54,566 bases of DNA from a virus. Positions 1-54,566 of the stretch are shown here, piece by piece. Each line of letters starts with the position of its first letter. The first letter of the stretch is position 1. The stretch is taken from IMG/VR virus record IMGVR_UViG_3300021368_000438, positions 1 to 54,566 of that record; one strand, given 5' to 3'. The position numbers were made by a program, and so were the translations under genes. The notes below the pieces were generated by a model. It did not search any database. It was given only the letters and a program-made list of their open reading frames with translations, and had not been told where the DNA came from.

Positions 1-12
1 TGTTGTTCACTG

Positions 13-636
13 TTAGGCTTCTTTAAGCCAAGTGTATATTTGTTTTGTTTTGTCTGTTCGATCATCTAGCCCGTGGTATCCACCATTGACACGCTTGGTA
101 ATTTTCTTGATGACCTCGTCGTTGACACCTTCGTCTGCAATCTTAAACAAATTGTTTTTATTGAAGAACCAAAGGGCTGTCTCGAAAGCATATTCCTCTT
201 CGACCAGGCTAGGATCAGTCAAGACGTCTGGCACACCCATGTCTGACGCAAAGGATTTGTAATTTGCCTTGCCCGTAATTTGCAAGAAACCTCTGCCCAC
301 AAAATTTTGGGCGTCTTGAACAGAAAAATTTCCGAGTGACTTGCGAAGGTAAACCTTGCCAGCAATTTTTGCTGGTTGTCTGTGATACTTCTTGGCTTCT
401 TCTTCAGTTTTAAAACGTGACGGCCACGTTCGCATAAGTGCTTCCCAACTGTAGTTGAGGTTCTCTCGACAGATTGTAAACTTTTCACTCTCGTGCGACG
501 ACTGACCGAGAAGATGCGCCCCTCGTTCGGGCGACAGCTCATAGTGTTTAGCGATTGCTCTCGCCGTGTTTGGCCCAAAAGCACCATCAGCCCCAACGCC
601 GACTTTCTCTTGGAGTTTTCGCATTGCGTTACTCAT
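13..636 (-). CDS. GH19-type endolysin (chitinase-fold lysozyme)
   Basis: Peptidoglycan-cleaving endolysin of 207 aa. Residues 5-45 resemble a small peptidoglycan-binding repeat (DGAFGPNTARAI). A catalytic-type Glu follows at residue 49 in SSHESEKF, and the GH19 signature GRGFLQITGKANY lies at about 114-126. The family cleaves the glycan backbone; release across the membrane would depend on the holin encoded just upstream. I chose the ATG at 636 rather than 663 because it overlaps the previous stop as TAATG and has GGAAGGGAAA just before it. There is no signal peptide, so it should be holin-dependent. It is the last gene of the minus-strand virion and lysis transcript. The family call is strong; substrate detail is inferred. 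Confidence 0.88.
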   Translation of the reverse strand: MSNAMRKLQEKVGVGADGAFGPNTARAIAKHYELSPERGAHLLGQSSHESEKFTICRENLNYSWEALMRTWPSRFKTEEEAKKYHRQPAKIAGKVYLRKSLGNFSVQDAQNFVGRGFLQITGKANYKSFASDMGVPDVLTDPSLVEEEYAFETALWFFNKNNLFKIADEGVNDEVIKKITKRVNGGYHGLDDRTDKTKQIYTWLKEA

Positions 637-824
637 TAAATTTCCCTTCCAAATTGTACGCATCGATAGGCCATGAGCGTACTTTCCACATATGTATTCA
701 AAATGATTTCTATCCCGTGTCGTTTAGTAACTTCCTCGCAGGCTTCGCGTGTAGGAAACACTGGACTTCCAGCAGCAAAGCATGTGTCTGGCCCACATAA
801 AATGAAGACCGCGACCCAGATCAT
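636..824 (-). CDS. small exported protein, possible outer spanin or lysis accessory
   Basis: A 62-aa protein with a hydrophobic N-terminus (WVAVFILC) followed by a Cys and FAAGSP, which looks like a signal peptide. The mature part is short, with one more Cys near residue 54. It sits between a membrane-anchored coiled-coil protein and the endolysin, overlapping both by stop/start contacts (TAATG at each end), so it belongs to the lysis cassette. An outer-spanin or similar periplasmic role is suggested by position only. No clear lipobox is visible (FILC and PDTC do not fit well). The function is not recognised. Confidence 0.6.
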   Translation of the reverse strand: MIWVAVFILCGPDTCFAAGSPVFPTREACEEVTKRHGIEIILNTYVESTLMAYRCVQFGREI

Positions 825-1099
825 TACTCAGTCTCGTCTGGCGGTGGCTTATTTCCGCAAAGACGCTCGTAAACCATGTCGTTTGTGTACGCTTCAGCCC
901 ATTTATTTTCTGTAAAAGTACAAAATTCCCATAAATCATGGACGTCTGCGTTAAGATATTCGATGTTCTCTGCCTGCGCCGAAACGGTTTCTTGCAAGTG
1001 CTCGATGTCATGCACCAATCCGCTGATGTACCAGACGAGTGCCACCAACTGAACAGCCATAGCAAAGACAAGAGCGACGGGTATCTTTAGATCAGCCAT
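824..1099 (-). CDS. membrane-anchored coiled-coil protein, inner-spanin candidate
   Basis: A 91-aa protein taken from the ATG at 1099, which overlaps the previous TGA (TGATG). The longer frame from 1180 would run into the upstream gene. Residues 5-25 form one strong transmembrane segment (PVALVFAMAVQLVALVWY). Then comes a heptad-like stretch (HDIEHLQETVSAQAENIEYL) and an acidic Pro-rich tail. One N-terminal membrane anchor plus a periplasmic coiled coil is the architecture of Rz-type inner spanins. Its place after the holin and before the endolysin fits. There is no sequence signature for spanins, so this is a positional and architectural call. Confidence 0.6.
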   Translation of the reverse strand: MADLKIPVALVFAMAVQLVALVWYISGLVHDIEHLQETVSAQAENIEYLNADVHDLWEFCTFTENKWAEAYTNDMVYERLCGNKPPPDETE

Positions 1100-1482
1100 C
1101 ACTTTTTGCCCATGAATTGTTTTGTGCCTTTTAAACCTATGGCTGCTAGGCAGACGACATAAACTAGATAAGTATACCACTCTGGCAACTCAGCCAGACG
1201 AGCAAAACCATTCTTAACTGTTTCTTCCATGCCAGGGATAAAGCAGAGACACACGGGCGCTAACACCAAAATTGTTACGACCTCGTCTTTCCAAGAATTA
1301 TGAGTTCCTTGAGCCATTATCTTTTCCCAATCTGCTGTCGAAGTTTCTTTTGACAACAGTATTTTGGCTTTGGCTTCAGCTTCTGTAAGTTTTAATTTGG
1401 CGTTAGCTGCTTGCGCTTGGGTTTTGGCATTGAGCCAGCCTCCAGCCAGTTCAGCTACTGGGCCAATTAGTGCTTGTAACAT
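1099..1482 (-). CDS. holin, 3-TM (GTA-holin-like)
   Basis: A 127-aa protein. It has an Ala/Lys/Glu-rich amphipathic first half (about 15-50) and two clear hydrophobic segments: VVTILVLAPVCLCFIPG at about 68-84 and YLVYVVCLAAIGLKG at about 106-120. A weaker N-terminal segment (ALIGPVAELAGGWL) may be a third. The pattern of a DE-start membrane segment ending in FIPG, then a short soluble stretch with PEWY and a last membrane segment, matches what I recall of holins linked to gene-transfer agents and marine phages. It would form the membrane lesion that releases the endolysin. It overlaps both neighbours by a few bases, as expected in a lysis cassette. Confidence 0.7.
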   Translation of the reverse strand: MLQALIGPVAELAGGWLNAKTQAQAANAKLKLTEAEAKAKILLSKETSTADWEKIMAQGTHNSWKDEVVTILVLAPVCLCFIPGMEETVKNGFARLAELPEWYTYLVYVVCLAAIGLKGTKQFMGKK

Positions 1483-1829
1483 TACTCACCCTCCATTTTT
1501 ATGGTTGCTTTTTTAGATTCTGACTTTGCTGAGTAGGCGTTAAATCCCATGAAAGCTGCGACCACACCTGATGCAGCAATGACGTAAACGCTTGCTATGT
1601 CTGTGATTAGACTTGCGGCTTTATCGAAGCCGAGCACCGAGGCCAGTAGGATTATAAAAGGGTAGATCAACATGCCAGCTAGGGCGAACCCTGTAAACCG
1701 CCGCTCTGCATTGCGCTTTAAGTCACGATCAACCATCTCCAGACGACGATCTTCGAGCGCAAGTTTATTCCACTCGTTAGGTTCTATTACGCCGTTGCCA
1801 TTCTCGTCTGCTTTTTCAAACTCTGTCAT
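1482..1829 (-). CDS. EF-hand membrane protein of the lysis region
   Basis: A 115-aa protein that starts with a canonical EF-hand loop (DENGNGVIEPNEW, about 8-20), with Asp/Asn/Asn at the calcium-ligand positions and a closing Glu. A charged linker follows, then two hydrophobic segments at about 47-66 and 75-97 (AASGVVAAFMGF). The arrangement suggests a small inner-membrane protein whose cytoplasmic head could bind Ca2+. It sits between the giant ejected protein and the holin, so a lysis or holin-regulating role is a fair guess. Similar EF-hand plus membrane proteins occur in marine podoviruses from memory; none has a role I can name. Confidence 0.65.
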   Translation of the reverse strand: MTEFEKADENGNGVIEPNEWNKLALEDRRLEMVDRDLKRNAERRFTGFALAGMLIYPFIILLASVLGFDKAASLITDIASVYVIAASGVVAAFMGFNAYSAKSESKKATIKMEGE

Positions 1830-1838
1830 TCGCTACTC

Positions 1839-4800
1839 CTATTTGAAAGCATTCTTAAACTGGTTACTGAATCCATTGCTGCCGCCGCTTTTCTTTTCGC
1901 CAGCTATCTTGTCAGTAATTCCTTCTCGCGCTGCTCTAATGCCACCGACGACAGGGATGCGTGTTGCAAGTTCACGAGCGGCTGATCTTTCTTTAGCGTT
2001 GCTCTCAGGGGTTGAACCCATCACCGCATCTTTTGCACCAGCACCCATCGTGATCACTGAGTTACCAAGTCCGTATGTCGGGCCAAGGATGGTAGACCAG
2101 ATGCGCTGCTGCCCGTAAGCGCCGTTGTCTAGCTGACTGGCAGACGAGTGAAGGACATCTGCAATCAAACCGAAACCGCCCATTTGCATGAGACCTTCCA
2201 TGTACCAGCCCAAAAAGTTCTGCTCGTTGCCGTGAACTTTTTCGTCGTAACCCATAAATTTAGCAGCGTTACGCACTCGAACCTCTGCTGACTTTTCGTC
2301 TTCGCCACCACGCATCTGAACAATATCCTTGATTGCCAGAGCGCCCATGCCAGAAGCTGGGCCAAGTGACATGAAGTATAGAAGTGGTTTAAAGTTACCG
2401 TGTCTGTAGGCTTCAGTTAAGACGCTGCCTGCCATTCGCTGCATCATCAGTGGGAAAGATTTAAGCTGGAACAACAGAGCGCCTGTGGGTGTCTGCGCCC
2501 AGAGAGGCACGTCGTTTGCATTAGGTTGGAAGACACTTTGGTTAGCAAAGTTTAACACGCCAATGCGTAAGTTTTTGTCGCTGTCTAGCAGTGACCTGTC
2601 AGACAAAGACACATCGCCTTTGCGCTGACCTTTTGCGTAGTCTTGCATTCCGAACATACTAAGCTGTCGGTACGCCATCTTGTATTGGCGAGACTGATTT
2701 TCGACAGCGACAGACGGGTTGTAATGTTTCGCTGTCTTAGCCTGATACATCTTGAACGCTTCGTATCCAACAGCGCCTGCCATTTTCCTGTTCATGTCCG
2801 TCCAAGGTGTCAACATTGTAGCGTTGAAGAAGGCGTTAGACATTTTACTATCAACACCGCCATACATGTGGATCATGCGGTCGTGGACAATGTTTTCCAT
2901 CGCCACACCGATTTCTTTCATTGCTCTCGCATAATCAGGATCGGAAGCCAGATTGTACTGTGCTTTTGCCCAAGACGAGAACGATGAAGACCTAATGATT
3001 GGGAGAACCAGATCGCCAAGTGATGTTAGGGTTGTAAAGCCAAGCAAGGTAACGTTGTTTATTGATCGCAACGTTCGGCTTGTACTTAACATAACTCGTC
3101 CGTTTGCAGCGCCTCCATTGATTGGCTGCTTACGAGAGACACGCATAGCGTTTTCGATAAAGCCATGAGCATCTTTTGTAATTGGAGTAGCTTCGCCCTT
3201 AAAGTCAGACAACGCACCCATGATCGCGTCAGCTCTGCGCTGGTATGTCTTTGGTATTTCTCCGTTAACTCGTGGCGCAATCTTGTCTAGCATATCACGA
3301 GCCGCTGGTGCGCCAGCAGGCGAGTTAAACACGTCTACCAATGTGTTTACAAACTCCTCTGCCTTCATAGGTTTTGTAGAGAATGGCATGATCGTTTGTT
3401 CTTTTAGATCGACTTCTTCTACGCCGTCTCCGTCAAGCACTCTAAAGTTTTTGACATACTCTTTATTAGTAGAAAGCAGTTTAGCTATGCCTCTTCTGCC
3501 GCCTTCGGCTGCTGTCATGTAGTCACTTACGCCGTGAGAGTTTAGGCCAAACTTTTCTACGTGCAGAAGTCGTCTCGAAGTAGACTCGAAGTATTTAACA
3601 AGCATGGTTTCAAGATCGTTCTCTAAGAACTTATCCATCAAAGCCATAATCTCTGGATGTTTCTCCAGTTCGATCATTCTACTGTAGTCGATAGATGAAG
3701 CTGCTGGCGATGTTGATGAGCCACGGAAACTACCAGTCATTACGCCGTCATCATTATCTAGACCAGACAATGTTTCGGTAATCCCGTCTACAAACTCGTC
3801 TGCTTCTGATTGCGAAACGACCTTACCAGCCGCAGTTTTTTCTTTGAAGAAATATGCTCGCATTGCGTCACGAAATTCAGCTTCGTTTTCTCGTATTTTT
3901 TCTGGAATCCAAACTTGCGGAACATAGTCACGACGATACCCGACAAACATACCAGCATCACGCATACTTTGATGCTCGTCGTTAAACTGCTGACGAATTT
4001 GCGTGGCAACATTGTACTCGTCTGTTGATAAAGCTTTGCCTGCTCGGCTATCTAAGCCAAAGCGTAGTGCCTTCATAATCTTTGCATGTGACTTCGGTTG
4101 CTTTGCCTCGCCCATGCCAGTGAGTACTTGGCTTTTCTTAAACCAATTTGTTGCCGCACCGCCAGCGTCTGGCAAACGCTTCATTGCGTGGTACATCGGC
4201 ATAAACTTTTTAGCGAATGTTTGGTTTTGGTCTGGGAAATGTTTCTTGTACCAGCCACCAAGCCAGTTCATCCCCATACGCTCCATGTTTGTGGATTGTG
4301 CGCTTAGAAAACCTAATGGGCTAAGTTTAGCTACAGCTTTTTCTTCGCGTGGGTTGAGTATGCGTTGCCGCATGATTGACCCCATCGCATCAACAAGGTC
4401 AGGCTCTGCACCGTTTGCTTCTAAGTTGTCTAGAAACTGAGTAGCCATAGCTGGGTCGGCTTTATCTATGTTGCCTTTGACCATCTCTGTTGTCATGACA
4501 CCGTTAAACCCTTTAGTGGCTGCTGGGTTTTCTCTGTAGTACATACGAGCGTCATCGTTATCGAAGTGTTTTGCTTCGATATGCTTGGCTTGCTCTGGGT
4601 TAAACAATACGAATGCGTCGTAAACTTTAGCAGCTCCAAGACGAGCACCTTCTTCGCTCATGTCACCGAACATTTCCCTATCTGAAAGGGTATTCATGTG
4701 GCTTGTCTTCATGCTGTCGTAGCCCATCTCTTCGAGCATAGCGTTCAGTGTCGATTTTGCTTGAAGACGAGAGCCGCCATTTGCTTCTTCGATAATGCCA

Positions 4801-7800
4801 GCAAGGAACTTATAGGCTTGGTCTCCATTTAAGTTCTCGCTTGGCGCTGCGCCCAGACGTTTTGCTAATACTTCTTCTTCAAACAGACCGTTGTCTACCA
4901 TGCGACGGAAGACAGCCTGCATGAATGGGCCGCCAAGGTAATGATTAGTACCGAGAGAGAAGTCTGCTGTGTTCAGCATTCGAGTGTAAAGAGGCATGAC
5001 CAACGGATCGGCAATGATCCCGTTTTGCACAAGCATATCGTCAATGCTTTGCTCTATCTCAAGAAGGTCATCAAGCTCTTCTCTAATGCTTTCTTTTGTT
5101 TTAACTAGAGCATTTCTTTCAAAGTTAATTAGGTCTTTGCTTTCGTCATCAAGGTCGGCAAAGTTAATGCCGTTAAGCATACCGTCTCGTTGCGCGTCAT
5201 TTGCTTCTAGGTTGTCAGATGCAACGGCATACTCTCGTCGCCGCTTAGAAATCTCTGAACGTACTTGTCCCAGCTCGTCGGCTGACTGCATAAGTTCTTC
5301 TTTAACTTCGTCTGACAGGTTTGATCTGCTGATCATCGATGTCATTGCGCCGATGGTGGGTCGTCTGGCATAGACGGCATCCAATGTTTCAGCTTCGGGA
5401 GATATGTAAATGCCAGGGCCGAAAGCTCCACTACCGTCAGACATAACGACGTCTGGGTTAGCGTCTCGGTCAAACGCTTTGCCGTTTGGAGTTGCATGGT
5501 AGTAAGTTATCGGGCCGTTCTCGTCTTCGCTGAATTTACCGCCGCCTGTATACTTTTTAATTGCAGCCATACGGGCAGGGGTAGACTGGCGAAGAACATC
5601 GTTTGCAAATTGGTGTGCATATGTCGGAGATACCGCACGTCCTCGTCTGCCCAGTGTAGCGAGTGGCCCTTTTGGCGGTGTCTCGAACATGTCACCGTAG
5701 AACATAAGCTGACGGAACTGCTGCTTAATATCTTTACGGCCAATAAGACCGTTGACGATGTAGGCAACAAACTCTCTGGCTCTATCTATCGCTGTATGGA
5801 AAGAGTTCTTTAGGCTTAGAGAAGAGAGGTCTCCGCTGTTGAGGGCTTCGAGAATGTCCCCCCGTGCAACACGTTCGCCCATGTATTTTGCGAGACTTTC
5901 CGCGAACCATTCTTCGGCAAGGATGAGTTCCATCTGTGCCTCGCTTGTGTCGGGATATTTGTTTGCATAATCATTGTTAATCCTTGATTTAAGTTTGTCG
6001 TCTGCGCTGCGATAAAGCTGCACAACTGCGTCCATCTCTGCTTCTGGCAACATGCCTGCACGGACAACTGTGTGAGCAACTTCGTGAATGACATCGAACG
6101 GATTAGAGTTACCTTTAGTCAGACCAATAGCCAGACGGCGTGTGTCTGCTCGAAACTTCTTGAACTGCTCGCCGCGAAAATCCATTGCAGCGTTTTTAAT
6201 GCCAGTCGGATCAACGCCTGCAAGGCGAGCCATGTCTGTCGCTGACATAATGTTAGTGTCGTCTAGTACGTCTCGCGTTGCCTTACCCATTAGGTTAATC
6301 ATGCGGTAAGCCATTGTGCGCTGGGTGTAATTTACCACTGGATCACGGTGCGTCAGATATGACAGGATGTTTCGTACATTGAATGGTGCGTTTGGTGGTA
6401 TCCCTGCTGTGGTTGGTACACCACCGCTTGCCGCAACTTCCGTTTTAATACGCTCGCGCAAGTAAACGTTTTCCAAAATTTTTGGCATTTTTTGGGCAGC
6501 GTTATTATTTTTTGTAAACTTACGGCGTTGTATTCTGCGTGTGTTATTCCAAAGAAGAATGTCTACAAGATCGCTATCTCCATCTCGGATTGCATCTCTG
6601 AACATTTGCAGCAGTTCTGGTTCTCTCAGACGAGCTATGTCTTCTGGAATTGGAACTGTTTTAATTAAACCTTGCTCGTAGTTAAGGTTGTCCTTCTCGA
6701 ACATCATAAAGGCAATTTGCTCTTCTCTTGCAGAACTGTCGGCAGTAATAAATTCTCTCTCTAATTCTGCTAAAGACTTACCTCGTAATGAAGCAGTAAA
6801 CGGATCGTCACCCCTACCTGTTTTCTTAGCCAGACCTTTCTCTTTACCAGTGCGGATTGCTTCTGCTTTTTTTCGAGCGTCTGACTTTTCTACTTTGGTT
6901 TTATTGATAGCTCTTTTAGTGGGTTTTACGCGGCCAATAGTTGTCCAGCTTTGAGGCTTGGACGGCATTTCGTTGTACTCTGCTGATCTAAAAGCATGTT
7001 TAAGTACACGCTGCATTGTTTGCAAAGCATACTCAGTAGTCGTGTATTCTATGTTTACGTCTTTACTTGGTGGTTTTGTTGTTGGCGTAAAGTTCTTATG
7101 ACCGTTCGTCCATAAATCTATAAGGGCAGGGGCAACCTTTGTTGGGTCTGCAATTACAGATGTAATGCCTTCTTGTTGAGCGCGAACAAGGGCATCGTCA
7201 GCTTTACCTTCCTCGATAAACGGCTTGCCAGACATTATTTCATTCATGTCAGCCAGACGACCACTAAGGATGTCGGAGTACCGCTTGAACGGCATCAATA
7301 CTTTGCCAGTAAAATACGGCTTAACACCGTATACATCTTTGGGAGAACGTGGCCCGACATTTGCCAGACCAGCGGCCATTATGTTTCGCAACTCTATAAA
7401 TGCGTTGATGACTGCTTCGTCACTGGCGTCAGAGCCAGAGTAACGAGCAATGGCATCGTGTATTGCGTCTTCTGCAATTGTTAACTTAGCGGCATAGCCT
7501 GCGTAGGTTCTGCCTCCAAGAGTTGTTGGGTCTGCAAAGTCACCAAGTTTGCGTTGGTGCATTTCAAAGTCTGGTAGGATTTTAGAGAACTGACCTTCGA
7601 TTGCTGGGTCAATCTTCTTGTTATTAAAGTATCTGTCGAAAACACCTTTGATGTATCTTTGTATCTTCTGCCAGTATGACTTGTCTTCAAACAAGCCAGC
7701 GGATCGTTTCTCTAACGCCCAGCTTACAAAGTTGTCTGAGAAGATGCGCTTTGCCGCTCCAGATTTTTTCGGGTTGTATTCTTTTAGGCTTCGAAGAAGT

Positions 7801-10800
7801 GTCGTATCGCCAGATACAATCTCTTTCTTGAGAGCGCCCCAGAACTTAACACGATCTTCTGGTGTTAAAATGTTTTCGTATGACCATTCTGCTATGCTGC
7901 TTAGTAAATCAGCGTGAGCTGCCTTACCTTGCTCTGCCTTTGGAACAGATATTTCGTTGGTTGCTGGATTGTATTTAAATGCAGCTCCTTCACCGCCAAC
8001 CATGATGGGCGCACGAGATGGATCACCGCCTAAGTTCTCGATAAGCTTTGCGGCTGCCGCACCTTCTTCTGGCGCAACCTTGTTGAGTATTGTTTCGATT
8101 TCGGAGGCTGCACTAATTCTGTCTGTAGTGTTTTTGACGTAGCCACTAGGGATAGAATCCCTCAGTATTAAGTGCATCTGTTCAAGGTCACTGATGAGAA
8201 CAGCCATGTCGTTCTCTGTAGTGGGTAGTGGTGAGCTTTCTGTCTTGTTTATGAACGAGATTACTTGAGCAACGGTAAGGCTCTTACGCTCGCTTGTAGG
8301 CTTGCTAGAACGCCTGTCTAATGCCATTGTCTGAGGTTCTGACAGCTTGCCTATGTCTAGCTCTAGCTTGGATATGCCGTTCTCAGATGCTGGGAAGCCC
8401 AGACCTGTAGCATTGCCACTCATAAAGACACCACCTAGACCTTGGTCTTCGCTAAACTTTGTGAATGTTTCAGAGTTATCCCACGCCCTTTGAAGAGCTT
8501 CTTTTGTTTCACTTAAAGGTCGTTGAAAAGTCTGGATATAATGGACATCAAAGTTCTCTATGCCTTCAGCGCCAGCAAGCTGCTCTACTGTGTAGTTGTT
8601 TCTGGCTTGAGCAGGCGACATTACCCGAATGATGCGCTCGGTTGTAAGGTCTTTTTGTGCTTTTTGTCTGATGATCGGAACACGACTGCCAAATCGAGGG
8701 TCTATGAGGGCAGACGTTGGAACGTTTGGAACGTCGTCTCTCATTTGAGCAGAAGCGTCGAAGCCTTCGCTTAAAGTTTCGTTTACTTTTGTAGGCTTGC
8801 TTTCAACCTTAGTTACTTTGTCTTTAATTAATGGTGTTTTGTCTGTCTTAATAACAACGTCGCCACGTTTCACCATAATGGTTTCATGGCTGTCGTATAT
8901 ACGATTGGTTATACCGTCTGCATAAACTGTTGTGCCAGCTTGCACAGATTTTACGCCACTTAATGTATTAACCTGTGTTGATCTGTTAGCAATAAATGGG
9001 ACAATAGTGGGTAGAAAGTCATCTTCGGTCATTGGCAACTGCTTGCTGTCTTTTATAGTGCCAACAACTTTTGTACCTTTTGCGTTCCGTCTAGCGTTTG
9101 ATTGTGCTTGAGTGAGGGCAGCCACCTCATCCATCATTCTTTCGCTCATAAAGAAATCTTCGCCACTTTCGAGAAGTGATTTATGTTCGGTACGATCTAA
9201 GTCTGCTTTATTTAAACGAGCACCTTTGCGTAGCATTGCCATAATACGCCCGTTATTGTTGCGACCAGCGCCCTCGAACTGAGCAGCTCGTTCTATTTGT
9301 GCGCCTGTGCCAAGACGTTTTGTCTGGGACGCATACGCTTGTGGGTCAAGCCGCATTTTAGATGTGGCTTGTCTGATGTTTACGCGGCGTCCGTCAATTT
9401 TAATTGTAGGTATATCTTCTGGCCTTGCTTCTGCCATGATTTTACCCATTTTTATTTCTCTCAAAGTAGCCAGACGGATTGCATCTTCTTTTGTAAACTC
9501 GTTGGGTTCTGTTACATCGCTATCTGCGAGAAGTTTTTTTGCATAATCAATAATTTCTGGGCTTTCAGCTTTTACTCTAGAGTCTCCTGATAAAAGTCTT
9601 TTTGCATAATTACGAAGTTCTGCATTCTGAGCGTCAGTTGTATTAACTTCTAGAATTTTCTTAGCGTAATCACGAATGTTTGCTTTTTGAACATCTGTTG
9701 GATTGAACGCAGCTATAATGTCGTCTTCAATTTGGCGCATTCTTGCTTGATCAGCCAAGTCCTCGTTGATGCTATCGTTGAGCGCATCGTATCTTCGGAG
9801 GACGTCGTCTGTATCAAACTCAATGTCTGCTGTGTCTAGTTTTTCTTCTAGCAATCCGCGCACTTCTGCTTGGTCTACATCTTCACCGATTTCGGTAACG
9901 TATCGACCAATCAAATCTTCCATACGAGAAGCGTCTGGGTTTACTTTTCCTTTGTTCGCTTTGACTGCTGCTTTTATTTCTTTTGTGCCAATAGTATTCT
10001 CAGGGCTTGGGGTTACGTCATCAAGCGTAATACCAGCATCCATCATTATTTTATGAGCTTTAGCAGATGCCTTGCTGTTTGCGTTTTTAAACTGAACAAA
10101 AGGCTTGTCTGGCGTAGCGTCTTCCAGCGTTTCAGAGAACCTTGCCATAATCGAGGGGTCTTTATTTGCGATTGCCTCGATTGTTTTTGCAAGTTCATTC
10201 ATTGCATTGTTAGCTGGAGCTTCGGTTGTTTTTTCTGGCGCTTTTCCACCAACAGCTTTTGCAAGCGCAGCTCCGTCTTTCTCAATCTGCTGATTAAGGT
10301 CATAAGCTTCTTTAGCTGCTTTGATTTGCGGTTTGCCTACGTTGCCTTTTTCGTTCGGTTCGACAAGCTCAAGGATTTCTTGTCCGTAGCCTTTTTCTTC
10401 GATCTCTTTTTTTGCAGCGTTTGTGTACTTAGAAGTATCAACTGCTGGCTTTGCTTCGGGTTCGGGCGCTGGTTCGTCTACTTTAACTGCTGGCGTTTCG
10501 TCTGGCGCATCTACCTTTGTTGTCTCAGGCTGTGCCTTTGATACCGCCTTTTCAGCTTCGGCTGCTTGCTTTGCTTTTCCAAACTTAATGATTGCTTGGT
10601 TTTGGTTAAACTTTTTGCCAGTAGTTGGATCGGGAATAGTGCTTTTTATTTTACCATTAGCGTCTGTTTCCAGCTTTAGCTCACCGCTATCGATCCATCC
10701 CTGTACATTGTCTGCTGTGTAATCTGTTTTTTCCAAACCTTTATTGATGCTCGCCTTCTGAGCGTCGGAAAGTTTAACAGGTTTAGTTGGTTCAGATGCT

Positions 10801-11729
10801 GGCTCTGGTTCTGTCGTTACAGTTTTGGTTGTTGTCTCGCTACCTGTTGCTTCATCAACTTCCTTTGTTGTTGTCTCAGTTGTTTTGCTAGGCTCTGCAC
10901 CAGTCGCTTCTGCTACCGCTGCGTCTGCTTGCACCTGTGCATTCTCTAAAGCTGCTGCATCAGCAGCTTGTCTGGCACTAAGGTTTGCTGCTTCTTCTGC
11001 TGCAATCTCCGCACCTTCCGCTGCACCCTTACGTGCGCCAATAACAGATGTCGGCACAGACAAAAGACTACCAATGCCTGCACCCATACCAATGCCAAGA
11101 CCAACTGATTTTGCAAAGCGTTCTTTATCAAACTCGTCTTGCAAGCCAATGTCTTGCTTATAAGATTGTTCGGAAAGATTAACGATACCTTCTTGTACGC
11201 CAGAAATACCGCCTTCAATTACCGCACCGCTACGAATACCTGTTGCAACACCGCGTGCCACAGGGGCTGACTTGCCAGCTTGTCTGGCGAGGTTAGCTGC
11301 CTGCGCTGCTTTCTTGTACGGGCCGATAACTGGAATAAGGTTTAGAGGATCAGCCAGTACGGAAACGGCGATGTCTTTTGCTGCACCCCAGCCTCGACCG
11401 CCTTCTTGATAGAAGAAAGGAAGCTGATCCCAGACTTGTGACAGACGAGCATTTCGAGATTTTTCTTCTTCGCTTGTGCCGCCGCCTTCGTATATTCTGC
11501 CTACTGCGCCAGCAGTGTTTAGCTGCGCCCAGTTTTCGTCTGAGTAGAATTTATCTATCAGCTCGTCGTCTGGTAAGTTTCCATAGCGACCTCTCAAGTC
11601 AGCTAAAAACTCAGGATTTTGTAGAATTGTTTTACTATCGTAGTCTGCTGCGTAGCCCATTGTCGGGCCAGTTTCTTCTTTTTCGAATAGACTATCTACA
11701 GTAAGGTTCTTAAAACTATCTCTTGCCAT
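1839..11729 (-). CDS. giant polyvalent ejected virion protein (ART, zincin, long C-terminal region)
   Basis: A 3296-aa protein, the largest gene here, expected to be packaged in the head and ejected with DNA. Residues 1-240 are Ala/Gly-rich. About 240-500 is a Thr/Glu/Ala/Pro low-complexity linker. Around 1275-1390 is a zincin-like module whose usual HExxH position reads SSIAEW, so it looks inactive. An intact metallopeptidase motif HEVAH is at 1882-1886, with a downstream EEWFAES near 1940 as possible third ligand. About 2070-2300 resembles a PARP-like ADP-ribosyltransferase fold: YYHATP with His2078, then GAFGPGIYIS with Tyr2108. The last 420 residues carry several hydrophobic helices. This fits the described class of polyvalent proteins injected to modify host targets. 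The start has GGAG within a hairpin. Enzyme activities are inferred from motifs. Confidence 0.85.
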   Translation of the reverse strand: MARDSFKNLTVDSLFEKEETGPTMGYAADYDSKTILQNPEFLADLRGRYGNLPDDELIDKFYSDENWAQLNTAGAVGRIYEGGGTSEEEKSRNARLSQVWDQLPFFYQEGGRGWGAAKDIAVSVLADPLNLIPVIGPYKKAAQAANLARQAGKSAPVARGVATGIRSGAVIEGGISGVQEGIVNLSEQSYKQDIGLQDEFDKERFAKSVGLGIGMGAGIGSLLSVPTSVIGARKGAAEGAEIAAEEAANLSARQAADAAALENAQVQADAAVAEATGAEPSKTTETTTKEVDEATGSETTTKTVTTEPEPASEPTKPVKLSDAQKASINKGLEKTDYTADNVQGWIDSGELKLETDANGKIKSTIPDPTTGKKFNQNQAIIKFGKAKQAAEAEKAVSKAQPETTKVDAPDETPAVKVDEPAPEPEAKPAVDTSKYTNAAKKEIEEKGYGQEILELVEPNEKGNVGKPQIKAAKEAYDLNQQIEKDGAALAKAVGGKAPEKTTEAPANNAMNELAKTIEAIANKDPSIMARFSETLEDATPDKPFVQFKNANSKASAKAHKIMMDAGITLDDVTPSPENTIGTKEIKAAVKANKGKVNPDASRMEDLIGRYVTEIGEDVDQAEVRGLLEEKLDTADIEFDTDDVLRRYDALNDSINEDLADQARMRQIEDDIIAAFNPTDVQKANIRDYAKKILEVNTTDAQNAELRNYAKRLLSGDSRVKAESPEIIDYAKKLLADSDVTEPNEFTKEDAIRLATLREIKMGKIMAEARPEDIPTIKIDGRRVNIRQATSKMRLDPQAYASQTKRLGTGAQIERAAQFEGAGRNNNGRIMAMLRKGARLNKADLDRTEHKSLLESGEDFFMSERMMDEVAALTQAQSNARRNAKGTKVVGTIKDSKQLPMTEDDFLPTIVPFIANRSTQVNTLSGVKSVQAGTTVYADGITNRIYDSHETIMVKRGDVVIKTDKTPLIKDKVTKVESKPTKVNETLSEGFDASAQMRDDVPNVPTSALIDPRFGSRVPIIRQKAQKDLTTERIIRVMSPAQARNNYTVEQLAGAEGIENFDVHYIQTFQRPLSETKEALQRAWDNSETFTKFSEDQGLGGVFMSGNATGLGFPASENGISKLELDIGKLSEPQTMALDRRSSKPTSERKSLTVAQVISFINKTESSPLPTTENDMAVLISDLEQMHLILRDSIPSGYVKNTTDRISAASEIETILNKVAPEEGAAAAKLIENLGGDPSRAPIMVGGEGAAFKYNPATNEISVPKAEQGKAAHADLLSSIAEWSYENILTPEDRVKFWGALKKEIVSGDTTLLRSLKEYNPKKSGAAKRIFSDNFVSWALEKRSAGLFEDKSYWQKIQRYIKGVFDRYFNNKKIDPAIEGQFSKILPDFEMHQRKLGDFADPTTLGGRTYAGYAAKLTIAEDAIHDAIARYSGSDASDEAVINAFIELRNIMAAGLANVGPRSPKDVYGVKPYFTGKVLMPFKRYSDILSGRLADMNEIMSGKPFIEEGKADDALVRAQQEGITSVIADPTKVAPALIDLWTNGHKNFTPTTKPPSKDVNIEYTTTEYALQTMQRVLKHAFRSAEYNEMPSKPQSWTTIGRVKPTKRAINKTKVEKSDARKKAEAIRTGKEKGLAKKTGRGDDPFTASLRGKSLAELEREFITADSSAREEQIAFMMFEKDNLNYEQGLIKTVPIPEDIARLREPELLQMFRDAIRDGDSDLVDILLWNNTRRIQRRKFTKNNNAAQKMPKILENVYLRERIKTEVAASGGVPTTAGIPPNAPFNVRNILSYLTHRDPVVNYTQRTMAYRMINLMGKATRDVLDDTNIMSATDMARLAGVDPTGIKNAAMDFRGEQFKKFRADTRRLAIGLTKGNSNPFDVIHEVAHTVVRAGMLPEAEMDAVVQLYRSADDKLKSRINNDYANKYPDTSEAQMELILAEEWFAESLAKYMGERVARGDILEALNSGDLSSLSLKNSFHTAIDRAREFVAYIVNGLIGRKDIKQQFRQLMFYGDMFETPPKGPLATLGRRGRAVSPTYAHQFANDVLRQSTPARMAAIKKYTGGGKFSEDENGPITYYHATPNGKAFDRDANPDVVMSDGSGAFGPGIYISPEAETLDAVYARRPTIGAMTSMISRSNLSDEVKEELMQSADELGQVRSEISKRRREYAVASDNLEANDAQRDGMLNGINFADLDDESKDLINFERNALVKTKESIREELDDLLEIEQSIDDMLVQNGIIADPLVMPLYTRMLNTADFSLGTNHYLGGPFMQAVFRRMVDNGLFEEEVLAKRLGAAPSENLNGDQAYKFLAGIIEEANGGSRLQAKSTLNAMLEEMGYDSMKTSHMNTLSDREMFGDMSEEGARLGAAKVYDAFVLFNPEQAKHIEAKHFDNDDARMYYRENPAATKGFNGVMTTEMVKGNIDKADPAMATQFLDNLEANGAEPDLVDAMGSIMRQRILNPREEKAVAKLSPLGFLSAQSTNMERMGMNWLGGWYKKHFPDQNQTFAKKFMPMYHAMKRLPDAGGAATNWFKKSQVLTGMGEAKQPKSHAKIMKALRFGLDSRAGKALSTDEYNVATQIRQQFNDEHQSMRDAGMFVGYRRDYVPQVWIPEKIRENEAEFRDAMRAYFFKEKTAAGKVVSQSEADEFVDGITETLSGLDNDDGVMTGSFRGSSTSPAASSIDYSRMIELEKHPEIMALMDKFLENDLETMLVKYFESTSRRLLHVEKFGLNSHGVSDYMTAAEGGRRGIAKLLSTNKEYVKNFRVLDGDGVEEVDLKEQTIMPFSTKPMKAEEFVNTLVDVFNSPAGAPAARDMLDKIAPRVNGEIPKTYQRRADAIMGALSDFKGEATPITKDAHGFIENAMRVSRKQPINGGAANGRVMLSTSRTLRSINNVTLLGFTTLTSLGDLVLPIIRSSSFSSWAKAQYNLASDPDYARAMKEIGVAMENIVHDRMIHMYGGVDSKMSNAFFNATMLTPWTDMNRKMAGAVGYEAFKMYQAKTAKHYNPSVAVENQSRQYKMAYRQLSMFGMQDYAKGQRKGDVSLSDRSLLDSDKNLRIGVLNFANQSVFQPNANDVPLWAQTPTGALLFQLKSFPLMMQRMAGSVLTEAYRHGNFKPLLYFMSLGPASGMGALAIKDIVQMRGGEDEKSAEVRVRNAAKFMGYDEKVHGNEQNFLGWYMEGLMQMGGFGLIADVLHSSASQLDNGAYGQQRIWSTILGPTYGLGNSVITMGAGAKDAVMGSTPESNAKERSAARELATRIPVVGGIRAAREGITDKIAGEKKSGGSNGFSNQFKNAFK

Positions 11730-11736
11730 TGTCGGT

Positions 11737-11771
11737 ACTCCAGTTTCCGAATGTGCTCAGAATACTGGAGT
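11737..11771 (-). promoter_or_regulatory. hairpin covering the ribosome binding site of the giant gene
   Basis: Perfect 8-bp arms ACTCCAGT (11771-11764) and ACTGGAGT (11744-11737) flank a 19-base loop on the minus strand. The second arm contains GGAGT, the only good Shine-Dalgarno match for the ATG at 11729 (8 bases away). Folding would hide the ribosome binding site, so translation of the giant protein may be throttled. Confidence 0.5.
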
Positions 11772-11781
11772 GACGCGATAC

Positions 11782-11791
11782 AGTCGTCCTT
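11782..11791 (-). promoter_or_regulatory. AAGGACGACT element upstream of giant ejected protein gene
   Basis: Minus-strand copy of the decamer found before several virion genes. It overlaps the TAA stop of the 729-aa gene (TAAGGACGACTG) and lies about 55 bases before the ATG at 11729. Candidate late promoter or activator box; see the related sites near 22600, 23940, 26388, 26802 and 35490. Confidence 0.45.
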
Positions 11792-13979
11792 AGTTCAGTG
11801 TTTGACGGTAAGCTTCAAGATTTTCTAAAACTTCTTTAAGAGCGTTTGCTCTACCCACAGACTTTCTATTACCTTCTAACTCAGAGATTTGTGTTTTTAA
11901 CAACTCAATTGTTTTACCGATAGTTGCAGGGTCTTGCAATAAAGACAACATGGTTTGCCTTGATTGATTTATTTGGTCTTTTCTTTTCCCTGTTGCCTCT
12001 TGTTTATTAAAGGCAATTCGATCTTCAATTGTTGAGAAAGGACTTGTTACACCGCTACCCTTTCCAAGCTCATCAAGTATTACTTCTGCGATAAATTCTG
12101 AATTATCATCTGGTGAAGTAGGAATGCTTATCGTGTTCGATGTGGTGTCAGTCGTCGTGTTGGTAGTCGTCGTATTGTTAGCAGCTTTTTCTTCTTCTAG
12201 TTGTTTTTGATAAATTTTAAGCTCTCTATCAAGACGCTCTGTTATACCGTCAAGTCCGTTAGGAAGATCATCAATTTTCTGTTGATTCCACGGAGTTGTT
12301 GGGTCAAGCCAGATGTATTCGCTGTCTCCACTTACTGTGCCAATAGATGTTTTTCTATCTTGCGCTGTTACCTTGTTAAAATGCAAAACCTCTGCTTTAA
12401 ATCTTTCTTGAAGTTTTCTTATAGCTGCAATTTTTTCTTCAGTTGATTTATCAGAAGAATATATACCATCAGTAAGTCTAATGGTTTGGTTTCTTATCTC
12501 TTTCATGTCACTTGTTCGTGAATTATAATATGTGTCAAAAGTTTGCGGCTCGCGTACACCGTTTGCCGCAGTAGATAAATCTATCTGTTGCGTTTTGTAC
12601 TCGTCAAAAGTCATCTGACCAGCATCTGTTAAGGCTTTAGTTAGGATATTTTTCTTTTCAATAAAACTTAAATCTTTGCCAGCAATTTCTCTTGCCACGC
12701 TTCCAATAACGGCAAGTGCATTATCATCGATATGAAAAAGATTACCCATATCTTTTGCTGCTCTCAGAAGTTCGCCATCGTTTTTAAATGTACCGTCTGT
12801 TGAATTATAAACACCTTCTATACGCGCCGATGCGGCTTCTCTTAATTTTTCTGGAAGATTCAAATTAGTAATATCTTGCTTCGCTCGCTTACCTTGGTAC
12901 TGGTCTTCTTGTTTCTCTTGAAGTTGAGTTACCAGACCATCAAAGACACTGTCTACATAGCCATCACCTAAAAGCGCTTGCTCTGTTTCTGTTAATCTTG
13001 TGTTTAGTATTTTATTAATAGCTGTTTTAGCTGCTTCAGAGTTTCCTAGTCTATTTATAATGGCAAGAACTTCACTTTGGTTATCGGCCAACAAAGTATT
13101 AGCTTTAGTTCTTGTCTCTTGTGTTCTTGTTTCAGCAACACCGCTTTGAATTTTATCAAATGTTGCCTTCATTCCGTCTAATTCAACGCCTACCCATTCA
13201 TTATAAAGGTCATTTCCTTGATACAACTCATCGAGACGAGCTTTCGCATCTTCAAAAGTAACGCCATACGTTTGTGCGTATTGCTCTAAATCTTTTATAG
13301 CTTCTCTTCCGATTGCCTGTACTTTTTCTTGTCTTGTTGTGTTGTACTCGTCTTTAGCACTGTCCAAAAGCTGAGTTGCTACGTTTTGTGGTAGGTTGAA
13401 CATGCTTGCAAAGTCTTTAGCGTTTGCATCGTTAGGATCAGATAAACTGTTTATGTAGGCTTGAGCTTGCGGCGTCATTTCGAGCACCTTTGCTTGAACA
13501 GCTTTTGCTCTATTTGGCTCAGACAAAATGTTTGTAAGGTCTAGATCAAAAGGCATAGTGCCGCCAAACATGTTCTTTATGTTTGTTGCTGCACCAGCAT
13601 AATCATACTCGTCTCGACCCCCTGGCACGGTGCTAATTTGAGACATATTTAAAAGTTCGTTTTGTATAAAAGGTTCAAGACGTTTTATAAAATCAAGTTT
13701 CTGGATGTCTTCTTGGTTTTGTCTAGCTCTTGCTTCTTGCTGTCTTTTCGCTTCGTTTGTTGCCACAATTCGTCTGAGCGCCTCATCGTTACCGACGCCG
13801 CCTGCCAAGTAGTTACGCCCACCAGAAACCTGATCTCGAAACGATTGAAAATCTGCCATCGTAGCGTATGGATTATTTCGCTTAAACTCTTCAAATAGTT
13901 TCATGACCTCTAATCGTTTGTTACGATTGTAGTCATTTCGATCATTGTAGCCTTGCGAGATTGCTGCGAAGTTTACCAT
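11790..13979 (-). CDS. internal virion / ejection protein (729 aa, unrecognised)
   Basis: A 729-aa, highly charged and mostly helical protein. It starts MVNFAAISQGYNDRND, has many Gln/Lys/Glu helices and a Thr/Asn-rich linker (TTTTNTTTDTTSNT) near residues 600-620. No enzyme motif is visible. Its place immediately before the 3296-aa protein, and after two other long coiled-coil proteins, matches the internal core or ejection gene cluster of podoviruses (gp14-16 of T7 by position only). It has no signal peptide and no membrane segment. The N-terminal start is supported by the 10-base gap to the upstream gene. The role is inferred from context. Confidence 0.65.
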   Translation of the reverse strand: MVNFAAISQGYNDRNDYNRNKRLEVMKLFEEFKRNNPYATMADFQSFRDQVSGGRNYLAGGVGNDEALRRIVATNEAKRQQEARARQNQEDIQKLDFIKRLEPFIQNELLNMSQISTVPGGRDEYDYAGAATNIKNMFGGTMPFDLDLTNILSEPNRAKAVQAKVLEMTPQAQAYINSLSDPNDANAKDFASMFNLPQNVATQLLDSAKDEYNTTRQEKVQAIGREAIKDLEQYAQTYGVTFEDAKARLDELYQGNDLYNEWVGVELDGMKATFDKIQSGVAETRTQETRTKANTLLADNQSEVLAIINRLGNSEAAKTAINKILNTRLTETEQALLGDGYVDSVFDGLVTQLQEKQEDQYQGKRAKQDITNLNLPEKLREAASARIEGVYNSTDGTFKNDGELLRAAKDMGNLFHIDDNALAVIGSVAREIAGKDLSFIEKKNILTKALTDAGQMTFDEYKTQQIDLSTAANGVREPQTFDTYYNSRTSDMKEIRNQTIRLTDGIYSSDKSTEEKIAAIRKLQERFKAEVLHFNKVTAQDRKTSIGTVSGDSEYIWLDPTTPWNQQKIDDLPNGLDGITERLDRELKIYQKQLEEEKAANNTTTTNTTTDTTSNTISIPTSPDDNSEFIAEVILDELGKGSGVTSPFSTIEDRIAFNKQEATGKRKDQINQSRQTMLSLLQDPATIGKTIELLKTQISELEGNRKSVGRANALKEVLENLEAYRQTLN

Positions 13980-13989
13980 TGTTTATACC

Positions 13990-15819
13990 TCAACTGCTTG
14001 CTGGTCGTGAGCTTGAAAATAAACTCTTAGACCAATGATCTGATGGGAAGTAGTTACCTTCGCCATATAGATTGTTTAAGAAATAATCGTTGCCGCCATC
14101 TAACATGAAATCGTTAAGAGAGCTGCCGAAACCAGCCGCAGCATTCGCAGCATTGGTCGCCGCAGTGTTGTACGCGCTTGTTGCCCCAGTAAGTAGGTTA
14201 CTTCCGATTGACTGAGCGTTGGAGAAATAGCCAGACGGATCGAACTGTAGTTTGTATGGGTTGTACACAGCACTGGTTAAGTTCATGCCAGCATTTGTTG
14301 CCGATGAACTTGGTCTTGCGTAGTTAGCCAAGCCAGTGCCGATGTTAATGTTGTCGTAAATGCTTGAACCGATACCACGGAAGTCTCGGTTGCCTGATGC
14401 CGATCTTATGTCAAAGTCAATGTTTGCTGTGCCAGTAGGCATGTAACCCATAGCAGCATTGGCGCTACCGATGTTATCATCAAAGATAGCACTATTGATT
14501 GCTATTGGTGCGCGGTAGCTATTCGCAGACGCTATTGATCTGTCGTATGCGCCAGACGGTACTGCGCGGTAAAAGTCTAGTGCAGCGTTAGCTGACGGCG
14601 CTATTGGTAGCTTCATCATGTCTGCAATTCCAGCGCCGCCGATAGATGCTTCTTCGCCAAGTATAGCGCCACGGTTTCTAAGTATCTGGTTGATGTCTGC
14701 TGAACGAACACCCTGACGGCCAGTAATGTATTTAACTGCGTCGTCGTATGCCCTGCCTCTAGCGGCGTCATATTCTGCGGCTAGTCTGGAGGCTATATCA
14801 CCTCGTCTGGCAGTTGCCTGGTCAGAGATTTCCATACCTCTGTTTATTAAGTCAGCTTCATTAATACTTGCTACACGTTCCGCTGCTCGATCAACGTCCG
14901 ATATGTTTTGTTGAGTTCGTCTATCAAGCTCGTTTTGAAAGTCAGCTTCTGTAATAACCTCGACATCTGGTATGTCTTGCAGACCTCTTTGTGTTTCACG
15001 TAAGCCGCCACGCAAAGCATCTATCGCGCTCATGATATTGCCGCGTTGAGCGACAATGTCTTCGCGTTCCCGTGCGGCAATGTCTTGAGCATCTGCAAAG
15101 ATGCCAAGCCCGAACTCACGTTCTTTCTGACGAGTTTCTTGGGCAGCTAGAAAGTTCTGGTAGTCTCTTTCACTTTCAAAGCCAGCAGTAGCTTTAGCTT
15201 CCGCAAGCATGTCTAGGGCTTCACGGCGTTCTTGTGCGCTAATGTTTTGATTGCGGAGCATTTGCTCCAATTCAAAAGCTCTTTCTGCTTGCGCTGTACG
15301 TTGAGCGTCTTGGAATGTTTCCATACGGAATTGCTGTTCCGCTTGAGCAATAGCCTTTCTAGATAAATACTCTCTACGCTCTTCGTCTCGTTCACCACGA
15401 GCAATAGCCTGCGCTTCTTCCATTTCCGCAATGGCACGTTCTCGTTCGGCTGCACTAATCTCTTGGTTTCTTAGAAGTTGGCTTAGTCTAAACTCGGTCA
15501 GACGAGCAGCAGCTTTGTCTTCTCTAATCTGTCTTTCAACGTCGGCTAGTCGTTCGGCCTTTAATTGGTCTTTGTATTCTTGTAAGTTGGCTTCACTAAA
15601 GTCACGCTCGTTTTGTTTTATCGAACGATTGAACGCTTCCATTGCCCGTTGGTATTCTTGCTCCTCGCGTTTAAGGCCAAGCTCTTGTAGTGCAAGCTCA
15701 TACTGTTTGAGCTGCATTTCGTATTGTTGTCTTTGAGCTTCTCTCTGTTGAGCCAACGCTCGTTTTTCACGAGAGTTGGATTGCAGCATCCCTATCCCAG
15801 CGAGTATTGTTGAAAACAT
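13990..15819 (-). CDS. coiled-coil internal virion protein with duplicated ~72-aa module
   Basis: A 609-aa protein. Residues 1-270 are an almost unbroken Gln/Glu/Arg/Ala coiled coil with a roughly 72-aa unit present twice: one copy holds LSQLLRNQEISAAERERAI, the next LEQMLRNQNISAQERREAL, with matching spacing to later FQDAQ/FADAQ motifs. About 270-380 is another charged helical part (ISDVDRAAERVASINEADL). The last 200 residues switch to Ser/Asn/Gly/Ala-rich sequence with many small residues and Tyr. A short hydrophobic start (MFSTILAGIGMLQSN) could contact membrane. Position suggests an internal core or ejected protein. No enzymatic motif is seen. Confidence 0.65.
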   Translation of the reverse strand: MFSTILAGIGMLQSNSREKRALAQQREAQRQQYEMQLKQYELALQELGLKREEQEYQRAMEAFNRSIKQNERDFSEANLQEYKDQLKAERLADVERQIREDKAAARLTEFRLSQLLRNQEISAAERERAIAEMEEAQAIARGERDEERREYLSRKAIAQAEQQFRMETFQDAQRTAQAERAFELEQMLRNQNISAQERREALDMLAEAKATAGFESERDYQNFLAAQETRQKEREFGLGIFADAQDIAAREREDIVAQRGNIMSAIDALRGGLRETQRGLQDIPDVEVITEADFQNELDRRTQQNISDVDRAAERVASINEADLINRGMEISDQATARRGDIASRLAAEYDAARGRAYDDAVKYITGRQGVRSADINQILRNRGAILGEEASIGGAGIADMMKLPIAPSANAALDFYRAVPSGAYDRSIASANSYRAPIAINSAIFDDNIGSANAAMGYMPTGTANIDFDIRSASGNRDFRGIGSSIYDNINIGTGLANYARPSSSATNAGMNLTSAVYNPYKLQFDPSGYFSNAQSIGSNLLTGATSAYNTAATNAANAAAGFGSSLNDFMLDGGNDYFLNNLYGEGNYFPSDHWSKSLFSSSRPASS

Positions 15820-18525
15820 TTATGCTGCCCCTGTGTTCTGCAAGAATGAAGAGAAGAGAGGATTTTCTTCTTCTTCCTCCTCGTCGTCAAAAGTATAAAA
15901 TCCAGCTTCCTCGTCTGGCTCAAATAAAGCATACTCATTGAAGCCTATGTCTGCACCTTCGGCAGCTAATCTTTGCTGAACCGCACGTTCGTCTGCCTCT
16001 ACCAATCCAAGACGCCGTGCAAGTTCTTTGCTTAGAGCCTTACGTTCGTCATCTGCTTGTGTCGCTTTGTACAGATCAATGTCTTCTGAAAGGGTATCGA
16101 TTAATCCTTGGTATTCTTCATAGTTAGAACGCCCGTAATCTGACGCTAACAAGTTTTCTAACATTTCACTCGCTTCAGTTTCGTACTGATCTCGTCTGTC
16201 ATACAGGTCGTCTAGCCGTTGGTTTACAGATTTTCTTGAAGTTGCCAGCTCAGACAACAGATCAGAAGCCCTGCCACCACTGTAGGCAGAAAGGTCTACA
16301 CCAGCAGCAGAAAGGTCGTCGAGCATTTGGTCGAAGGCTGCCTCATCATATAGCTCTGTGGTGTCTAGGTCTCTTACCGCCGCCCCTAAATCGCCAGATA
16401 TGGCGTCTAGCTCTGCGCCTCGCGCAGCAACAGCAGAGTCCAGTGCTGCTTGAGCGTCGATGTAGTCTTGGATAGCGGTTGCATCCATACCCTCTGCGCC
16501 AAAGTTATAAGGCAGTAATGATGTAAATTCGCTGATGTCTCTCTGACCGCTTGTAATCTGGTCTTGTATTGCATCAAGAGCTGCTTTGCTAAATCGATTA
16601 GCACTGCCTGCGCCACGCTCAACATTTGCAGCCATGCGAGCAAAGTCTTCTTCTGCCTGTGATATTCTGGCAAGTTCGTCTGCCCTGTCTTGGAACAGTT
16701 GGTCAACTTCGCCTTCAAGTATTCCTAAATCTTCAAGAGGAAATCTAAATGCGTCAGACGTACCGAGCAAACTGTCGAAGCGAGAAGCGTCTAGCTGGCT
16801 TGCATCTATGCGGCGACGTAGGTTTTCCATTTCTTCTAGGTCTGCAATGGTTAGTCCGTTGTCTAGTATCGCTCTTAGTTCGTCTTCTTGTGTCCCAAGC
16901 TGCGTTGCAAACTGGTTTATTCGAGCCTCTTCTTCTGCACGTTTTGTAAGAAGATCATTTAATGTTCCTTGCACACCGCTTACATCTGCGCTGATACTGC
17001 CAAGAGGACTACTAAATTGATTGGCTTCTCGCTGTAGTTTGTTAAGTTCTCTTTGCAAGTTTTCGATTTGTGACAGGTTACTAATATCAAGATCGCCAGC
17101 GGTTAAACCAAAATCATAAATTCTATTATCGATGTTGCGTTGTGCGTCTGAAATTCTTTGGTTTTCTGCTGCTTGTTGAGCTATGAGGTCGTTTATCATA
17201 GCTTCGGCGGCATTTAATTCTGCAAGCTGACCACTAAAATTAAACCCAAGGTCGCTGCTAAAACGACCAGCACCTTTTTGCGCTGCGTCTATTTGAGCTT
17301 TAATATTTGCCAAGTCACTACTTGAGATGCTGGCTGTATCGAGACCTAAAGCATCGATGGTATCGTATAAGTTATTTCCATACGTTCTTATTCGATTTTG
17401 CTCTGCGGTGTAAGCATCGCCTATTCCAGACAATGTTGGGGTAAGATCGCCAAGTAAATCCGTCACATCATCAAGCGCGCCTGTTTGACTTGCTAATGCA
17501 TCGTCAATCGTTCTAGTTGTTTGGTTTAAATCTTTAATAGTTTCGTAAGCATTTTTGGCTGCGTTATATCCTCTGTAATCATATGTGCCGTCTGCGTTTA
17601 CAAAGTCAGTTAATGCAAAACTTGCATCATCTAATGCATTATAAAGCTCGTTCGAAGTATTTGTTAGATTACTTACTGCTGTGTCTCGATCAGTTTTTAA
17701 CGTGTCTAAAGTGTCTACAAGACCGCCGTATGTATCAACTATATTGCCAAAGTCATTTGGATTATTTAGCGCAAAGAGAGCTTTTTCTTCATCTGTAAAG
17801 TCGAAGTCAGTAGATAAGTCGGGAGCTGCACTTAGTGATGTATTGCTTAACGCATCATAGGTACTACTGATGTCATCGTAGTAGGTTTCATAAATATTTT
17901 CATTAGCAGCCGTGGTTGGGTCATCGTACAAACTATAAATATCTGCACCGCCGATAGCGCTTGAAAAGTCATCTACGCCAGAAAGCGCATTAGAGAAAGT
18001 TTGATTAAAATCATCGACAGAGGTGTTGTACGTCTGCGCTTCTGCAATTAGACGGTCTAGCTCTGCCTTTTTGGCAGCGTCTTCTGCTGCTGCGTCAGCG
18101 CCTGCTGTGCTATTGCTTACAGAAGAAGGGCTGTCATCTCCACCACCATCATTGTCTGATGTTGTTGGTTTAGCGCTTCCTGGCCAAGTGCCTTCAGCAA
18201 TTTGTCTTTGTATATTTCGTTCAGTTCGCTCTGCGTATGTGTCTAATGTGTCTTGGCTGGCATTCGAATTAAAACCAAATCCAGTGCTCAAATCAGTTAT
18301 CGCATTTTGAAAATGATCTGAAAATGAGCTTGGGTTATTTACATAAGTACCGCTAAACGTATTACCAAATACTGAGTCATAAGCTGGGATACCTTCTTGC
18401 GTGATGCGGCCAGAGCCGCCCAGCATTTTTAGTATCTTAGCTTCTCGTGGCGTAATGTAGGATAGTTGATGCGGTTGCCTGTTAATCATCTTCCGCTTTG
18501 GAGCGGTTTTCATTGTTCCCATCAT
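15820..18525 (-). CDS. internal virion protein with tandem ~75-85-aa repeats (901 aa)
   Basis: A 901-aa protein. From about residue 380 to 760 at least four, perhaps five, repeat units follow each other. Each begins near RI with an Asp/Asn helix, passes a short LxxxDL segment, then has a helix ending in (R/N)FxSxLG, and closes with a helix ending RAEE or RADE. Examples of the shared core are ANQFSSPLG, ASRFDSLLG and AGRFSSDLG. Residues 100-370 are Asp/Ser/Thr-rich helices. The tail is very acidic (FDDEEEEEENP). It is 11 bases downstream of a tail fibre gene and directly upstream of the 609-aa coiled coil, so a virion role is likely. The repeat is not one I can name. Confidence 0.65.
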   Translation of the reverse strand: MMGTMKTAPKRKMINRQPHQLSYITPREAKILKMLGGSGRITQEGIPAYDSVFGNTFSGTYVNNPSSFSDHFQNAITDLSTGFGFNSNASQDTLDTYAERTERNIQRQIAEGTWPGSAKPTTSDNDGGGDDSPSSVSNSTAGADAAAEDAAKKAELDRLIAEAQTYNTSVDDFNQTFSNALSGVDDFSSAIGGADIYSLYDDPTTAANENIYETYYDDISSTYDALSNTSLSAAPDLSTDFDFTDEEKALFALNNPNDFGNIVDTYGGLVDTLDTLKTDRDTAVSNLTNTSNELYNALDDASFALTDFVNADGTYDYRGYNAAKNAYETIKDLNQTTRTIDDALASQTGALDDVTDLLGDLTPTLSGIGDAYTAEQNRIRTYGNNLYDTIDALGLDTASISSSDLANIKAQIDAAQKGAGRFSSDLGFNFSGQLAELNAAEAMINDLIAQQAAENQRISDAQRNIDNRIYDFGLTAGDLDISNLSQIENLQRELNKLQREANQFSSPLGSISADVSGVQGTLNDLLTKRAEEEARINQFATQLGTQEDELRAILDNGLTIADLEEMENLRRRIDASQLDASRFDSLLGTSDAFRFPLEDLGILEGEVDQLFQDRADELARISQAEEDFARMAANVERGAGSANRFSKAALDAIQDQITSGQRDISEFTSLLPYNFGAEGMDATAIQDYIDAQAALDSAVAARGAELDAISGDLGAAVRDLDTTELYDEAAFDQMLDDLSAAGVDLSAYSGGRASDLLSELATSRKSVNQRLDDLYDRRDQYETEASEMLENLLASDYGRSNYEEYQGLIDTLSEDIDLYKATQADDERKALSKELARRLGLVEADERAVQQRLAAEGADIGFNEYALFEPDEEAGFYTFDDEEEEEENPLFSSFLQNTGAA

Positions 18526-18534
18526 TGTACTCTC

Positions 18535-20112
18535 CTACGATCCGAGGATGTTATAACTAAATACAACCTCTAAATTTGCGCCCGAACTGTTGTTTGTAAC
18601 GATAAAGCCAATGTCACGAGCGACTGAGGTACAGTCGATTTCTAAATACTGAGCGTTGTTTAGAATGTTTGTCGTGCCAGAAGCTGATGCGTTGTAAGTA
18701 TTACTGTTGGCTATCGCTGTCGTTCCAGACATCGGTTGAATTGTACATGTTCCACCTGTGGTTGCCGCGTAAACGCCCGTGATTTGTATCTTTTGACCAA
18801 AGACTTTCTTTATCACAAAGTTTGCATTCGATGGGCTGGAAACTTTTAGATACATACAGTCTGATGAAAGAACAGTCGGTAGCTGTGTCGATGGTAGTTT
18901 GCCAGAGCTATCAAGAGTTGCGACACCGTTTGCCGCACCTTTCTGGGTTAGGGATATTTTTGTACTTAGATCAAGATCGCCGTATTCTAACGACGTCCCT
19001 GTAGAGTTAACTCGTACATACTGACTTGCGTTAGATGTTGTGAATGTTGGTAATGTGCTTTCTGTAGACGTTCGTATCCATTGAGTGCCGTCATAAAATT
19101 TAAGGACGTCTACCGCTGCTGACGTGTCGTGCCAAAGATCACCTGTTGATGGGCTGCTTGGAGACGACCCTGAGACAGTTAAATTTGCTTTGCCAGACAA
19201 GCCTGCTGCCAGACCAGACACTTTTGCCTGGGCAATAGCGTTGTCTGCAATGCCGATCTTAGCAAAGTTTATCAAACCAGTCGTTGCAGTAACATACTCA
19301 GATTCAAGCATAAGCCCCGTAACGGCTGTTGTCGCAGTGTTCTCAACCAATATGATAGTTATTAGGTTGCCAGACGGTACGGCTGAGTTAAAATTTACGC
19401 TGTTACTTGCAGGGTTTGTTGTGTAGTCAAATGAACCACCGTCGCGCTGAAGTATTCCGTTCTTGTAAACTTGTAAAACGCTTTCATCCGTATGAACAAA
19501 AGGAAAAGCAGCCTGACTTGAAGTGGTAAGGGTGTCAGTTCTGGTAAAACCAGTAATAGCGTTTGATCTTACTTTGTATATTGATACTGTTGTGTTCGCA
19601 TTCACATAAGGTGTGGTGTTAAATGTAACCGCGCCAACCCCACCTGTGCCTGCGGTTGGGCTAGAAACGTAATCGTTAGAACCGCCTGCTCTTTTGAGCA
19701 CACCGTCAACATAAACGACAAGCTCATCAGTAGACTCGTGAGCGTAATCAAATACAGTTTGACCAGAGGTTACAGTGTAGTCTGTCCGAGCATGGAAAAT
19801 AGGTGCGCCGATTGTACCAGCCGTTACGCCAGAAGCTCCGCGAATGTCTGCGTTTGAAGCTATTGTAATCCAGCCAGAGGTTGTGTCGCCGTATGTTCCA
19901 ACCCGATACTGCAACCCAGCATCGCTGTCTCTACGAAATTCTACTGGCCCAATCCAGTTTCCAGCCGTGTCAAAAATAGTGGCAAGTAATTCGCCAACTG
20001 TCTTTTCTCCCAACTCTGCGGAGTTTAAATAACGGACAACACTTTCAAATTCGGTGTTAATGTTTCCGCTACTACCATAGTTTTGGGGGTATTGTTGCCG
20101 TAACCTTGCCAT
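18535..20112 (-). CDS. short tail fibre / appendage protein (525 aa)
   Basis: A 525-aa Ser/Thr/Gly-rich beta protein. The first 100 residues (YLNSAELGEKTVGELLATIF) resemble the start of the 1237-aa fibre at 29536-33249, which suggests both use one docking site on the tail. Two related modules follow, each with VVYVDGVLKR or LQVYKNGILQR plus a GG(S)xxDY motif, typical of phage fibre repeats. The middle contains DLWHDTSAAVDVLKFYDGTQW, a common fibre motif. The C-terminal 110 residues form a distinct beta domain that could bind a receptor. It overlaps nothing; the next gene starts 10 bases on. Confidence 0.75.
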   Translation of the reverse strand: MARLRQQYPQNYGSSGNINTEFESVVRYLNSAELGEKTVGELLATIFDTAGNWIGPVEFRRDSDAGLQYRVGTYGDTTSGWITIASNADIRGASGVTAGTIGAPIFHARTDYTVTSGQTVFDYAHESTDELVVYVDGVLKRAGGSNDYVSSPTAGTGGVGAVTFNTTPYVNANTTVSIYKVRSNAITGFTRTDTLTTSSQAAFPFVHTDESVLQVYKNGILQRDGGSFDYTTNPASNSVNFNSAVPSGNLITIILVENTATTAVTGLMLESEYVTATTGLINFAKIGIADNAIAQAKVSGLAAGLSGKANLTVSGSSPSSPSTGDLWHDTSAAVDVLKFYDGTQWIRTSTESTLPTFTTSNASQYVRVNSTGTSLEYGDLDLSTKISLTQKGAANGVATLDSSGKLPSTQLPTVLSSDCMYLKVSSPSNANFVIKKVFGQKIQITGVYAATTGGTCTIQPMSGTTAIANSNTYNASASGTTNILNNAQYLEIDCTSVARDIGFIVTNNSSGANLEVVFSYNILGS

Positions 20113-20118
20113 CTTTTT

Positions 20119-21612
20119 TTATCCTTTCACCAGCACTGCGAAGCCGATAACCCTGAGAAGCCCTTCGCCGCTGTCAATTTTGAAGGTGTATTGAGCGGCC
20201 TTGTAACGATGACTCCATTTGCGTTCATACTGTTTACTTAATGCCACGCCGACGAAGTGATTGTCGTCCTTGGTATCATCGACTTCAAAGACCAAAGAGC
20301 CTAGTTGATTGCCGTTTAGGTCTTGGGCATCCATTGTGACCATACCCTTTCCAGCAGCTTGTAATATTATTGAGTGAGTTTCTTTGGTTCTGCTTAAACT
20401 TCCGTGCCAGAGGAGAGGCGTTGTAAAAGAAACTGTTGGGTTAAAACCATCAACGCTTTCTATTTTGTTTACGTTGTAAACGCCGCCGTTCGTGCCGAAT
20501 ACTAAGTCGCCAGCAAGGAAAGAACCGCATCGAGAATTAATAAAGCTGCCTGTACTAAATTTAGGGGCAGGGGCTTCTCCTTCTGGGTTGAGGGTAAGGG
20601 TAAGTCTTTTGCACGTATCTCCTTGCGGAAAGAAAATGTGATACTGCGCCTCATCCTGATCGAAGACTGCTGATATTTCCTGTGAGTTTGCAACACTGTT
20701 AAAGAGTTTTCGATACAAAAGGTCTACTTTGTCAGACAAGCTGAAGCTGTACACCAAGATACCGTTTTCTTCAGAACGTTTGATCGAGTGAATGCCAGAG
20801 CGAGAGCAAAAGATTAAATCTGTCCCAGCGTTTACAATTGTGTTGTGGCTGGCGCAGCCGATGTTGATAAATGTGTCGTCGTCTAACTGCCAGTTGTCTA
20901 TATTTGTATCGATCTTGTAAATGATTGCTCGGTCAGCGGTAAATAATACTAGCCTGTTCTGCTCGAAAGACCCTAAAGCTGTAATTTCGTCAGCAGTACC
21001 AAGAAGGTTTGCAATATCGATGCGGCCAGCGCGTAAAACATTTTGGCTATCTGTAGGCTCGTCGTCTGGAAATATGTCGTCGTTGTTTACTCGACTTAGA
21101 TGTACCGTTGTGCCAGAATTTGAAACGCCAGCAACTGCCATGCGGCTTTGTACTGAAGTTACAAAAGCTGGAAGTAGGGTGTTTAGAGCGTCGGATTGAT
21201 TACGTGCAAATGATGCGCCGTCATAAAAGTAAACAGGGCGACCTTTGCTTGCAAGCTGAACTCTATTGTTAAAGATGGTAGATGTAATAACAGACCCAAG
21301 AGGGTGTACTTCATCTAGGTAGTGATCTGCGTCTGATTTAAAATTCATTGACGCACCTGTTTCTTCTGCCCAGACAACGCCATTTGATTTGTAGTGGATT
21401 AGATGTGTAACTTTAGCTGCTGAGTTTCTTAAAGATACGGATGGGTCTCTAACAATCTGACCGCGCCAATCACAATAAGCGTTGTCGATTGAGACCAGAT
21501 GCTGTTCTTTCCCTGTATCTAAAGACGTAATATCCCGACTGCTGTCGAGACCTTGAAAGTTCTCATAAGAAAACGTTTCGGTTTTTACGCCAGATGAAGA
21601 ATAGGTGCTCAT
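20119..21612 (-). CDS. tail nozzle / stabilisation-type protein (beta-propeller-like)
   Basis: A 497-aa protein rich in repeated short beta motifs such as NNRVQLASKGRPVYFYDG, FEQNRLVLFTADRAIIYKI and DLIFCSRSGIHSIKR. These read like blades of a propeller, as in podovirus nozzle or P22 gp10-type proteins that close the tail. It starts inside the end of the adaptor-like gene (start at 21612, that gene ends at 21609; ATGA-type overlap), so the two are translationally coupled. Order capsid, adaptor, nozzle, fibre is the usual podovirus order. The assignment rests on this context and repeat style, not on a sequence signature. Confidence 0.65.
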   Translation of the reverse strand: MSTYSSSGVKTETFSYENFQGLDSSRDITSLDTGKEQHLVSIDNAYCDWRGQIVRDPSVSLRNSAAKVTHLIHYKSNGVVWAEETGASMNFKSDADHYLDEVHPLGSVITSTIFNNRVQLASKGRPVYFYDGASFARNQSDALNTLLPAFVTSVQSRMAVAGVSNSGTTVHLSRVNNDDIFPDDEPTDSQNVLRAGRIDIANLLGTADEITALGSFEQNRLVLFTADRAIIYKIDTNIDNWQLDDDTFINIGCASHNTIVNAGTDLIFCSRSGIHSIKRSEENGILVYSFSLSDKVDLLYRKLFNSVANSQEISAVFDQDEAQYHIFFPQGDTCKRLTLTLNPEGEAPAPKFSTGSFINSRCGSFLAGDLVFGTNGGVYNVNKIESVDGFNPTVSFTTPLLWHGSLSRTKETHSIILQAAGKGMVTMDAQDLNGNQLGSLVFEVDDTKDDNHFVGVALSKQYERKWSHRYKAAQYTFKIDSGEGLLRVIGFAVLVKG

Positions 21613-22223
21613 GTAGATGTTGTTCCATTAATGACAGACGTGTTTACGCCAGTAGAATTTGCTGGGTTTGTGCCGTCATCCACCACTCTCATCTGAATAG
21701 GTGTGTTGCCGTTAAGCGCTCTCCACAACTGTTGATTCAAAGTTCTAAAGTAGCTTGGCATATATATCTCAGCTTTGCTGCTGCCTTGCTGCAATGAATA
21801 ATGCGCCAATAAGCCAGCAACTATGATCTGATCGTCAACGTCTCGTGTCTCTTCGACTGAGCGATAGTACTCAATAATGTCGGGAGACGTGGAGACTGTA
21901 CCAGATGCACTGGTGTAAGTTGTTCTTGGCGCATAAGCATGTTGTCTGACATCGTCGATGACCATGTTAGCAAACTCAAGAAACATAAGAAGGACATCAC
22001 CATCTACCGTCGTGGCATTAAAGTCTCCGAAACGACGAAGCGCCTGCATTGATAAAGTACGCAACGGAGAGTTACCGTTTGTTATGTGGGGGTTCGTCTG
22101 ACTGTCTGGGCGTTGTGTTAATGTTTGGCTGCTTGTTGTGTGGGTTGCCCCAGACATCAACACGCCACCCATAGTGTGCGTTTCTCCCGTGTACAAACTG
22201 CCGTCTGGTAGATAGTAAGCCAT
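21609..22223 (-). CDS. head-tail adaptor / tail tube A-like protein
   Basis: A 204-aa soluble protein. It has a disordered Thr/Ser-rich first 60 residues, a helical centre (LRRFGDFNATTVDGDVLLMF, then IDDVRQHAY and DIIEYYRSVEETRDVDDQI) and a helix with PSYFRTLNQQLWRALNG. Helical adaptor proteins of this size bind the portal and recruit the nozzle in podoviruses. It is coupled by overlap to the nozzle-like gene and separated by only 3 bases from the 100-aa gene upstream. The function is inferred from size, helical pattern and position. Confidence 0.55.
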   Translation of the reverse strand: MAYYLPDGSLYTGETHTMGGVLMSGATHTTSSQTLTQRPDSQTNPHITNGNSPLRTLSMQALRRFGDFNATTVDGDVLLMFLEFANMVIDDVRQHAYAPRTTYTSASGTVSTSPDIIEYYRSVEETRDVDDQIIVAGLLAHYSLQQGSSKAEIYMPSYFRTLNQQLWRALNGNTPIQMRVVDDGTNPANSTGVNTSVINGTTST

Positions 22224-22226
22224 TGG

Positions 22227-22529
22227 TTATGCCTTCCGTACAATACGTGCGTTCATGCAAAAGTGATGTTGTTCAAATCTTTCGACGTCAGATGCTTCGA
22301 CCTTGTATTCAAGGCGACCGCTTGTGAAGTTTCTGATCGGATTAATGCCAGCGACGGGAAACATCGAAGGCTCTTTTTCTCTACTTTCAAACCAAACAAA
22401 GTCGTCTGACTTCTTTGCTGGCTCTTGTTCCCATGCTTCGTTTACGTCTGGTGTGCTAGGGTCGTCTGACTTAAATGCACCTGTCTTAGTTCTGGCGCGT
22501 TTTCTTGTGGGGGCTTTTTTCTCAGCCAT
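22227..22529 (-). CDS. small virion-region protein (100 aa)
   Basis: A 100-aa protein with a very basic start (KKAPTRKRARTKTG), an acidic middle (DPSTPDVNEAWEQEP) and a folded-looking C-terminal half (FESREKEPSMFPVAGINP, then GRLEYKVEASDVERFEQHHF). It is the first gene after the capsid terminator, with GGAGATAATCA before its ATG. Short proteins with this layout often follow the major capsid gene in marine phages, from memory. A head-completion or decoration role is possible; I cannot assign one. Confidence 0.65.
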   Translation of the reverse strand: MAEKKAPTRKRARTKTGAFKSDDPSTPDVNEAWEQEPAKKSDDFVWFESREKEPSMFPVAGINPIRNFTSGRLEYKVEASDVERFEQHHFCMNARIVRKA

Positions 22530-22549
22530 TGATTATCTCCAAAAGGTTA

Positions 22550-22570
22550 AAGGGGCGCAGTACGCCCCTT
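22550..22570 (-). terminator. terminator downstream of the major capsid gene
   Basis: Perfect 8-bp stem AAGGGGCG / CGCCCCTT with a 5-base loop, followed on the minus strand by TTTAACCTTTT. It lies between the capsid gene and the 100-aa gene. The U-tract is interrupted, so termination is probably partial, which would give capsid protein in excess over tail proteins. Confidence 0.7.
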
Positions 22571-22594
22571 CATTATCGTTTATTAGGACAAGAT

Positions 22595-22604
22595 AGTCGT
22601 CCTT
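22595..22604 (-). promoter_or_regulatory. AAGGACGACT element at the end of the capsid gene
   Basis: Minus-strand copy overlapping the TAA stop of the major capsid gene (TAAGGACGACTATC), about 65 bases before the ATG at 22529. The capsid terminator hairpin lies between it and that gene. A later CGATAAT on the minus strand would suit a -10 if this acts as a -35-like box. Confidence 0.45.
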
Positions 22605-23793
22605 ATGATCTGGAGTTCCAGCCTTTAACATATGCGTGAACTTTGTCTTGCAAGAGTTCTAAACCACACTCGGTTAGATACTCGTGCTTGACGCTGTCAG
22701 CATCAGGTGACTGACGATTTTCCAATAGTTGTGTGTCACGACCTTCTAGGTAGCGATATGACAAGTATGGGAAGTCTACGATCACCATTGCGTTCTTCAT
22801 ATGATCAAGCTGACGGAACTGCGGATGCAGATGAACCATTAAATCACCAGCGAACGTGGTGTATTTAATTAAGTTCACCCCGTAACTGCCTTCAACTGAA
22901 GTTGGCTGCCACCGATCTTTACCCATTTGCTGTAGCTGGTTAGCAACTGTTTCACCTACGAAAGCAATCTTTTGGTTGCTTCCATATTTAAACACAGTTG
23001 ACATTAACAGACTGTCAAAACCTTCTTCAGACATTTTACCAGCAGATGCGCCACCATAGGAAGCGTAATCAGTAGTGATGTCCACAACGTTAGTTAAGGA
23101 GTTGACAAGACCGCCAGTGTAGCGTGTAGGTGCGCTAGATGAGCCGTTTGCTTCATGCTTGTTCCCAAAAAACATTGCTCGCTCGATGTCGGACATATGT
23201 AATTTAAGAGCTTTAGTCATGCTCTCATCCATCTTGTCCCCAGTACGCAAGTAAGTTGAACTTAACGTATTTGAGACTTGGAAGGCTGTACGAAAAATTT
23301 GTGTGTAGTTCGATACAACGCTTGCGTCGAATGAGATTGCTGTTGGTGATGATGCACCTTCAGCCGCTGCATAACCAGACACAAAAAGCTTTGCGTTGTC
23401 GGCAATCTGGTGAGTCGTGCCGCCAATATTACGAGTTACAGTCAGCGTTGTTGCTGTTGTATCCGCAGTTGCCTGCATGACTTCGCCAGTTGTCTGGTTG
23501 ATGATAATAGAACCACTGATTGCAAACTTGTTGTCGTCGCCTGCATCGATAGTGATTGATGTGGTTGATGTAGAGGCTACTGCTCCGTTAACCGTTAAAA
23601 CACGGTCAGGAAGTTCGTCTCTAAAGTTTTTGTACTCTGGATCGTCTGTACTCTCAGACGAACCCATAGACAACAATGCGTTAAGAGGCGCATTGCCGTT
23701 TGGTTCTAACAGGGTGAAAAGCTCCCTGTAGTTCTTTGGACGGAAATCAGATGAGAACTCGCCTGATCCGCGCATACCTTGAATTGCAGCCAT
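22603..23793 (-). CDS. major capsid protein (SU10/DUF5309-like)
   Basis: A 396-aa shell protein. The N-terminus has FRPKNYRELFTLLEPNGNAP. A Thr/Ser-rich beta insertion spans about 68-140 (VNGAVASTSTTSITIDAG), and the core contains NTLSSTYLRTGDKMDES, KALKLHMSDIERAMFFG and near the end HEYLTECGLELLQDKVHAYV. This combination matches the DUF5309/SU10 type of HK97-fold capsid proteins as I recall them. The scaffold gene is upstream and a terminator follows, so it is the highly expressed capsid unit. The start has AAAGGAG before ATCATGGCTG. Confidence is high for the role, moderate for the exact family. Confidence 0.87.
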   Translation of the reverse strand: MAAIQGMRGSGEFSSDFRPKNYRELFTLLEPNGNAPLNALLSMGSSESTDDPEYKNFRDELPDRVLTVNGAVASTSTTSITIDAGDDNKFAISGSIIINQTTGEVMQATADTTATTLTVTRNIGGTTHQIADNAKLFVSGYAAAEGASSPTAISFDASVVSNYTQIFRTAFQVSNTLSSTYLRTGDKMDESMTKALKLHMSDIERAMFFGNKHEANGSSSAPTRYTGGLVNSLTNVVDITTDYASYGGASAGKMSEEGFDSLLMSTVFKYGSNQKIAFVGETVANQLQQMGKDRWQPTSVEGSYGVNLIKYTTFAGDLMVHLHPQFRQLDHMKNAMVIVDFPYLSYRYLEGRDTQLLENRQSPDADSVKHEYLTECGLELLQDKVHAYVKGWNSRS

Positions 23794-23934
23794 GATAAAA
23801 ACTCCTTTGGCTTGGTGTTGCGATAAATTTTCTCAGGTGAGCGTTACGGAAATACCATCGTGTTGCTCGATAAGTCGATCTGGCCGTAGCGAGAACGTGT
23901 GACTCAAAGGCAGAATAGTAACGAGATGACTACA

Positions 23935-23944
23935 AGTCGTCCTT
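23935..23944 (-). promoter_or_regulatory. AAGGACGACT element upstream of the major capsid gene
   Basis: Minus-strand copy (AAAAGGACGACTTG) just after the stop of the 66-aa gene and about 140 bases before the capsid ATG. The 156-base gap 23794-23949 contains no other gene. TACTAT lies 15 bases downstream of GGACGAC and could act as a -10. Confidence 0.45.
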
Positions 23945-23949
23945 TTAGA

Positions 23950-24150
23950 TTATTTTTTCTTCCAACTTATACGTTTACTGCTCGTTTTTTTACGGGCGTT
24001 GCTATTGCACTGCGCTTTAGTTGGGCGACAGGCTGGGTAAGACTTACGTTTTTCGCCCTTCTTACGACCGCATGGCTTGCCTGTCTTACAGTCAATCCAT
24101 CCTTTGCCTTTGTTTCGGCCAAACCATTTCTTTAGACTGTCGCTTGCCAT
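23950..24150 (-). CDS. small basic Cys-containing protein (DUF5872-like)
   Basis: A 66-aa strongly basic protein: KKWFGRNKGKGWIDCKTGKP, then CGRKKGEKRKSYPACRPTKA, then a Lys-rich tail. The GWxDCKTGKPCGR / YPACRPT pattern is one I recall from many marine phages (DUF5872-like). The three Cys could bind a metal. It is the last of a run of tiny basic genes between scaffold and capsid, overlapping the stop of its neighbour (TAATGG). DNA or RNA binding, or packaging with the genome, are possible from charge alone. Confidence 0.75.
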   Translation of the reverse strand: MASDSLKKWFGRNKGKGWIDCKTGKPCGRKKGEKRKSYPACRPTKAQCNSNARKKTSSKRISWKKK

Positions 24151-24314
24151 TACTTTTTCTTTTTAGATTTATTGCCCCAGTTCTTTGCGCCAACCTTGCG
24201 GCACTTAACTAGAGCGCCAGATGCGTATGCTGACGGCCAGACTTTGTACCTTGCCTTTACTTTACTGTAGCAAGCATCTTTTTTAGCTGTTTTCTTTTTC
24301 TTTTTTGCAGCCAT
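24150..24314 (-). CDS. tiny basic protein, 54 aa
   Basis: A 54-aa Lys-rich protein: KKKKKTAKKDACYSKVKARY, then KVWPSAYASGALVKCRKVGA, then a Lys tail. The motif CYxKVKxRYKVWPSAYASGxLVKCR is recognisable from other marine phage and virus proteins. Its ATG overlaps the previous TAA and its own stop overlaps the next ATG, so it is part of a coupled chain. The two Cys and charge parallel its neighbours. The function is unknown. Confidence 0.75.
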   Translation of the reverse strand: MAAKKKKKTAKKDACYSKVKARYKVWPSAYASGALVKCRKVGAKNWGNKSKKKK

Positions 24315-24400
24315 TACTTCATTGCACAAGGACAGGTCGGGTGTTTCATGTTACCCGACCGTGTCTTCTTGGCGACCTTTCGTGTCATGGGGGACTTCAT
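24314..24400 (-). CDS. possible 28-aa basic peptide
   Basis: A 28-aa reading frame (MKSPMTRKVAKKTRSGNMKH, then PTCPCAMK) filling the gap between the 181-aa and 54-aa genes. Its stop overlaps the next start (TAATG). The Lys-rich start and CPC end match the style of neighbouring mini-genes. No good Shine-Dalgarno precedes it (only an A-rich tract). A perfect 8-bp hairpin (24335-24360) lies within the frame, so this stretch could instead act as RNA structure. Confidence 0.45.
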   Translation of the reverse strand: MKSPMTRKVAKKTRSGNMKHPTCPCAMK

Positions 24401-24420
24401 TTTATTTTTTCTTTTTCTTT

Positions 24421-24966
24421 TTAAGAAAAGCTGGCTTTTTTTTGACTGACTTTTTCATTCCACGCATTGAAAACATCCCTTCTGTTATTGATGTATGCCA
24501 TGTCCTCTTTCGAAAACGATTTATAGTATCCAGTCTTGCGAAGCTTGTTCGATGCCCTCACAAGATGCTCCAATGATTGCACAAGAATAAGTGCGTAGTC
24601 GTCCTCTACGATGCCTTCAAACGCTGGTGTCATTGCATTTTCTTCACTGTCTGGATGGAAGCCCATAAGCCAAATACCAAAGTGATTTTTGTTTTGATCT
24701 TCCAGCCAATCGTTAAACTCGTCTGGCGTCATTTGCTCGTAATCGAGCCAAGCAACGATGTGGACGAGCTTGTCTGTAGGGTCGGAGGCAGCTTTAATTT
24801 CTACCACTGGGTCAAGGCTAAAGACCAAATGAAGTAGTACGTTGTTTTTAGCCCATGCTTCTTTTGCAAAAGGGCAGGCTGGAAGACCCCCGAAAATTTC
24901 GAGTGGTGCTTCTATAGCTTCTTCAGACCATTTAAGTATTTCTTGAACAAGGTCTTTATATTCCAT
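24421..24966 (-). CDS. conserved-looking phage protein of unknown function (181 aa)
   Basis: A 181-aa soluble protein. Its most distinctive motif is EIFGGLPACPFAKEAW near residue 23-38, followed by an alternating strand/helix pattern (LVHIVAWLDYEQMTPDEF, HFGIWLMGFHPDSEEN, DDYALILVQSLEHLVRASNK). The ATG at 24966 overlaps the previous stop (TGATGG) and is preceded by GGAAG, so it is preferred to the upstream GTG. It lies among tiny basic genes between scaffold and capsid, an unusual place for a 180-aa globular protein. I recall the GG(L/F)PxCPFA motif from other phage and bacterial hypothetical proteins but cannot name a role. Confidence 0.65.
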   Translation of the reverse strand: MEYKDLVQEILKWSEEAIEAPLEIFGGLPACPFAKEAWAKNNVLLHLVFSLDPVVEIKAASDPTDKLVHIVAWLDYEQMTPDEFNDWLEDQNKNHFGIWLMGFHPDSEENAMTPAFEGIVEDDYALILVQSLEHLVRASNKLRKTGYYKSFSKEDMAYINNRRDVFNAWNEKVSQKKASFS

Positions 24967-25241
24967 CAACACTTCCAGCGTCTACGCGCAGCGCAGATGC
25001 GTTTTTTAGGTGTTTTACTGCATGAGATATTGTGCATTTTCATCTGACCAGCAGAACGAGAGCAGTAAGATGACTTACGTTTACCACCGCCTGGTTGGGG
25101 TGCTTTAAGTTTAGAGCCGCAAGCTTTATTGTATTTAGCCCTGCCTTTAGCTGTTAGACCAGCGCCTTGTGATGCTGGTTTCTTTTCTCCCTTTTTTACT
25201 GAGAGGGAAACATTGCAACGCTTTTTCTTCTTTGCAGCCAT
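24966..25241 (-). CDS. basic Cys-rich protein (91 aa)
   Basis: A 91-aa Lys/Arg-rich protein with six Cys. The motif GAGLTAKGRAKYNKACGSKL, then KAPQPGGGKRKSSYCSRSAG, is distinctive and recalled from marine phages and large algal viruses (DUF6321-like). The C-terminus ends in KKRICAARRRWKC. The strong positive charge suggests nucleic-acid contact. It follows the scaffold terminator, and its stop overlaps the next start. With the 66-, 54- and possible 28-aa genes it forms a cluster of small basic proteins inside the head module. The exact role is unknown. Confidence 0.75.
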   Translation of the reverse strand: MAAKKKKRCNVSLSVKKGEKKPASQGAGLTAKGRAKYNKACGSKLKAPQPGGGKRKSSYCSRSAGQMKMHNISCSKTPKKRICAARRRWKC

Positions 25242-25253
25242 ATATCTTTCCTT

Positions 25254-25279
25254 AAAAAAATGCTCCCCCGAAGGGGAGC
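25254..25279 (-). terminator. strong intrinsic terminator after the scaffold gene
   Basis: On the minus strand GCTCCCC-TTCG-GGGGAGC forms a perfect 7-bp stem with a stable TTCG tetraloop, followed at once by ATTTTTTT. It stands 16 bases after the scaffold stop and separates scaffold from the basic-protein cluster. Confidence 0.88.
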
Positions 25280-25294
25280 TAGTTGGGAGCAGAA

Positions 25295-26308
25295 CTATGA
25301 AAGCCCCTTGTTTGCCATAGCCTTAGAGGCAAATTCATCAAAGCGAGAGGGTTGAGGCGTCTCTCCTACTGGCCCTGATGTTGGTGTCGAGCCGAAAGAA
25401 CCTGTCATTGCCTGTCGTCTTTTGGCAATATTCATAATTCTTTCCATCTCAGGACTGTTAAGATTGTTTTTAAAGTCAGTCATAACTCTAAGCGTTAGAC
25501 TTGGATTGATAAAATCTTCCATTGTGTAACCGCGCTCCGCAGCAAATGCCATAAATGGCTCTGCTTGTTCGTCTGGAATGTTAAGGTGTTGCTGAACACG
25601 GTCTACGTTTGTTGCGATTGTTTTTTGAATGGCATCTACTTGAGCGTTCTCGGATTGTTGAACGCCAGCTTTTGCTGCATCTGCTACCCCTTGAGACTGA
25701 GCAAGTACCGCTTGAAGAAGCTGCTGTGTTTGGCCTAGTTGCTTTTGCATTGCTGCCATTGTCTGGCCTTGTCCAGTAGCGCCTGCCATCATTTCTTTGT
25801 ACAGAGGAGGAAGTGTAGCGGCGTTGTCTTTCTCCCATTTCGCCATTGCTGCATCCATATCTTCGGGTGGAGGAGCGTCTCCAGACTTTTCTCCTTTTGT
25901 ATTTCCCAATGTCGGATTGGATGATTGCCCTTTAATTAGAGCGTCTAGCTTATCTGCTACTTGTTTGCTCGATGCGTTGGGGTTCGCCTTCATTAACTTT
26001 TCAGCCAGATTGAAGATTGGCGACATCTGCATATGCTTGTGGTTGAGGGCAGCATAGCGATCCATCGTCGAGCTTATTTGTTTTGCGCTGAGTTGTTTGC
26101 CGTTAATATCATACGTGATAGCTTCAGCATCCATCTTGTCAGCTTCAGTATCAGGACTTCCCTTTGCGGAGGCTTTATCCTCGGCTGAGTCCTTTGCTTC
26201 TGGTGCAGGCGCGGCTTGTTGCGGCACTTGCGGTTGTACGCCCATTTGTTGAGACGCAATCTTATCGATTGCTGCTGCTGCTTGTTGGGGGTCTTGAGGT
26301 TTTGCCAT
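25295..26308 (-). CDS. capsid scaffold protein
   Basis: A 337-aa acidic and Ala/Gln/Met-rich protein without a globular pattern. It has disordered Pro/Gln/Ala stretches at 1-60, helical segments (LSAKQISSTMDRYAALNHKH, and a Gln-rich coil with MAAMQKQLGQTQQLLQAVLA) and a C-terminal part ending PQPSRFDEFASKAMANKGLS. Low complexity, helix content and location just before the capsid gene are typical of podovirus scaffolds, which guide procapsid assembly and leave before or during packaging. The start has AAGGAG six bases upstream. A strong terminator follows the gene. Confidence 0.75.
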   Translation of the reverse strand: MAKPQDPQQAAAAIDKIASQQMGVQPQVPQQAAPAPEAKDSAEDKASAKGSPDTEADKMDAEAITYDINGKQLSAKQISSTMDRYAALNHKHMQMSPIFNLAEKLMKANPNASSKQVADKLDALIKGQSSNPTLGNTKGEKSGDAPPPEDMDAAMAKWEKDNAATLPPLYKEMMAGATGQGQTMAAMQKQLGQTQQLLQAVLAQSQGVADAAKAGVQQSENAQVDAIQKTIATNVDRVQQHLNIPDEQAEPFMAFAAERGYTMEDFINPSLTLRVMTDFKNNLNSPEMERIMNIAKRRQAMTGSFGSTPTSGPVGETPQPSRFDEFASKAMANKGLS

Positions 26309-26371
26309 AATAACTCCTTATACCTCGGCCATAGCGGAGGCGGCTTGTGTGTGATGTCATTATGGCTGAGT

Positions 26372-26632
26372 TTATGTAGGGTTGTCGTCCTTCTGACCGA
26401 GCGCAATTTCACTTTCAATCTTTGATCTCAGACGAGCTGGTATGTCGAGCAAAGCTTTTGCCGCAAAGATGCTGCCCCTGCGAAAATTAATCTCGTCTAG
26501 CGTCATGCTTGGGTTTTCTGCAATAGCCATAGCAGATGAGACAATCTCATCTTCCATAACTCTACGAATAACAATCCAACCCTTCGACTTAACAAGGGTC
26601 TCGATTGCAGCCAGTTCTGCTTTTGGGGTCAC
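26372..26632 (-). CDS. small protein upstream of the scaffold (86 aa)
   Basis: An 86-aa mostly helical protein: AAIETLVKSKGWIVIRRVME, then a helix with NPSMTLDEINFRRGSIFAAK. The frame starts with GTG at 26632, overlapping the TGA of the 39-aa gene (GTGA), so translation is probably coupled. The last codons overlap an AAGGACGAC element (residues GQKDDNPT). The (I/L)NFRxGxIFAAKxLL pattern is seen in small head-region proteins of marine phages from memory. The role is unknown. Confidence 0.65.
   Translation of the reverse strand: MTPKAELAAIETLVKSKGWIVIRRVMEDEIVSSAMAIAENPSMTLDEINFRRGSIFAAKALLDIPARLRSKIESEIALGQKDDNPT
26383..26392 (-). promoter_or_regulatory. AAGGACGAC element upstream of the scaffold gene
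   Basis: Minus-strand copy (AGAAGGACGACAAC) inside the last codons of the 86-aa gene, about 75 bases before the scaffold ATG. CATAAT lies 19 bases downstream of GGACGAC. Member of the recurrent late-gene element set. Confidence 0.4.
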
Positions 26633-26748
26633 TTCTTGCGGCTACTCTTAGCTTTGCCAGCCATTACTGCGCCGTGTCCTTTTTTACCAGACGACGTTTT
26701 GTGCGGTATGCTGCCCATGTACGGCTTAAAGTTTGGTTGCTTACCCAT
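26629..26748 (-). CDS. 39-aa basic peptide
   Basis: A 39-aa Lys/Gly-rich peptide (MGKQPNFKPYMGSIPHKTSS, then GKKGHGAVMAGKAKSSRKK). It has one of the best ribosome binding sites in the window, AAAGGAGGAACAT directly before its ATG, and a recurrent AAGGACGA element 50 bases upstream. Its stop overlaps the GTG start of the next gene. Signals this strong argue for a real, well expressed peptide. It resembles the other tiny basic head-region proteins. The function is unknown. Confidence 0.7.
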   Translation of the reverse strand: MGKQPNFKPYMGSIPHKTSSGKKGHGAVMAGKAKSSRKK

Positions 26749-26795
26749 ATGTTCCTCCTTTAATTGCACTGCAAGGATACACTATTATTTTTCTA

Positions 26796-27032
26796 CTATC
26801 GTCCTTCTATAAGACGATCTATTTTTGCGTCTAATGCGTCCAGACGATCCATGAGCCTAGACATGTCGTGATTGACTTCTGCCTTTGTAACGTACTCTTT
26901 TGCCATTTCCTCACGGGTACGGTTCAATAATATCTGCAAACGCTTTTGCTCCTCAATATAGCTACGCACTGTCCAGACAAGTAGACCAAGAGCGGCGGTT
27001 AAAACGCTGCTCCATATGATCTCCACTTGCAT
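26796..27032 (-). CDS. small membrane-anchored coiled-coil protein (78 aa)
   Basis: A 78-aa protein with an N-terminal transmembrane helix (IIWSSVLTAALGLLVWTV, about 4-21), then a basic turn and a long amphipathic helix ending in heptads (DMSRLMDRLDALDAKIDRLI). It overlaps the preceding gene by one base. Small proteins of this design recur between tail-fibre genes and head genes in marine phages, and sometimes beside lysis genes. A spanin- or holin-associated role is possible but not shown. Confidence 0.6.
   Translation of the reverse strand: MQVEIIWSSVLTAALGLLVWTVRSYIEEQKRLQILLNRTREEMAKEYVTKAEVNHDMSRLMDRLDALDAKIDRLIEGR
26798..26806 (-). promoter_or_regulatory. AAGGACGAT element upstream of the 39-aa gene
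   Basis: Minus-strand variant (AGAAGGACGATAG) at the stop of the 78-aa gene, about 50 bases before the strong ribosome binding site of the 39-aa gene. The last base of the core differs (T for C). Fits the late-element series. Confidence 0.4.
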
Positions 27033-27532
27033 TAGCTTGGCTTTGTCGGCCAGTCGTCATCTTCTAGATACGGCCAGTTAGAGTGCGTTGGTAAATCTCT
27101 CAGGGCGGTGCGGTAAGCTGTTTGCTCGGAGGTCATAGTTCTGTCTGACACAGCCCACCAGTCTGTTTCCTTTAAGCGTTCGCTTCGCTCTCTACGCATT
27201 TTGTCTGACCATGCAGCGTCTGTTTCTGCTTGGTAAGCTGCCTCTTGTTCTTCTTTAGTGCCTAACTCGTCATCATCGGCAAACATATCTACTAAATGCC
27301 ACGCTTCAAGCCACTGCCCATTACTGTCTTGTACTGCACCATTTCTTTCAGCCCTTTTAAATCTAGGAATATCTGATGGCGGTGGAGGCGGTTGATTTAA
27401 AATTGGGTCTACATTTAAATCATCGTAAACAAATTCACCCCAAACCTTTGGAAACGACTTGCCAGCATTTGCCGCTAGTAACTGGCTTTTCGTTTTTATT
27501 TCGCCTGTTGTTCTATCTCTATATCGATCCAT
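27032..27532 (-). CDS. phage tail assembly chaperone-like protein
   Basis: A 166-aa protein. The C-terminal half has the chaperone pattern: RRERSERLKETDWWAVSDRT, then TSEQTAYRTALRDLPTHSNW and a final DDWPTKPS. This matches the (R)xxxLxxTDWxxxxD...YRxxLRDxP...WPxxP signature of the phage tail assembly chaperone family. Its N-terminal half has a Pro run (NQPPPPPSD). It follows the fibre and tail genes, as fibre chaperones do. AAGGAG precedes the ATG. It is expected to help fold or trimerise one of the fibres and be absent from the mature virion. Confidence 0.75.
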   Translation of the reverse strand: MDRYRDRTTGEIKTKSQLLAANAGKSFPKVWGEFVYDDLNVDPILNQPPPPPSDIPRFKRAERNGAVQDSNGQWLEAWHLVDMFADDDELGTKEEQEAAYQAETDAAWSDKMRRERSERLKETDWWAVSDRTMTSEQTAYRTALRDLPTHSNWPYLEDDDWPTKPS

Positions 27533-27552
27533 CAGTTTACACTCCTTGCAAC

Positions 27553-28662
27553 TTAACTTGAGATTGCATAATAAATATATGTTTTCCCAGAGACTGATAA
27601 TTTGTTATCGTAATTATTCACGGTAAACCCACTACTGTAAGGGTCTATATAATCATAAACATCGGCAGAACCTGTGGAGTCTAAACGAAATCCTGTCGTA
27701 TTTCCTGAGACAATTCCTGTCCCCCCACCAAATGTCCAATAACTACTATTATTATCTAGCTCTTTAATTAAGACGAATTTTGCAGCGTTTGAGAAACCGC
27801 AATCTACGTTTACGCTGCTATTGTTTCCTGTATATCGGCCCATCTTGGTAATGCCACTTACTTCTCCAAACAAATACGCTACATACTCTCGTCCAGAAAA
27901 ACCTGTCTCTCCAGACCCCCCAACTGAAAAATGTGTTGCAGTTGGCGCTGTGTCATTCCATGAAACATCTCTATCGTAAGGGCCATAATCGGTGTCCAGA
28001 AAAAGCACGTAGTCTTCTGGGGCTGTTAAGTCCATGCTTTTGTGATAGATAGAAGGGTTCGATGAATGTGTTGTGCTTTTCACGAGCATCATGGCAGGGG
28101 CTGACCCTAGATTATGCGGAATTTGTTGAGCAGAACCTGTGCCGCTATAGGTCACAATATCGAAGGCATGTCTCCACCTTTTCCACATAAAAGTAGCGTA
28201 AGGATTTCCGAGAGTATTTGATAAGCCATCATGGTTATCCCAACGAATTGTAGGTGATCCATCTACTAAACCGCCTGTCCCATCGATGTTAAACCTTCTT
28301 CTACCAAATAGCCTTGTATATAATCTTGTATTAGAACCACTTGTTGATTTGGTAATAAACATATCTGGCGCAAACCCTGCGGTTACAGTTTGCGTGTAAT
28401 AGTTTGTATAAGTGTCATTATCTACTTCGAAGAATTGGTCTGAAGATGTAAGCGTTGACTCGCCACCTGATCTAATTGCTATGTAGTTAAAAGTGCTGCC
28501 ATTTACGTTCCAATGTATTGTGCTACTACCAGAACCAACTACCTTAAAACCTCTACCTGTAGGCACAACATATTGGTGTTCAATTGATGTCCCTGCATTA
28601 AATGCCAAGTCGCGTGTCTTTGTTGTGGGGCAATCATGGAAACCTATAGCATCGGCAATCAT
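27553..28662 (-). CDS. C-terminal part of amber-interrupted tail protein (369 aa if started at inner ATG)
   Basis: This frame continues the 270-aa gene upstream without a shift; only one TAG (28714-28716) separates them. Immediately after the TAG the frame reads HPSFLLVKNQNSTSN, the usual continuation of the upstream motif. The ATG at 28662 lies inside this conserved stretch and has no Shine-Dalgarno, so it is unlikely to be a native start. The part carries repeated modules: IPHNLGSAPAMMLVKSTTHS, REYVAYLFGEVSGITKMGRY and a Gly/Ser/Thr-rich end. They resemble the phage tail tip or fibre family with repeating (H)xLGxxPxxxLVK units. Either a readthrough extension, or the detached remnant of a broken gene. 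Confidence 0.65.
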   Translation of the reverse strand: MIADAIGFHDCPTTKTRDLAFNAGTSIEHQYVVPTGRGFKVVGSGSSTIHWNVNGSTFNYIAIRSGGESTLTSSDQFFEVDNDTYTNYYTQTVTAGFAPDMFITKSTSGSNTRLYTRLFGRRRFNIDGTGGLVDGSPTIRWDNHDGLSNTLGNPYATFMWKRWRHAFDIVTYSGTGSAQQIPHNLGSAPAMMLVKSTTHSSNPSIYHKSMDLTAPEDYVLFLDTDYGPYDRDVSWNDTAPTATHFSVGGSGETGFSGREYVAYLFGEVSGITKMGRYTGNNSSVNVDCGFSNAAKFVLIKELDNNSSYWTFGGGTGIVSGNTTGFRLDSTGSADVYDYIDPYSSGFTVNNYDNKLSVSGKTYIYYAISS

Positions 28663-28713
28663 ATTAATGTTTGAAGTAGAGTTCTGATTTTTAACTAATA
28701 AAAATGATGGATG

Positions 28714-28716
28714 CTA
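28714..28716 (-). other. in-frame amber (TAG) inside a tail protein
   Basis: The codon between ...SDVEDDLG and HPSFLLVKN... is TAG in an otherwise open frame from 29526 to 27553 (657 codons with readthrough). Related modules have an aromatic or similar residue at this place, so one base change from TGG or a Tyr codon would explain it. Readthrough, nonsense mutation or sequencing error are all possible. Confidence 0.85.
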
Positions 28717-29526
28717 TCCGAGATCATCTTCTACATCAGACGTACTTCCAGTGTATGATCCACATGCAATTTTACCAGTGCCATCATTATCTAAGCCATT
28801 TGGGTCATTTGCAAAACACCATATAATATAATCTTTATTAGTACCGTTAACATAAGCATGATCGTTTAGCGTAACGTGCGTGTCATTAACGCTAATCATG
28901 TTTGTCATTGTAATTGGGGCTTGGACATTTGGGTTTGTCTGCATTCTGTAGACTGTATTGGCTGCAAGGTCTTTATGCCAAAACATAGCATTCATACCTT
29001 CTATATCATTTTTGATAAAAATAGCACCTACTTCACAGCCTAAACCATGTGCAATTTTTCTTCCAGTTGTTCCATCCCCTGCATAAACTTGTTCTGAATA
29101 AAATCGACCAGACGTTCTAAGCACAACATCTAAATATCTATTATATGTACTGTTTTGCTGCCAAGCTGAAGTATAGCTATGCCCATTAGTTCCAAAAGTC
29201 ATATAGTTGCCAGAGTAGTACTTGCTTCCGTAAGAACCTGTAAAATCAAAGCGTACTGTAGTGCCTGGTATACTGCTACTGCGAGGCCAAAAAGCTTCAT
29301 TTCTAAGCACATTGTAATCAGTTGACCCAAATGCCCAACCTTTTGCATATGCTCTAGAAAGTACTGCGCCTGTATTGTTAACGGTATCTATGCCTGTTGT
29401 GAAAGTCCTATTAGCGTATGTACCGTTTCTGACAAATTGAGTAAATGTTTGGTCGAGAGGAGCTATCTCATGGGCATCTTCTCCAGCCCCTGCCGCACCC
29501 ATTAACATTTTTTTTAAGTTAACCAT
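28714..29526 (-). CDS. tail protein N-terminal part, ends at amber (270 aa)
   Basis: A 270-aa product starting MVNLKKMLMGAAGAGED, followed by a Gly/Ser/Tyr-rich beta region (TGIDTVNNTGAVLSRAYAKG, then RYLDVVLRTSGRFYSEQVYA). Next comes a module with GRKIAHGLGCEVGAIFIKND and DYIIWCFANDPNGLDNDGTG. It stops at TAG in the middle of the conserved (I)ACGSYTGS...DLGxxPSFLLVK repeat. That is not a natural domain end, which argues that the original protein was about 657 aa. The gene lies between the long fibre and the fibre chaperone-like gene, so a receptor-binding or tail tip role is likely. Confidence 0.75.
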   Translation of the reverse strand: MVNLKKMLMGAAGAGEDAHEIAPLDQTFTQFVRNGTYANRTFTTGIDTVNNTGAVLSRAYAKGWAFGSTDYNVLRNEAFWPRSSSIPGTTVRFDFTGSYGSKYYSGNYMTFGTNGHSYTSAWQQNSTYNRYLDVVLRTSGRFYSEQVYAGDGTTGRKIAHGLGCEVGAIFIKNDIEGMNAMFWHKDLAANTVYRMQTNPNVQAPITMTNMISVNDTHVTLNDHAYVNGTNKDYIIWCFANDPNGLDNDGTGKIACGSYTGSTSDVEDDLG

Positions 29527-29535
29527 ACTCTATTC

Positions 29536-32500
29536 CTATGCGGCTGCGTCTACTGCAAGTGCGCCATACCAAGTCGTGCCACCGTCTCTAGTTTGGAAAA
29601 CGTAGATGTCTGTCTCGCCACTTGCAGGAGCGTCTGGGGCAGTTCCCCCTGCAAACTTCACTGTTTGATTGGTTGTAAAATCTACTGTGCCACCGTTTCC
29701 AGTTAGTTCGAGGATAAAACCTACTAAATAGCCTGATATTGCACCACTAAATGTAAAAGTCGTATTGCCTGTCATAGTTAGGCTGAACATACCGCCAGAA
29801 GTTACATTACATGTTGGCGTTGTTCCTGATAAGGCATCATAATCTTCGTTTAAAGCACTATTTGTTAAAAACACACCTGATGTGCCAATACTCATTTCTT
29901 GACCACCACCAGCAACAAACACCATACCATTATTGTTAAACTGAAAGTATGTATCGGTATCACCTTCGTGATACATTCTGTTTGCCATATAAATATTATC
30001 GGCTGTAACGTTACCGTCTACATCCAGATTGCCGTACATGTTAACAGCGCCATTACCAGCCACTTTAAACCGTGGATAGTAGGCACTGTTATAATAGATG
30101 GATACGCCAAACAAGGTTTCGCTGCTGCTAGTGTCGCTATCCCCTAAAACAAGATACTGAGTCATAGTACCTTGTAGGTTTTTCATTACGCTTGCATTAT
30201 CGTGCTGATACGTGAAGCCACGCCCATCTGCATAATCTTGCCCTAGTTCAAGATAGTTATCATTACTAATGTCACCTACTTGTAAGGCATGATCTTCTAC
30301 CGCTACATGCGTAAAAAAAGTGGTGTAATTACTATCAATTTGTGCTCTTTCCGCACCGCCAACAAACATTTCTATAGTACCGTTCGTTTTGTTGCCTTGG
30401 ATAGCTGGCCTGTTAGTACCACCGCCCCAACCAATATAAACATCATTAGCAAAATCTATTGTGCCATTAAAAGTTAAATTACCTGTGGCTGTATCGTCTG
30501 CATCACTTCGTAAATAACTAGAGCCTTGCACACCATCTAATGTATCAGCATCTAGGCCAGAGCCAGAGCCATCTGTTAAACTTGTCCAAACAGTTTCGTA
30601 ATTGCTTGTAGACCCTTTGGCATACATCAAGTTATTGTTGCTTGTATCAACAAATACTTTGCCTTTTTCTCCAGAAGTATTGCTAAACTTTACACTAGGC
30701 CAAAATGAAGCATGATTGCGTATGACTTCTAACTGTTCACCCCACTCATCAGACTTAGCAATTATAGCAGGGTCAGTGCCAGTAGCTACAGTTATAGTTC
30801 CTGATGCACTGTCAGCAGCATCACTGCGGAGGAAGCTGCTTGCATGAAGGCTGTCTACTGTGTCTGCATTAATGTTTAACGCATCGATGTCTGATTTCGT
30901 CTGATCGGCTGTAGCGTTAGCTTCGATTGCATTTAGCTTCGTATGATCTGCATCTGTGAAGACATTGCTATCGGTTGCACTTTCTACTAACGCCCTGATT
31001 TCAGCCGCTGTTTGGTCGGCAGTAGCTCCACTTTCAATTCCATTGAGCTTCGTATGGTCTGCGTCTGTAAATACGTTACTGTCGGTTGCGCTTTCTACGA
31101 GAGTTCTTATTTCTGCGGCTGTCTGATCGGCGGTAGCGTTAGCTTCAATACCGTCTAGCTTTGCACCGTCTACCGAAAGGTCTCGACCATCGACCGTCTG
31201 TGTGCCTGAGAATGTAAGGTTGCCTGTTAGCTGACCGCCCGTAAGGGCGAGGAAGCCAGACCCTGCCGTTACGCCACCCTCCCAAGCAGAACCAGTCCAG
31301 ACTTTTAGGATGTTGCTGGTTGTGTTGTAGAATAAGTCGCCTTCGTCATTGTTGCTTGTAGGGTCGCTTGAGCCAATGCGGTACTTGTCTGCAAAGTCGT
31401 TAACAGAATTTATATTTGTTGCTACTGTGTTTACGTTGGCTATTGAACCGCTAACAGTATTAACGTTTGTGATAGAACCGCCAACGTTGTTTACATTTGA
31501 TATTGACCCAGCAACCACACTTAAATTGTTGCTCGATGCAGTAATGGTGTTACCCATCGCGTTGCCGTGAGCTGTACAGTAATATCTTAACGAAGACGGC
31601 GCATCAGACGGCACTGCAAATGTCACGGTAGCGCCAGACGACCCTGCTGTACCGCTAGACGTTACGCCTGATGTGTACGCATTGCCTGATCCATCTTTAA
31701 ACGCCAACGGATGGCCGCTGTTTGAGCTGTCGGATAAGTCGAACACATAAGTATTTCCGCGCACTAACGCCAGCGTTGGGTTGTTCACACCGTCGATGAC
31801 AAATACGTTTTGACCACTAACGTTTGCCACGGTGATAGTGTACGTTGTGCTACCTGTTAAAACACTAGCTAATGAGTTAATGTTACTGATATTCGTCGCA
31901 TTTGTGTTGACGTTACTAATGTCTGTAGCGACTGTTGATATTTTAGATGACCCACTGCTTAAATCAGTACCCACTGTATTTACGTTGGCAATTGATCCGC
32001 TGACAGTGTTTAGAGCTGACACGTTGGCTGTTGTCGCCATTGTGTTAAGGTCTGAAACAAAGTCTGATGTGGCGAGCTGGTTCAAATCAGCAACGATGTC
32101 ATTGGTCGCCAAAAGGTTTATGTCAGCTACAATATCAGTTGTAGCAAGCGTGTTAAGATCACTGACGATGTCTGTCGTTGCCAAGGTGTTTAAGTCTGCA
32201 ACGATGTCTGAAGTTGCTAATAGGTTTATGTCGTTAATGACGTCTGTGACTGCAACCTGATTAAGGTCGCTTACAAAGTCAGACGTAATAAGACTTGCTT
32301 TACCAGCAACTGCTGTAATGTCAGACGAGATGCCAGCCAAGGTATTCATGTTGGTGACGTTGGTTGATGTGCCTAAGACATTCATATCGTTTACGACGTC
32401 TGCCGTTCCGAGTGTGTTCATGTCTGATATAACGTCTGCCACTGCAAGAGTGTTCATATCTGCAATGACGTCTGTCGTTGCGAGGAGTGCCATGTCTGCC

Positions 32501-33249
32501 AATACATCGGTTGCAGCCAGAGCTGTGACAGATGAGCTTACGCCTGCGACTGTCGATACGTTTGATGAAATGCCTGATACAGTCTGGATATGACTAATGT
32601 TGCCCGAAACGGCTGTTACGTCGGGATGTGTTGCCCAGTATTTTGCAGAATAGTTTGTGCCGTCTACCGTGCCGCCTGTCTTGGTTGCCCACTCTTTGGC
32701 TGCGCCACCTGTTGATGAATTGGTTACGCCTGTGCCTCCGATTGCCCACGCTTTGGAAGAGTAGTCAGTTGAGGAAACTATTCCGTCTGTTTTGATCGCC
32801 CAGTCTTTTGCTTCTGATACGTCTACTATCTTGTCTGTGTTTGAAGATGCGATGACCGCCGCTTCGTCTGCGAATGTTGTGCCGCTTGTCAGGCCGTGGA
32901 CAATGTAAACGTCCTTGTTTGTCAGAGTAAGGAGGTCGAAGTTGTTGTAGGTCGTTGAAGAGTTAAATGCGCCAGTGATTTTGAAGAATGTTGTAACGTC
33001 TGTCCAGCTTGTATTGGAGTTAGCAAATTGACCGACGCGCACTTGGATTTTGTCTGTGGTCGTGTCAAATCTAAACTGGAAGTTGTCTGAGCGGAAGACG
33101 CCAGTGCTTGTGTCAAACATGTCGTCTAGCAAGTCGCTAAGTTGACGGTTGCCTATCTCTGCCGCCTCTAGGTAAGTGTCGAGTACGTGCTCTCCAGTCT
33201 TTGCGGATACAAAGCGGAGCTGTTCGCCTGTTGGTGCTGTAATTGCCAT
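29536..33249 (-). CDS. long tail fibre with cupredoxin-like domain (1237 aa)
   Basis: A 1237-aa fibre. Residues 1-110 form a docking module shared in outline with the 525-aa fibre (LDTYLEAAEIGNRQLSDLLD). Residues about 215-455 are a long array of degenerate 13-15-aa repeats (ATTDIVSDLNTLATTDIVAD), predicted trimeric shaft. About 465-570 is a cupredoxin-like domain with possible copper ligands His513 (SGHPLAF), Cys558 and the following His and Met in YYCTAHGNAMG. Around 675-780 are ATADQTAAEIR-type repeats. Later beta modules lead to a C-terminal tip (GNTTFTFSGAISGYLVGFIL). It follows the 91-aa coiled-coil gene and ends 9 bases before the amber-split gene. Confidence 0.85.
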   Translation of the reverse strand: MAITAPTGEQLRFVSAKTGEHVLDTYLEAAEIGNRQLSDLLDDMFDTSTGVFRSDNFQFRFDTTTDKIQVRVGQFANSNTSWTDVTTFFKITGAFNSSTTYNNFDLLTLTNKDVYIVHGLTSGTTFADEAAVIASSNTDKIVDVSEAKDWAIKTDGIVSSTDYSSKAWAIGGTGVTNSSTGGAAKEWATKTGGTVDGTNYSAKYWATHPDVTAVSGNISHIQTVSGISSNVSTVAGVSSSVTALAATDVLADMALLATTDVIADMNTLAVADVISDMNTLGTADVVNDMNVLGTSTNVTNMNTLAGISSDITAVAGKASLITSDFVSDLNQVAVTDVINDINLLATSDIVADLNTLATTDIVSDLNTLATTDIVADINLLATNDIVADLNQLATSDFVSDLNTMATTANVSALNTVSGSIANVNTVGTDLSSGSSKISTVATDISNVNTNATNISNINSLASVLTGSTTYTITVANVSGQNVFVIDGVNNPTLALVRGNTYVFDLSDSSNSGHPLAFKDGSGNAYTSGVTSSGTAGSSGATVTFAVPSDAPSSLRYYCTAHGNAMGNTITASSNNLSVVAGSISNVNNVGGSITNVNTVSGSIANVNTVATNINSVNDFADKYRIGSSDPTSNNDEGDLFYNTTSNILKVWTGSAWEGGVTAGSGFLALTGGQLTGNLTFSGTQTVDGRDLSVDGAKLDGIEANATADQTAAEIRTLVESATDSNVFTDADHTKLNGIESGATADQTAAEIRALVESATDSNVFTDADHTKLNAIEANATADQTKSDIDALNINADTVDSLHASSFLRSDAADSASGTITVATGTDPAIIAKSDEWGEQLEVIRNHASFWPSVKFSNTSGEKGKVFVDTSNNNLMYAKGSTSNYETVWTSLTDGSGSGLDADTLDGVQGSSYLRSDADDTATGNLTFNGTIDFANDVYIGWGGGTNRPAIQGNKTNGTIEMFVGGAERAQIDSNYTTFFTHVAVEDHALQVGDISNDNYLELGQDYADGRGFTYQHDNASVMKNLQGTMTQYLVLGDSDTSSSETLFGVSIYYNSAYYPRFKVAGNGAVNMYGNLDVDGNVTADNIYMANRMYHEGDTDTYFQFNNNGMVFVAGGGQEMSIGTSGVFLTNSALNEDYDALSGTTPTCNVTSGGMFSLTMTGNTTFTFSGAISGYLVGFILELTGNGGTVDFTTNQTVKFAGGTAPDAPASGETDIYVFQTRDGGTTWYGALAVDAAA

Positions 33250-33524
33250 TAGTCGTAATACCCCATGTCTTTCATCAACTTGATTAGTTTCGATTTAGTA
33301 AGAGCGTACTTATCGGCGTCTGCTGGTTTGGATTCTGCTTCCAGCAGTTCTTTGACTTGTGCTTGTAAGCTAAGTGATTGAACCTCTAGCTTTTCGATAC
33401 GCTCTTCAAGCGCTTTGATTAGTGCGCCTGATCTCTCCTCCAATACGTCTGATGCGGCTTCAACATATGCTCCGACCGTTGCGTCAACTCTGTCTCTTAG
33501 TGCGTCTCTCTGTACTACGCTCAT
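33249..33524 (-). CDS. coiled-coil protein between portal and fibre (91 aa)
   Basis: A 91-aa helical protein: EERSGALIKALEERIEKLEV, then QSLSLQAQVKELLEAESKP, with clear heptads, and a C-terminal helix YALTKSKLIKLMKDMGYYD. It overlaps the portal stop by four bases (ATGA) and is itself followed directly by the fibre gene, so it is translationally coupled to both. It could be a small head-tail connector or a fibre-attachment protein. Nothing more specific is visible. Confidence 0.65.
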   Translation of the reverse strand: MSVVQRDALRDRVDATVGAYVEAASDVLEERSGALIKALEERIEKLEVQSLSLQAQVKELLEAESKPADADKYALTKSKLIKLMKDMGYYD

Positions 33525-35458
33525 CGCTGTGCTCCTTGTCGCATTGGCACAAGGTTGCCCTTCTGCACTTCATTCTGAATGTCGTCTTGTGGTTTTACAG
33601 ATGCGCCACGCATCTTTTCCATTAAGGCTAACTGCTGCGATGGGCTTGGCCCATTGGCTTGTAATTCCTGTTGTGAGATGCGAAAGCGGTCGAGGTCTGT
33701 AATACCCATTGCACGAATGGCTTCTTCGGCAATCTTGCCAGCGTTGTACTCCATGTTAAGACCAGTTTTCTGCATGATCTGGAGCATGTTCATCCATGTC
33801 TCTGCATTTCTGGTAGGTTCGAGAGGAAGTGTTCCGTCTATGACGAGGTAGTCGATGTCGCCCTGTAGGTCTTTGGCTACTTCGTAATCGAGGTATCCAT
33901 CTTCGACGATGGACGAAAGTTGCGTTGGCATATTGTCCTGATCGATCTTAATCGATCCTTCGAGCGAGAGGCTGTCCTGTATGTTCGCCGTCATCATTCT
34001 GACCATTGGCCGTATTGTGGTCGCAGACATGATTCTGGATATGACTCCGAGGCGCTGAGAGCCTAGCTGAGTGAGCCTTTGAATCTCTGTTGCAGTTCTT
34101 ATCCCGTCACTGGTTGGCATACCCTGCTGGGCATCTGAGGCGGCTGAGACACGCTGCTTGAAATCAGCCATTGCTGCGATGTCATTGAAGTGTCCTCGTG
34201 TGACGTCTGGCACTTGCGCGATGAAGACACCGTCCCCTGGCTTTGTTCCAGGCAATGTTCGGACAACGCCCCACGGGTTTCTGTCGATAAGGTCAGGTAC
34301 AGAGACTTGGGTGGGGTCTACGAAGATCAAATTGTTGAGGGCTGCCGACACGTTGTCGATGCGTGATCGGAGCAAGTAGGTTGCGATGTCGTGCATCGGA
34401 AGCAAGAGATCGTAGAGGGATTGACCGTATGTCTTGTGAGTGTCTTGGTAAAGACCGCCGATTGCGACAGGGAACTGCTGACCGTATGGGTTTAGCTGGA
34501 AGCGGATGACGACGTTCTCATCAAGGATTGTAATGACAAAGAAGACCTGTTCGATAGAAGGAACGCCAATTTCGTGGCCTGCCATTCGAACCCAAGTCTC
34601 GTCTACAATGCGAGCATCGCCCAGTGTGAAGTAGGCGTGGTCACTGCGCTCGCGCTGGTGAGGTTGAGCTGGATCGATTGAAAGGCCACGCCCCTCTTCT
34701 TTGTGCCAATGGTGAGCATTCCAAGCGTTTCTGGGAGGAGACAATTTATGTCGAAGCGCAGGGAACATCTTTAGCTTTGGATAAAGGCCAGAGTAGAGGA
34801 GCGTGTTGTATGAGCAATAATCGGAGAAGACTATGTACTGCATATTGTCCCAGTCACCCCAGTTGACACGGGGGTCTGGAAAAACTCTTCGAGGATCAAA
34901 GTTAATGATGTGGTTTTGATTGCTTTTTGCGTCCCACACTACTTTTGTAGGCGCAAATCCGTAGCGGATGCTGTCCAGCAGCATCTGCGCCAGACGAGCT
35001 TCGCCTGCTGTACGGCGCATTTGTTGGTGTAAGACACGTTCGAGGATCATTGCAGACTGGCGTGACTTTCTGTTGAGACCTTCGAGCTGGAACATCGGGT
35101 TGCGGCCAGAGAGGGCTGCCATCATGTAGGTGAGGACAGTGTCTGCTATGGCGCGAGTGTCAGCTATAACTGCTTTTTCGCGGTAGGTTGTGGCGTCTGG
35201 GGGAACATAAACGTCGTGAGCGCGGTCTGCTTCTTTCCAGTGGTCGTAACGTTTTGATATTTTATAATATGACATATCGACCATAGACTTGACGTAGTCT
35301 ACGATTTTACGCTCTTGTTCTTCGTCCAAGAGGTGAGAGATGTCTTCATAGTTCGTAAGTTGATCCGCAAATTGCGATAAATCTACGACGACCCCTTCGT
35401 TAGGGCCAGACATGTATTCCGATTGTCTGTAAGACTGTTGTGTTCCAGAGTTTGCCAT
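33521..35458 (-). CDS. portal protein (podovirus type)
   Basis: A 645-aa portal, the dodecameric DNA channel at the capsid vertex. Recognisable features are the helical start with EERKIVDYVKSMVDMSYYKI, DRAHDVYVPP, IADTVLTYMMAALSGRNPMF, the central NFDPRRVFPDPRVNWGDWDN, the HKTYGQSLYDLLLPMHDIAT stretch and the helical end with SRIMSATTIRPMVRMMTANI. Size and motif order fit podovirus portals of marine phages. The gene follows terL by 36 bases, with an AAGGACGACGACT element in the gap. A Gln/Met-rich C-terminus is probably the barrel. Confidence 0.85.
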   Translation of the reverse strand: MANSGTQQSYRQSEYMSGPNEGVVVDLSQFADQLTNYEDISHLLDEEQERKIVDYVKSMVDMSYYKISKRYDHWKEADRAHDVYVPPDATTYREKAVIADTRAIADTVLTYMMAALSGRNPMFQLEGLNRKSRQSAMILERVLHQQMRRTAGEARLAQMLLDSIRYGFAPTKVVWDAKSNQNHIINFDPRRVFPDPRVNWGDWDNMQYIVFSDYCSYNTLLYSGLYPKLKMFPALRHKLSPPRNAWNAHHWHKEEGRGLSIDPAQPHQRERSDHAYFTLGDARIVDETWVRMAGHEIGVPSIEQVFFVITILDENVVIRFQLNPYGQQFPVAIGGLYQDTHKTYGQSLYDLLLPMHDIATYLLRSRIDNVSAALNNLIFVDPTQVSVPDLIDRNPWGVVRTLPGTKPGDGVFIAQVPDVTRGHFNDIAAMADFKQRVSAASDAQQGMPTSDGIRTATEIQRLTQLGSQRLGVISRIMSATTIRPMVRMMTANIQDSLSLEGSIKIDQDNMPTQLSSIVEDGYLDYEVAKDLQGDIDYLVIDGTLPLEPTRNAETWMNMLQIMQKTGLNMEYNAGKIAEEAIRAMGITDLDRFRISQQELQANGPSPSQQLALMEKMRGASVKPQDDIQNEVQKGNLVPMRQGAQR

Positions 35459-35484
35459 ACGTTAGTTGTACCTTCATTTAAAAT

Positions 35485-35496
35485 AGTCGTCGTCCT
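35485..35496 (-). promoter_or_regulatory. AGGACGACGACT element upstream of the portal gene
   Basis: Minus-strand variant with an extra GAC triplet, overlapping the TAG stop of terL (TATAGGACGACGACTATTTT), 26 bases before the portal ATG. The short distance means that, if it is a promoter element, the transcript start is very close to the ribosome binding site. Confidence 0.4.
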
Positions 35497-37123
35497 ATAT
35501 AGCTCCCCATCCAGCCCATTTAGCTTTTGCTTTTGTGATTTGCGCTGATAAGGACTTGCCGAACGACTGATCGATGTCTTTGACGTTGTTAAGAGATTGC
35601 GATGCGTCACCGTGCAGAGCGAAATCTTCGGGGGATACTGACGTGCGAGAGAGGATGTCTATCGCCATTGTTGCTGCGTCTACTTGGTCGTCGTGGTTGC
35701 CGTTGGGGAATGAGACGCTTTCGTCGATGAAGGCGTCGAGCCATTCGGCTTCTTCGGGGAGGTAAACACGACCACCTTGGATGAGGGGGAGGATAGAGTT
35801 TACACGGGCGACCTTGTCTGTGTTGACCTTGTAGGGAATGACAGACATGCCTGACTGGCGCTTGAGTTCTTGGATGAGGGACTGACCAGAGGCTTTGTCT
35901 TCGATGTACATTGCGCGAAGGCCACGACCGCGCCAGCGGTTGTTGAGTTGGATCAGGCGTTGCTTGAGTTCGGGGAAGTCGTACTTGCCTCGAAGGATGG
36001 AGACAATGTAGATGTCACCGTTTCTGTCGAGACCAGCGACGACGGCGACTGAGTAGTCAGCGGTTTCTGTTTTCTTGAAGGCTGTGTCGCAAGCAATGAC
36101 GAGTGTCTGGAAATTTTCTGGCGAAAGATCGGCTGGATATTTCTGCCACCACTCTGTGCGGATGATGTTACCGCCAAGGATGTAGGGTGTTTGCTGGTAG
36201 AGGGATGCGAACTCTCTGGGGTTGAGGCGTTCGCGGCGCTTGAGGTCGTCTAGTGAGAAACGTTCTGGCCAGAGGGCTGCCTCCTCTTCGAGGTAGATGC
36301 CGCGCTTGCTTGGGTTGTCTGGGAGCTGTCCAGCCTCAACGTACATCGGGTGGTCTTTGGGGAGATGACGGCGATTTGTTTTTGTTTTGGCTTTTACTGT
36401 TTTGATTGCTGGGAAGTTGATGTGCTTCCAACGTCCTTCCGACCAGTCTTCTGTTTCTTGGAGACGGCCAGCTAAGTCGTCTGGATGCCAGCGTGTGAGA
36501 ATTACGATTTGTTTGGGGGGTGTGCCGTTTTGCTGGGGCTGGAGACGGGTGGCGAGGGCAGATGTGTAGTAGTTCCATGTACGATTGCGCTGGGTCATGC
36601 TCTCAGCGTCTTCGCGTGACTTGATGGGGTCGTCTACGAGGAGAAGGTTTGCTGGACGACCAGAGGTCGTGCCGCCCACACCGACAGCGAAGTATGCGCC
36701 ACCGTGTTCGGTGCGCCATACTTCTGCGGATCGGCTGTCTTTTGAGAGACCGAAGTCGGGGAAGGCTTGGTTGACGGACTTTTCTTCTACGACTGTACGA
36801 ACTTGGCGACCGAAGTCGATTGAGAGCTGGGAGTTGTAGGAACAGGACATCACAAAGCGCGTCGGGTCTCGCGCCATGAAGTAGGAAGGGAACAGAACTG
36901 TGCCGAACGTGGATTTTGCGTGGCGTGGCGGCATGGTTATGAGAATATTGTTCGTGCCGAGCGTCCCTTTTTCTAGTTGGTCGAGGGCGTCGATAAGTTC
37001 GAGCTGGAAATCTGCAAGTTTCCAGTCTGGATAGTTTAATTTTACGAAACCAAGGAACGTATCTTGGGCGTCTCGCAGTTTAAGGAGGTATTTTGCGGCC
37101 TCGCGCTGTGATGTCGTAGCCAT
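35495..37123 (-). CDS. terL: terminase large subunit
   Basis: A 542-aa DNA packaging motor. The ATPase domain has a Walker A variant MPPRHAKSTFG at 64-74 and Walker B LLLVDDP at 161-167 (Asp164/Asp165). The nuclease domain has RNase H-fold acidic residues: Asp346 in VIACDTAF, Glu408 in YIEDKASGQ, and the late HDDQVDAATMAI motif near 490. It uses ATP to drive DNA into the procapsid and cuts the concatemer. The ATG at 37123 overlaps the stop of the 73-aa gene (TAATGG). Full length for the family, with no sign of damage. Confidence 0.95.
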   Translation of the reverse strand: MATTSQREAAKYLLKLRDAQDTFLGFVKLNYPDWKLADFQLELIDALDQLEKGTLGTNNILITMPPRHAKSTFGTVLFPSYFMARDPTRFVMSCSYNSQLSIDFGRQVRTVVEEKSVNQAFPDFGLSKDSRSAEVWRTEHGGAYFAVGVGGTTSGRPANLLLVDDPIKSREDAESMTQRNRTWNYYTSALATRLQPQQNGTPPKQIVILTRWHPDDLAGRLQETEDWSEGRWKHINFPAIKTVKAKTKTNRRHLPKDHPMYVEAGQLPDNPSKRGIYLEEEAALWPERFSLDDLKRRERLNPREFASLYQQTPYILGGNIIRTEWWQKYPADLSPENFQTLVIACDTAFKKTETADYSVAVVAGLDRNGDIYIVSILRGKYDFPELKQRLIQLNNRWRGRGLRAMYIEDKASGQSLIQELKRQSGMSVIPYKVNTDKVARVNSILPLIQGGRVYLPEEAEWLDAFIDESVSFPNGNHDDQVDAATMAIDILSRTSVSPEDFALHGDASQSLNNVKDIDQSFGKSLSAQITKAKAKWAGWGAI

Positions 37124-37344
37124 TAGTTGCTGCGACGGCGCATTTGGCGTGCCATTTCTATGTCAAAGGCCGCTGTGGGGGACAATACTGTCTTGGACAT
37201 GATGCCTGCGAGGTGATCGCGTACCGCAGCAGCCTTTTTGTGGTCTGGTACGGAGCTTAAATCTAGCTCAGACATGGCTTTTCCAAACTCATAGAGCGAA
37301 ATACGGGAGGGAATGGCCTCTGCTTGCTTATTGACTATCTTCAT
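37123..37344 (-). CDS. 73-aa gene between terminase subunits
   Basis: A small helical protein (SRISLYEFGKAMSELDLSSV, then DHKKAAAVRDHLAGIMSKTV, ending MARQMRRRSN). It starts inside the end of terS and its stop overlaps the terL start, so all three are co-translated. The basic end and position suggest an accessory packaging role, but no family is recognised. Confidence 0.7.
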   Translation of the reverse strand: MKIVNKQAEAIPSRISLYEFGKAMSELDLSSVPDHKKAAAVRDHLAGIMSKTVLSPTAAFDIEMARQMRRRSN

Positions 37345-37789
37345 CTGTGATTACCTCTGCATCTATTGCATCAATTCCAGCGGCTATGCGTTCTAGTTCT
37401 TCGCGTGACATGTCGATGACGTTCTTGTCAGACGTTTCAAGATGAACGCTGGAAGATTTTAGGTCGGGTACAACCTTATTAAGGAGAGCGGAGAAGACAC
37501 GGGCTTGTGTCGGATTCCAATCTACTGTGCCAAGGATAACTTCGTTGGCTATGCTTACGTGCTCTTGCATGAGGCCAGCGATTTGGCCTCTGATGTGAGC
37601 GGTTTGTGCAGGGGATAAAGTGTGCGCCTTTGCGAGCGCCATAGTTTTTGCCATTTTTTTCAAGCTCGGTAATTTTTTTCTACATTCTAGCGAACAAACA
37701 TTGCTTCCGTCGTCCTTGGGTCTCCATGCGTAGAACCTTGCTTTGCAGACGGGACATGTTGCGTTGGGATTTCTTTTCTGACGTTTCAA
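37328..37789 (-). CDS. terS: terminase small subunit-like protein with zinc finger
   Basis: A 153-aa protein. The N-terminus has a four-Cys zinc site: Cys12, Cys15 (CPVC), Cys32 and Cys36 (CSLEC). The middle part is helical (SPAQTAHIRGQIAGLMQEHV, then VDWNPTQARVFSALLNKVVP) and the end is acidic. The phrase WNPTQARVFxALLNKVVPDL is typical of small packaging proteins just upstream of terL, which select the packaging site. The start is TTG at 37789 with CGGAG six bases before it. It heads the whole minus-strand virion transcript. The assignment is by position plus motif. Confidence 0.7.
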   Translation of the reverse strand: MKRQKRNPNATCPVCKARFYAWRPKDDGSNVCSLECRKKLPSLKKMAKTMALAKAHTLSPAQTAHIRGQIAGLMQEHVSIANEVILGTVDWNPTQARVFSALLNKVVPDLKSSSVHLETSDKNVIDMSREELERIAAGIDAIDAEVITDEDSQ

Positions 37790-37945
37790 TTTTTGCTCCG
37801 ATTACTCGTGTGGGTGGAGAGTGGCGACCGCGACGTGATCGGCGGGGGCGACCCTCCCCCCCCTCGCGCAGAGGCGCTTTCCGAAGGAACTTTAGATAGT
37901 GCCGATTTTTTCGGTTTTCTTTCAACATGCATAGGAGACACACGC

Positions 37946-38305
37946 ATGCCATTCGCAACAAACGCCCCATCCATCAAGGACATGATCGCAGCCCTAGACG
38001 CAGGCACAGCTACACACGACGAGGTCGCCAAAGTCGCGGCTGATCGCCTAGCCCGTGAGGGCAAAGGCGACGCATGGTACGCACGATACGCAGCCCTCGC
38101 AGCGCGTTGCGCCGCAGGCGAAACCGCGACCGTCGAGGAGATGTTCCCCACGAAAGCGCCCAAGGCTGCCGCGCCTGCGAAAGCCGCGCCTGTGGGCGAC
38201 ACGAGCTGGAAGTCAGCGACCGAAGCCTTGCTCGCGGTAGCGCCTAGCGCGTCACCAGCGCAAGTCGCAGCGTTCGTAAGCAAGCTCATTCGCGCAGCAT
38301 CATAA
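37946..38305 (+). CDS. GC-rich Ala-rich protein of unknown function (119 aa)
   Basis: A 119-aa protein (start MPFATNAPSIKDMIAALDAG) with two helical halves joined by an Ala/Pro/Lys linker (TKAPKAAAPAKAAPVGD). The C-terminal half reads LLAVAPSASPAQVAAFVSKL. AGGAG lies 8 bases before the ATG. Base composition is clearly GC-richer (about 60% by eye) than all its neighbours, and codons are C/G-ending. It stands alone between the divergent virion and early blocks with its own terminator, like a moron gene gained from a GC-rich host or phage. No family is recognised. It could be an early host-interaction protein. Confidence 0.75.
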   Translation: MPFATNAPSIKDMIAALDAGTATHDEVAKVAADRLAREGKGDAWYARYAALAARCAAGETATVEEMFPTKAPKAAAPAKAAPVGDTSWKSATEALLAVAPSASPAQVAAFVSKLIRAAS

Positions 38306-38316
38306 GCGCACGTAAG

Positions 38317-38348
38317 ACCCAGCGCCTTCGGGCGTTGGGTTTTTTTTT
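38317..38348 (+). terminator. strong terminator after the GC-rich gene
   Basis: ACCCAGCGCC-TTCG-GGCGTTGGGT forms a 10-bp stem (one G-T pair) with a TTCG tetraloop, followed by nine T. It is 11 bases after the stop at 38305 and isolates the GC-rich gene from the early block. Confidence 0.92.
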
Positions 38349-38371
38349 GTGTTTTTTGTGGGAGAACAGCC

Positions 38372-38606
38372 ATGAATTTACGTCAACTACTGCACAAACT
38401 ACTGCACATCACCGCTACCACGTTGTTTTTACACGATAAAAACACCCCTGTAAGGGATGCGGTCATGGATTTTGGTGCAAAACGTTTCGATTTCATCCGC
38501 TCACGGCTCTCCACAATGACCTCACAAACTACTCGTCCAAACATTTCAACAACTTACCAGACGACGCATTTTTGTGTCGTCCCTGAGATACAGGAGGAAA
38601 ACTCGC
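38372..38606 (+). promoter_or_regulatory. leader region with tandem repeat and hairpins before the early genes
   Basis: A 235-base stretch without a convincing gene. It contains a perfect tandem 12-mer AACTACTGCACA (38385-38396 and 38397-38408), a small hairpin GTTTTTA-CACGA-TAAAAAC, and an 8-bp hairpin GACGACGC-ATTTTT-GTGTCGTC just before the ribosome binding site at 38592. A frame is open through it (ATG at 38372 with GGGAG) but reads as atypical protein. Likely an operator or leader zone for the early transcript. Confidence 0.4.
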
Positions 38607-38822
38607 ATGGCTTCAGCTCATGTCAGACGACGTCGTCTACGTCGCAACTCGATCATCTCTCACGTCTTCGACGTCACGATGGCAACCTTCGGAACAGCGT
38701 TCATTGCGCTGCTCATAACGTGGCTCATGATCAACTGGATCACTGGCTGCGGCGAGGTAACTCGCACCATCGACGGCAAAATCATACAGGGCGAATGCGT
38801 CCTCGTACCGTGGAGGAGCTAA
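38607..38822 (+). CDS. small single-pass membrane protein (71 aa)
   Basis: A 71-aa protein with an Arg-rich start (SAHVRRRRLRRNSIISHVF), one transmembrane helix (FGTAFIALLITWLMINWITG) and a short outside domain with two Cys (CGEVTRTIDGKIIQGECVLV). The ATG at 38607 has AGGAGG 9 bases upstream. The positive-inside rule puts the Arg-rich end in the cytoplasm. As the first confident gene of the early block it could act on the host envelope, such as superinfection exclusion. That is a guess. Confidence 0.65.
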   Translation: MASAHVRRRRLRRNSIISHVFDVTMATFGTAFIALLITWLMINWITGCGEVTRTIDGKIIQGECVLVPWRS

Positions 38823-38824
38823 TC

Positions 38825-38986
38825 ATGGACGATTTGCTCATCTACTTCACGAAACTGCAACTGCTCGATCCCGACTTTGACGGGGAGCAGCCAGACGAGA
38901 TCAGCGATCTCGAAGCCAAGCACATCGGCAGCGATGACGGTGTGAAACTACCACTTCAAACCCTAGCGGAGGATAAGCGCATATGA
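38825..38986 (+). CDS. small acidic protein (53 aa)
   Basis: A 53-aa acidic protein (MDDLLIYFTKLQLLDPDFDG, then EQPDEISDLEAKHIGSDDGV). GGAGGAG precedes the ATG, two bases after the previous stop, and its end overlaps the next start (ATGA), so it is in a tight operon. No known family. Small acidic early proteins often inhibit host enzymes or mimic DNA; this is inference only. Confidence 0.65.
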   Translation: MDDLLIYFTKLQLLDPDFDGEQPDEISDLEAKHIGSDDGVKLPLQTLAEDKRI

Positions 38987-39201
38987 AGCAAGTAAATGTG
39001 TATCGCAATAACGACGACAGCTTTCACGTTGAAGTCACAGACTGCCCAACCGTAGCCGATTGGGTCGATAACGACGCCAAGGTCAAACTCGTAGACGAAA
39101 TCAACGATCTCCCATGTGAAAGGTCGGCTGACCTTCTCGCACAGTACTTCTGCGTCAAGCACGGTCTGACTGGTTACACATCACAAACCCACAAATTGTG
39201 A
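38983..39201 (+). CDS. small early protein (72 aa)
   Basis: A 72-aa protein (VYRNNDDSFHVEVTDCPTVA, then LPCERSADLLAQYFCVKHGL) with three Cys. The start overlaps the previous stop by four bases and has GGAGG upstream. It is followed by a perfect hairpin and then the 267-aa gene. No family recognised. Confidence 0.65.
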   Translation: MKQVNVYRNNDDSFHVEVTDCPTVADWVDNDAKVKLVDEINDLPCERSADLLAQYFCVKHGLTGYTSQTHKL

Positions 39202-39209
39202 GCATCTGG

Positions 39210-39230
39210 GTCAGCCCCGTGTGGGCTGAC
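39210..39230 (+). other. perfect hairpin between early genes
   Basis: GTCAGCCC-CGTGT-GGGCTGAC, an 8-bp stem with a 5-base loop, 8 bases after a stop codon. There is no T-run, so it is not a standard terminator. It could be an mRNA processing or stabilising element. Confidence 0.5.
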
Positions 39231-39262
39231 TACACATGCAACACAACAGAGAGGAGTAACGC

Positions 39263-40066
39263 ATGACAATACCATCAAAAGTAATCTCGAAAGAAAACCG
39301 CGAAGCATTAGCGAAAGCATTGGCAACCATCGCAATGAAAGACCAGTTTGCTGTAATACGAAGCCACCTCATCAAGGCCAGCGATGCAGTCTTACCACTT
39401 TACGACCAAGTTATGGACGAACTCGAAGGCGCATCGCCAATGATACGCCAGTTTGTTTCTTGCGGTACAGCAGACGACATAGACTTGTCCGAGGATTATC
39501 GATACCCATTAAAATCGGTGAAGGACAAGATCGTATATGAATACAACTCCAAGGCTTGGGTTGATGAAGTATTAGACAACAGCGACGTCAACTATCCGAC
39601 GTCTTGTTTCGACCTTCCAGATGATAGCGAGAACAGACCCGACTGGTTAGAAGACATACTCGAAGAAACAAGAAACAAAGTCGTTTGCACATACGACCCG
39701 TTCCGTTTCTGGTCACTCAATTATCTGGAAATGTTAAGCAACAGATATGTTAAAGGGAGATACAATAACTCGATCTCGTTAACCAAGACACAATGCAGCA
39801 TGATACGTGGGGCAATCGAAGAACTTGCCAAGGCGAACATTCACTCAAGCTGGCTTCAAACAGCGTACAATAAACTAGCCAATGAGATTGAGGAGAACAT
39901 CACCGAAGCGCGCACTACGAGGAATCTCGTAGAGGCATGGCCTGAGTGTGAGCCTCTGCTCGAATACTTGTACCCAACTGGCTCTTCCTCAAGCGTTGAG
40001 ACACCGCTCGGCAACATCGTCTTGCGTCACGTCCAAGCATTACCGTCACCACAGGAGGCAGCGTAA
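39263..40066 (+). CDS. early protein of unknown function (267 aa)
   Basis: A 267-aa soluble protein. It is helical in the first 60 residues (EALAKALATIAMKDQFAVIR), then acidic with YPLKSVKDKIVYEYNSKAWV and LPDDSENRPDWLEDILEETR. Later parts read TQCSMIRGAIEELAKANIHS. It has GAGAGGAGT before the ATG and couples to the next gene by TAATGG. It is the largest gene in the early small-gene cluster and is upstream of CobS/CobT. I recognise no catalytic motif. A nucleotide- or DNA-modification association is a thought from similar positions in other phages, not supported by sequence. Confidence 0.7.
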   Translation: MTIPSKVISKENREALAKALATIAMKDQFAVIRSHLIKASDAVLPLYDQVMDELEGASPMIRQFVSCGTADDIDLSEDYRYPLKSVKDKIVYEYNSKAWVDEVLDNSDVNYPTSCFDLPDDSENRPDWLEDILEETRNKVVCTYDPFRFWSLNYLEMLSNRYVKGRYNNSISLTKTQCSMIRGAIEELAKANIHSSWLQTAYNKLANEIEENITEARTTRNLVEAWPECEPLLEYLYPTGSSSSVETPLGNIVLRHVQALPSPQEAA

Positions 40067-40392
40067 TGGCAATAATCACAAACAACCCGACCGCATATGA
40101 CGAACAATCATGGCTCATAGCAGTATGGTCTGCGCTCAATCATTGGCGCTCTCTCGCGCTCGAAGAGGGCGACCCAACCGACGAGAAAGATTGGGACGAA
40201 GTGTGCTCAAGCATGGCGTGGATCACCGAAGAACTCGGCTACAAAATAGACGAGGACGGCGACTACGTCCGAAATCTCGACCATGAACGGAGAGAACCGT
40301 CGATAAGCGATGAACTGCGGAGGGACGAGGAGGATTGGTGTCAAGCATGTGAGGACGGTACTTGCCCAGAACTCGCAGAGGAGGCAACGTAA
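40066..40392 (+). CDS. small acidic early protein (108 aa)
   Basis: A 108-aa acidic protein (LNHWRSLALEEGDPTDEKDW, then MAWITEELGYKIDEDGDYVR) ending with a short Cys pair (WCQACEDGTCPEL). CAGGAGG precedes the ATG, which overlaps the previous TAA, and its own stop overlaps the next start the same way (TAATGG). No known family. Confidence 0.65.
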   Translation: MAIITNNPTAYDEQSWLIAVWSALNHWRSLALEEGDPTDEKDWDEVCSSMAWITEELGYKIDEDGDYVRNLDHERREPSISDELRRDEEDWCQACEDGTCPELAEEAT

Positions 40393-40730
40393 TGGGGTTC
40401 TTTTCATGGCACACAACTGACACAGACGAACCAATCTGGAACGTCCACACGGGTAAAAACAAGACGGTCTACATGATCGACAACAAGGGCAACTCGTGGA
40501 AGGAGGAAGAGTACGACGGCTACGGTGAGTTCGGTGGCAAAGACTACTTCGAACTGCTCGCAGAGATGAACGGTCTAGAGAGCTGTCGTTCTCAGGGTAT
40601 TGCGCTCGTCCATCACGAACCACCCAAGCCGTACTTCGCTCCCAATTTTGTGACATCACCAAAAACTAGATGGCGTTACGCGATACCAAGAGACCATGCA
40701 GAGCAAGGGTTTTTTGATGTGGACGAATAA
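40392..40730 (+). CDS. conserved-looking phage protein, MGFFSW type (112 aa)
   Basis: A 112-aa protein from the ATG at 40392 (AGGAGG upstream). It starts MGFFSWHTTDTDEPIWNVHT, with TVYMIDNKG and EEEYDGYGEFGGKDYFELLA. The opening (M)GFFSWxTxDT plus YDGYGxFGG pattern is one I recall from many phages and some bacteria, where its role is not known. It overlaps the previous stop and precedes an AT-hook peptide. The C-terminal part (PPKPYFAPNF) looks like an extended strand. Confidence 0.7.
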   Translation: MGFFSWHTTDTDEPIWNVHTGKNKTVYMIDNKGNSWKEEEYDGYGEFGGKDYFELLAEMNGLESCRSQGIALVHHEPPKPYFAPNFVTSPKTRWRYAIPRDHAEQGFFDVDE

Positions 40731-40776
40731 TATTTCAATATCGTCCATGATGACAGCCAGAAAGGAGGCGCATCGT

Positions 40777-40878
40777 ATGACTAAGAAGCGAGGCAGGCCA
40801 GCAACTAAGCGGCAGCCACACACCATCTTTCGTATCGGACACATTCAGCTTGTCTGGATGCGTAAGCCCAAGAACTAG
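40777..40878 (+). CDS. 33-aa AT-hook peptide
   Basis: A 33-aa basic peptide beginning MTKKRGRPATKRQPH. KKRGRPATK is a classic AT-hook (core RGRP), which binds the minor groove of AT-rich DNA. It has an excellent ribosome binding site (AAAGGAGG) before its ATG. A terminator follows 48 bases on, so it is the last gene of the small-gene operon. It may act as a mini DNA-architectural protein on host or phage DNA. Confidence 0.65.
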   Translation: MTKKRGRPATKRQPHTIFRIGHIQLVWMRKPKN

Positions 40879-40925
40879 GGAGGAAACAGACACGTAATGG
40901 TTTCCCGAATAGCACGGCTCACGAG

Positions 40926-40960
40926 ACGCCGTCGCCTTAACAAGCGGCGGCGTTTTTCTT
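40926..40960 (+). terminator. intrinsic terminator before the CobS/CobT block
   Basis: ACGCCGTCGC / GCGGCGGCGT makes a 10-bp stem (one G-T pair) with an 8-base loop, followed by TTTTTCTTT. It closes the early small-gene operon and separates it from the CobS/CobT promoter. Confidence 0.85.
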
Positions 40961-41002
40961 TGCGGCGTACCAAGCCGTTTTCACACTCACGCAAATTCAG
41001 AC

Positions 41003-41032
41003 TTGACAGTCCTGTATCTGTAAGAGTACCCA
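41003..41032 (+). promoter_or_regulatory. promoter of the CobS/CobT operon
   Basis: TTGACA at 41003-41008 is a perfect -35 box. The best -10 at usual spacing is weak (TACCCA, 41027-41032, spacer 18). A weak -10 with an operator at the start site suits a controlled promoter. The layout matches the promoter at 47330. Confidence 0.5.
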
Positions 41033-41037
41033 CAGTG

Positions 41038-41055
41038 TGTATCCGAGGATATACA
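41038..41055 (+). promoter_or_regulatory. operator TGTAT-N8-ATACA (cobS promoter)
   Basis: Perfect inverted repeat TGTAT-CCGAGGAT-ATACA, extended to GTGTAT...ATACAC (41037-41056). It starts 35 bases after the first base of TTGACA, so it covers the likely transcription start, 25 bases before the cobS ATG. Confidence 0.65.
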
Positions 41056-41079
41056 CCCAACACCCAATAGGAGACAAAT

Positions 41080-43032
41080 ATGGATGTTGATAAACTACGA
41101 CTAGCACTAACCGAAGACACCTCAAGCGCAATGCGTAAGGCACTGCGTCCACTTGCTCAAGATGTCCTTGAGAGATGTCTTCATACAGACCAGATCGAGT
41201 TGGCGTTCAATGCCTCACCAATCGTTGGCGATGGCTCAGATCAGTTGAAGGTTTCACCTACGCACTCTGGTCTTGTGATGTCGCTCGACATGACGTCGCT
41301 TGCACACATTGCAAGCTCGTATGAGTATAGTAGAGAGAAAGCAGAATCCGTTTGCGATCACATGCTCGACGCTATCCGTAAGCCACAGAGGCACGGATAC
41401 ACAACAGCTTCGTCCAAGAGCAAGACAGGGTTTATATTCGGTCGCTATCGCGATTGGAACGATGACGTTCTTCCTCTGCTACAAAAAGCAGCCAGAGAAA
41501 AGACGGGCATCTTCTCTTCCGATGCCAAGCTACCGAAGTGGCCTGCGGAAACCGCCAACGAGAACTTGTGCATCCTGTGGATGATCGAAGAAGCAGTTGG
41601 CAAATTGCCAGTGAGCTACGGCCTTTTCAAGCATGCGATTACTTCCATGCACTCGATGAATGAGACGCAAAGTAACGTCTTTGAGGCAGCCTTCATCATC
41701 TTCGAAGACGAGAGCGTCGAGAATAACTGGCGTGAGATCATAGAGAATCTCCCTATTGAGCGCAGACAAAAGCTGAGAGATGTTCGTGATCGTATGGTGG
41801 ATCACTACAGTGACGCCGATGAAGAGCTGCCCACGGCAAAGCCTTCGGATGGTAGCATTGTCTTGCCAGAGGACACGACGATTGTTGACGCTGTGCTCTC
41901 GACCCAAGGCTTACCATCAATCAAGCGGATGGTTGATGCCATTAACACCGCCACAGCCAAGGTGACAAAGCTTGAGAGTGAGTTGGACATGACACGCAGA
42001 ATGGCGAGTCAGGCAGCCACAGCCGTGTCTACCGTTGCTACGACCGAGGCGACTGGCGACATACCCGAAGGCTCTGTCGAGACGGTGAACGCCGCTGATC
42101 TGTTCGGTATCACAGGAGCAGCCAGAGATATGTTCAACTTCGATGTGCCGAAGTGGAAGTGGAACGGTGTTCATCCCCACGTACCGCAAGTCGATCCCGA
42201 TTACATCTTTCGAGCAGAAGAACTGTTGCGTGTCTTGTTCGCCATCATGACGAACCAACGTGCGTACTTGTTCGGTCACTCTGGTACAGGCAAGACGACG
42301 CTCGTCGAGCAAGTCTGTGCGCTACTGCTGTGGCCGTGCATGAGGGTCAACTTCGACAGCGAGATTACTCGTATGGACTTGATCGGTCGTGACACACTGA
42401 ACGTGAAGGACGGTGCAAGCGTATCGACATTCATCGACGGCATCCTACCACAGGCAATGTCTGGGCCATATGTGTTGCTATGCGACGAGATGGACAGCGT
42501 CAGACCAGACGTCGCCTATGTGATGCAACGTGCTCTCGAAGGCAACGGCCTGTTGTTGACAGAGGATGGTGGTCGCCTTGTGAAACCGCATCCAATGTTC
42601 CGCATGTTTGCCACGGGTAACACCCAAGGCCAAGGTGATGAGCATGGTATGTACCCATCGTGTCGGCCTCAGTCTCTTGCGCTGCTCGACCGTTTCACTG
42701 TGTGGTCTGAAGTCGATTACCTTGATGCGAACCAACGCAGCAAGTTGGTCAAGAAGAAAGTCCCGACGCTCGACCCCGAACACCACAAGATGGTGTGCCA
42801 GTATGTGACCGAGCATCTGGCTGCGTTCAAGTCTGCCAAGATACTGCAACCGATGTCACCTCGTGGCATGATTGCACTGGCGCAAGCAGTCGCAATCTTC
42901 GCAAGCATTACGACAGGCAAGGAGACCGAGAAAGCAATCAAGCGTGGCTTCGGCACAGTGGTTCTTGATCGTGCCTCATCCTCAGACAAAGCGGTTATCT
43001 CAGGTATCGTAGATCGTGTGGTGGCATCATGA
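41080..43032 (+). CDS. cobS: CobS/MoxR-like AAA+ ATPase
   Basis: A 650-aa AAA+ protein. Walker A is GHSGTGKTT at 399-407; Walker B is LLCDEMD with Asp469/Glu470; sensor-like FATGNTQGQGD follows. The AAA+ part resembles CobS, the ATPase of aerobic cobaltochelatase (MoxR group), but the first 370 residues are an extra region not found in cellular CobS (about 330 aa). So it is probably a phage AAA+/VWA machine rather than a cobalamin enzyme. It overlaps the CobT-like gene by four bases (ATGA), as a matched pair. Its promoter has TTGACA and an operator. The partner is a VWA protein expected to be remodelled by this ring. Confidence 0.82.
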   Translation: MDVDKLRLALTEDTSSAMRKALRPLAQDVLERCLHTDQIELAFNASPIVGDGSDQLKVSPTHSGLVMSLDMTSLAHIASSYEYSREKAESVCDHMLDAIRKPQRHGYTTASSKSKTGFIFGRYRDWNDDVLPLLQKAAREKTGIFSSDAKLPKWPAETANENLCILWMIEEAVGKLPVSYGLFKHAITSMHSMNETQSNVFEAAFIIFEDESVENNWREIIENLPIERRQKLRDVRDRMVDHYSDADEELPTAKPSDGSIVLPEDTTIVDAVLSTQGLPSIKRMVDAINTATAKVTKLESELDMTRRMASQAATAVSTVATTEATGDIPEGSVETVNAADLFGITGAARDMFNFDVPKWKWNGVHPHVPQVDPDYIFRAEELLRVLFAIMTNQRAYLFGHSGTGKTTLVEQVCALLLWPCMRVNFDSEITRMDLIGRDTLNVKDGASVSTFIDGILPQAMSGPYVLLCDEMDSVRPDVAYVMQRALEGNGLLLTEDGGRLVKPHPMFRMFATGNTQGQGDEHGMYPSCRPQSLALLDRFTVWSEVDYLDANQRSKLVKKKVPTLDPEHHKMVCQYVTEHLAAFKSAKILQPMSPRGMIALAQAVAIFASITTGKETEKAIKRGFGTVVLDRASSSDKAVISGIVDRVVAS

Positions 43033-44948
43033 AGTCACAAACATTCGAACATGAGATGACGCAGACAAGTTCTGTGTTCGGTCGTAAGTCTAGCCTTAAC
43101 GTTGTGTTCAAGGGTGATGGTGCAGCAACGGATGGCGATAACGTTTATCTGCCGTCCATTGCACATGATCAGGAAGTGGACGCTGAGACACAGATGGTCA
43201 TGCGTGGCTACGTGGATCACGAAGCTGGTCACAACAGACACAGCGACATGCCGCTGATCTTGAAGAAGTATGAGCAGTGGCACGAAGAGAACAAGCCTGT
43301 ACTCAAGGGCTTGCACAATGCCATCGAAGACATGTGGCTGGAGAAACGGGTCATGCGTGAGTACGGTGGCTCGGAGAAGAACCTGTCTGCCGTTGCCAGT
43401 AAGTGTAACAACTCGTTCGTCGAGCAGAACAAAGACAATCCACTCACTCAGTCATGGGCAGCGGTCGGGCCGTTGGCTGTGACGTGGGAAGGTCGCCGCA
43501 ATTACGAGGGTATCGAGGGCGTTGACGAGTGTCTCGATCTCATACCAGACGACTTGCGTAAGCGTGTCGAAGAGTGGGTCTCTCGCATCGATGACTGCAA
43601 GAACACCGCAGACTGCATCGATCTGGCAACCGAAATCTACACCAATGAAATCGAGCCAACGATGAAGAAGTCGCCCAAGCCAGACAAGGAGGGCGACATC
43701 AGAAAACGTACAGTGCCAGGGGAGGACGGAGAAGAGACCCAAGACGAGAGCTTTGGTGAGGGTGATGATCCAGACACAACCGAGGGGCAGCCGACATCAG
43801 GCGACGAGGAGACTGATGAGGGCGACGGCGAAGGCACTACAGGTGGTGACACCGAGGGCGAGGAGCAAGAGGGCGAAGGTTCGTCTGAGGGCGGTACTCA
43901 GGAAGAGGTAGACGAGGTGACGCCTTGGACTACTGATCTCAAGGGTGGTCTCGATGAGGCGCTCAAGGCAGCAGGGCTGACCGAGCATGACGGCAAGAAG
44001 TACAGACCTTACACCACACAATACGACATGGTGCATCACCGCAAGTTGGATCAGAGCATACCAGCCAACAGGAAGCTGAACGAAGGCAGCACCTCTATCT
44101 ACAAGGCTGACCAACGGAAGCTTGGTGACACGGTGCTCGTGATGATGCGTAAGTTGTCTCGTGCATTCATGGCAAAGCAAGATCGATACTGGGAGGGCGG
44201 TCGTGAGTACGGTCGCTTGGACAGTCGCAGACTTGTCGCCGCTGTGAATGGTGCAGCCAATGTGTTCAAGACCAGAGACGAAGCGCAAGACATAGACACC
44301 GCAGTCATGATCATGGTGGACATGTCGGGCAGCATGGACAACGGTAGGATTATTGTTGCACGTCAGGTTGCGATTGCTCTTTGCAACTGCCTTGACCGCA
44401 CGACGATAGCCTACGAGTTGCTCGGCTTTAGTACGGACGAATACGCCATTAAGTATGAGGAGAAAAACGAGGCTTGTCATGGTAAGTTCAGCCGTATCTC
44501 TCCGCTGAGACATTACATCTTCAAGTCTTTCGAAGAACCGCTGCGTGATGCGACAGGTGCGATTGGCACAATGGCAAAGCACAGGATGCATCACAACGTG
44601 GATGGCGAGAGTGTGTTGTTTGGTCACGAGCGATTGAAGAAGCGGCCAGAGAGTAGACGCATCATGCTCGTGTTGTCTGACGGTTATCCAGAGTTTGATG
44701 GCAGTGGCGCTGAGCATCGTAAGTCTCACCTCGCTGACGTGGTTGCTCACGTACAGAAGGAAGGCACTGAGCTGATCGGCATCGGCATTCAGTCGAGTGC
44801 AGTCGAGCAATTCTATGATCGCTACACGGTGGTGAAAAATTTGAGTGATCTTTCGAAGGGTGCGCTTGACCAACTGGCGAGGCTGTTGATCGACGACAAG
44901 TTCGATGTAACGAGCGACAGCTTGATCAAGGCACGGAAACTTGGGTGA
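43029..44948 (+). CDS. cobT: CobT-like VWA protein with HExxH motif
   Basis: A 639-aa protein. The N-terminal domain has HEAGH at 64-68 (YVDHEAGHNRHSD), a zinc-peptidase-like motif also seen in CobT relatives. Residues about 210-305 are a highly acidic Glu/Gly/Thr linker. The C-terminal VWA domain has a MIDAS motif DMSGSMD at 431-437 and later VLSDGYPE. The gene is coupled to the AAA+ gene. In cells CobS and CobT load cobalt into hydrogenobyrinic acid; in phages such pairs are known but their role is unsettled. No other cobalamin gene is present here, so a protein-remodelling or peptidase role seems as likely. Confidence 0.82.
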   Translation: MKSQTFEHEMTQTSSVFGRKSSLNVVFKGDGAATDGDNVYLPSIAHDQEVDAETQMVMRGYVDHEAGHNRHSDMPLILKKYEQWHEENKPVLKGLHNAIEDMWLEKRVMREYGGSEKNLSAVASKCNNSFVEQNKDNPLTQSWAAVGPLAVTWEGRRNYEGIEGVDECLDLIPDDLRKRVEEWVSRIDDCKNTADCIDLATEIYTNEIEPTMKKSPKPDKEGDIRKRTVPGEDGEETQDESFGEGDDPDTTEGQPTSGDEETDEGDGEGTTGGDTEGEEQEGEGSSEGGTQEEVDEVTPWTTDLKGGLDEALKAAGLTEHDGKKYRPYTTQYDMVHHRKLDQSIPANRKLNEGSTSIYKADQRKLGDTVLVMMRKLSRAFMAKQDRYWEGGREYGRLDSRRLVAAVNGAANVFKTRDEAQDIDTAVMIMVDMSGSMDNGRIIVARQVAIALCNCLDRTTIAYELLGFSTDEYAIKYEEKNEACHGKFSRISPLRHYIFKSFEEPLRDATGAIGTMAKHRMHHNVDGESVLFGHERLKKRPESRRIMLVLSDGYPEFDGSGAEHRKSHLADVVAHVQKEGTELIGIGIQSSAVEQFYDRYTVVKNLSDLSKGALDQLARLLIDDKFDVTSDSLIKARKLG

Positions 44949-44970
44949 TCGCAAGAAATATACGGTGCGT

Positions 44971-45120
44971 ATGTCTTGGATGCGTTTGCATCCCAGACGT
45001 GCGTGGCAGATGCGCTTCTGGTTGCGCGTCGGCAAACAAGTCAAGGCCAAGGGTGTACCGCACAAGGACTTGGTCAAAGTCAAATCAATCATAAAGGAAG
45101 TAGAGCATGGGTATCGCTGA
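44971..45120 (+). CDS. possible small basic protein (49 aa)
   Basis: A 49-aa basic frame (MSWMRLHPRRAWQMRFWLRV, then GKQVKAKGVPHKDLVKVKSI) that fills the gap between CobT and the 99-aa gene and overlaps the latter's start. The ATG at 44971 has no clear Shine-Dalgarno. A TTG at 44941 in the same frame, preceded by AAGGCACGGAAAC, would give 59 aa. The composition looks protein-like, but evidence is limited. Confidence 0.4.
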   Translation: MSWMRLHPRRAWQMRFWLRVGKQVKAKGVPHKDLVKVKSIIKEVEHGYR

Positions 45121-45406
45121 GAAGATAAGTGTGCCGACACAGAAAGAAGAATGGTGGGCATGGCACAAGGAGAACCCTCACGTCTGGAGGTTGTTCGAGA
45201 AGTTCACATTCGAAGCCATAAAGGCAGGCCATGAGCAGCTTAGTGCATGGCTGATCGTTAATCAAATCAGGTGGGAGACCACCGTGAAGACGACGGGCGA
45301 GTTTAAAATCAAGAACGATTACATCGCATATTACGCTCGTCTGTTTATGGCAGTTCACCCTCAGTACGAGGGATTTTTCAAAACGAAGAGGATGAAAGAT
45401 GAGTAA
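45107..45406 (+). CDS. conserved-looking phage protein (99 aa)
   Basis: A 99-aa protein: WWAWHKENPHVWRLFEKFTF, then SAWLIVNQIRWETTVKTTGE and NDYIAYYARLFMAVHPQYEG. The HKENPHVWxLFEKFTxEAI and INxIRWET...NNYIAxYARLF patterns recur in small phage proteins from many sources, often near replication genes, from memory. AAAGGAAG precedes the ATG. It is followed by an overlapping 97-aa gene. The function is unknown, though the pattern looks like a compact helical fold. Confidence 0.72.
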   Translation: MGIAEKISVPTQKEEWWAWHKENPHVWRLFEKFTFEAIKAGHEQLSAWLIVNQIRWETTVKTTGEFKIKNDYIAYYARLFMAVHPQYEGFFKTKRMKDE

Positions 45407-45692
45407 TGCAGCAGACAAAATAGCCAAGCTACGCATGGCAGAGATGGGTGTTGGTTGGGAAGAAAAGCAACAGCCAGATGTGGGTGAGGTGCAGCCGATA
45501 GTGGATGCGCTCACGAAGAAAGACAACCTGACCGAAGAGTTGATCGGAAGCACGGCAGACGATGTGCGTGATGCCTTCGAGCAAGCAGCGATTGGGCGTG
45601 GCTTCAAGCTACGAAACACGTTCAGCTCGGACGACCTCAGACAGATGGTCGTCTGGCTGATGCGTATGCACTTCGTGAAGGGAGAAGAGTGA
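45399..45692 (+). CDS. hypothetical early protein (97 aa)
   Basis: A 97-aa mostly helical protein (KIAKLRMAEMGVGWEEKQQP, then LTEELIGSTADDVRDAFEQA). Its start overlaps the previous gene by 8 bases and its stop touches the kinase start (TGATG). No recognisable motif. Confidence 0.65.
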   Translation: MSNAADKIAKLRMAEMGVGWEEKQQPDVGEVQPIVDALTKKDNLTEELIGSTADDVRDAFEQAAIGRGFKLRNTFSSDDLRQMVVWLMRMHFVKGEE

Positions 45693-46192
45693 TGAATGAC
45701 AAAACTTTATACCTAATACGTGGGCTTACAGGAAGCGGTAAGACTACGTTGGCAGAGTTACTTGAGGAAGCTTACTCGAACGGAGACAGTGTAGCTGTTT
45801 TGGTGAGCGCAGACGATTACTTCATTAACATGCGCGGAGAATACAACTTCGATGCTAGTAGGCTCAAGAACGCACACGCCTACTGTCAAACGATGGTTCG
45901 TAGATACCTTAAACACGGGATCAAAGACGAAGAGTTTGGTGAGCCAATTAGTCTGACTGCGGTGATTGTTCACAACACATTCTCAACCAACTGGGAGATG
46001 CAATCCTACAAAGACATGGCGAAAGAGTTTGGTTGGTCGGTGTTTGTGATCGAGTGCCAGAATGATTTCGGTACGACGCATGACGTGCCAGACGAGGTGC
46101 GTGAGAGAATGTCGGAGAGATGGGAGAAGAATGACCAGACGTTCACGGACTGGATGGGTAAGCACATTCACAGGGAGCAAGCCAATGACTGA
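45692..46192 (+). CDS. P-loop kinase-like ATPase (N4BP2/PNK-like)
   Basis: A 166-aa P-loop protein. Walker A is GLTGSGKTTLAELL at about 9-22. It then has VSADDYFINMRGEYNFDASR, LKNAHAYCQTMVRRYLKHG and a short strand with IVHNTFSTNWEM, which is the arrangement of N4BP2-like or polynucleotide-kinase-like small kinases. The (S)xDDYF...Y.FD...L..AH..C signature is characteristic. It probably phosphorylates a nucleic-acid end or nucleotide. I chose the ATG at 45692 over the GTG at 45689 because it overlaps the stop as TGATG and has GGGAGAAG upstream. No phosphatase domain is attached. Confidence 0.78.
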   Translation: MNDKTLYLIRGLTGSGKTTLAELLEEAYSNGDSVAVLVSADDYFINMRGEYNFDASRLKNAHAYCQTMVRRYLKHGIKDEEFGEPISLTAVIVHNTFSTNWEMQSYKDMAKEFGWSVFVIECQNDFGTTHDVPDEVRERMSERWEKNDQTFTDWMGKHIHREQAND

Positions 46193-46424
46193 GACGTGTA
46201 ACGACTGCGGCGACAGTGTCGCATGGGGCAGCGGCAAGTTTGTGAACCGCTTGCCTGCTGACGACGGTTGGATTTGTGCCGAGTGCATGGACGGAGTTTA
46301 CGACTGTGACAGGTGTATGAAGCCAATCGGTTTTGATGAGGACATATGGCTGGCGAACAAGGAGCTACGCCTTTGTGAGGATTGTGCAACAGACGACGAG
46401 AAGGAGGAAGCAGAGGATGAATGA
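46185..46424 (+). CDS. small zinc-finger protein (79 aa)
   Basis: A 79-aa protein with four CxxC knuckles: CNDC, CAEC, CDRC and CEDC. The spacing suggests two zinc sites, LIM- or treble-clef-like. It is acidic at the end (DDEKEEAEDE). The ATG at 46185 (GGGAG upstream) overlaps the kinase end by 8 bases; the longer frame from 46062 is a shadow of the kinase gene. Probably a nucleic-acid or protein adaptor; the exact role is unknown. Confidence 0.72.
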   Translation: MTETCNDCGDSVAWGSGKFVNRLPADDGWICAECMDGVYDCDRCMKPIGFDEDIWLANKELRLCEDCATDDEKEEAEDE

Positions 46425-46752
46425 GCAATGGATACATGACTACCTAAAGGAGATGGCACGAAGAGGCGATCAATATGCTGAGAGACTAATGCAATCGATC
46501 ATAGACGACGACCGTAGCGGAGTTCAGACGAGCGTCTACCACCACGTTGACTTGTGCCGAGAGTTCAAAACTGACGTTCATAAAACCATCCCTCTCGTGA
46601 GTAAGAAATTCTACGACCAACTGATTGGAATCATGACGACGTTGGATGTGTCTCAATTCAAAAGCCAAAAAGATTACGCCGAAACGGTCGAGGAGATCGG
46701 TCGGGAAATGTGGGAGCGCATAATGGACGAGGAGTACTTTGAAAATGAATAA
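46417..46752 (+). CDS. hypothetical helical protein (111 aa)
   Basis: A 111-aa protein from the ATG at 46417 (AAGGAGG upstream; overlaps the previous stop). It is helical throughout (HDYLKEMARRGDQYAERLMQ, then SKKFYDQLIGIMTTLDVSQF) with an acidic end. The next gene starts in its last codons. No family recognised. Confidence 0.65.
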   Translation: MNEQWIHDYLKEMARRGDQYAERLMQSIIDDDRSGVQTSVYHHVDLCREFKTDVHKTIPLVSKKFYDQLIGIMTTLDVSQFKSQKDYAETVEEIGREMWERIMDEEYFENE

Positions 46753-46876
46753 ACTTACAAGCGCAAAGCTAGAAAAGATACTGGACGAAGCATTCGTCAA
46801 GGTAATGGGCAAGCCTCCCTTGAAAGGGGAGGCGCTCAAGAAATTTTTAATTCGTGTAAACAAGGAAGACAAATGA
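46745..46876 (+). CDS. small basic protein (43 aa)
   Basis: A 43-aa frame (MNKLTSAKLEKILDEAFVKV, then MGKPPLKGEALKKFLIRVNK) that overlaps the previous stop and the next start. Its composition is protein-like. A near-perfect hairpin GCCTCCCTT-GAA-AGGGGAGGC lies within it (46813-46833), with no T-run. Likely a real mini-gene in the operon. Confidence 0.6.
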   Translation: MNKLTSAKLEKILDEAFVKVMGKPPLKGEALKKFLIRVNKEDK

Positions 46877-47325
46877 TGGACGTATTCGAGAATAAGATTT
46901 GGACACTCTTCAACGCTCTTGAGAAGGAGCAGAAGCTGAGTATTGTGGAGAGACTATGCAGTTCACTTGTAGAGGAAGGCGTGAGGGAAGGATTGCCAAA
47001 GAAGAAAGCCAAGGGTAGCCACCGATGGAAGTCGGCGTACTGGATGAAGAGCCTTGAGAGCTATGACCCGAAGGGGAAAGGCACTGACTGTATCGTTGGG
47101 CATTACTTTCGTGACATAAAGGAACAGCTTGGGAAGGGTGAAGAGTTTGTGGTCGGGACGAGGGCGCAACCGAAATTTTACTTTTTGTGTGCCAGAAAAG
47201 ACGGCGAGACCGCAAGCGTGACCGATGGAAACAACAAGATACATGACATTGAGGACGCAGAAGTACTACATTTTGCCGAGAATTTTAAGGAGCTGCGCGA
47301 TATTTTGAAGGCTCGATCAAAATAG
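46873..47325 (+). CDS. hypothetical protein (150 aa)
   Basis: A 150-aa protein. It starts MMDVFENKIWTLFNALEKEQ and is basic in the middle (EGLPKKKAKGSHRWKSAYWM); the C-terminal half is alternating strands and helices (GEEFVVGTRAQPKFYFLCAR, ending FAENFKELRDILKARSK). The stop lies inside the first operator of the next promoter. It is the last gene of the CobS/CobT operon. No family is recognised. Confidence 0.65.
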   Translation: MMDVFENKIWTLFNALEKEQKLSIVERLCSSLVEEGVREGLPKKKAKGSHRWKSAYWMKSLESYDPKGKGTDCIVGHYFRDIKEQLGKGEEFVVGTRAQPKFYFLCARKDGETASVTDGNNKIHDIEDAEVLHFAENFKELRDILKARSK

Positions 47326-47346
47326 TGTATTGACAGGGATACACTA
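47323..47346 (+). promoter_or_regulatory. operator 1 of the integrase-side promoter (perfect 24-bp palindrome)
   Basis: TAGTGTAT-TGACAGGG-ATACACTA, perfect 8-bp arms around an 8-base spacer; its core is TGTAT-N8-ATACA. The -35 box TTGACA (47330-47335) is embedded in it, so a bound regulator should block RNA polymerase. Confidence 0.72.
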
Positions 47347-47358
47347 AACGCCTATCTC
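47330..47358 (+). promoter_or_regulatory. promoter of the lysogeny-side operon
   Basis: TTGACA (47330-47335), 17-base spacer, then TATCTC (47353-47358) as a weak -10. The transcript would start about 47365 and read the 96-aa, 63-aa, LuxR-type and integrase genes. Two operators flank it. Confidence 0.65.
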
Positions 47359-47363
47359 TAGGG

Positions 47364-47381
47364 TGTATTTAGATGAATACA
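47364..47381 (+). promoter_or_regulatory. operator 2 of the integrase-side promoter
   Basis: TGTAT-TTAGATGA-ATACA, perfect 5-bp arms with the same 8-base spacer as operator 1. The centres are 38 bp apart. It overlaps the predicted transcription start and ends 13 bases before the ATG at 47395. Confidence 0.68.
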
Positions 47382-47394
47382 GAGAGGAGGTAAA

Positions 47395-47685
47395 ATGGAT
47401 AACCGTACCCGTATTAAAACTGCTTATAATGAGTACAATGGCTGGCGCAAAGAAAATTTTCTTTGCTACATATCTTTTAAGTGGTGGACAAAAAAATACT
47501 GCTGCGGATCGACCGTAGGTGCTATTGCTACAGCTAAACTTTCAAAGTTTAGATTCAAATCTAGATGCAAAAAAACCAACTCGAAAATTGTCAATGACTT
47601 GGCGTCTGTGAGTTGGGCATCGCAATTCAAAATTCAGTACTGTCATACCGCCCCACCCAAAAGTTTAATTTGCTTACTGTTTTAA
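47395..47685 (+). CDS. hypothetical protein, first gene under the double operator (96 aa)
   Basis: A 96-aa basic protein (RIKTAYNEYNGWRKENFLCY, then ISFKWWTKKYCCGSTVGAIA). It has five Cys and a basic middle, ending in ICLLF. GAGAGGAGG precedes the ATG, one of the best ribosome binding sites here. It is the first product expected when the regulator leaves its operators. Its second half is low in charge and atypical, so the protein may be short-lived or decayed. No family recognised. Confidence 0.55.
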   Translation: MDNRTRIKTAYNEYNGWRKENFLCYISFKWWTKKYCCGSTVGAIATAKLSKFRFKSRCKKTNSKIVNDLASVSWASQFKIQYCHTAPPKSLICLLF

Positions 47686-47701
47686 ACTTTATGAGGACAC
47701 A

Positions 47702-47893
47702 ATGACAGAACGAGAACGAAAACTCCCTATCGGTGAACGATCATGCGGATGCATGAGTACACCGTCTACAAATTTTTCAGAACGTAAAGGAGATTCGCGT
47801 CTTGGGTTGACCATAGGTTCTCGTGACGCAAACGTAATGAACAATTTGTTATACGGAGAACAAAATTATGACGAGTCAGTTAGATCGCATTGA
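47702..47893 (+). CDS. hypothetical protein (63 aa)
   Basis: A 63-aa protein (RERKLPIGERSCGCMSTPST, then NFSERKGDSRLGLTIGSRDA) with a GAGGA site before its ATG. It overlaps the start of the LuxR-type gene. It contains one CGC pair. No function recognised. Confidence 0.5.
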   Translation: MTERERKLPIGERSCGCMSTPSTNFSERKGDSRLGLTIGSRDANVMNNLLYGEQNYDESVRSH

Positions 47894-48311
47894 AGCGAAA
47901 CTTGACCATATTTTAATGCAACTTAATACACAGACGACAACACCGATGCCGAACAAAATAGCGTTAATTGAAGAAGCTCTTTCAAATGATGCTGGACACC
48001 TGTTCCAAAACTGGACGGTCAAACAGCATTGTGTTTTGCAAATGATACTGAGGGGCGCAAGCAATGAAGACATTGCCAAGCGGATGAAGGTCACGGTGAA
48101 CACAGCCAAGGTGCATGTGCGTACATTGTTTAGGAAGCTAGACGTGAACACACGCGCCGAGTGTGTGAGTAAGTGTTTGATTGCATTTCGGGAAGTGAGT
48201 GACGATCAGTATATGTTGATGACGAGAGGTCTGCCCAAGGATTGGGACGAAACATACTCTGAGCCTGACCCTCACGATTTATTAATTCACGGAGCAACTA
48301 ATGCCGCTTAA
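47868..48311 (+). CDS. LuxR/GerE-type HTH regulator
   Basis: A 147-aa regulator with a C-terminal-type HTH at about 49-105: WTVKQHCVLQMILRGASNED, then IAKRMKVTVNTAKVHVRTLF and RKLDVNTRAE. This is the classic LuxR/GerE pattern (ANEDIA.....V..HV..L..KL). There is no receiver or autoinducer domain; the N-terminus is a short coiled coil. The gene overlaps the integrase start by 11 bases. It may control integrase and the lysis-lysogeny choice. A good ribosome binding site (GGAGAAC) precedes the ATG. Confidence 0.85.
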   Translation: MTSQLDRIEAKLDHILMQLNTQTTTPMPNKIALIEEALSNDAGHLFQNWTVKQHCVLQMILRGASNEDIAKRMKVTVNTAKVHVRTLFRKLDVNTRAECVSKCLIAFREVSDDQYMLMTRGLPKDWDETYSEPDPHDLLIHGATNAA

Positions 48312-49590
48312 ACTAAAACTACGGAATGGTGTGTGGCAAGCCGTTGGGACTGTTGTCTGTAAGGACGGTCGCAAGGTGTTTGTGCGTAAGAGCACAGGCC
48401 ACACGTTCCACGAGAAGACGTGGGCAACTAAGAAGTTGTCTGACATTCTCTTGGAGACCGTGCAAAGTGAAGCAAAACGGGAAGATACCACCACCAAGGT
48501 GGTGTCTGACTGCATCCGTCTGTTCTTGAAAAGGCCAGATGGTGTGGGGAAGACTGATGAGATGACGCTTGATCGGTTTGAACGTGTGTTCGGACGTAAG
48601 GAATTGAGCAAGTTGACCAGTCTTGAGGTGAATGATTACCTGACAGGAAAGGGAAACAAAGCCAGTAGTGTGCGTCGGGAGATGTCAACAATCTCTGCGT
48701 GTTTCGGATACGCACGACGCATGGGGATGGATGTGCCAGACATTACGTTGGTCAAGCCAAGTGAAGGAGACGGACGATGTCGATGGTTGGATGTAGATCA
48801 GCGTGACCAGTTGATCGATGCCATGCCAGACGTGAACAGTCGTGACGTGCTGAAGTTCTTGTTCTTTACTGGGGCGAGGTTGGGGGAGTGCTTTAACTTG
48901 AGACGAGAAGATGTCTTGAGTGGTGAGGTGTTGCTGCGAACTCGCAAAGGTAAGGCCAAGAAGTTGAGGACAAGGCGTGTGCCGCTTCATGCTGAGATCA
49001 AAGCGATGGTTGAGGCGAGGGCGGTAGCTACGAACAATTTCGTCTTCAAGTACAACAAGCGTAATACGCGCAGAGGTTCGTCTTCCTACAGTTTGGAGCG
49101 TTGGGAGCGTGATGGTTTCTATGACTACTTCAACGTTGCCAAGGACAAGATTGGGCTAGACGATTTTGTTCCGCATGATTGTCGGCACACGTTTGCCTCG
49201 CATTTGGTGCAAGCTGGCGCAAGCTTGAAGGCGGTGGCTGAGTTGTTGGGACATACAAGTCTGGCGATGGTCATGCGTTACGCGCATCTTGCGCCTTCAC
49301 ACTTGGATGACACCGTAAGTTTGTTGGGTGTCAAAGAGGTGTCTGATTGCACAAATACTACACACGAAGAAGGGGTGGTGCTGCCTGAGAGAATTGAACT
49401 CTCGGCCTCTTCCTTACCAAGGAAGCGCTCTACCACTGAGCTAAGGCAGCTTAATCAAACAATAATTTCAGACGGCATTGATTCTCCGAATGCTAATATA
49501 GACGTAAGCAACGCCGTTGACAGTGAAAAATGCGATGCCCTTACCAAGGGTAAAAGCACACACCCAAAGAGCTATAAGCCAGATAAGTAG
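48301..49590 (+). CDS. int: tyrosine integrase, C-terminus encoded through tRNA-Thr
   Basis: A 429-aa tyrosine recombinase for site-specific integration. The catalytic set is Arg193 (GARLGECFNL), a Lys near 217-221, His292/Arg295 (PHDCRHTFASHL), His318 (LGHTSL) and the nucleophile Tyr327 (MRYAHL). The N-terminal arm- and core-binding domains are intact. The last residues are unusual: 359-384 (VVLPERIELSASSLPRKRST) are read antisense through a complete tRNA-Thr, followed by about 45 residues of no clear fold. Such ends arise when attP lies inside the int 3' end. It shares an operon with the LuxR-type gene. Confidence 0.95.
   Translation: MPLKLKLRNGVWQAVGTVVCKDGRKVFVRKSTGHTFHEKTWATKKLSDILLETVQSEAKREDTTTKVVSDCIRLFLKRPDGVGKTDEMTLDRFERVFGRKELSKLTSLEVNDYLTGKGNKASSVRREMSTISACFGYARRMGMDVPDITLVKPSEGDGRCRWLDVDQRDQLIDAMPDVNSRDVLKFLFFTGARLGECFNLRREDVLSGEVLLRTRKGKAKKLRTRRVPLHAEIKAMVEARAVATNNFVFKYNKRNTRRGSSSYSLERWERDGFYDYFNVAKDKIGLDDFVPHDCRHTFASHLVQAGASLKAVAELLGHTSLAMVMRYAHLAPSHLDDTVSLLGVKEVSDCTNTTHEEGVVLPERIELSASSLPRKRSTTELRQLNQTIISDGIDSPNANIDVSNAVDSEKCDALTKGKSTHPKSYKPDK
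49376..49450 (-). tRNA. tRNA-Thr(GGT), overlaps integrase 3' end, probable attP core
   Basis: A 75-base cloverleaf on the minus strand. The acceptor stem GCTGCCT pairs with AGGCAGC. The D arm is GCTC-AGTGGTA-GAGC, the anticodon arm is CTTCC-TTGGTAA-GGAAG with anticodon GGT (Thr), the variable region is AGGCC and the T arm is GAGAG-TTCAATT-CTCTC, followed by ACCA with encoded CCA. All stems are perfect, so it may be functional. It lies antisense inside the integrase reading frame, so the phage probably integrates into the host tRNA-Thr gene and carries a full copy of it. Confidence 0.93.
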
Positions 49591-49718
49591 TAAGTATTTG
49601 AAGCCTTTAGGGTTATTGTCAAGTATGGCAACTGACAACTTGAGGTGCATGAAATCGTGTGTAATTGCACACTACACTACCGAATGCAGGCATATGGATA
49701 TATACAGTCATAGACAAT

Positions 49719-49764
49719 AATAAACTTGATAACACACGAAAGGTGTGCAAGATATAAGTTTATT
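49719..49764 (+). repeat. nested inverted repeat near attP
   Basis: Outer arms AATAAACTT (49719-49727) and AAGTTTATT (49756-49764), inner arms CACAC and GTGTG (49733-49747) around GAAAG. It lies in the 207-base gene-free gap 49591-49797. The gap also has GTGTG-TAATTG-CACAC at 49657-49672. Candidate integrase arm sites, regulator sites or a structured RNA. Confidence 0.5.
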
Positions 49765-49797
49765 CTGCATGACATTTGTCAACAGGGAAACAAGATT

Positions 49798-49962
49798 ATG
49801 AATACACTCGAAGAATTTTACGAGCAGATCGAGTCAACGATTACTGAAAATTTCGATAAGCAAAGCGAAGACATACAAAACAAATCATCGGATGCAGTAG
49901 TAGAGTTATTAACGATAATAGATAAGCAGCGCAGTAAGGCGAGAGGGAATTTACATGACTGA
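49798..49962 (+). CDS. small acidic protein (54 aa)
   Basis: A 54-aa acidic helical protein (MNTLEEFYEQIESTITENFD, then KQSEDIQNKSSDAVVELLTI). AGGGAAACAAG precedes the ATG at 49798; the longer frame from 49726 enters the inverted repeat. It overlaps the next gene by 8 bases. No family recognised. Confidence 0.6.
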   Translation: MNTLEEFYEQIESTITENFDKQSEDIQNKSSDAVVELLTIIDKQRSKARGNLHD

Positions 49963-50257
49963 AAAAAAAGAGGCAGAGAAGCCGCAAGCTGTTGAAGTGG
50001 GTAAGTTATTCGCCATTTTGCAAGCTGGAAACTTAATGAATGTTGAGATTGAGTTTAACGGAAACTTAACGGGGGCAGACACTGCCGCTACTGTTTTGTC
50101 TCGTCTGAGTTATTCTCTGCACGACGTTCAGTGGTCAACAAGAAATGTCATGAGGGTTGCAAATAGAGATGCACAGACTAAAGCCGATGGAAATAAAGAC
50201 GGGGATACTGATGATTCGTCTGCTGAGCCAGAACCCACAGGAGATGACGCAGCGTAG
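49955..50257 (+). CDS. hypothetical protein (100 aa)
   Basis: A 100-aa protein. The core (VGKLFAILQAGNLMNVEIEF, then TVLSRLSYSLHDVQWSTRNV) looks folded and the tail is highly acidic and disordered (GNKDGDTDDSSAEPEPTGDD). GAGAGGG precedes the ATG. The winged-helix gene starts inside its tail. No known family. Confidence 0.6.
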   Translation: MTEKKEAEKPQAVEVGKLFAILQAGNLMNVEIEFNGNLTGADTAATVLSRLSYSLHDVQWSTRNVMRVANRDAQTKADGNKDGDTDDSSAEPEPTGDDAA

Positions 50258-50414
50258 ACTTTCGGATGACTTGGGTGTCAGTCAATCTTGTGTTAGCGAA
50301 TACATCCGAAAACTAAAACATGTAGGCGTGGTCGGGAAAGACGGAAGTAAGTGGATACTCGGACGTAACTACAGAAAATATTTAAAACATTGGGGCATAG
50401 AAGAGCAGGGTTAA
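50211..50414 (+). CDS. winged-helix DNA-binding protein (67 aa)
   Basis: A 67-aa protein: MIRLLSQNPQEMTQRRLSDD, LGVSQSCVSEYIRKLKHVGV, then VGKDGSKWILGRNYRKYLKH. It is a compact winged helix-turn-helix of MarR/LexA style: recognition helix SQSCVSEYIRKL, wing VVGKDGSKW. The start at 50211 has ACGGGG upstream; the longer frame from 50157 overlaps the previous gene more. It ends at a terminator. Probably a small regulator of phage genes. Confidence 0.68.
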   Translation: MIRLLSQNPQEMTQRRLSDDLGVSQSCVSEYIRKLKHVGVVGKDGSKWILGRNYRKYLKHWGIEEQG

Positions 50415-50431
50415 TCACCCTGCTTTTTTTT
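50404..50431 (+). terminator. terminator shared by convergent genes
   Basis: AGCAGGG-TTAATCA-CCCTGCT, a perfect 7-bp stem with a T8 run on the plus strand. The stops of the plus-strand winged-helix gene (TAA at 50412) and of the minus-strand 39-aa gene (TAA at 50413) both lie in its loop. Confidence 0.9.
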
Positions 50432-50530
50432 CGCCATTCTCTTTGCGATCTTTCCGTCTCTCGTCATGATGACAAGCTTGCCGTTGTCGTCGTAGACAAT
50501 GTACTTGTTGTTACGTTGAATGAGTAACAC
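50411..50530 (-). CDS. small protein (39 aa, GTG start)
   Basis: A 39-aa frame (start LLIQRNNKYIVYDDNGKLV, then IMTRDGKIAKRMAKKKQGD). Two short strands with Asp/Asn-Gly turns and a Lys-rich tail look like a real mini-protein. The GTG at 50530 is 2 bases after the previous TGA, with AGGGG 8 bases upstream. Its stop lies in the shared terminator hairpin. The function is unknown. Confidence 0.6.
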   Translation of the reverse strand: MLLIQRNNKYIVYDDNGKLVIMTRDGKIAKRMAKKKQGD

Positions 50531-50531
50531 A

Positions 50532-51014
50532 TCACCAACGCCCCTGATGCTGTCCCCAAAGATAGAAGAAGAGGAAGAGTAGGCCACCGCTGACAGCGAA
50601 TATAATACTGCCGATTATGAAGTTGATTATGGCGTCCATCTGTTGCTGCTTCTTGTACAACTCGTCTGATCGTCGCTTGCGTATCATTGCCTCAGTGGCG
50701 ACCAGTTCATTCCATCCGCTTCTGCCGTAATGCCAAGTGATCAGTTCGCGGAGTTCCTCCCTCATGGCTTCCATCTTTTTCTTCTGGGCAAAAATTTCTA
50801 ACGCCGTCTCCTCGTCTGATCCCTTAAAAGTTTTCTTCCACCAGGGAGGGTTCGTCACCTCGCGCTTCTCAATGTTAGAGAAGTCGCTGATTGCTTTGCC
50901 CCATTGCCCCAGTTGTGACGCGCAATCGGTGAGATCGCGGCCTGCCGAGACGGTTGCCTTGATCGCCTTAAATGCACCTGTCGCCAAACCAACACAAGAA
51001 ATTGGGTCAATCAT
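50532..51014 (-). CDS. C-terminally membrane-anchored phage protein (160 aa)
   Basis: A 160-aa protein: start MIDPISCVGLATGAFKAIKA (Ala/Gly-rich, VSAGRDL), a basic helical middle (EREELRELITWHYGRSGWNE-type: REELRELITWHYGRSGWNEL), then a C-terminal membrane segment (INFIIGSIIFAVSGGLLFLF). The DPIS(C/A)xGLAT...AGRD...(R/K)xELR...GxxAWNEL pattern is one I recall from marine cyanophage and pelagic phage proteins of unknown role. GAGG precedes the ATG. A tail-anchored inner-membrane protein could mediate exclusion or membrane replication. That is inference. Confidence 0.68.
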   Translation of the reverse strand: MIDPISCVGLATGAFKAIKATVSAGRDLTDCASQLGQWGKAISDFSNIEKREVTNPPWWKKTFKGSDEETALEIFAQKKKMEAMREELRELITWHYGRSGWNELVATEAMIRKRRSDELYKKQQQMDAIINFIIGSIIFAVSGGLLFLFFYLWGQHQGRW

Positions 51015-51032
51015 TTCTACCTCGTCTGATCG

Positions 51033-51353
51033 TCACCCGTCAGGGTGTAAGATCATCTCCTCATCCTCTAACGTTTCTAGGATGAACCGCTGCTTTAGAA
51101 GTTCGATCCCTGCGATTGTTGCGTGAACGTCGTCGTGACAGCCAGAAGTAGTGAACGAGCCAGTAGAGTTGCCTGATGATGATAGGTAACAGACAGCGAA
51201 AGACTTTATGTCGCCGTCTCTTGCAGACTTGAGTAAGTTCTCAGCCGCTTGAATAACTTCTTCTTTATCGTACACATCAGTACCTATTATCCGAGCTGCA
51301 ACTTTGTCATCAGGGTTTTCATTTATCTGCACTATCCGTAGGTTTGCTGTCAT
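51033..51353 (-). CDS. hypothetical protein (106 aa)
   Basis: A 106-aa protein from the ATG at 51353 (GGAGG upstream), starting inside the end of the nuclease gene. It has MTANLRIVQINENPDDKVAA, then VIQAAENLLKSARDGDIKSF and YLSSSGNSTGSFTTSGCHDD. The layout (helix with ARDGxIxSxAVCYL) recalls a family of small phage and bacterial proteins of unknown function. No catalytic motif is evident. Confidence 0.62.
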   Translation of the reverse strand: MTANLRIVQINENPDDKVAARIIGTDVYDKEEVIQAAENLLKSARDGDIKSFAVCYLSSSGNSTGSFTTSGCHDDVHATIAGIELLKQRFILETLEDEEMILHPDG

Positions 51354-51738
51354 CTGGTTCGTCCTCCTCGACGTATCCTTCACACCTTAGATAATAGCGA
51401 TAGAAGAATAGGAGGTCGTCCAGTCTGAGCAGACATAATGACTGACCAGTAGGCATTCTGTTCTTACGGTTAATGACGATAGGGATGTCTGGGCTTTTTG
51501 TCTTGTCGATGTTTTTTTCTGCTTGGCGCATTGCGTCGTGGAAGTTCAGACGTTCGACACGCTTGGCTTCGATGAACAGGTTGGGTACGCCCATTAGGTC
51601 AGCGCCGCCAGACAATACTCCAATCGCGCCGCCGCCAGATAGCGGCGCACGTAACGCAGTGGTAAGGCCAGTAAGGGAGTTGATGTACGCAGCGAGTTCG
51701 CGTTCGTAGTTGTCGCCTTTAGTTTTTTGCTTACTCAT
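51319..51738 (-). CDS. PD-(D/E)xK nuclease, Holliday-junction-resolvase-like
   Basis: A 139-aa protein. KGDNYERELAAYINSLTGLT matches the N-terminal Glu helix of Holliday-junction-resolvase-like nucleases. It is followed by RAPLSGGGAIGVLSGGADLM and LFIEAKRVERLNFHDAMRQA, giving the D...ExK catalytic set (ADLMG, then IEAK). The C-terminal part is acidic. It lies beside the primase-helicase, consistent with a role in replication or recombination. The ATG at 51738 has GAGAGG upstream and overlaps the previous stop by 8 bases; the longer frame to 51897 would overlap the HTH gene. Confidence 0.75.
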   Translation of the reverse strand: MSKQKTKGDNYERELAAYINSLTGLTTALRAPLSGGGAIGVLSGGADLMGVPNLFIEAKRVERLNFHDAMRQAEKNIDKTKSPDIPIVINRKNRMPTGQSLCLLRLDDLLFFYRYYLRCEGYVEEDEPDDSKPTDSADK

Positions 51739-52024
51739 CTGAGTAGCCTCTCGCCTTACGGCAAGACGTGCAATAAAACCACATGCGAGGACGGCTTTCG
51801 TCTGAGCCACAATCAAGACACGGGCGTTGCCAAAAAGTAACGTTAGATTTTCGTCTGACTTGATACTTAGCGCCGTCGAAATCCTGTAGTCCTTCACGTA
51901 CCAGTATGCGCTTTAGTGTATCGACGCAGCATCCGAGACGTTTAGCCATAGCTGGATAGGTCTCGTCTTCGTGAACGTCACGAAGCCAAGCTATATCGTC
52001 TTCGCTTAGTTTGATGCGGCTCAT
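51731..52024 (-). CDS. HTH plus zinc-finger protein, probable leaderless start (97 aa)
   Basis: A 97-aa protein. The N-terminus is an HTH-like helix set (KLSEDDIAWLRDVHEDETYP, then AMAKRLGCCVDTLKRILVRE). The C-terminus has four Cys as CLDC...CTSC around SRPRMWFY, probably one zinc site. The ATG at 52024 lies 6 bases after the -10 box and has no Shine-Dalgarno, so the mRNA may begin with AUG. The other ATG at 52033 would lie within the -10. It probably regulates or recruits the replication block. WxRPC...C(G)...RP...YC..C is a recalled phage motif. Confidence 0.68.
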   Translation of the reverse strand: MSRIKLSEDDIAWLRDVHEDETYPAMAKRLGCCVDTLKRILVREGLQDFDGAKYQVRRKSNVTFWQRPCLDCGSDESRPRMWFYCTSCRKARGYSDE

Positions 52025-52030
52025 AATTTT

Positions 52031-52059
52031 CATTTAAGCAGCCATCAAAAAGGTGTCAA
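52031..52059 (-). promoter_or_regulatory. minus-strand promoter of the HTH/zinc and nuclease block
   Basis: TTGACA (52059-52054), 17-base spacer, TAAATG (52036-52031) on the minus strand, a near-consensus promoter. The predicted start (about 52024) coincides with an ATG. A diverging plus-strand promoter starts 17 bases away. Confidence 0.72.
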
Positions 52060-52075
52060 CAATAAACTTTAGGTG

Positions 52076-52104
52076 TTGACTTATCGGTCACGAACCAGTA
52101 CAAC
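52076..52104 (+). promoter_or_regulatory. plus-strand divergent promoter
   Basis: TTGACT (52076-52081), 17-base spacer, TACAAC (52099-52104). It would transcribe the hairpin at 52128 and the possible ORF at 52200. It is back to back with the minus-strand promoter at 52059. Confidence 0.5.
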
Positions 52105-52127
52105 GCAAGAGCGTTTGAGCGATTGAT

Positions 52128-52154
52128 GTTGTTTCGGCAAGAGCCGAAAACAAC
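52128..52154 (+). ncRNA. strong hairpin in leader, possible small RNA
   Basis: GTTGTTTCGGC-AAGA-GCCGAAAACAAC makes an 11-bp stem with a single bulged A and a four-base loop. There is no T-run. With the promoter upstream and a terminator-like hairpin at 52287, a small RNA or a regulated leader is possible. Evidence is structural only. Confidence 0.3.
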
Positions 52155-52199
52155 AGAGAGAACGAAAACACTTAAGCGATTATTAGGCGTTGTACTGTT

Positions 52200-52346
52200 T
52201 TGAATACCGCAGAAGAAAACAGAAAAAAATATCCAAAAATTGCAGAATGGGTTGACGAAGTTCGGGTGTATTTTCCGAAAGCGAAAGTGAAGGCTATTCG
52301 CCTTCACGCTAATCCAACTCAAGCCACTCCCGAAGCTGACGATTAG
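52200..52346 (+). CDS. possible small plus-strand protein (48 aa, TTG start)
   Basis: A frame from TTG (52200) to TAG at 52346 reads NTAEENRKKYPKIAEWVDEV, then RVYFPKAKVKAIRLHANPTQ. The (I)AEWVDEVRxxFPxAKVxxI pattern looks like a real phage mini-protein. It starts after a plausible promoter, but the TTG has only a weak AGG 12 bases upstream. Its end overlaps the convergent primase-helicase by 38 bases. Confidence 0.45.
   Translation: MNTAEENRKKYPKIAEWVDEVRVYFPKAKVKAIRLHANPTQATPEADD
52287..52307 (-). terminator. terminator-like hairpin after the primase-helicase
   Basis: GTGAAGGC-GAATA-GCCTTCAC, a perfect 8-bp stem on the minus strand directly after the TAG at 52309, followed by TTTCGCTTTC. 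The U-tract is weak. It would end the primase-helicase transcript. Confidence 0.55.
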
Positions 52347-54219
52347 GTCGCTGTAGTATTCGACTGATCTCTTCTATGTCTTTTCCTTCGAGCGCCATAC
52401 TCTTGGCTCTCTGCTTTGTAGACTGTGAGCTGACCACGCAACGCTCGTCTGTTCGATTGTTCTGAGCGAAGCCAATCCATTGCACACGATCATGTGCTTC
52501 TGACCACTCTCGCACCTTGCCATAGCGCACTTCCATCACCATATATAAAGAGAAGTCTGGTGCTAACTTTGCACTCAAAGAAGGCCAGACGGGACGCTCG
52601 TAACTATCGTCGTGGATCGCAGCATTTTGACGTGCAGTATCCTCGTCTTGATAAACTTGCGTGACCCTTATCTGAGTTTCCAAAACAGTTAACTGATTGG
52701 TGCTACCAGCTTCACGACCAACCCCACTATCACTTGGCTTGTTTGAGTGGTGAACAAGGATCACAGCGTAGCCTGCATTACGCAAACGCACGGCAAGTTG
52801 GTTCACCTTTGCCCACTCGTCTGCCGAGTTTTCCATTAAGCCTGGGTAAGCTGTTCGAAGTGTATCGACGACGACGACGTCTGGCTTAACTGAATCAACC
52901 CATCCCTGTAACTCGACCAGACCTTCCTTCGTGCGGAGGTTCATTTCATGGTTGTCTACGAACGGCGTCCAGATTTGTAGCCTATCGTGAGCATCACCAT
53001 GTACCTGACGCATCTCAAGCAGACGACGTGCTATTGTAGACATGCCCATCTCGAAGTCGAGGTAGAGAACCTTGGATGGTTTCATGATCTCAAACGGCCC
53101 GAAATATTTCTTGCCTGCCGCCAGTGCAGCCATTGCGTTCTGTACGAACATCGACTTACCGTGACCAGAGTAACCGTAGACTTGAGTGATTGATGCTGGA
53201 GGCAGCCAAGGTTCGATAAGGTATTGTCTTGCCGAGCTTTTTTCTATCATCTCTTCTGCGTCAGACATCATGATTAGCTTCCGAGCACGGCCTTCCCCGT
53301 TCAGTTCTCGCTGCTCTTCCTCGATTTTTTTCTTGTGAATATACTCGCCGTCGTCTGAGAATCTTTCTGGATGATTACGCTTTTCGCTCTGCTCCATGCT
53401 TCGACAGGTTGCCTCAAACTCAGCCTCTGGAAGCTGCTCTTCGAAGAACTCATTCATGAAAGCGTAGCCACGAACACGCAACTCTGGGCCGAAATTTCCT
53501 TCCATAATTTGTTCGCTGATGTACTTCATCACGCGCTCGTTACGTCCGTTCCCAACACCAGTAGGTATCTTTAATGTGTTCGGATATGTCTCTCGCACGT
53601 ACTTAGCTGTGCGATCCCATTCACTAATAAACTCGTCAGGGTTACGTGCAACCACGTCACTTAAATCGAGATCAGAAAACGAGAACCCTTCGCCTTCAGA
53701 CTTAATCTTTGGCGACCAGTCTTGCCAGACAGGGAACTCATCGGGATCAAGATCGAACCCCTGTGGAATGTCCCAACTGTAGTTGTTTGATGGAGGGCAG
53801 AGAGCGTATGATCCATCCCCCCGAAAGTCTAGTCCGTTTATGCGAGGCCAGTCTGCACCACGGCTGTTTACGCCTGCCCTTGGGCCACGACGAACACCGT
53901 CTTTTGGATGCTGAAAGTACAGGTGATGACCGCGTTTTGTCTTGACTCTAAACGTGCTCTTCATGCCAGCGTCGAACGCTGCGTGAAGGGCTTCCTCATT
54001 ATCACAATCGACGACAACCACGCCCGACAAAGTGCCAGTGATTAACGCAATCGGATCGTCTGGGAAATCTGACCACCACTGCTCCACTTCCTCATAGGTC
54101 GGCAGGGTGTCCTGATACTGTTTCCATTTTATTCTTGGTCGCTTGGTGTCGGGCTTGCATGGTATGATTGACCACCCAAGATCAAGCAGTTCAAGAGCTG
54201 CCTCCATGTTTGTCTTCAT
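52309..54219 (-). CDS. primase-helicase (prim-pol plus RepA/DnaB-like helicase)
   Basis: A 636-aa two-domain replication enzyme. Residues about 5-170 are a bifunctional primase-polymerase (AEP) domain: WSIIPCKPDTKRPRIKWKQY, the catalytic DxD in VVVVDCDNEEA (Asp71/Asp73) and GHHLYF (His98/99). The C-terminal part is a RecA-like helicase: Walker A GYSGHGKSMF with Lys355, Walker B DVVVVDTLRTAYP with Asp452, then VILVHHSNKPSD. It would prime and unwind DNA for phage replication. I chose the ATG at 54219 with GAGGAGACAATCA before it. It overlaps the Cro-like gene by 29 bases, so the two are coupled. Confidence 0.88.
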   Translation of the reverse strand: MKTNMEAALELLDLGWSIIPCKPDTKRPRIKWKQYQDTLPTYEEVEQWWSDFPDDPIALITGTLSGVVVVDCDNEEALHAAFDAGMKSTFRVKTKRGHHLYFQHPKDGVRRGPRAGVNSRGADWPRINGLDFRGDGSYALCPPSNNYSWDIPQGFDLDPDEFPVWQDWSPKIKSEGEGFSFSDLDLSDVVARNPDEFISEWDRTAKYVRETYPNTLKIPTGVGNGRNERVMKYISEQIMEGNFGPELRVRGYAFMNEFFEEQLPEAEFEATCRSMEQSEKRNHPERFSDDGEYIHKKKIEEEQRELNGEGRARKLIMMSDAEEMIEKSSARQYLIEPWLPPASITQVYGYSGHGKSMFVQNAMAALAAGKKYFGPFEIMKPSKVLYLDFEMGMSTIARRLLEMRQVHGDAHDRLQIWTPFVDNHEMNLRTKEGLVELQGWVDSVKPDVVVVDTLRTAYPGLMENSADEWAKVNQLAVRLRNAGYAVILVHHSNKPSDSGVGREAGSTNQLTVLETQIRVTQVYQDEDTARQNAAIHDDSYERPVWPSLSAKLAPDFSLYMVMEVRYGKVREWSEAHDRVQWIGFAQNNRTDERCVVSSQSTKQRAKSMALEGKDIEEISRILQRPNRQLREWLELD

Positions 54220-54412
54220 TGATTGTCTCCTCAAAATATTGGTCTAGCTCGATCTCTGGATGAGCTGTTTTAATTTTCTCTAGTACAGTTGTGCGAATAT
54301 GACCTCTTCGTATCCACGCATATGGCGCTGTCCTCACCACGCCCACTGCATTCGCAACTGCGGCTGCTCCACCCAAATCATGAACCAGCCGACTGATATT
54401 TAAGTTCTTCAT
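54191..54412 (-). CDS. Cro-like HTH regulator (73 aa)
   Basis: A 73-aa regulator: NISRLVHDLGGAAAVANAVG, then VVRTAPYAWIRRGHIRTTVL and EKIKTAHPEIELDQYF. The GGAAAVAxAxG...TxxxAWxRRGxI pattern is that of small Cro/YdaS-type phage repressors, with the recognition helix TAPYAWIRRG. It overlaps the start of the primase-helicase. An operator of the TGTAT-N8-ATACA series lies 20 bases upstream, over its promoter, so it is the best candidate for the regulator that reads that site. Confidence 0.78.
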   Translation of the reverse strand: MKNLNISRLVHDLGGAAAVANAVGVVRTAPYAWIRRGHIRTTVLEKIKTAHPEIELDQYFEETINEDKHGGSS

Positions 54413-54431
54413 ATTTTTTTCCTTGCAATGG

Positions 54432-54449
54432 TGTACCTTCTAGGATACA
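54432..54449 (-). promoter_or_regulatory. operator TGTAC-N8-ATACA upstream of the Cro-like gene
   Basis: Plus-strand reading TGTAC-CTTCTAGG-ATACA, one base off the perfect palindrome, same 8-base spacer. On the minus strand it covers the -35/-10 interval and the -10 of the promoter at 54464, so binding would repress the Cro-like gene itself. Confidence 0.6.
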
Positions 54450-54464
54450 TACAAAAGGTGTCAA
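54437..54464 (-). promoter_or_regulatory. promoter of the Cro-like and primase-helicase operon
   Basis: TTGACA (54464-54459 on the minus strand), 16-base spacer, then TAGAAG (54442-54437). The start would be about 54430, 18 bases before the ATG at 54412. It overlaps the operator at 54432-54449. Confidence 0.55.
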
Positions 54465-54506
54465 CTGTAGTCAATGTGTTTGTCTACAAGGAATGAAGGA
54501 GACAAT

Positions 54507-54566
54507 ATGAAATTCAAACCAAGTAACACGGGCGCGTTGATGAGCGACGGCCCAAGCAAGACAATG
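54507..54566 (+). CDS. start of a plus-strand gene cut by the window end
   Basis: An ATG at 54507 with AAGGAGACAAT before it, opening the frame MKFKPSNTGALMSDGPSKTM to the end of the window. It diverges from the Cro-like gene and shares the region with the operator at 54432-54449. The product cannot be named from 20 residues; by position it should belong to replication or recombination. Confidence 0.6.
   Translation, partial: MKFKPSNTGALMSDGPSKTM

Follow-up and report, generated by a model that had tools for sequence, protein, structure and literature searches.

A putative tail-tip gene of the DUF7483 family interrupted by a single amber codon in a marine phage genome

We find that one tail gene of an uncultivated marine phage, contained in a single linear IMG/VR virus record of 54,566 bp (the window, by which we mean the whole of that stretch), is divided by one in-frame amber codon. 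This codon very probably reflects either a recent nonsense mutation in a putative tail-tip gene of the DUF7483 family or an erroneous base in the metagenomic consensus, and between a true allele and a consensus error we would split the chances roughly evenly.

The frame runs on the minus strand from 29526 to 27553 and, just as an earlier note on this DNA had described it, is open for 657 codons save for a single TAG at 28714-28716. The upstream ORF (28714-29526) encodes 270 aa and is terminated by this TAG; past it the frame stays open for 386 codons up to a TAA at 27553-27555, with neither a second stop nor a frame shift among them, and the read-through product has 657 residues (270, the stop and 386). 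The peptides on the two sides meet in the junction DLG*HPSFLLVKN, which is the motif (DLG-x-HPSFLLVKN) by which the earlier note had joined them. The start at 29526 is preceded by an SD-like AGGA (CATAGGAATAGAGT-ATG). The first ATG downstream of the stop, at 28662, had been said to be without a ribosome binding site, and indeed the search for an SD match there found none; the later TTG, GTG and ATG starts past 28662 have SD matches of at most 3 nt, none of them convincing. The features of this part of the window are as follows.

29536..33249, minus strand: long tail fibre of 1237 aa, directly upstream of the split gene
28717..29526, minus strand: N-terminal part (270 aa) of the putative DUF7483-type tail-tip protein, which would end within the second beta-sandwich
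28714..28716, minus strand: in-frame TAG, residue 271 of the read-through frame; F, Y, W or M in relatives
27553..28713, minus strand: C-terminal part of the split gene, 386 codons and TAA, with matches to PF24299 (DUF7483), phrog_19943 and phrog_24898 and without an initiation signal of its own
27032..27532, minus strand: tail-fibre assembly chaperone of 166 aa (PF16778), directly downstream of the split gene

A stop separates two open stretches, each 70 codons or longer, at 25 sites in the window, and the TAG at 28714-28716 is the one found among them whose halves form a single protein in homologs, which argues that such a pair of long open pieces in a common frame is more than chance here. 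Elsewhere on the coding strand, the long stop-divided pairs have the appearance of adjacent genes in a common frame. At the TAG at 18535, for example, the gene after the stop has its own SD, and the gene before it ends where its homolog in Roseobacter phage CRP-810 ends.

The C-terminal piece matches Pfam DUF7483 (PF24299) with 117.4 bits (cut-off 27) over residues 162-384 of that piece, and it also matches the two PHROG tail or virion families phrog_19943 and phrog_24898. The C-terminal match expected of a DUF7483 protein, above the curated score, is thus present, and the one continuous gene expected of it is broken by the TAG; judged by these matches, the split gene is a broken member of the family. 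An AlphaFold model built from 15 sequences (mean pLDDT 73.6, pTM 0.78) consists almost entirely of beta strands arranged in repeated domains, and the repeats are visible in the alignment too. The model places residue 271 within the second beta-sandwich domain, with strand 265-268 before it and strand 273-280 after it, and not at a domain boundary. The predicted fold matches the DUF7483 protein A0A6J5QL19 (BFVD) over its whole length with a TM of 0.78, and a Foldseek search of the PDB with the same fold gave no convincing match. From the family names, the position between fibre and chaperone and the variability of the cassette we assign the product as a tail-tip protein, which probably contacts the receptor.

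Full-length relatives are single intact ORFs, and this bears out the claim that one tail gene has been divided by a single amber codon. Uninterrupted full-length ORFs are present in the Roseobacter phages CRP-1, CRP-4, CRP-9, CRP-13 and CRP-603, in MW202710 and in locus L002, and in a whole-length alignment of eight sequences all seven relatives have one ORF with F or Y opposite the TAG. Across the 87 loci whose match spans this column the facing residue is F in 58, Y in 17, W in 10 and M in 2, nearly always an aromatic side chain, and the matched stretches contain no stop at all. The nearest relative (locus L093:4998-6995) is an intact gene of 665 aa that is 52% identical and has Trp (TGG) opposite the TAG; a second sample (L175) holds a gene identical to it over 1998 nt, again with TGG at this position. 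From TGG to TAG is one G-to-A step, two changes would be required from the more frequent Phe codons and a single transversion from a Tyr codon, and the simplest history would be one transition in a Trp codon, with the ancestral Trp taken from one near relative. No relative closer than 52% identity to the split protein was found. Peptide patterns of each half, run against viral contigs, gave no hit for the N-terminal half and one distant relative for the C-terminal half, a search with the exact DNA flanking the site, any codon being allowed in place of the TAG, had no match, and prokaryote genomes contained no relatives of the split gene.

Synonymous sites are saturated in the comparison with L093, and segment identities were therefore used in place of dN/dS. 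Identity is 62% before the stop, 58% over the next 185 residues and 40% over the last 200 residues, the last figure being of a size common in variable tips. As the sequence after the TAG is kept nearly as well as that before it, with no second lesion, the nonsense change should be recent (or not real). A recent mutation or error was among the readings offered in the earlier note, and with intact relatives, a sense codon at the column and an undamaged remainder it is the best one.

We suggest that a single tip gene of the DUF7483 family recently mutated at one codon to a stop, the simplest route being G to A in a codon for Trp. If the TAG is taken at face value, translation would halt 270 residues in, partway through the second beta-sandwich domain, and the other 386 residues, which include the conserved DUF7483 end, would stay unmade for lack of a start signal. 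Since residue 271 is placed between two strands of the second domain, the 270-residue product should not fold properly; it would be non-functional and virions would be left without a working tip, a loss of function in a protein whose biochemical role we infer. A defective allele of this kind could exist in the sampled population, as relatives of the phage can sit as prophages. There is nothing new in kind here, and a lone nonsense allele or an error of the consensus in a variable tail gene has little importance by itself. We point out, as a caution, that automatic annotation would break up into two hypothetical proteins what is a single DUF7483 tail protein in relatives.

Judged on core-gene homology and synteny, the window is a temperate marine phage of the CRP-810 type. 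Amino acid identity to CRP-810 is 85% for the portal, 84% for the capsid, 78% for the terminase and 68% for the primase-polymerase, the order of these genes is equal, and in both genomes the integrase adjoins a tRNA-Thr gene. CRP-810 defines a marine phage family in which most members have an integrase, and itself integrates at tRNA-Thr (PMC11288001). The integrase ORF of the window (48301-49590, plus strand) continues for about 71 codons past the point where its match to the CRP-810 integrase ceases, and it runs across the whole tRNA-Thr(GGT) gene (49376-49450, minus strand) on the opposite strand. The CRP-810 integrase stops just short of the tRNA, and the integrase of the window may lack the stop that it once had. 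A search of genome contigs with the 3'-terminal 46 nt of the phage tRNA-Thr gave no exact match.

At CRP-810-type loci (L013-L092, downstream of the portal) the genes lying between the fibre and the chaperone vary strongly, even among close phages. The order of fibre C-terminus, tip and chaperone is common to the window and L093, and apart from the fibre C-terminus and the chaperone the other genes in the fetched stretch of L093 have no match in the window. The tip cassette thus looks as if it is exchanged between phages, and a nearest relative in an otherwise non-matching phage is in line with this.

Programmed or leaky readthrough of the amber codon, by a near-cognate tRNA or a suppressor tRNA of the host, would give a host-contacting protein in two forms, one short and one full-length. 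The 386 codons past the stop are fully intact and conserved, and such an absence of downstream damage would fit a codon that is read through; moreover, the C that follows the stop places it among the weaker bacterial termination contexts. The stop is, however, not conserved, as a sense codon occupies this column in each of the 87 relatives that span it, and the short form would, on the predicted fold, end inside a beta-sandwich. ARAGORN and Rfam searches of the window for a suppressor tRNA-CUA returned only the tRNA-Thr(GGT). The downstream RNA folds no better than shuffles (z of +1.1 to +1.3 downstream, -0.7 for the segment across the codon), and no stable structure around 28714-28716 stands out against them. 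The literature searched for amber readthrough in phage tail fibres held nothing relevant. Suppression giving two forms, as the earlier note had proposed, is unsupported by these results, and we regard readthrough as very unlikely. That the amber is a host-dependent switch, with a full tail tip and infection by that route only in hosts that suppress or misread UAG, strikes us as more improbable still; suppression, if true, would amount to a simple host-range switch, and nothing here points that way.

The gene could instead encode two proteins, the C-terminal part being made from the ATG at 28662 or by reinitiation and acting together with the N-terminal part. This in-frame ATG lies 51 nt past the stop, which is near enough for reinitiation, but it lacks an SD and the later starts offer little more. 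Strand 273-280 of the second sandwich is, according to the model, encoded between the stop and 28662, so that a product from 28662 would miss one strand of that domain, and the seven full-length relatives as well as L093 have one continuous gene. We give this arrangement a very small chance, and seen against the predicted fold the gene does not give the impression of being designed to yield two forms or two pieces.

About 11 other genes in the window end normally in TAG, among them the terminase, the 1237-aa fibre, the integrase ORF, the primase and the 3296-aa gene that had been cited for the claim that the code is not reassigned genome-wide, a claim that holds; behind nearly all of these genes a further stop follows in frame after 0-32 codons. 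No internal stop interrupts the matches of about 33 CRP-810 proteins to the window. Although one in-frame TAG within an otherwise open gene is what a table 15-like code could produce, this use of TAG as an ordinary stop refutes genome-wide reassignment, and reading TAG as an amino acid in this phage has next to no probability.

A suppressor tRNA-CUA is present in about half of the phages with reassigned TAG. The table-15 phages (TAG = Gln; crAss-like and others) resemble the window in having an in-frame TAG in a structural gene, and differ from it in that the window has a single such codon rather than many genes with one, uses TAG as a stop elsewhere and contains no suppressor tRNA. Its coding density under table 11 is also normal, at about 90% (from a hand-picked gene list with the split gene counted as one), against about 67-69% in table-15 phages when table 11 is applied to them (PMC11210395).

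CRP-810-type phages (CRP-810 and uncultivated genomes related to it; PMC11288001) and the window are alike in their structural gene order and in their CobS/CobT-like genes, which in the window are two adjoining genes at 41080-44948 (plus strand) resembling the CobS and CobT subunits of cobaltochelatase, as in CRP-810. The tail-tip cassette of CRP-810 differs, with a frame of 565 codons that has no match to the split protein. In the CRP-810 record (OR671924.1, L003:9100-10797) gp55 has a deposited start at 9934, but its frame can be followed back without a stop to an ATG at 9100 (565 codons), and the unannotated gap of about 840 bases before gp55 is probably coding. Known counterparts of the split gene are DUF7483 tail or virion structural proteins of phages, for example CRP-1 gp41, CRP-4 gp52, CRP-13 gp45 and CRP-603 gp52 of Roseobacter phages, which align with it over the full length at about 30% identity. 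The genes of several DUF7483 relatives likewise precede a tail-assembly chaperone-like gene, and these relatives are uninterrupted, whereas the gene of the window has one amber codon at residue 271.

Follow-up and report, generated by a model that had tools for sequence, protein, structure and literature searches.

The window (the whole stretch of 54,566 bases of viral DNA analysed here) is a temperate marine phage of the type of CRP-810, the type phage of a temperate marine family, which integrates at tRNA-Thr and carries CobS/CobT (mSphere 2024; PMC11288001). Its gene order agrees with that of CRP-810 (CobS/CobT, luxR-int, HJR, primase, Cro-like), with the primase and TerL being 68% and 78% identical, respectively, and a complete tRNA-Thr(GGT) is located at the 3' end of the integrase gene, which is the predicted attachment region. 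The genes concerned are as follows.

41080–43032, plus strand: CobS-like AAA+ ATPase
43029–44948, plus strand: CobT-like VWA protein
47868–48311, plus strand: GerE-only (LuxR-type HTH) protein, a putatively regulated gene missing from some site-bearing relatives
48301–49590, plus strand: tyrosine integrase
49376–49450, minus strand: complete tRNA-Thr(GGT), overlapping the 3' end of the integrase ORF
50211–50415, plus strand: winged-helix/HTH protein of 67 aa, an alternative or second candidate binder
51319–51735, minus strand: Holliday-junction-resolvase-like nuclease (HJR)
51731–52033, minus strand: HTH/zinc-ribbon-like protein of 100 aa, first gene of the HJR operon, present in all relatives covering the locus
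52309–54234, minus strand: primase-polymerase/helicase, second gene of the Cro-like operon
54191–54412, minus strand: Cro/YdaS-like HTH protein of 73 aa with the invariant helix RTAPY(A/G)W, the best candidate binder

Upstream of the HTH/HJR operon lies a long stem-loop (52060–52215, minus strand), in which 11-bp arms (CAGTACAACGC and GCGTTGTACTG) enclose an inner hairpin. It has a folding z-score of -4.45 and is largely kept in the relative G002 (about 77% identical); Rfam matches in 47000–54566 comprise the tRNA only, with none for the stem-loop.

The palindrome TGTAT-N8-ATACA occurs exactly three times in the window (41038–41055, 47326–47343 and 47364–47381), confirming the perfect copies of the original prediction except that the first base is 41038 instead of 41037, whereas 0.06 copies are expected and none of 100 dinucleotide shuffles reached three. 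When one mismatch is allowed, there are five matches against 1.56 expected, the additional ones being 54432–54449 and 23300–23317. The latter, inside a 396-aa gene (22603–23793) of the structural region, is background. The former, predicted as a fourth copy, is weak taken alone, because five of 100 shuffles also reach five matches, and it is accepted as real because it is conserved in relatives. The core TGTA-N10-TACA is found exactly at the four sites 41038, 47326, 47364 and 54432 (shuffle mean 0.6, maximum 3), all of them intergenic, although only 3.4% of the 18-mers of the window are; the pattern is thus not equally common within genes or in shuffled sequence. These four sites also rank 1–4 in the window with a weight matrix built from relatives, for which the two closest ones and the window itself were left out. 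Coding and intergenic assignments here and below follow the annotation of CRP-810 and manual gene calls of the window only; greedy ORF masking of the relatives labelled some operators as coding by mistake. The sites and two degenerate candidates are listed below.

41038–41055: putative operator before cobS, TGTATCCGAGGATATACA, 24 bp upstream of the cobS start
47326–47343: putative operator O1 of the luxR-int operon, TGTATTGACAGGGATACA, containing TTGACA at 47330–47335, register kept in G002
47364–47381: putative operator O2 of the luxR-int operon, TGTATTTAGATGAATACA, covering the likely transcription start
54432–54449: putative operator for the Cro-like and primase genes, TGTATCCTAGAAGGTACA as read on the minus strand, 19 bp upstream of where the Cro-like gene begins
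52191–52208: weak candidate for a degenerate operator upstream of the HTH/HJR operon, TGTACTGTTTTGAATACC (matrix rank 10, alone not above chance)
41013–41030: weak candidate for a second, degenerate site ahead of cobS, TGTATCTGTAAGAGTACC (matrix rank 25, alone not above chance)

The two weak sites, of which 52191–52208 overlaps an arm of the conserved stem-loop, may individually be chance matches. The predicted location of the sites on promoters is made plausible by TTGACA hexamers, though not by a consensus promoter scan of the window, which gave no signal above chance, so that the transcription starts are putative. The hexamer at 41003–41008 precedes the cobS operator by about 30 bp, another one lies inside O1, and a third on the minus strand (54464–54459) places the expected -10 box within the Cro-promoter site. 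These positions fit repression.

As the original prediction had proposed to check, conserved sites are found at the same promoters across the phage family. The cultured phage CRP-810 (57.7 kb) contains seven TGTA-N10-TACA sites (shuffle mean 0.53, maximum 3), located before cobS (1708), luxR-int (7737), the post-integrase gene gp15 (9570 and 9590), the HTH/HJR operon (14360 and 14546) and the Cro-like/primase operon (16972). All seven are intergenic as compared with 7% of its 18-mers (p about 8e-9 if the sites are independent). Over 13 genomes, TGTA-N10-TACA has 37 matches at the spacing of 10 against 2–14 at other spacings, and TGTAT-N8-ATACA has 17 against at most 3, while the everted control is flat over the 13 members. 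The same list of promoters is seen in many members. Sites precede cobS in G011 (1338), G010 (275) and G022 (45055) as in CRP-810, and with one mismatch in G025, G033 and G017, while clear sites are present at the HTH/HJR promoter of CRP-810, G015, G025, G017 and G005. Among the distinct Cro-like promoters of the RTAPY group, 33 of 33 carry the site with no more than two mismatches (26 of 33 with no more than one), at 18–47 bp upstream of the start codon.

In G002, the DNA upstream of luxR-int is hardly alignable apart from the paired sites, of which the arms and the 38-bp register are kept; the O2 counterpart (TGTATTCGTAGGGATACA) lies 38 bp from O1 as in the window but differs in its spacer bases. 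The Cro promoter of G002 likewise has conserved arms and flanks and a changed centre. A scan of viral contigs with the paired operators returned 26 stretches, of which only the G002 contig was recognised as a relative. Scans of viral contigs with the primase and Cro proteins did recover relatives, whereas a scan with the CobT protein found none. TGTA-N10-TACA also occurs 82–111 bp before a gene of 396–397 aa, the length of the major capsid protein, in G008/G009 (e.g. G009:31368) and G011 (G011:43591), and no such site precedes a gene of this length in the window or CRP-810.

The spacer, regarded in the original prediction as unrelated sequence, does differ between sites but shows a weak, symmetric and clade-specific preference, with the family half-site consensus TGTAT-[A/C]-[A/G]-[T/C]-A (TGTAT-M-R-Y-A). 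The inner bases TGTATAG are found in 5 of 10 half-sites where residue 26 of the Cro-like protein is Q (2 of 54 otherwise), and TGTATCC in 4 of 12 half-sites where residue 32 is A (1 of 52 otherwise). This tracking of the helix class supports the Cro-like protein as the binder, but is confounded by descent. The covariation is not strict, as L171 and the A29Q variants (L223–L225 and L242) also vary in the outer arm. In these four A29Q loci, the Cro-like protein reads RTQPYAW instead of RTAPYAW, and the right arm of the Cro-promoter site is altered (TGACA).

The Cro-like protein is present in 100% of the site-bearing genomes checked, a site lies immediately in front of its gene in every case, and its recognition segment RTAPY-x-W is invariant in the aligned members, as are the TGTA arms. 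Its AlphaFold model (mean pLDDT 84) comprises five helices and two short edge strands, a small, predominantly helical HTH fold like that of N15/P22 Cro, and the top Foldseek matches are N15 Cro and Xfaso 1 Cro (probability 0.99–1.00, with weak E values of 0.06–0.13). The sequence of the window protein stays below the Pfam cut-offs (19.3 against 30 bits for YdaS_toxin; 14.7 against 30.2 for P22_Cro), a weak YdaS_toxin match being obtained for 12 of 12 members scanned, and a PDB sequence search with the Cro profile gave no meaningful match. G029 (L046) contains the primase, HTH and HJR genes without a Cro-like gene, and no TGTA-N10-TACA site is found at its primase and HTH promoters, a case from one lineage and a contig fragment. 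These two promoters of G029 bear GGTGTGACACC instead.

In a prophage of Poseidonocella sp. HB161398, the Cro-like protein reads RTAPYRW and the surroundings of the primase lack TGTA-N10-TACA. The 8.1-Mb genome holds three perfect copies of ACACCT-NN-AGGTGT, only on the CRP-810-type prophage contig (L142 9686; G035 C233 4613, 49165 and 57986), one of them located at the Cro promoter, one immediately preceding the CobS ORF and one in front of an operon at the prophage end. The layout of the regulon is thus kept with a different palindrome. The candidate operator sequence in this prophage, the counterpart to TGTAT-N8-ATACA, is ACACCTTTAGGTGT. No second prophage was found in nearly 800 further genomes of the Poseidonocella family and order. 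At the Cro promoters of G022, L040, L209, L204, L177 and others, a palindrome of the ACACCT-NN-AGGTGT type also lies immediately upstream of the TGTA-N10-TACA site and overlaps it. These neighbouring palindromes may belong to a second regulator or represent an evolving operator. A reading as one and the same operator arranged differently was considered as well, but the opposite orientation of the half-sites is a misfit for one rigid dimer.

The sites are probably operators of one dimeric phage repressor, for which the 73-aa Cro/YdaS-like protein is the most likely candidate as judged from sequence and its conservation. In a Cro-like dimer, each of the two recognition helices would contact one TGTA half-site of the 18-bp palindrome. 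Since the site in front of its own gene sits at the expected -10 box, the protein would keep down its own production as well as that of the primase-helicase by autorepression. The luxR-int promoter would take up two dimers, at O1 over the -35 hexamer and at O2 over the transcription start, whereas a single dimer would be placed directly downstream of the core promoter of cobS. The Cro-like protein would in this way jointly repress replication, integration/LuxR and CobS/CobT; in relatives, the recombination operon and the post-integrase genes would be added to these. The sites, their position between genes, their retention at orthologous promoters and their survival in LuxR-less relatives are observed, while the identity of the binder, its binding as a dimer, repression over activation and a role in the choice between lysis and lysogeny are inferred.

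The 67-aa winged-helix/HTH protein might instead share these operators antagonistically with the Cro-like protein, as CI and Cro do in lambda, one protein being lysogenic and the other lytic. Such an arrangement is conceivable though rather doubtful. The winged-helix protein is present in nearly all members (in CRP-810 it is missed by tblastn and found by a profile search), the post-integrase operon has its own sites in CRP-810, G002 and G022, and overlapping operators of PaaR2 and YdaS are known from CP-933P (PMC8630535). A separate CI-type repressor was also not found, nine genomes giving no HTH_3 match over the cut-off. On the other hand, no good site precedes the winged-helix operon in the window, and no link is seen between the helix of this protein and the motif. 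As both the winged-helix and the HTH/zinc proteins are family-wide, the argument from absence fails for them, and one of them may act as a second binder after the model of CI and Cro.

That argument does apply to the LuxR-type protein, which the original prediction had named beside the Cro-like and winged-helix proteins. GerE proteins bind inverted repeats about as long as the 18-bp sites, and the luxR-int operon is preceded by two sites in both the window and G002. However, G025, G033 and G017 have no GerE domain and yet retain sites at cobS, int, HJR and cro, so the sites do not occur only alongside a GerE protein and LuxR is not required. LuxR as the sole or necessary binder is thus largely refuted, and it is improbable that this protein acts on the operons through these sites at all. 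Among the proposed binders, the Cro-like protein is favoured, and the winged-helix protein is neither supported nor dismissed. A host regulator coupling the phage to host physiology is equally improbable: the sequence data leave the binder unnamed, but the sites track phage operons in a family reported from different marine bacterial hosts (PMC11288001), their inner bases correlate with the Cro helix class, and the divergent prophage bears another palindrome on the same kind of promoter, unique to its contig within 8.1 Mb of host DNA. It is even harder to credit that the sites are chance likenesses or AT-rich promoter sequence (-10 boxes) devoid of operator function. Several sites of relatives do overlap TATAAT-like sequence and the one-mismatch count in the window is merely marginal, but the spacing specificity, the two-sided symmetry and the 38-bp register amid diverged DNA refute a chance origin of the whole site set.

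The finding is therefore real and its reading right in outline, namely a family-wide phage regulon with dispersed operators, of which the Cro-like protein is most likely the regulator. That relatives throughout the family carry these sites at matching promoters strongly supports the original proposal that operators of a dimeric regulator tie together replication, integration and CobS/CobT. The inclusion of CobS/CobT in a replication/integration regulon suggests that the pair takes part in the phage cycle and does not serve the vitamin B12 metabolism of the host alone. For a marine phage family of global distribution, this gives a testable control circuit with a named 73-aa protein, not LuxR, as its likely master regulator, for which a cultured phage-host pair (CRP-810 and CHUG strain FZCC0198) is at hand. 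More tentatively, one small Cro-like protein at dispersed operators of the replication, integration, recombination and CobS/CobT operons might control lysis-lysogeny in these temperate phages without a CI-type repressor, with the Poseidonocella lineage having swapped the operator at corresponding promoters along with a change in the recognition helix.

In the description of CRP-810, LuxR was proposed as the switch, and no operators, promoters or repressor were described (PMC11288001). The clustered OR/OL of the lambda type around one immunity region is not seen in the window, where the sites are spread over about 13 kb, and a lambda-type CI gene divergent from cro was not found in the nine genomes searched for HTH_3; the divergent gene in CRP-810 is gp25, annotated as hypothetical. 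YdaS, the Cro analogue of the CP-933P/Rac prophages, protects promoter DNA containing 18-bp palindromes (PMC8630535) and resembles the present protein in having replication genes nearby in the same direction, but its half-site (GTTTAGTAA) differs from the TGTA half-site, and no YdaT or PaaR2-like partner is seen here. The 16-bp operators of N15 and phiKO2 have a T-A-(N)10-T-A core in common (PMC4997575), which is also contained in TGTA-N10-TACA of the window, and structurally the fold predicted for the Cro-like protein is closest to Cro of this N15/phiKO2/PY54 group. N15-type operators likewise overlie promoters, with one set preceding a replication gene. However, OR3 is the only operator bound by phiKO2 Cro, the window family yielded no CI/CB gene, and N15-type operators comprise one immunity region plus OL, whereas the sites of the window are dispersed over several operons including those of the integrase and CobS/CobT. 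The kind of system is known, while the circuit and its inclusion of CobS/CobT, undescribed in the literature searched, are new.
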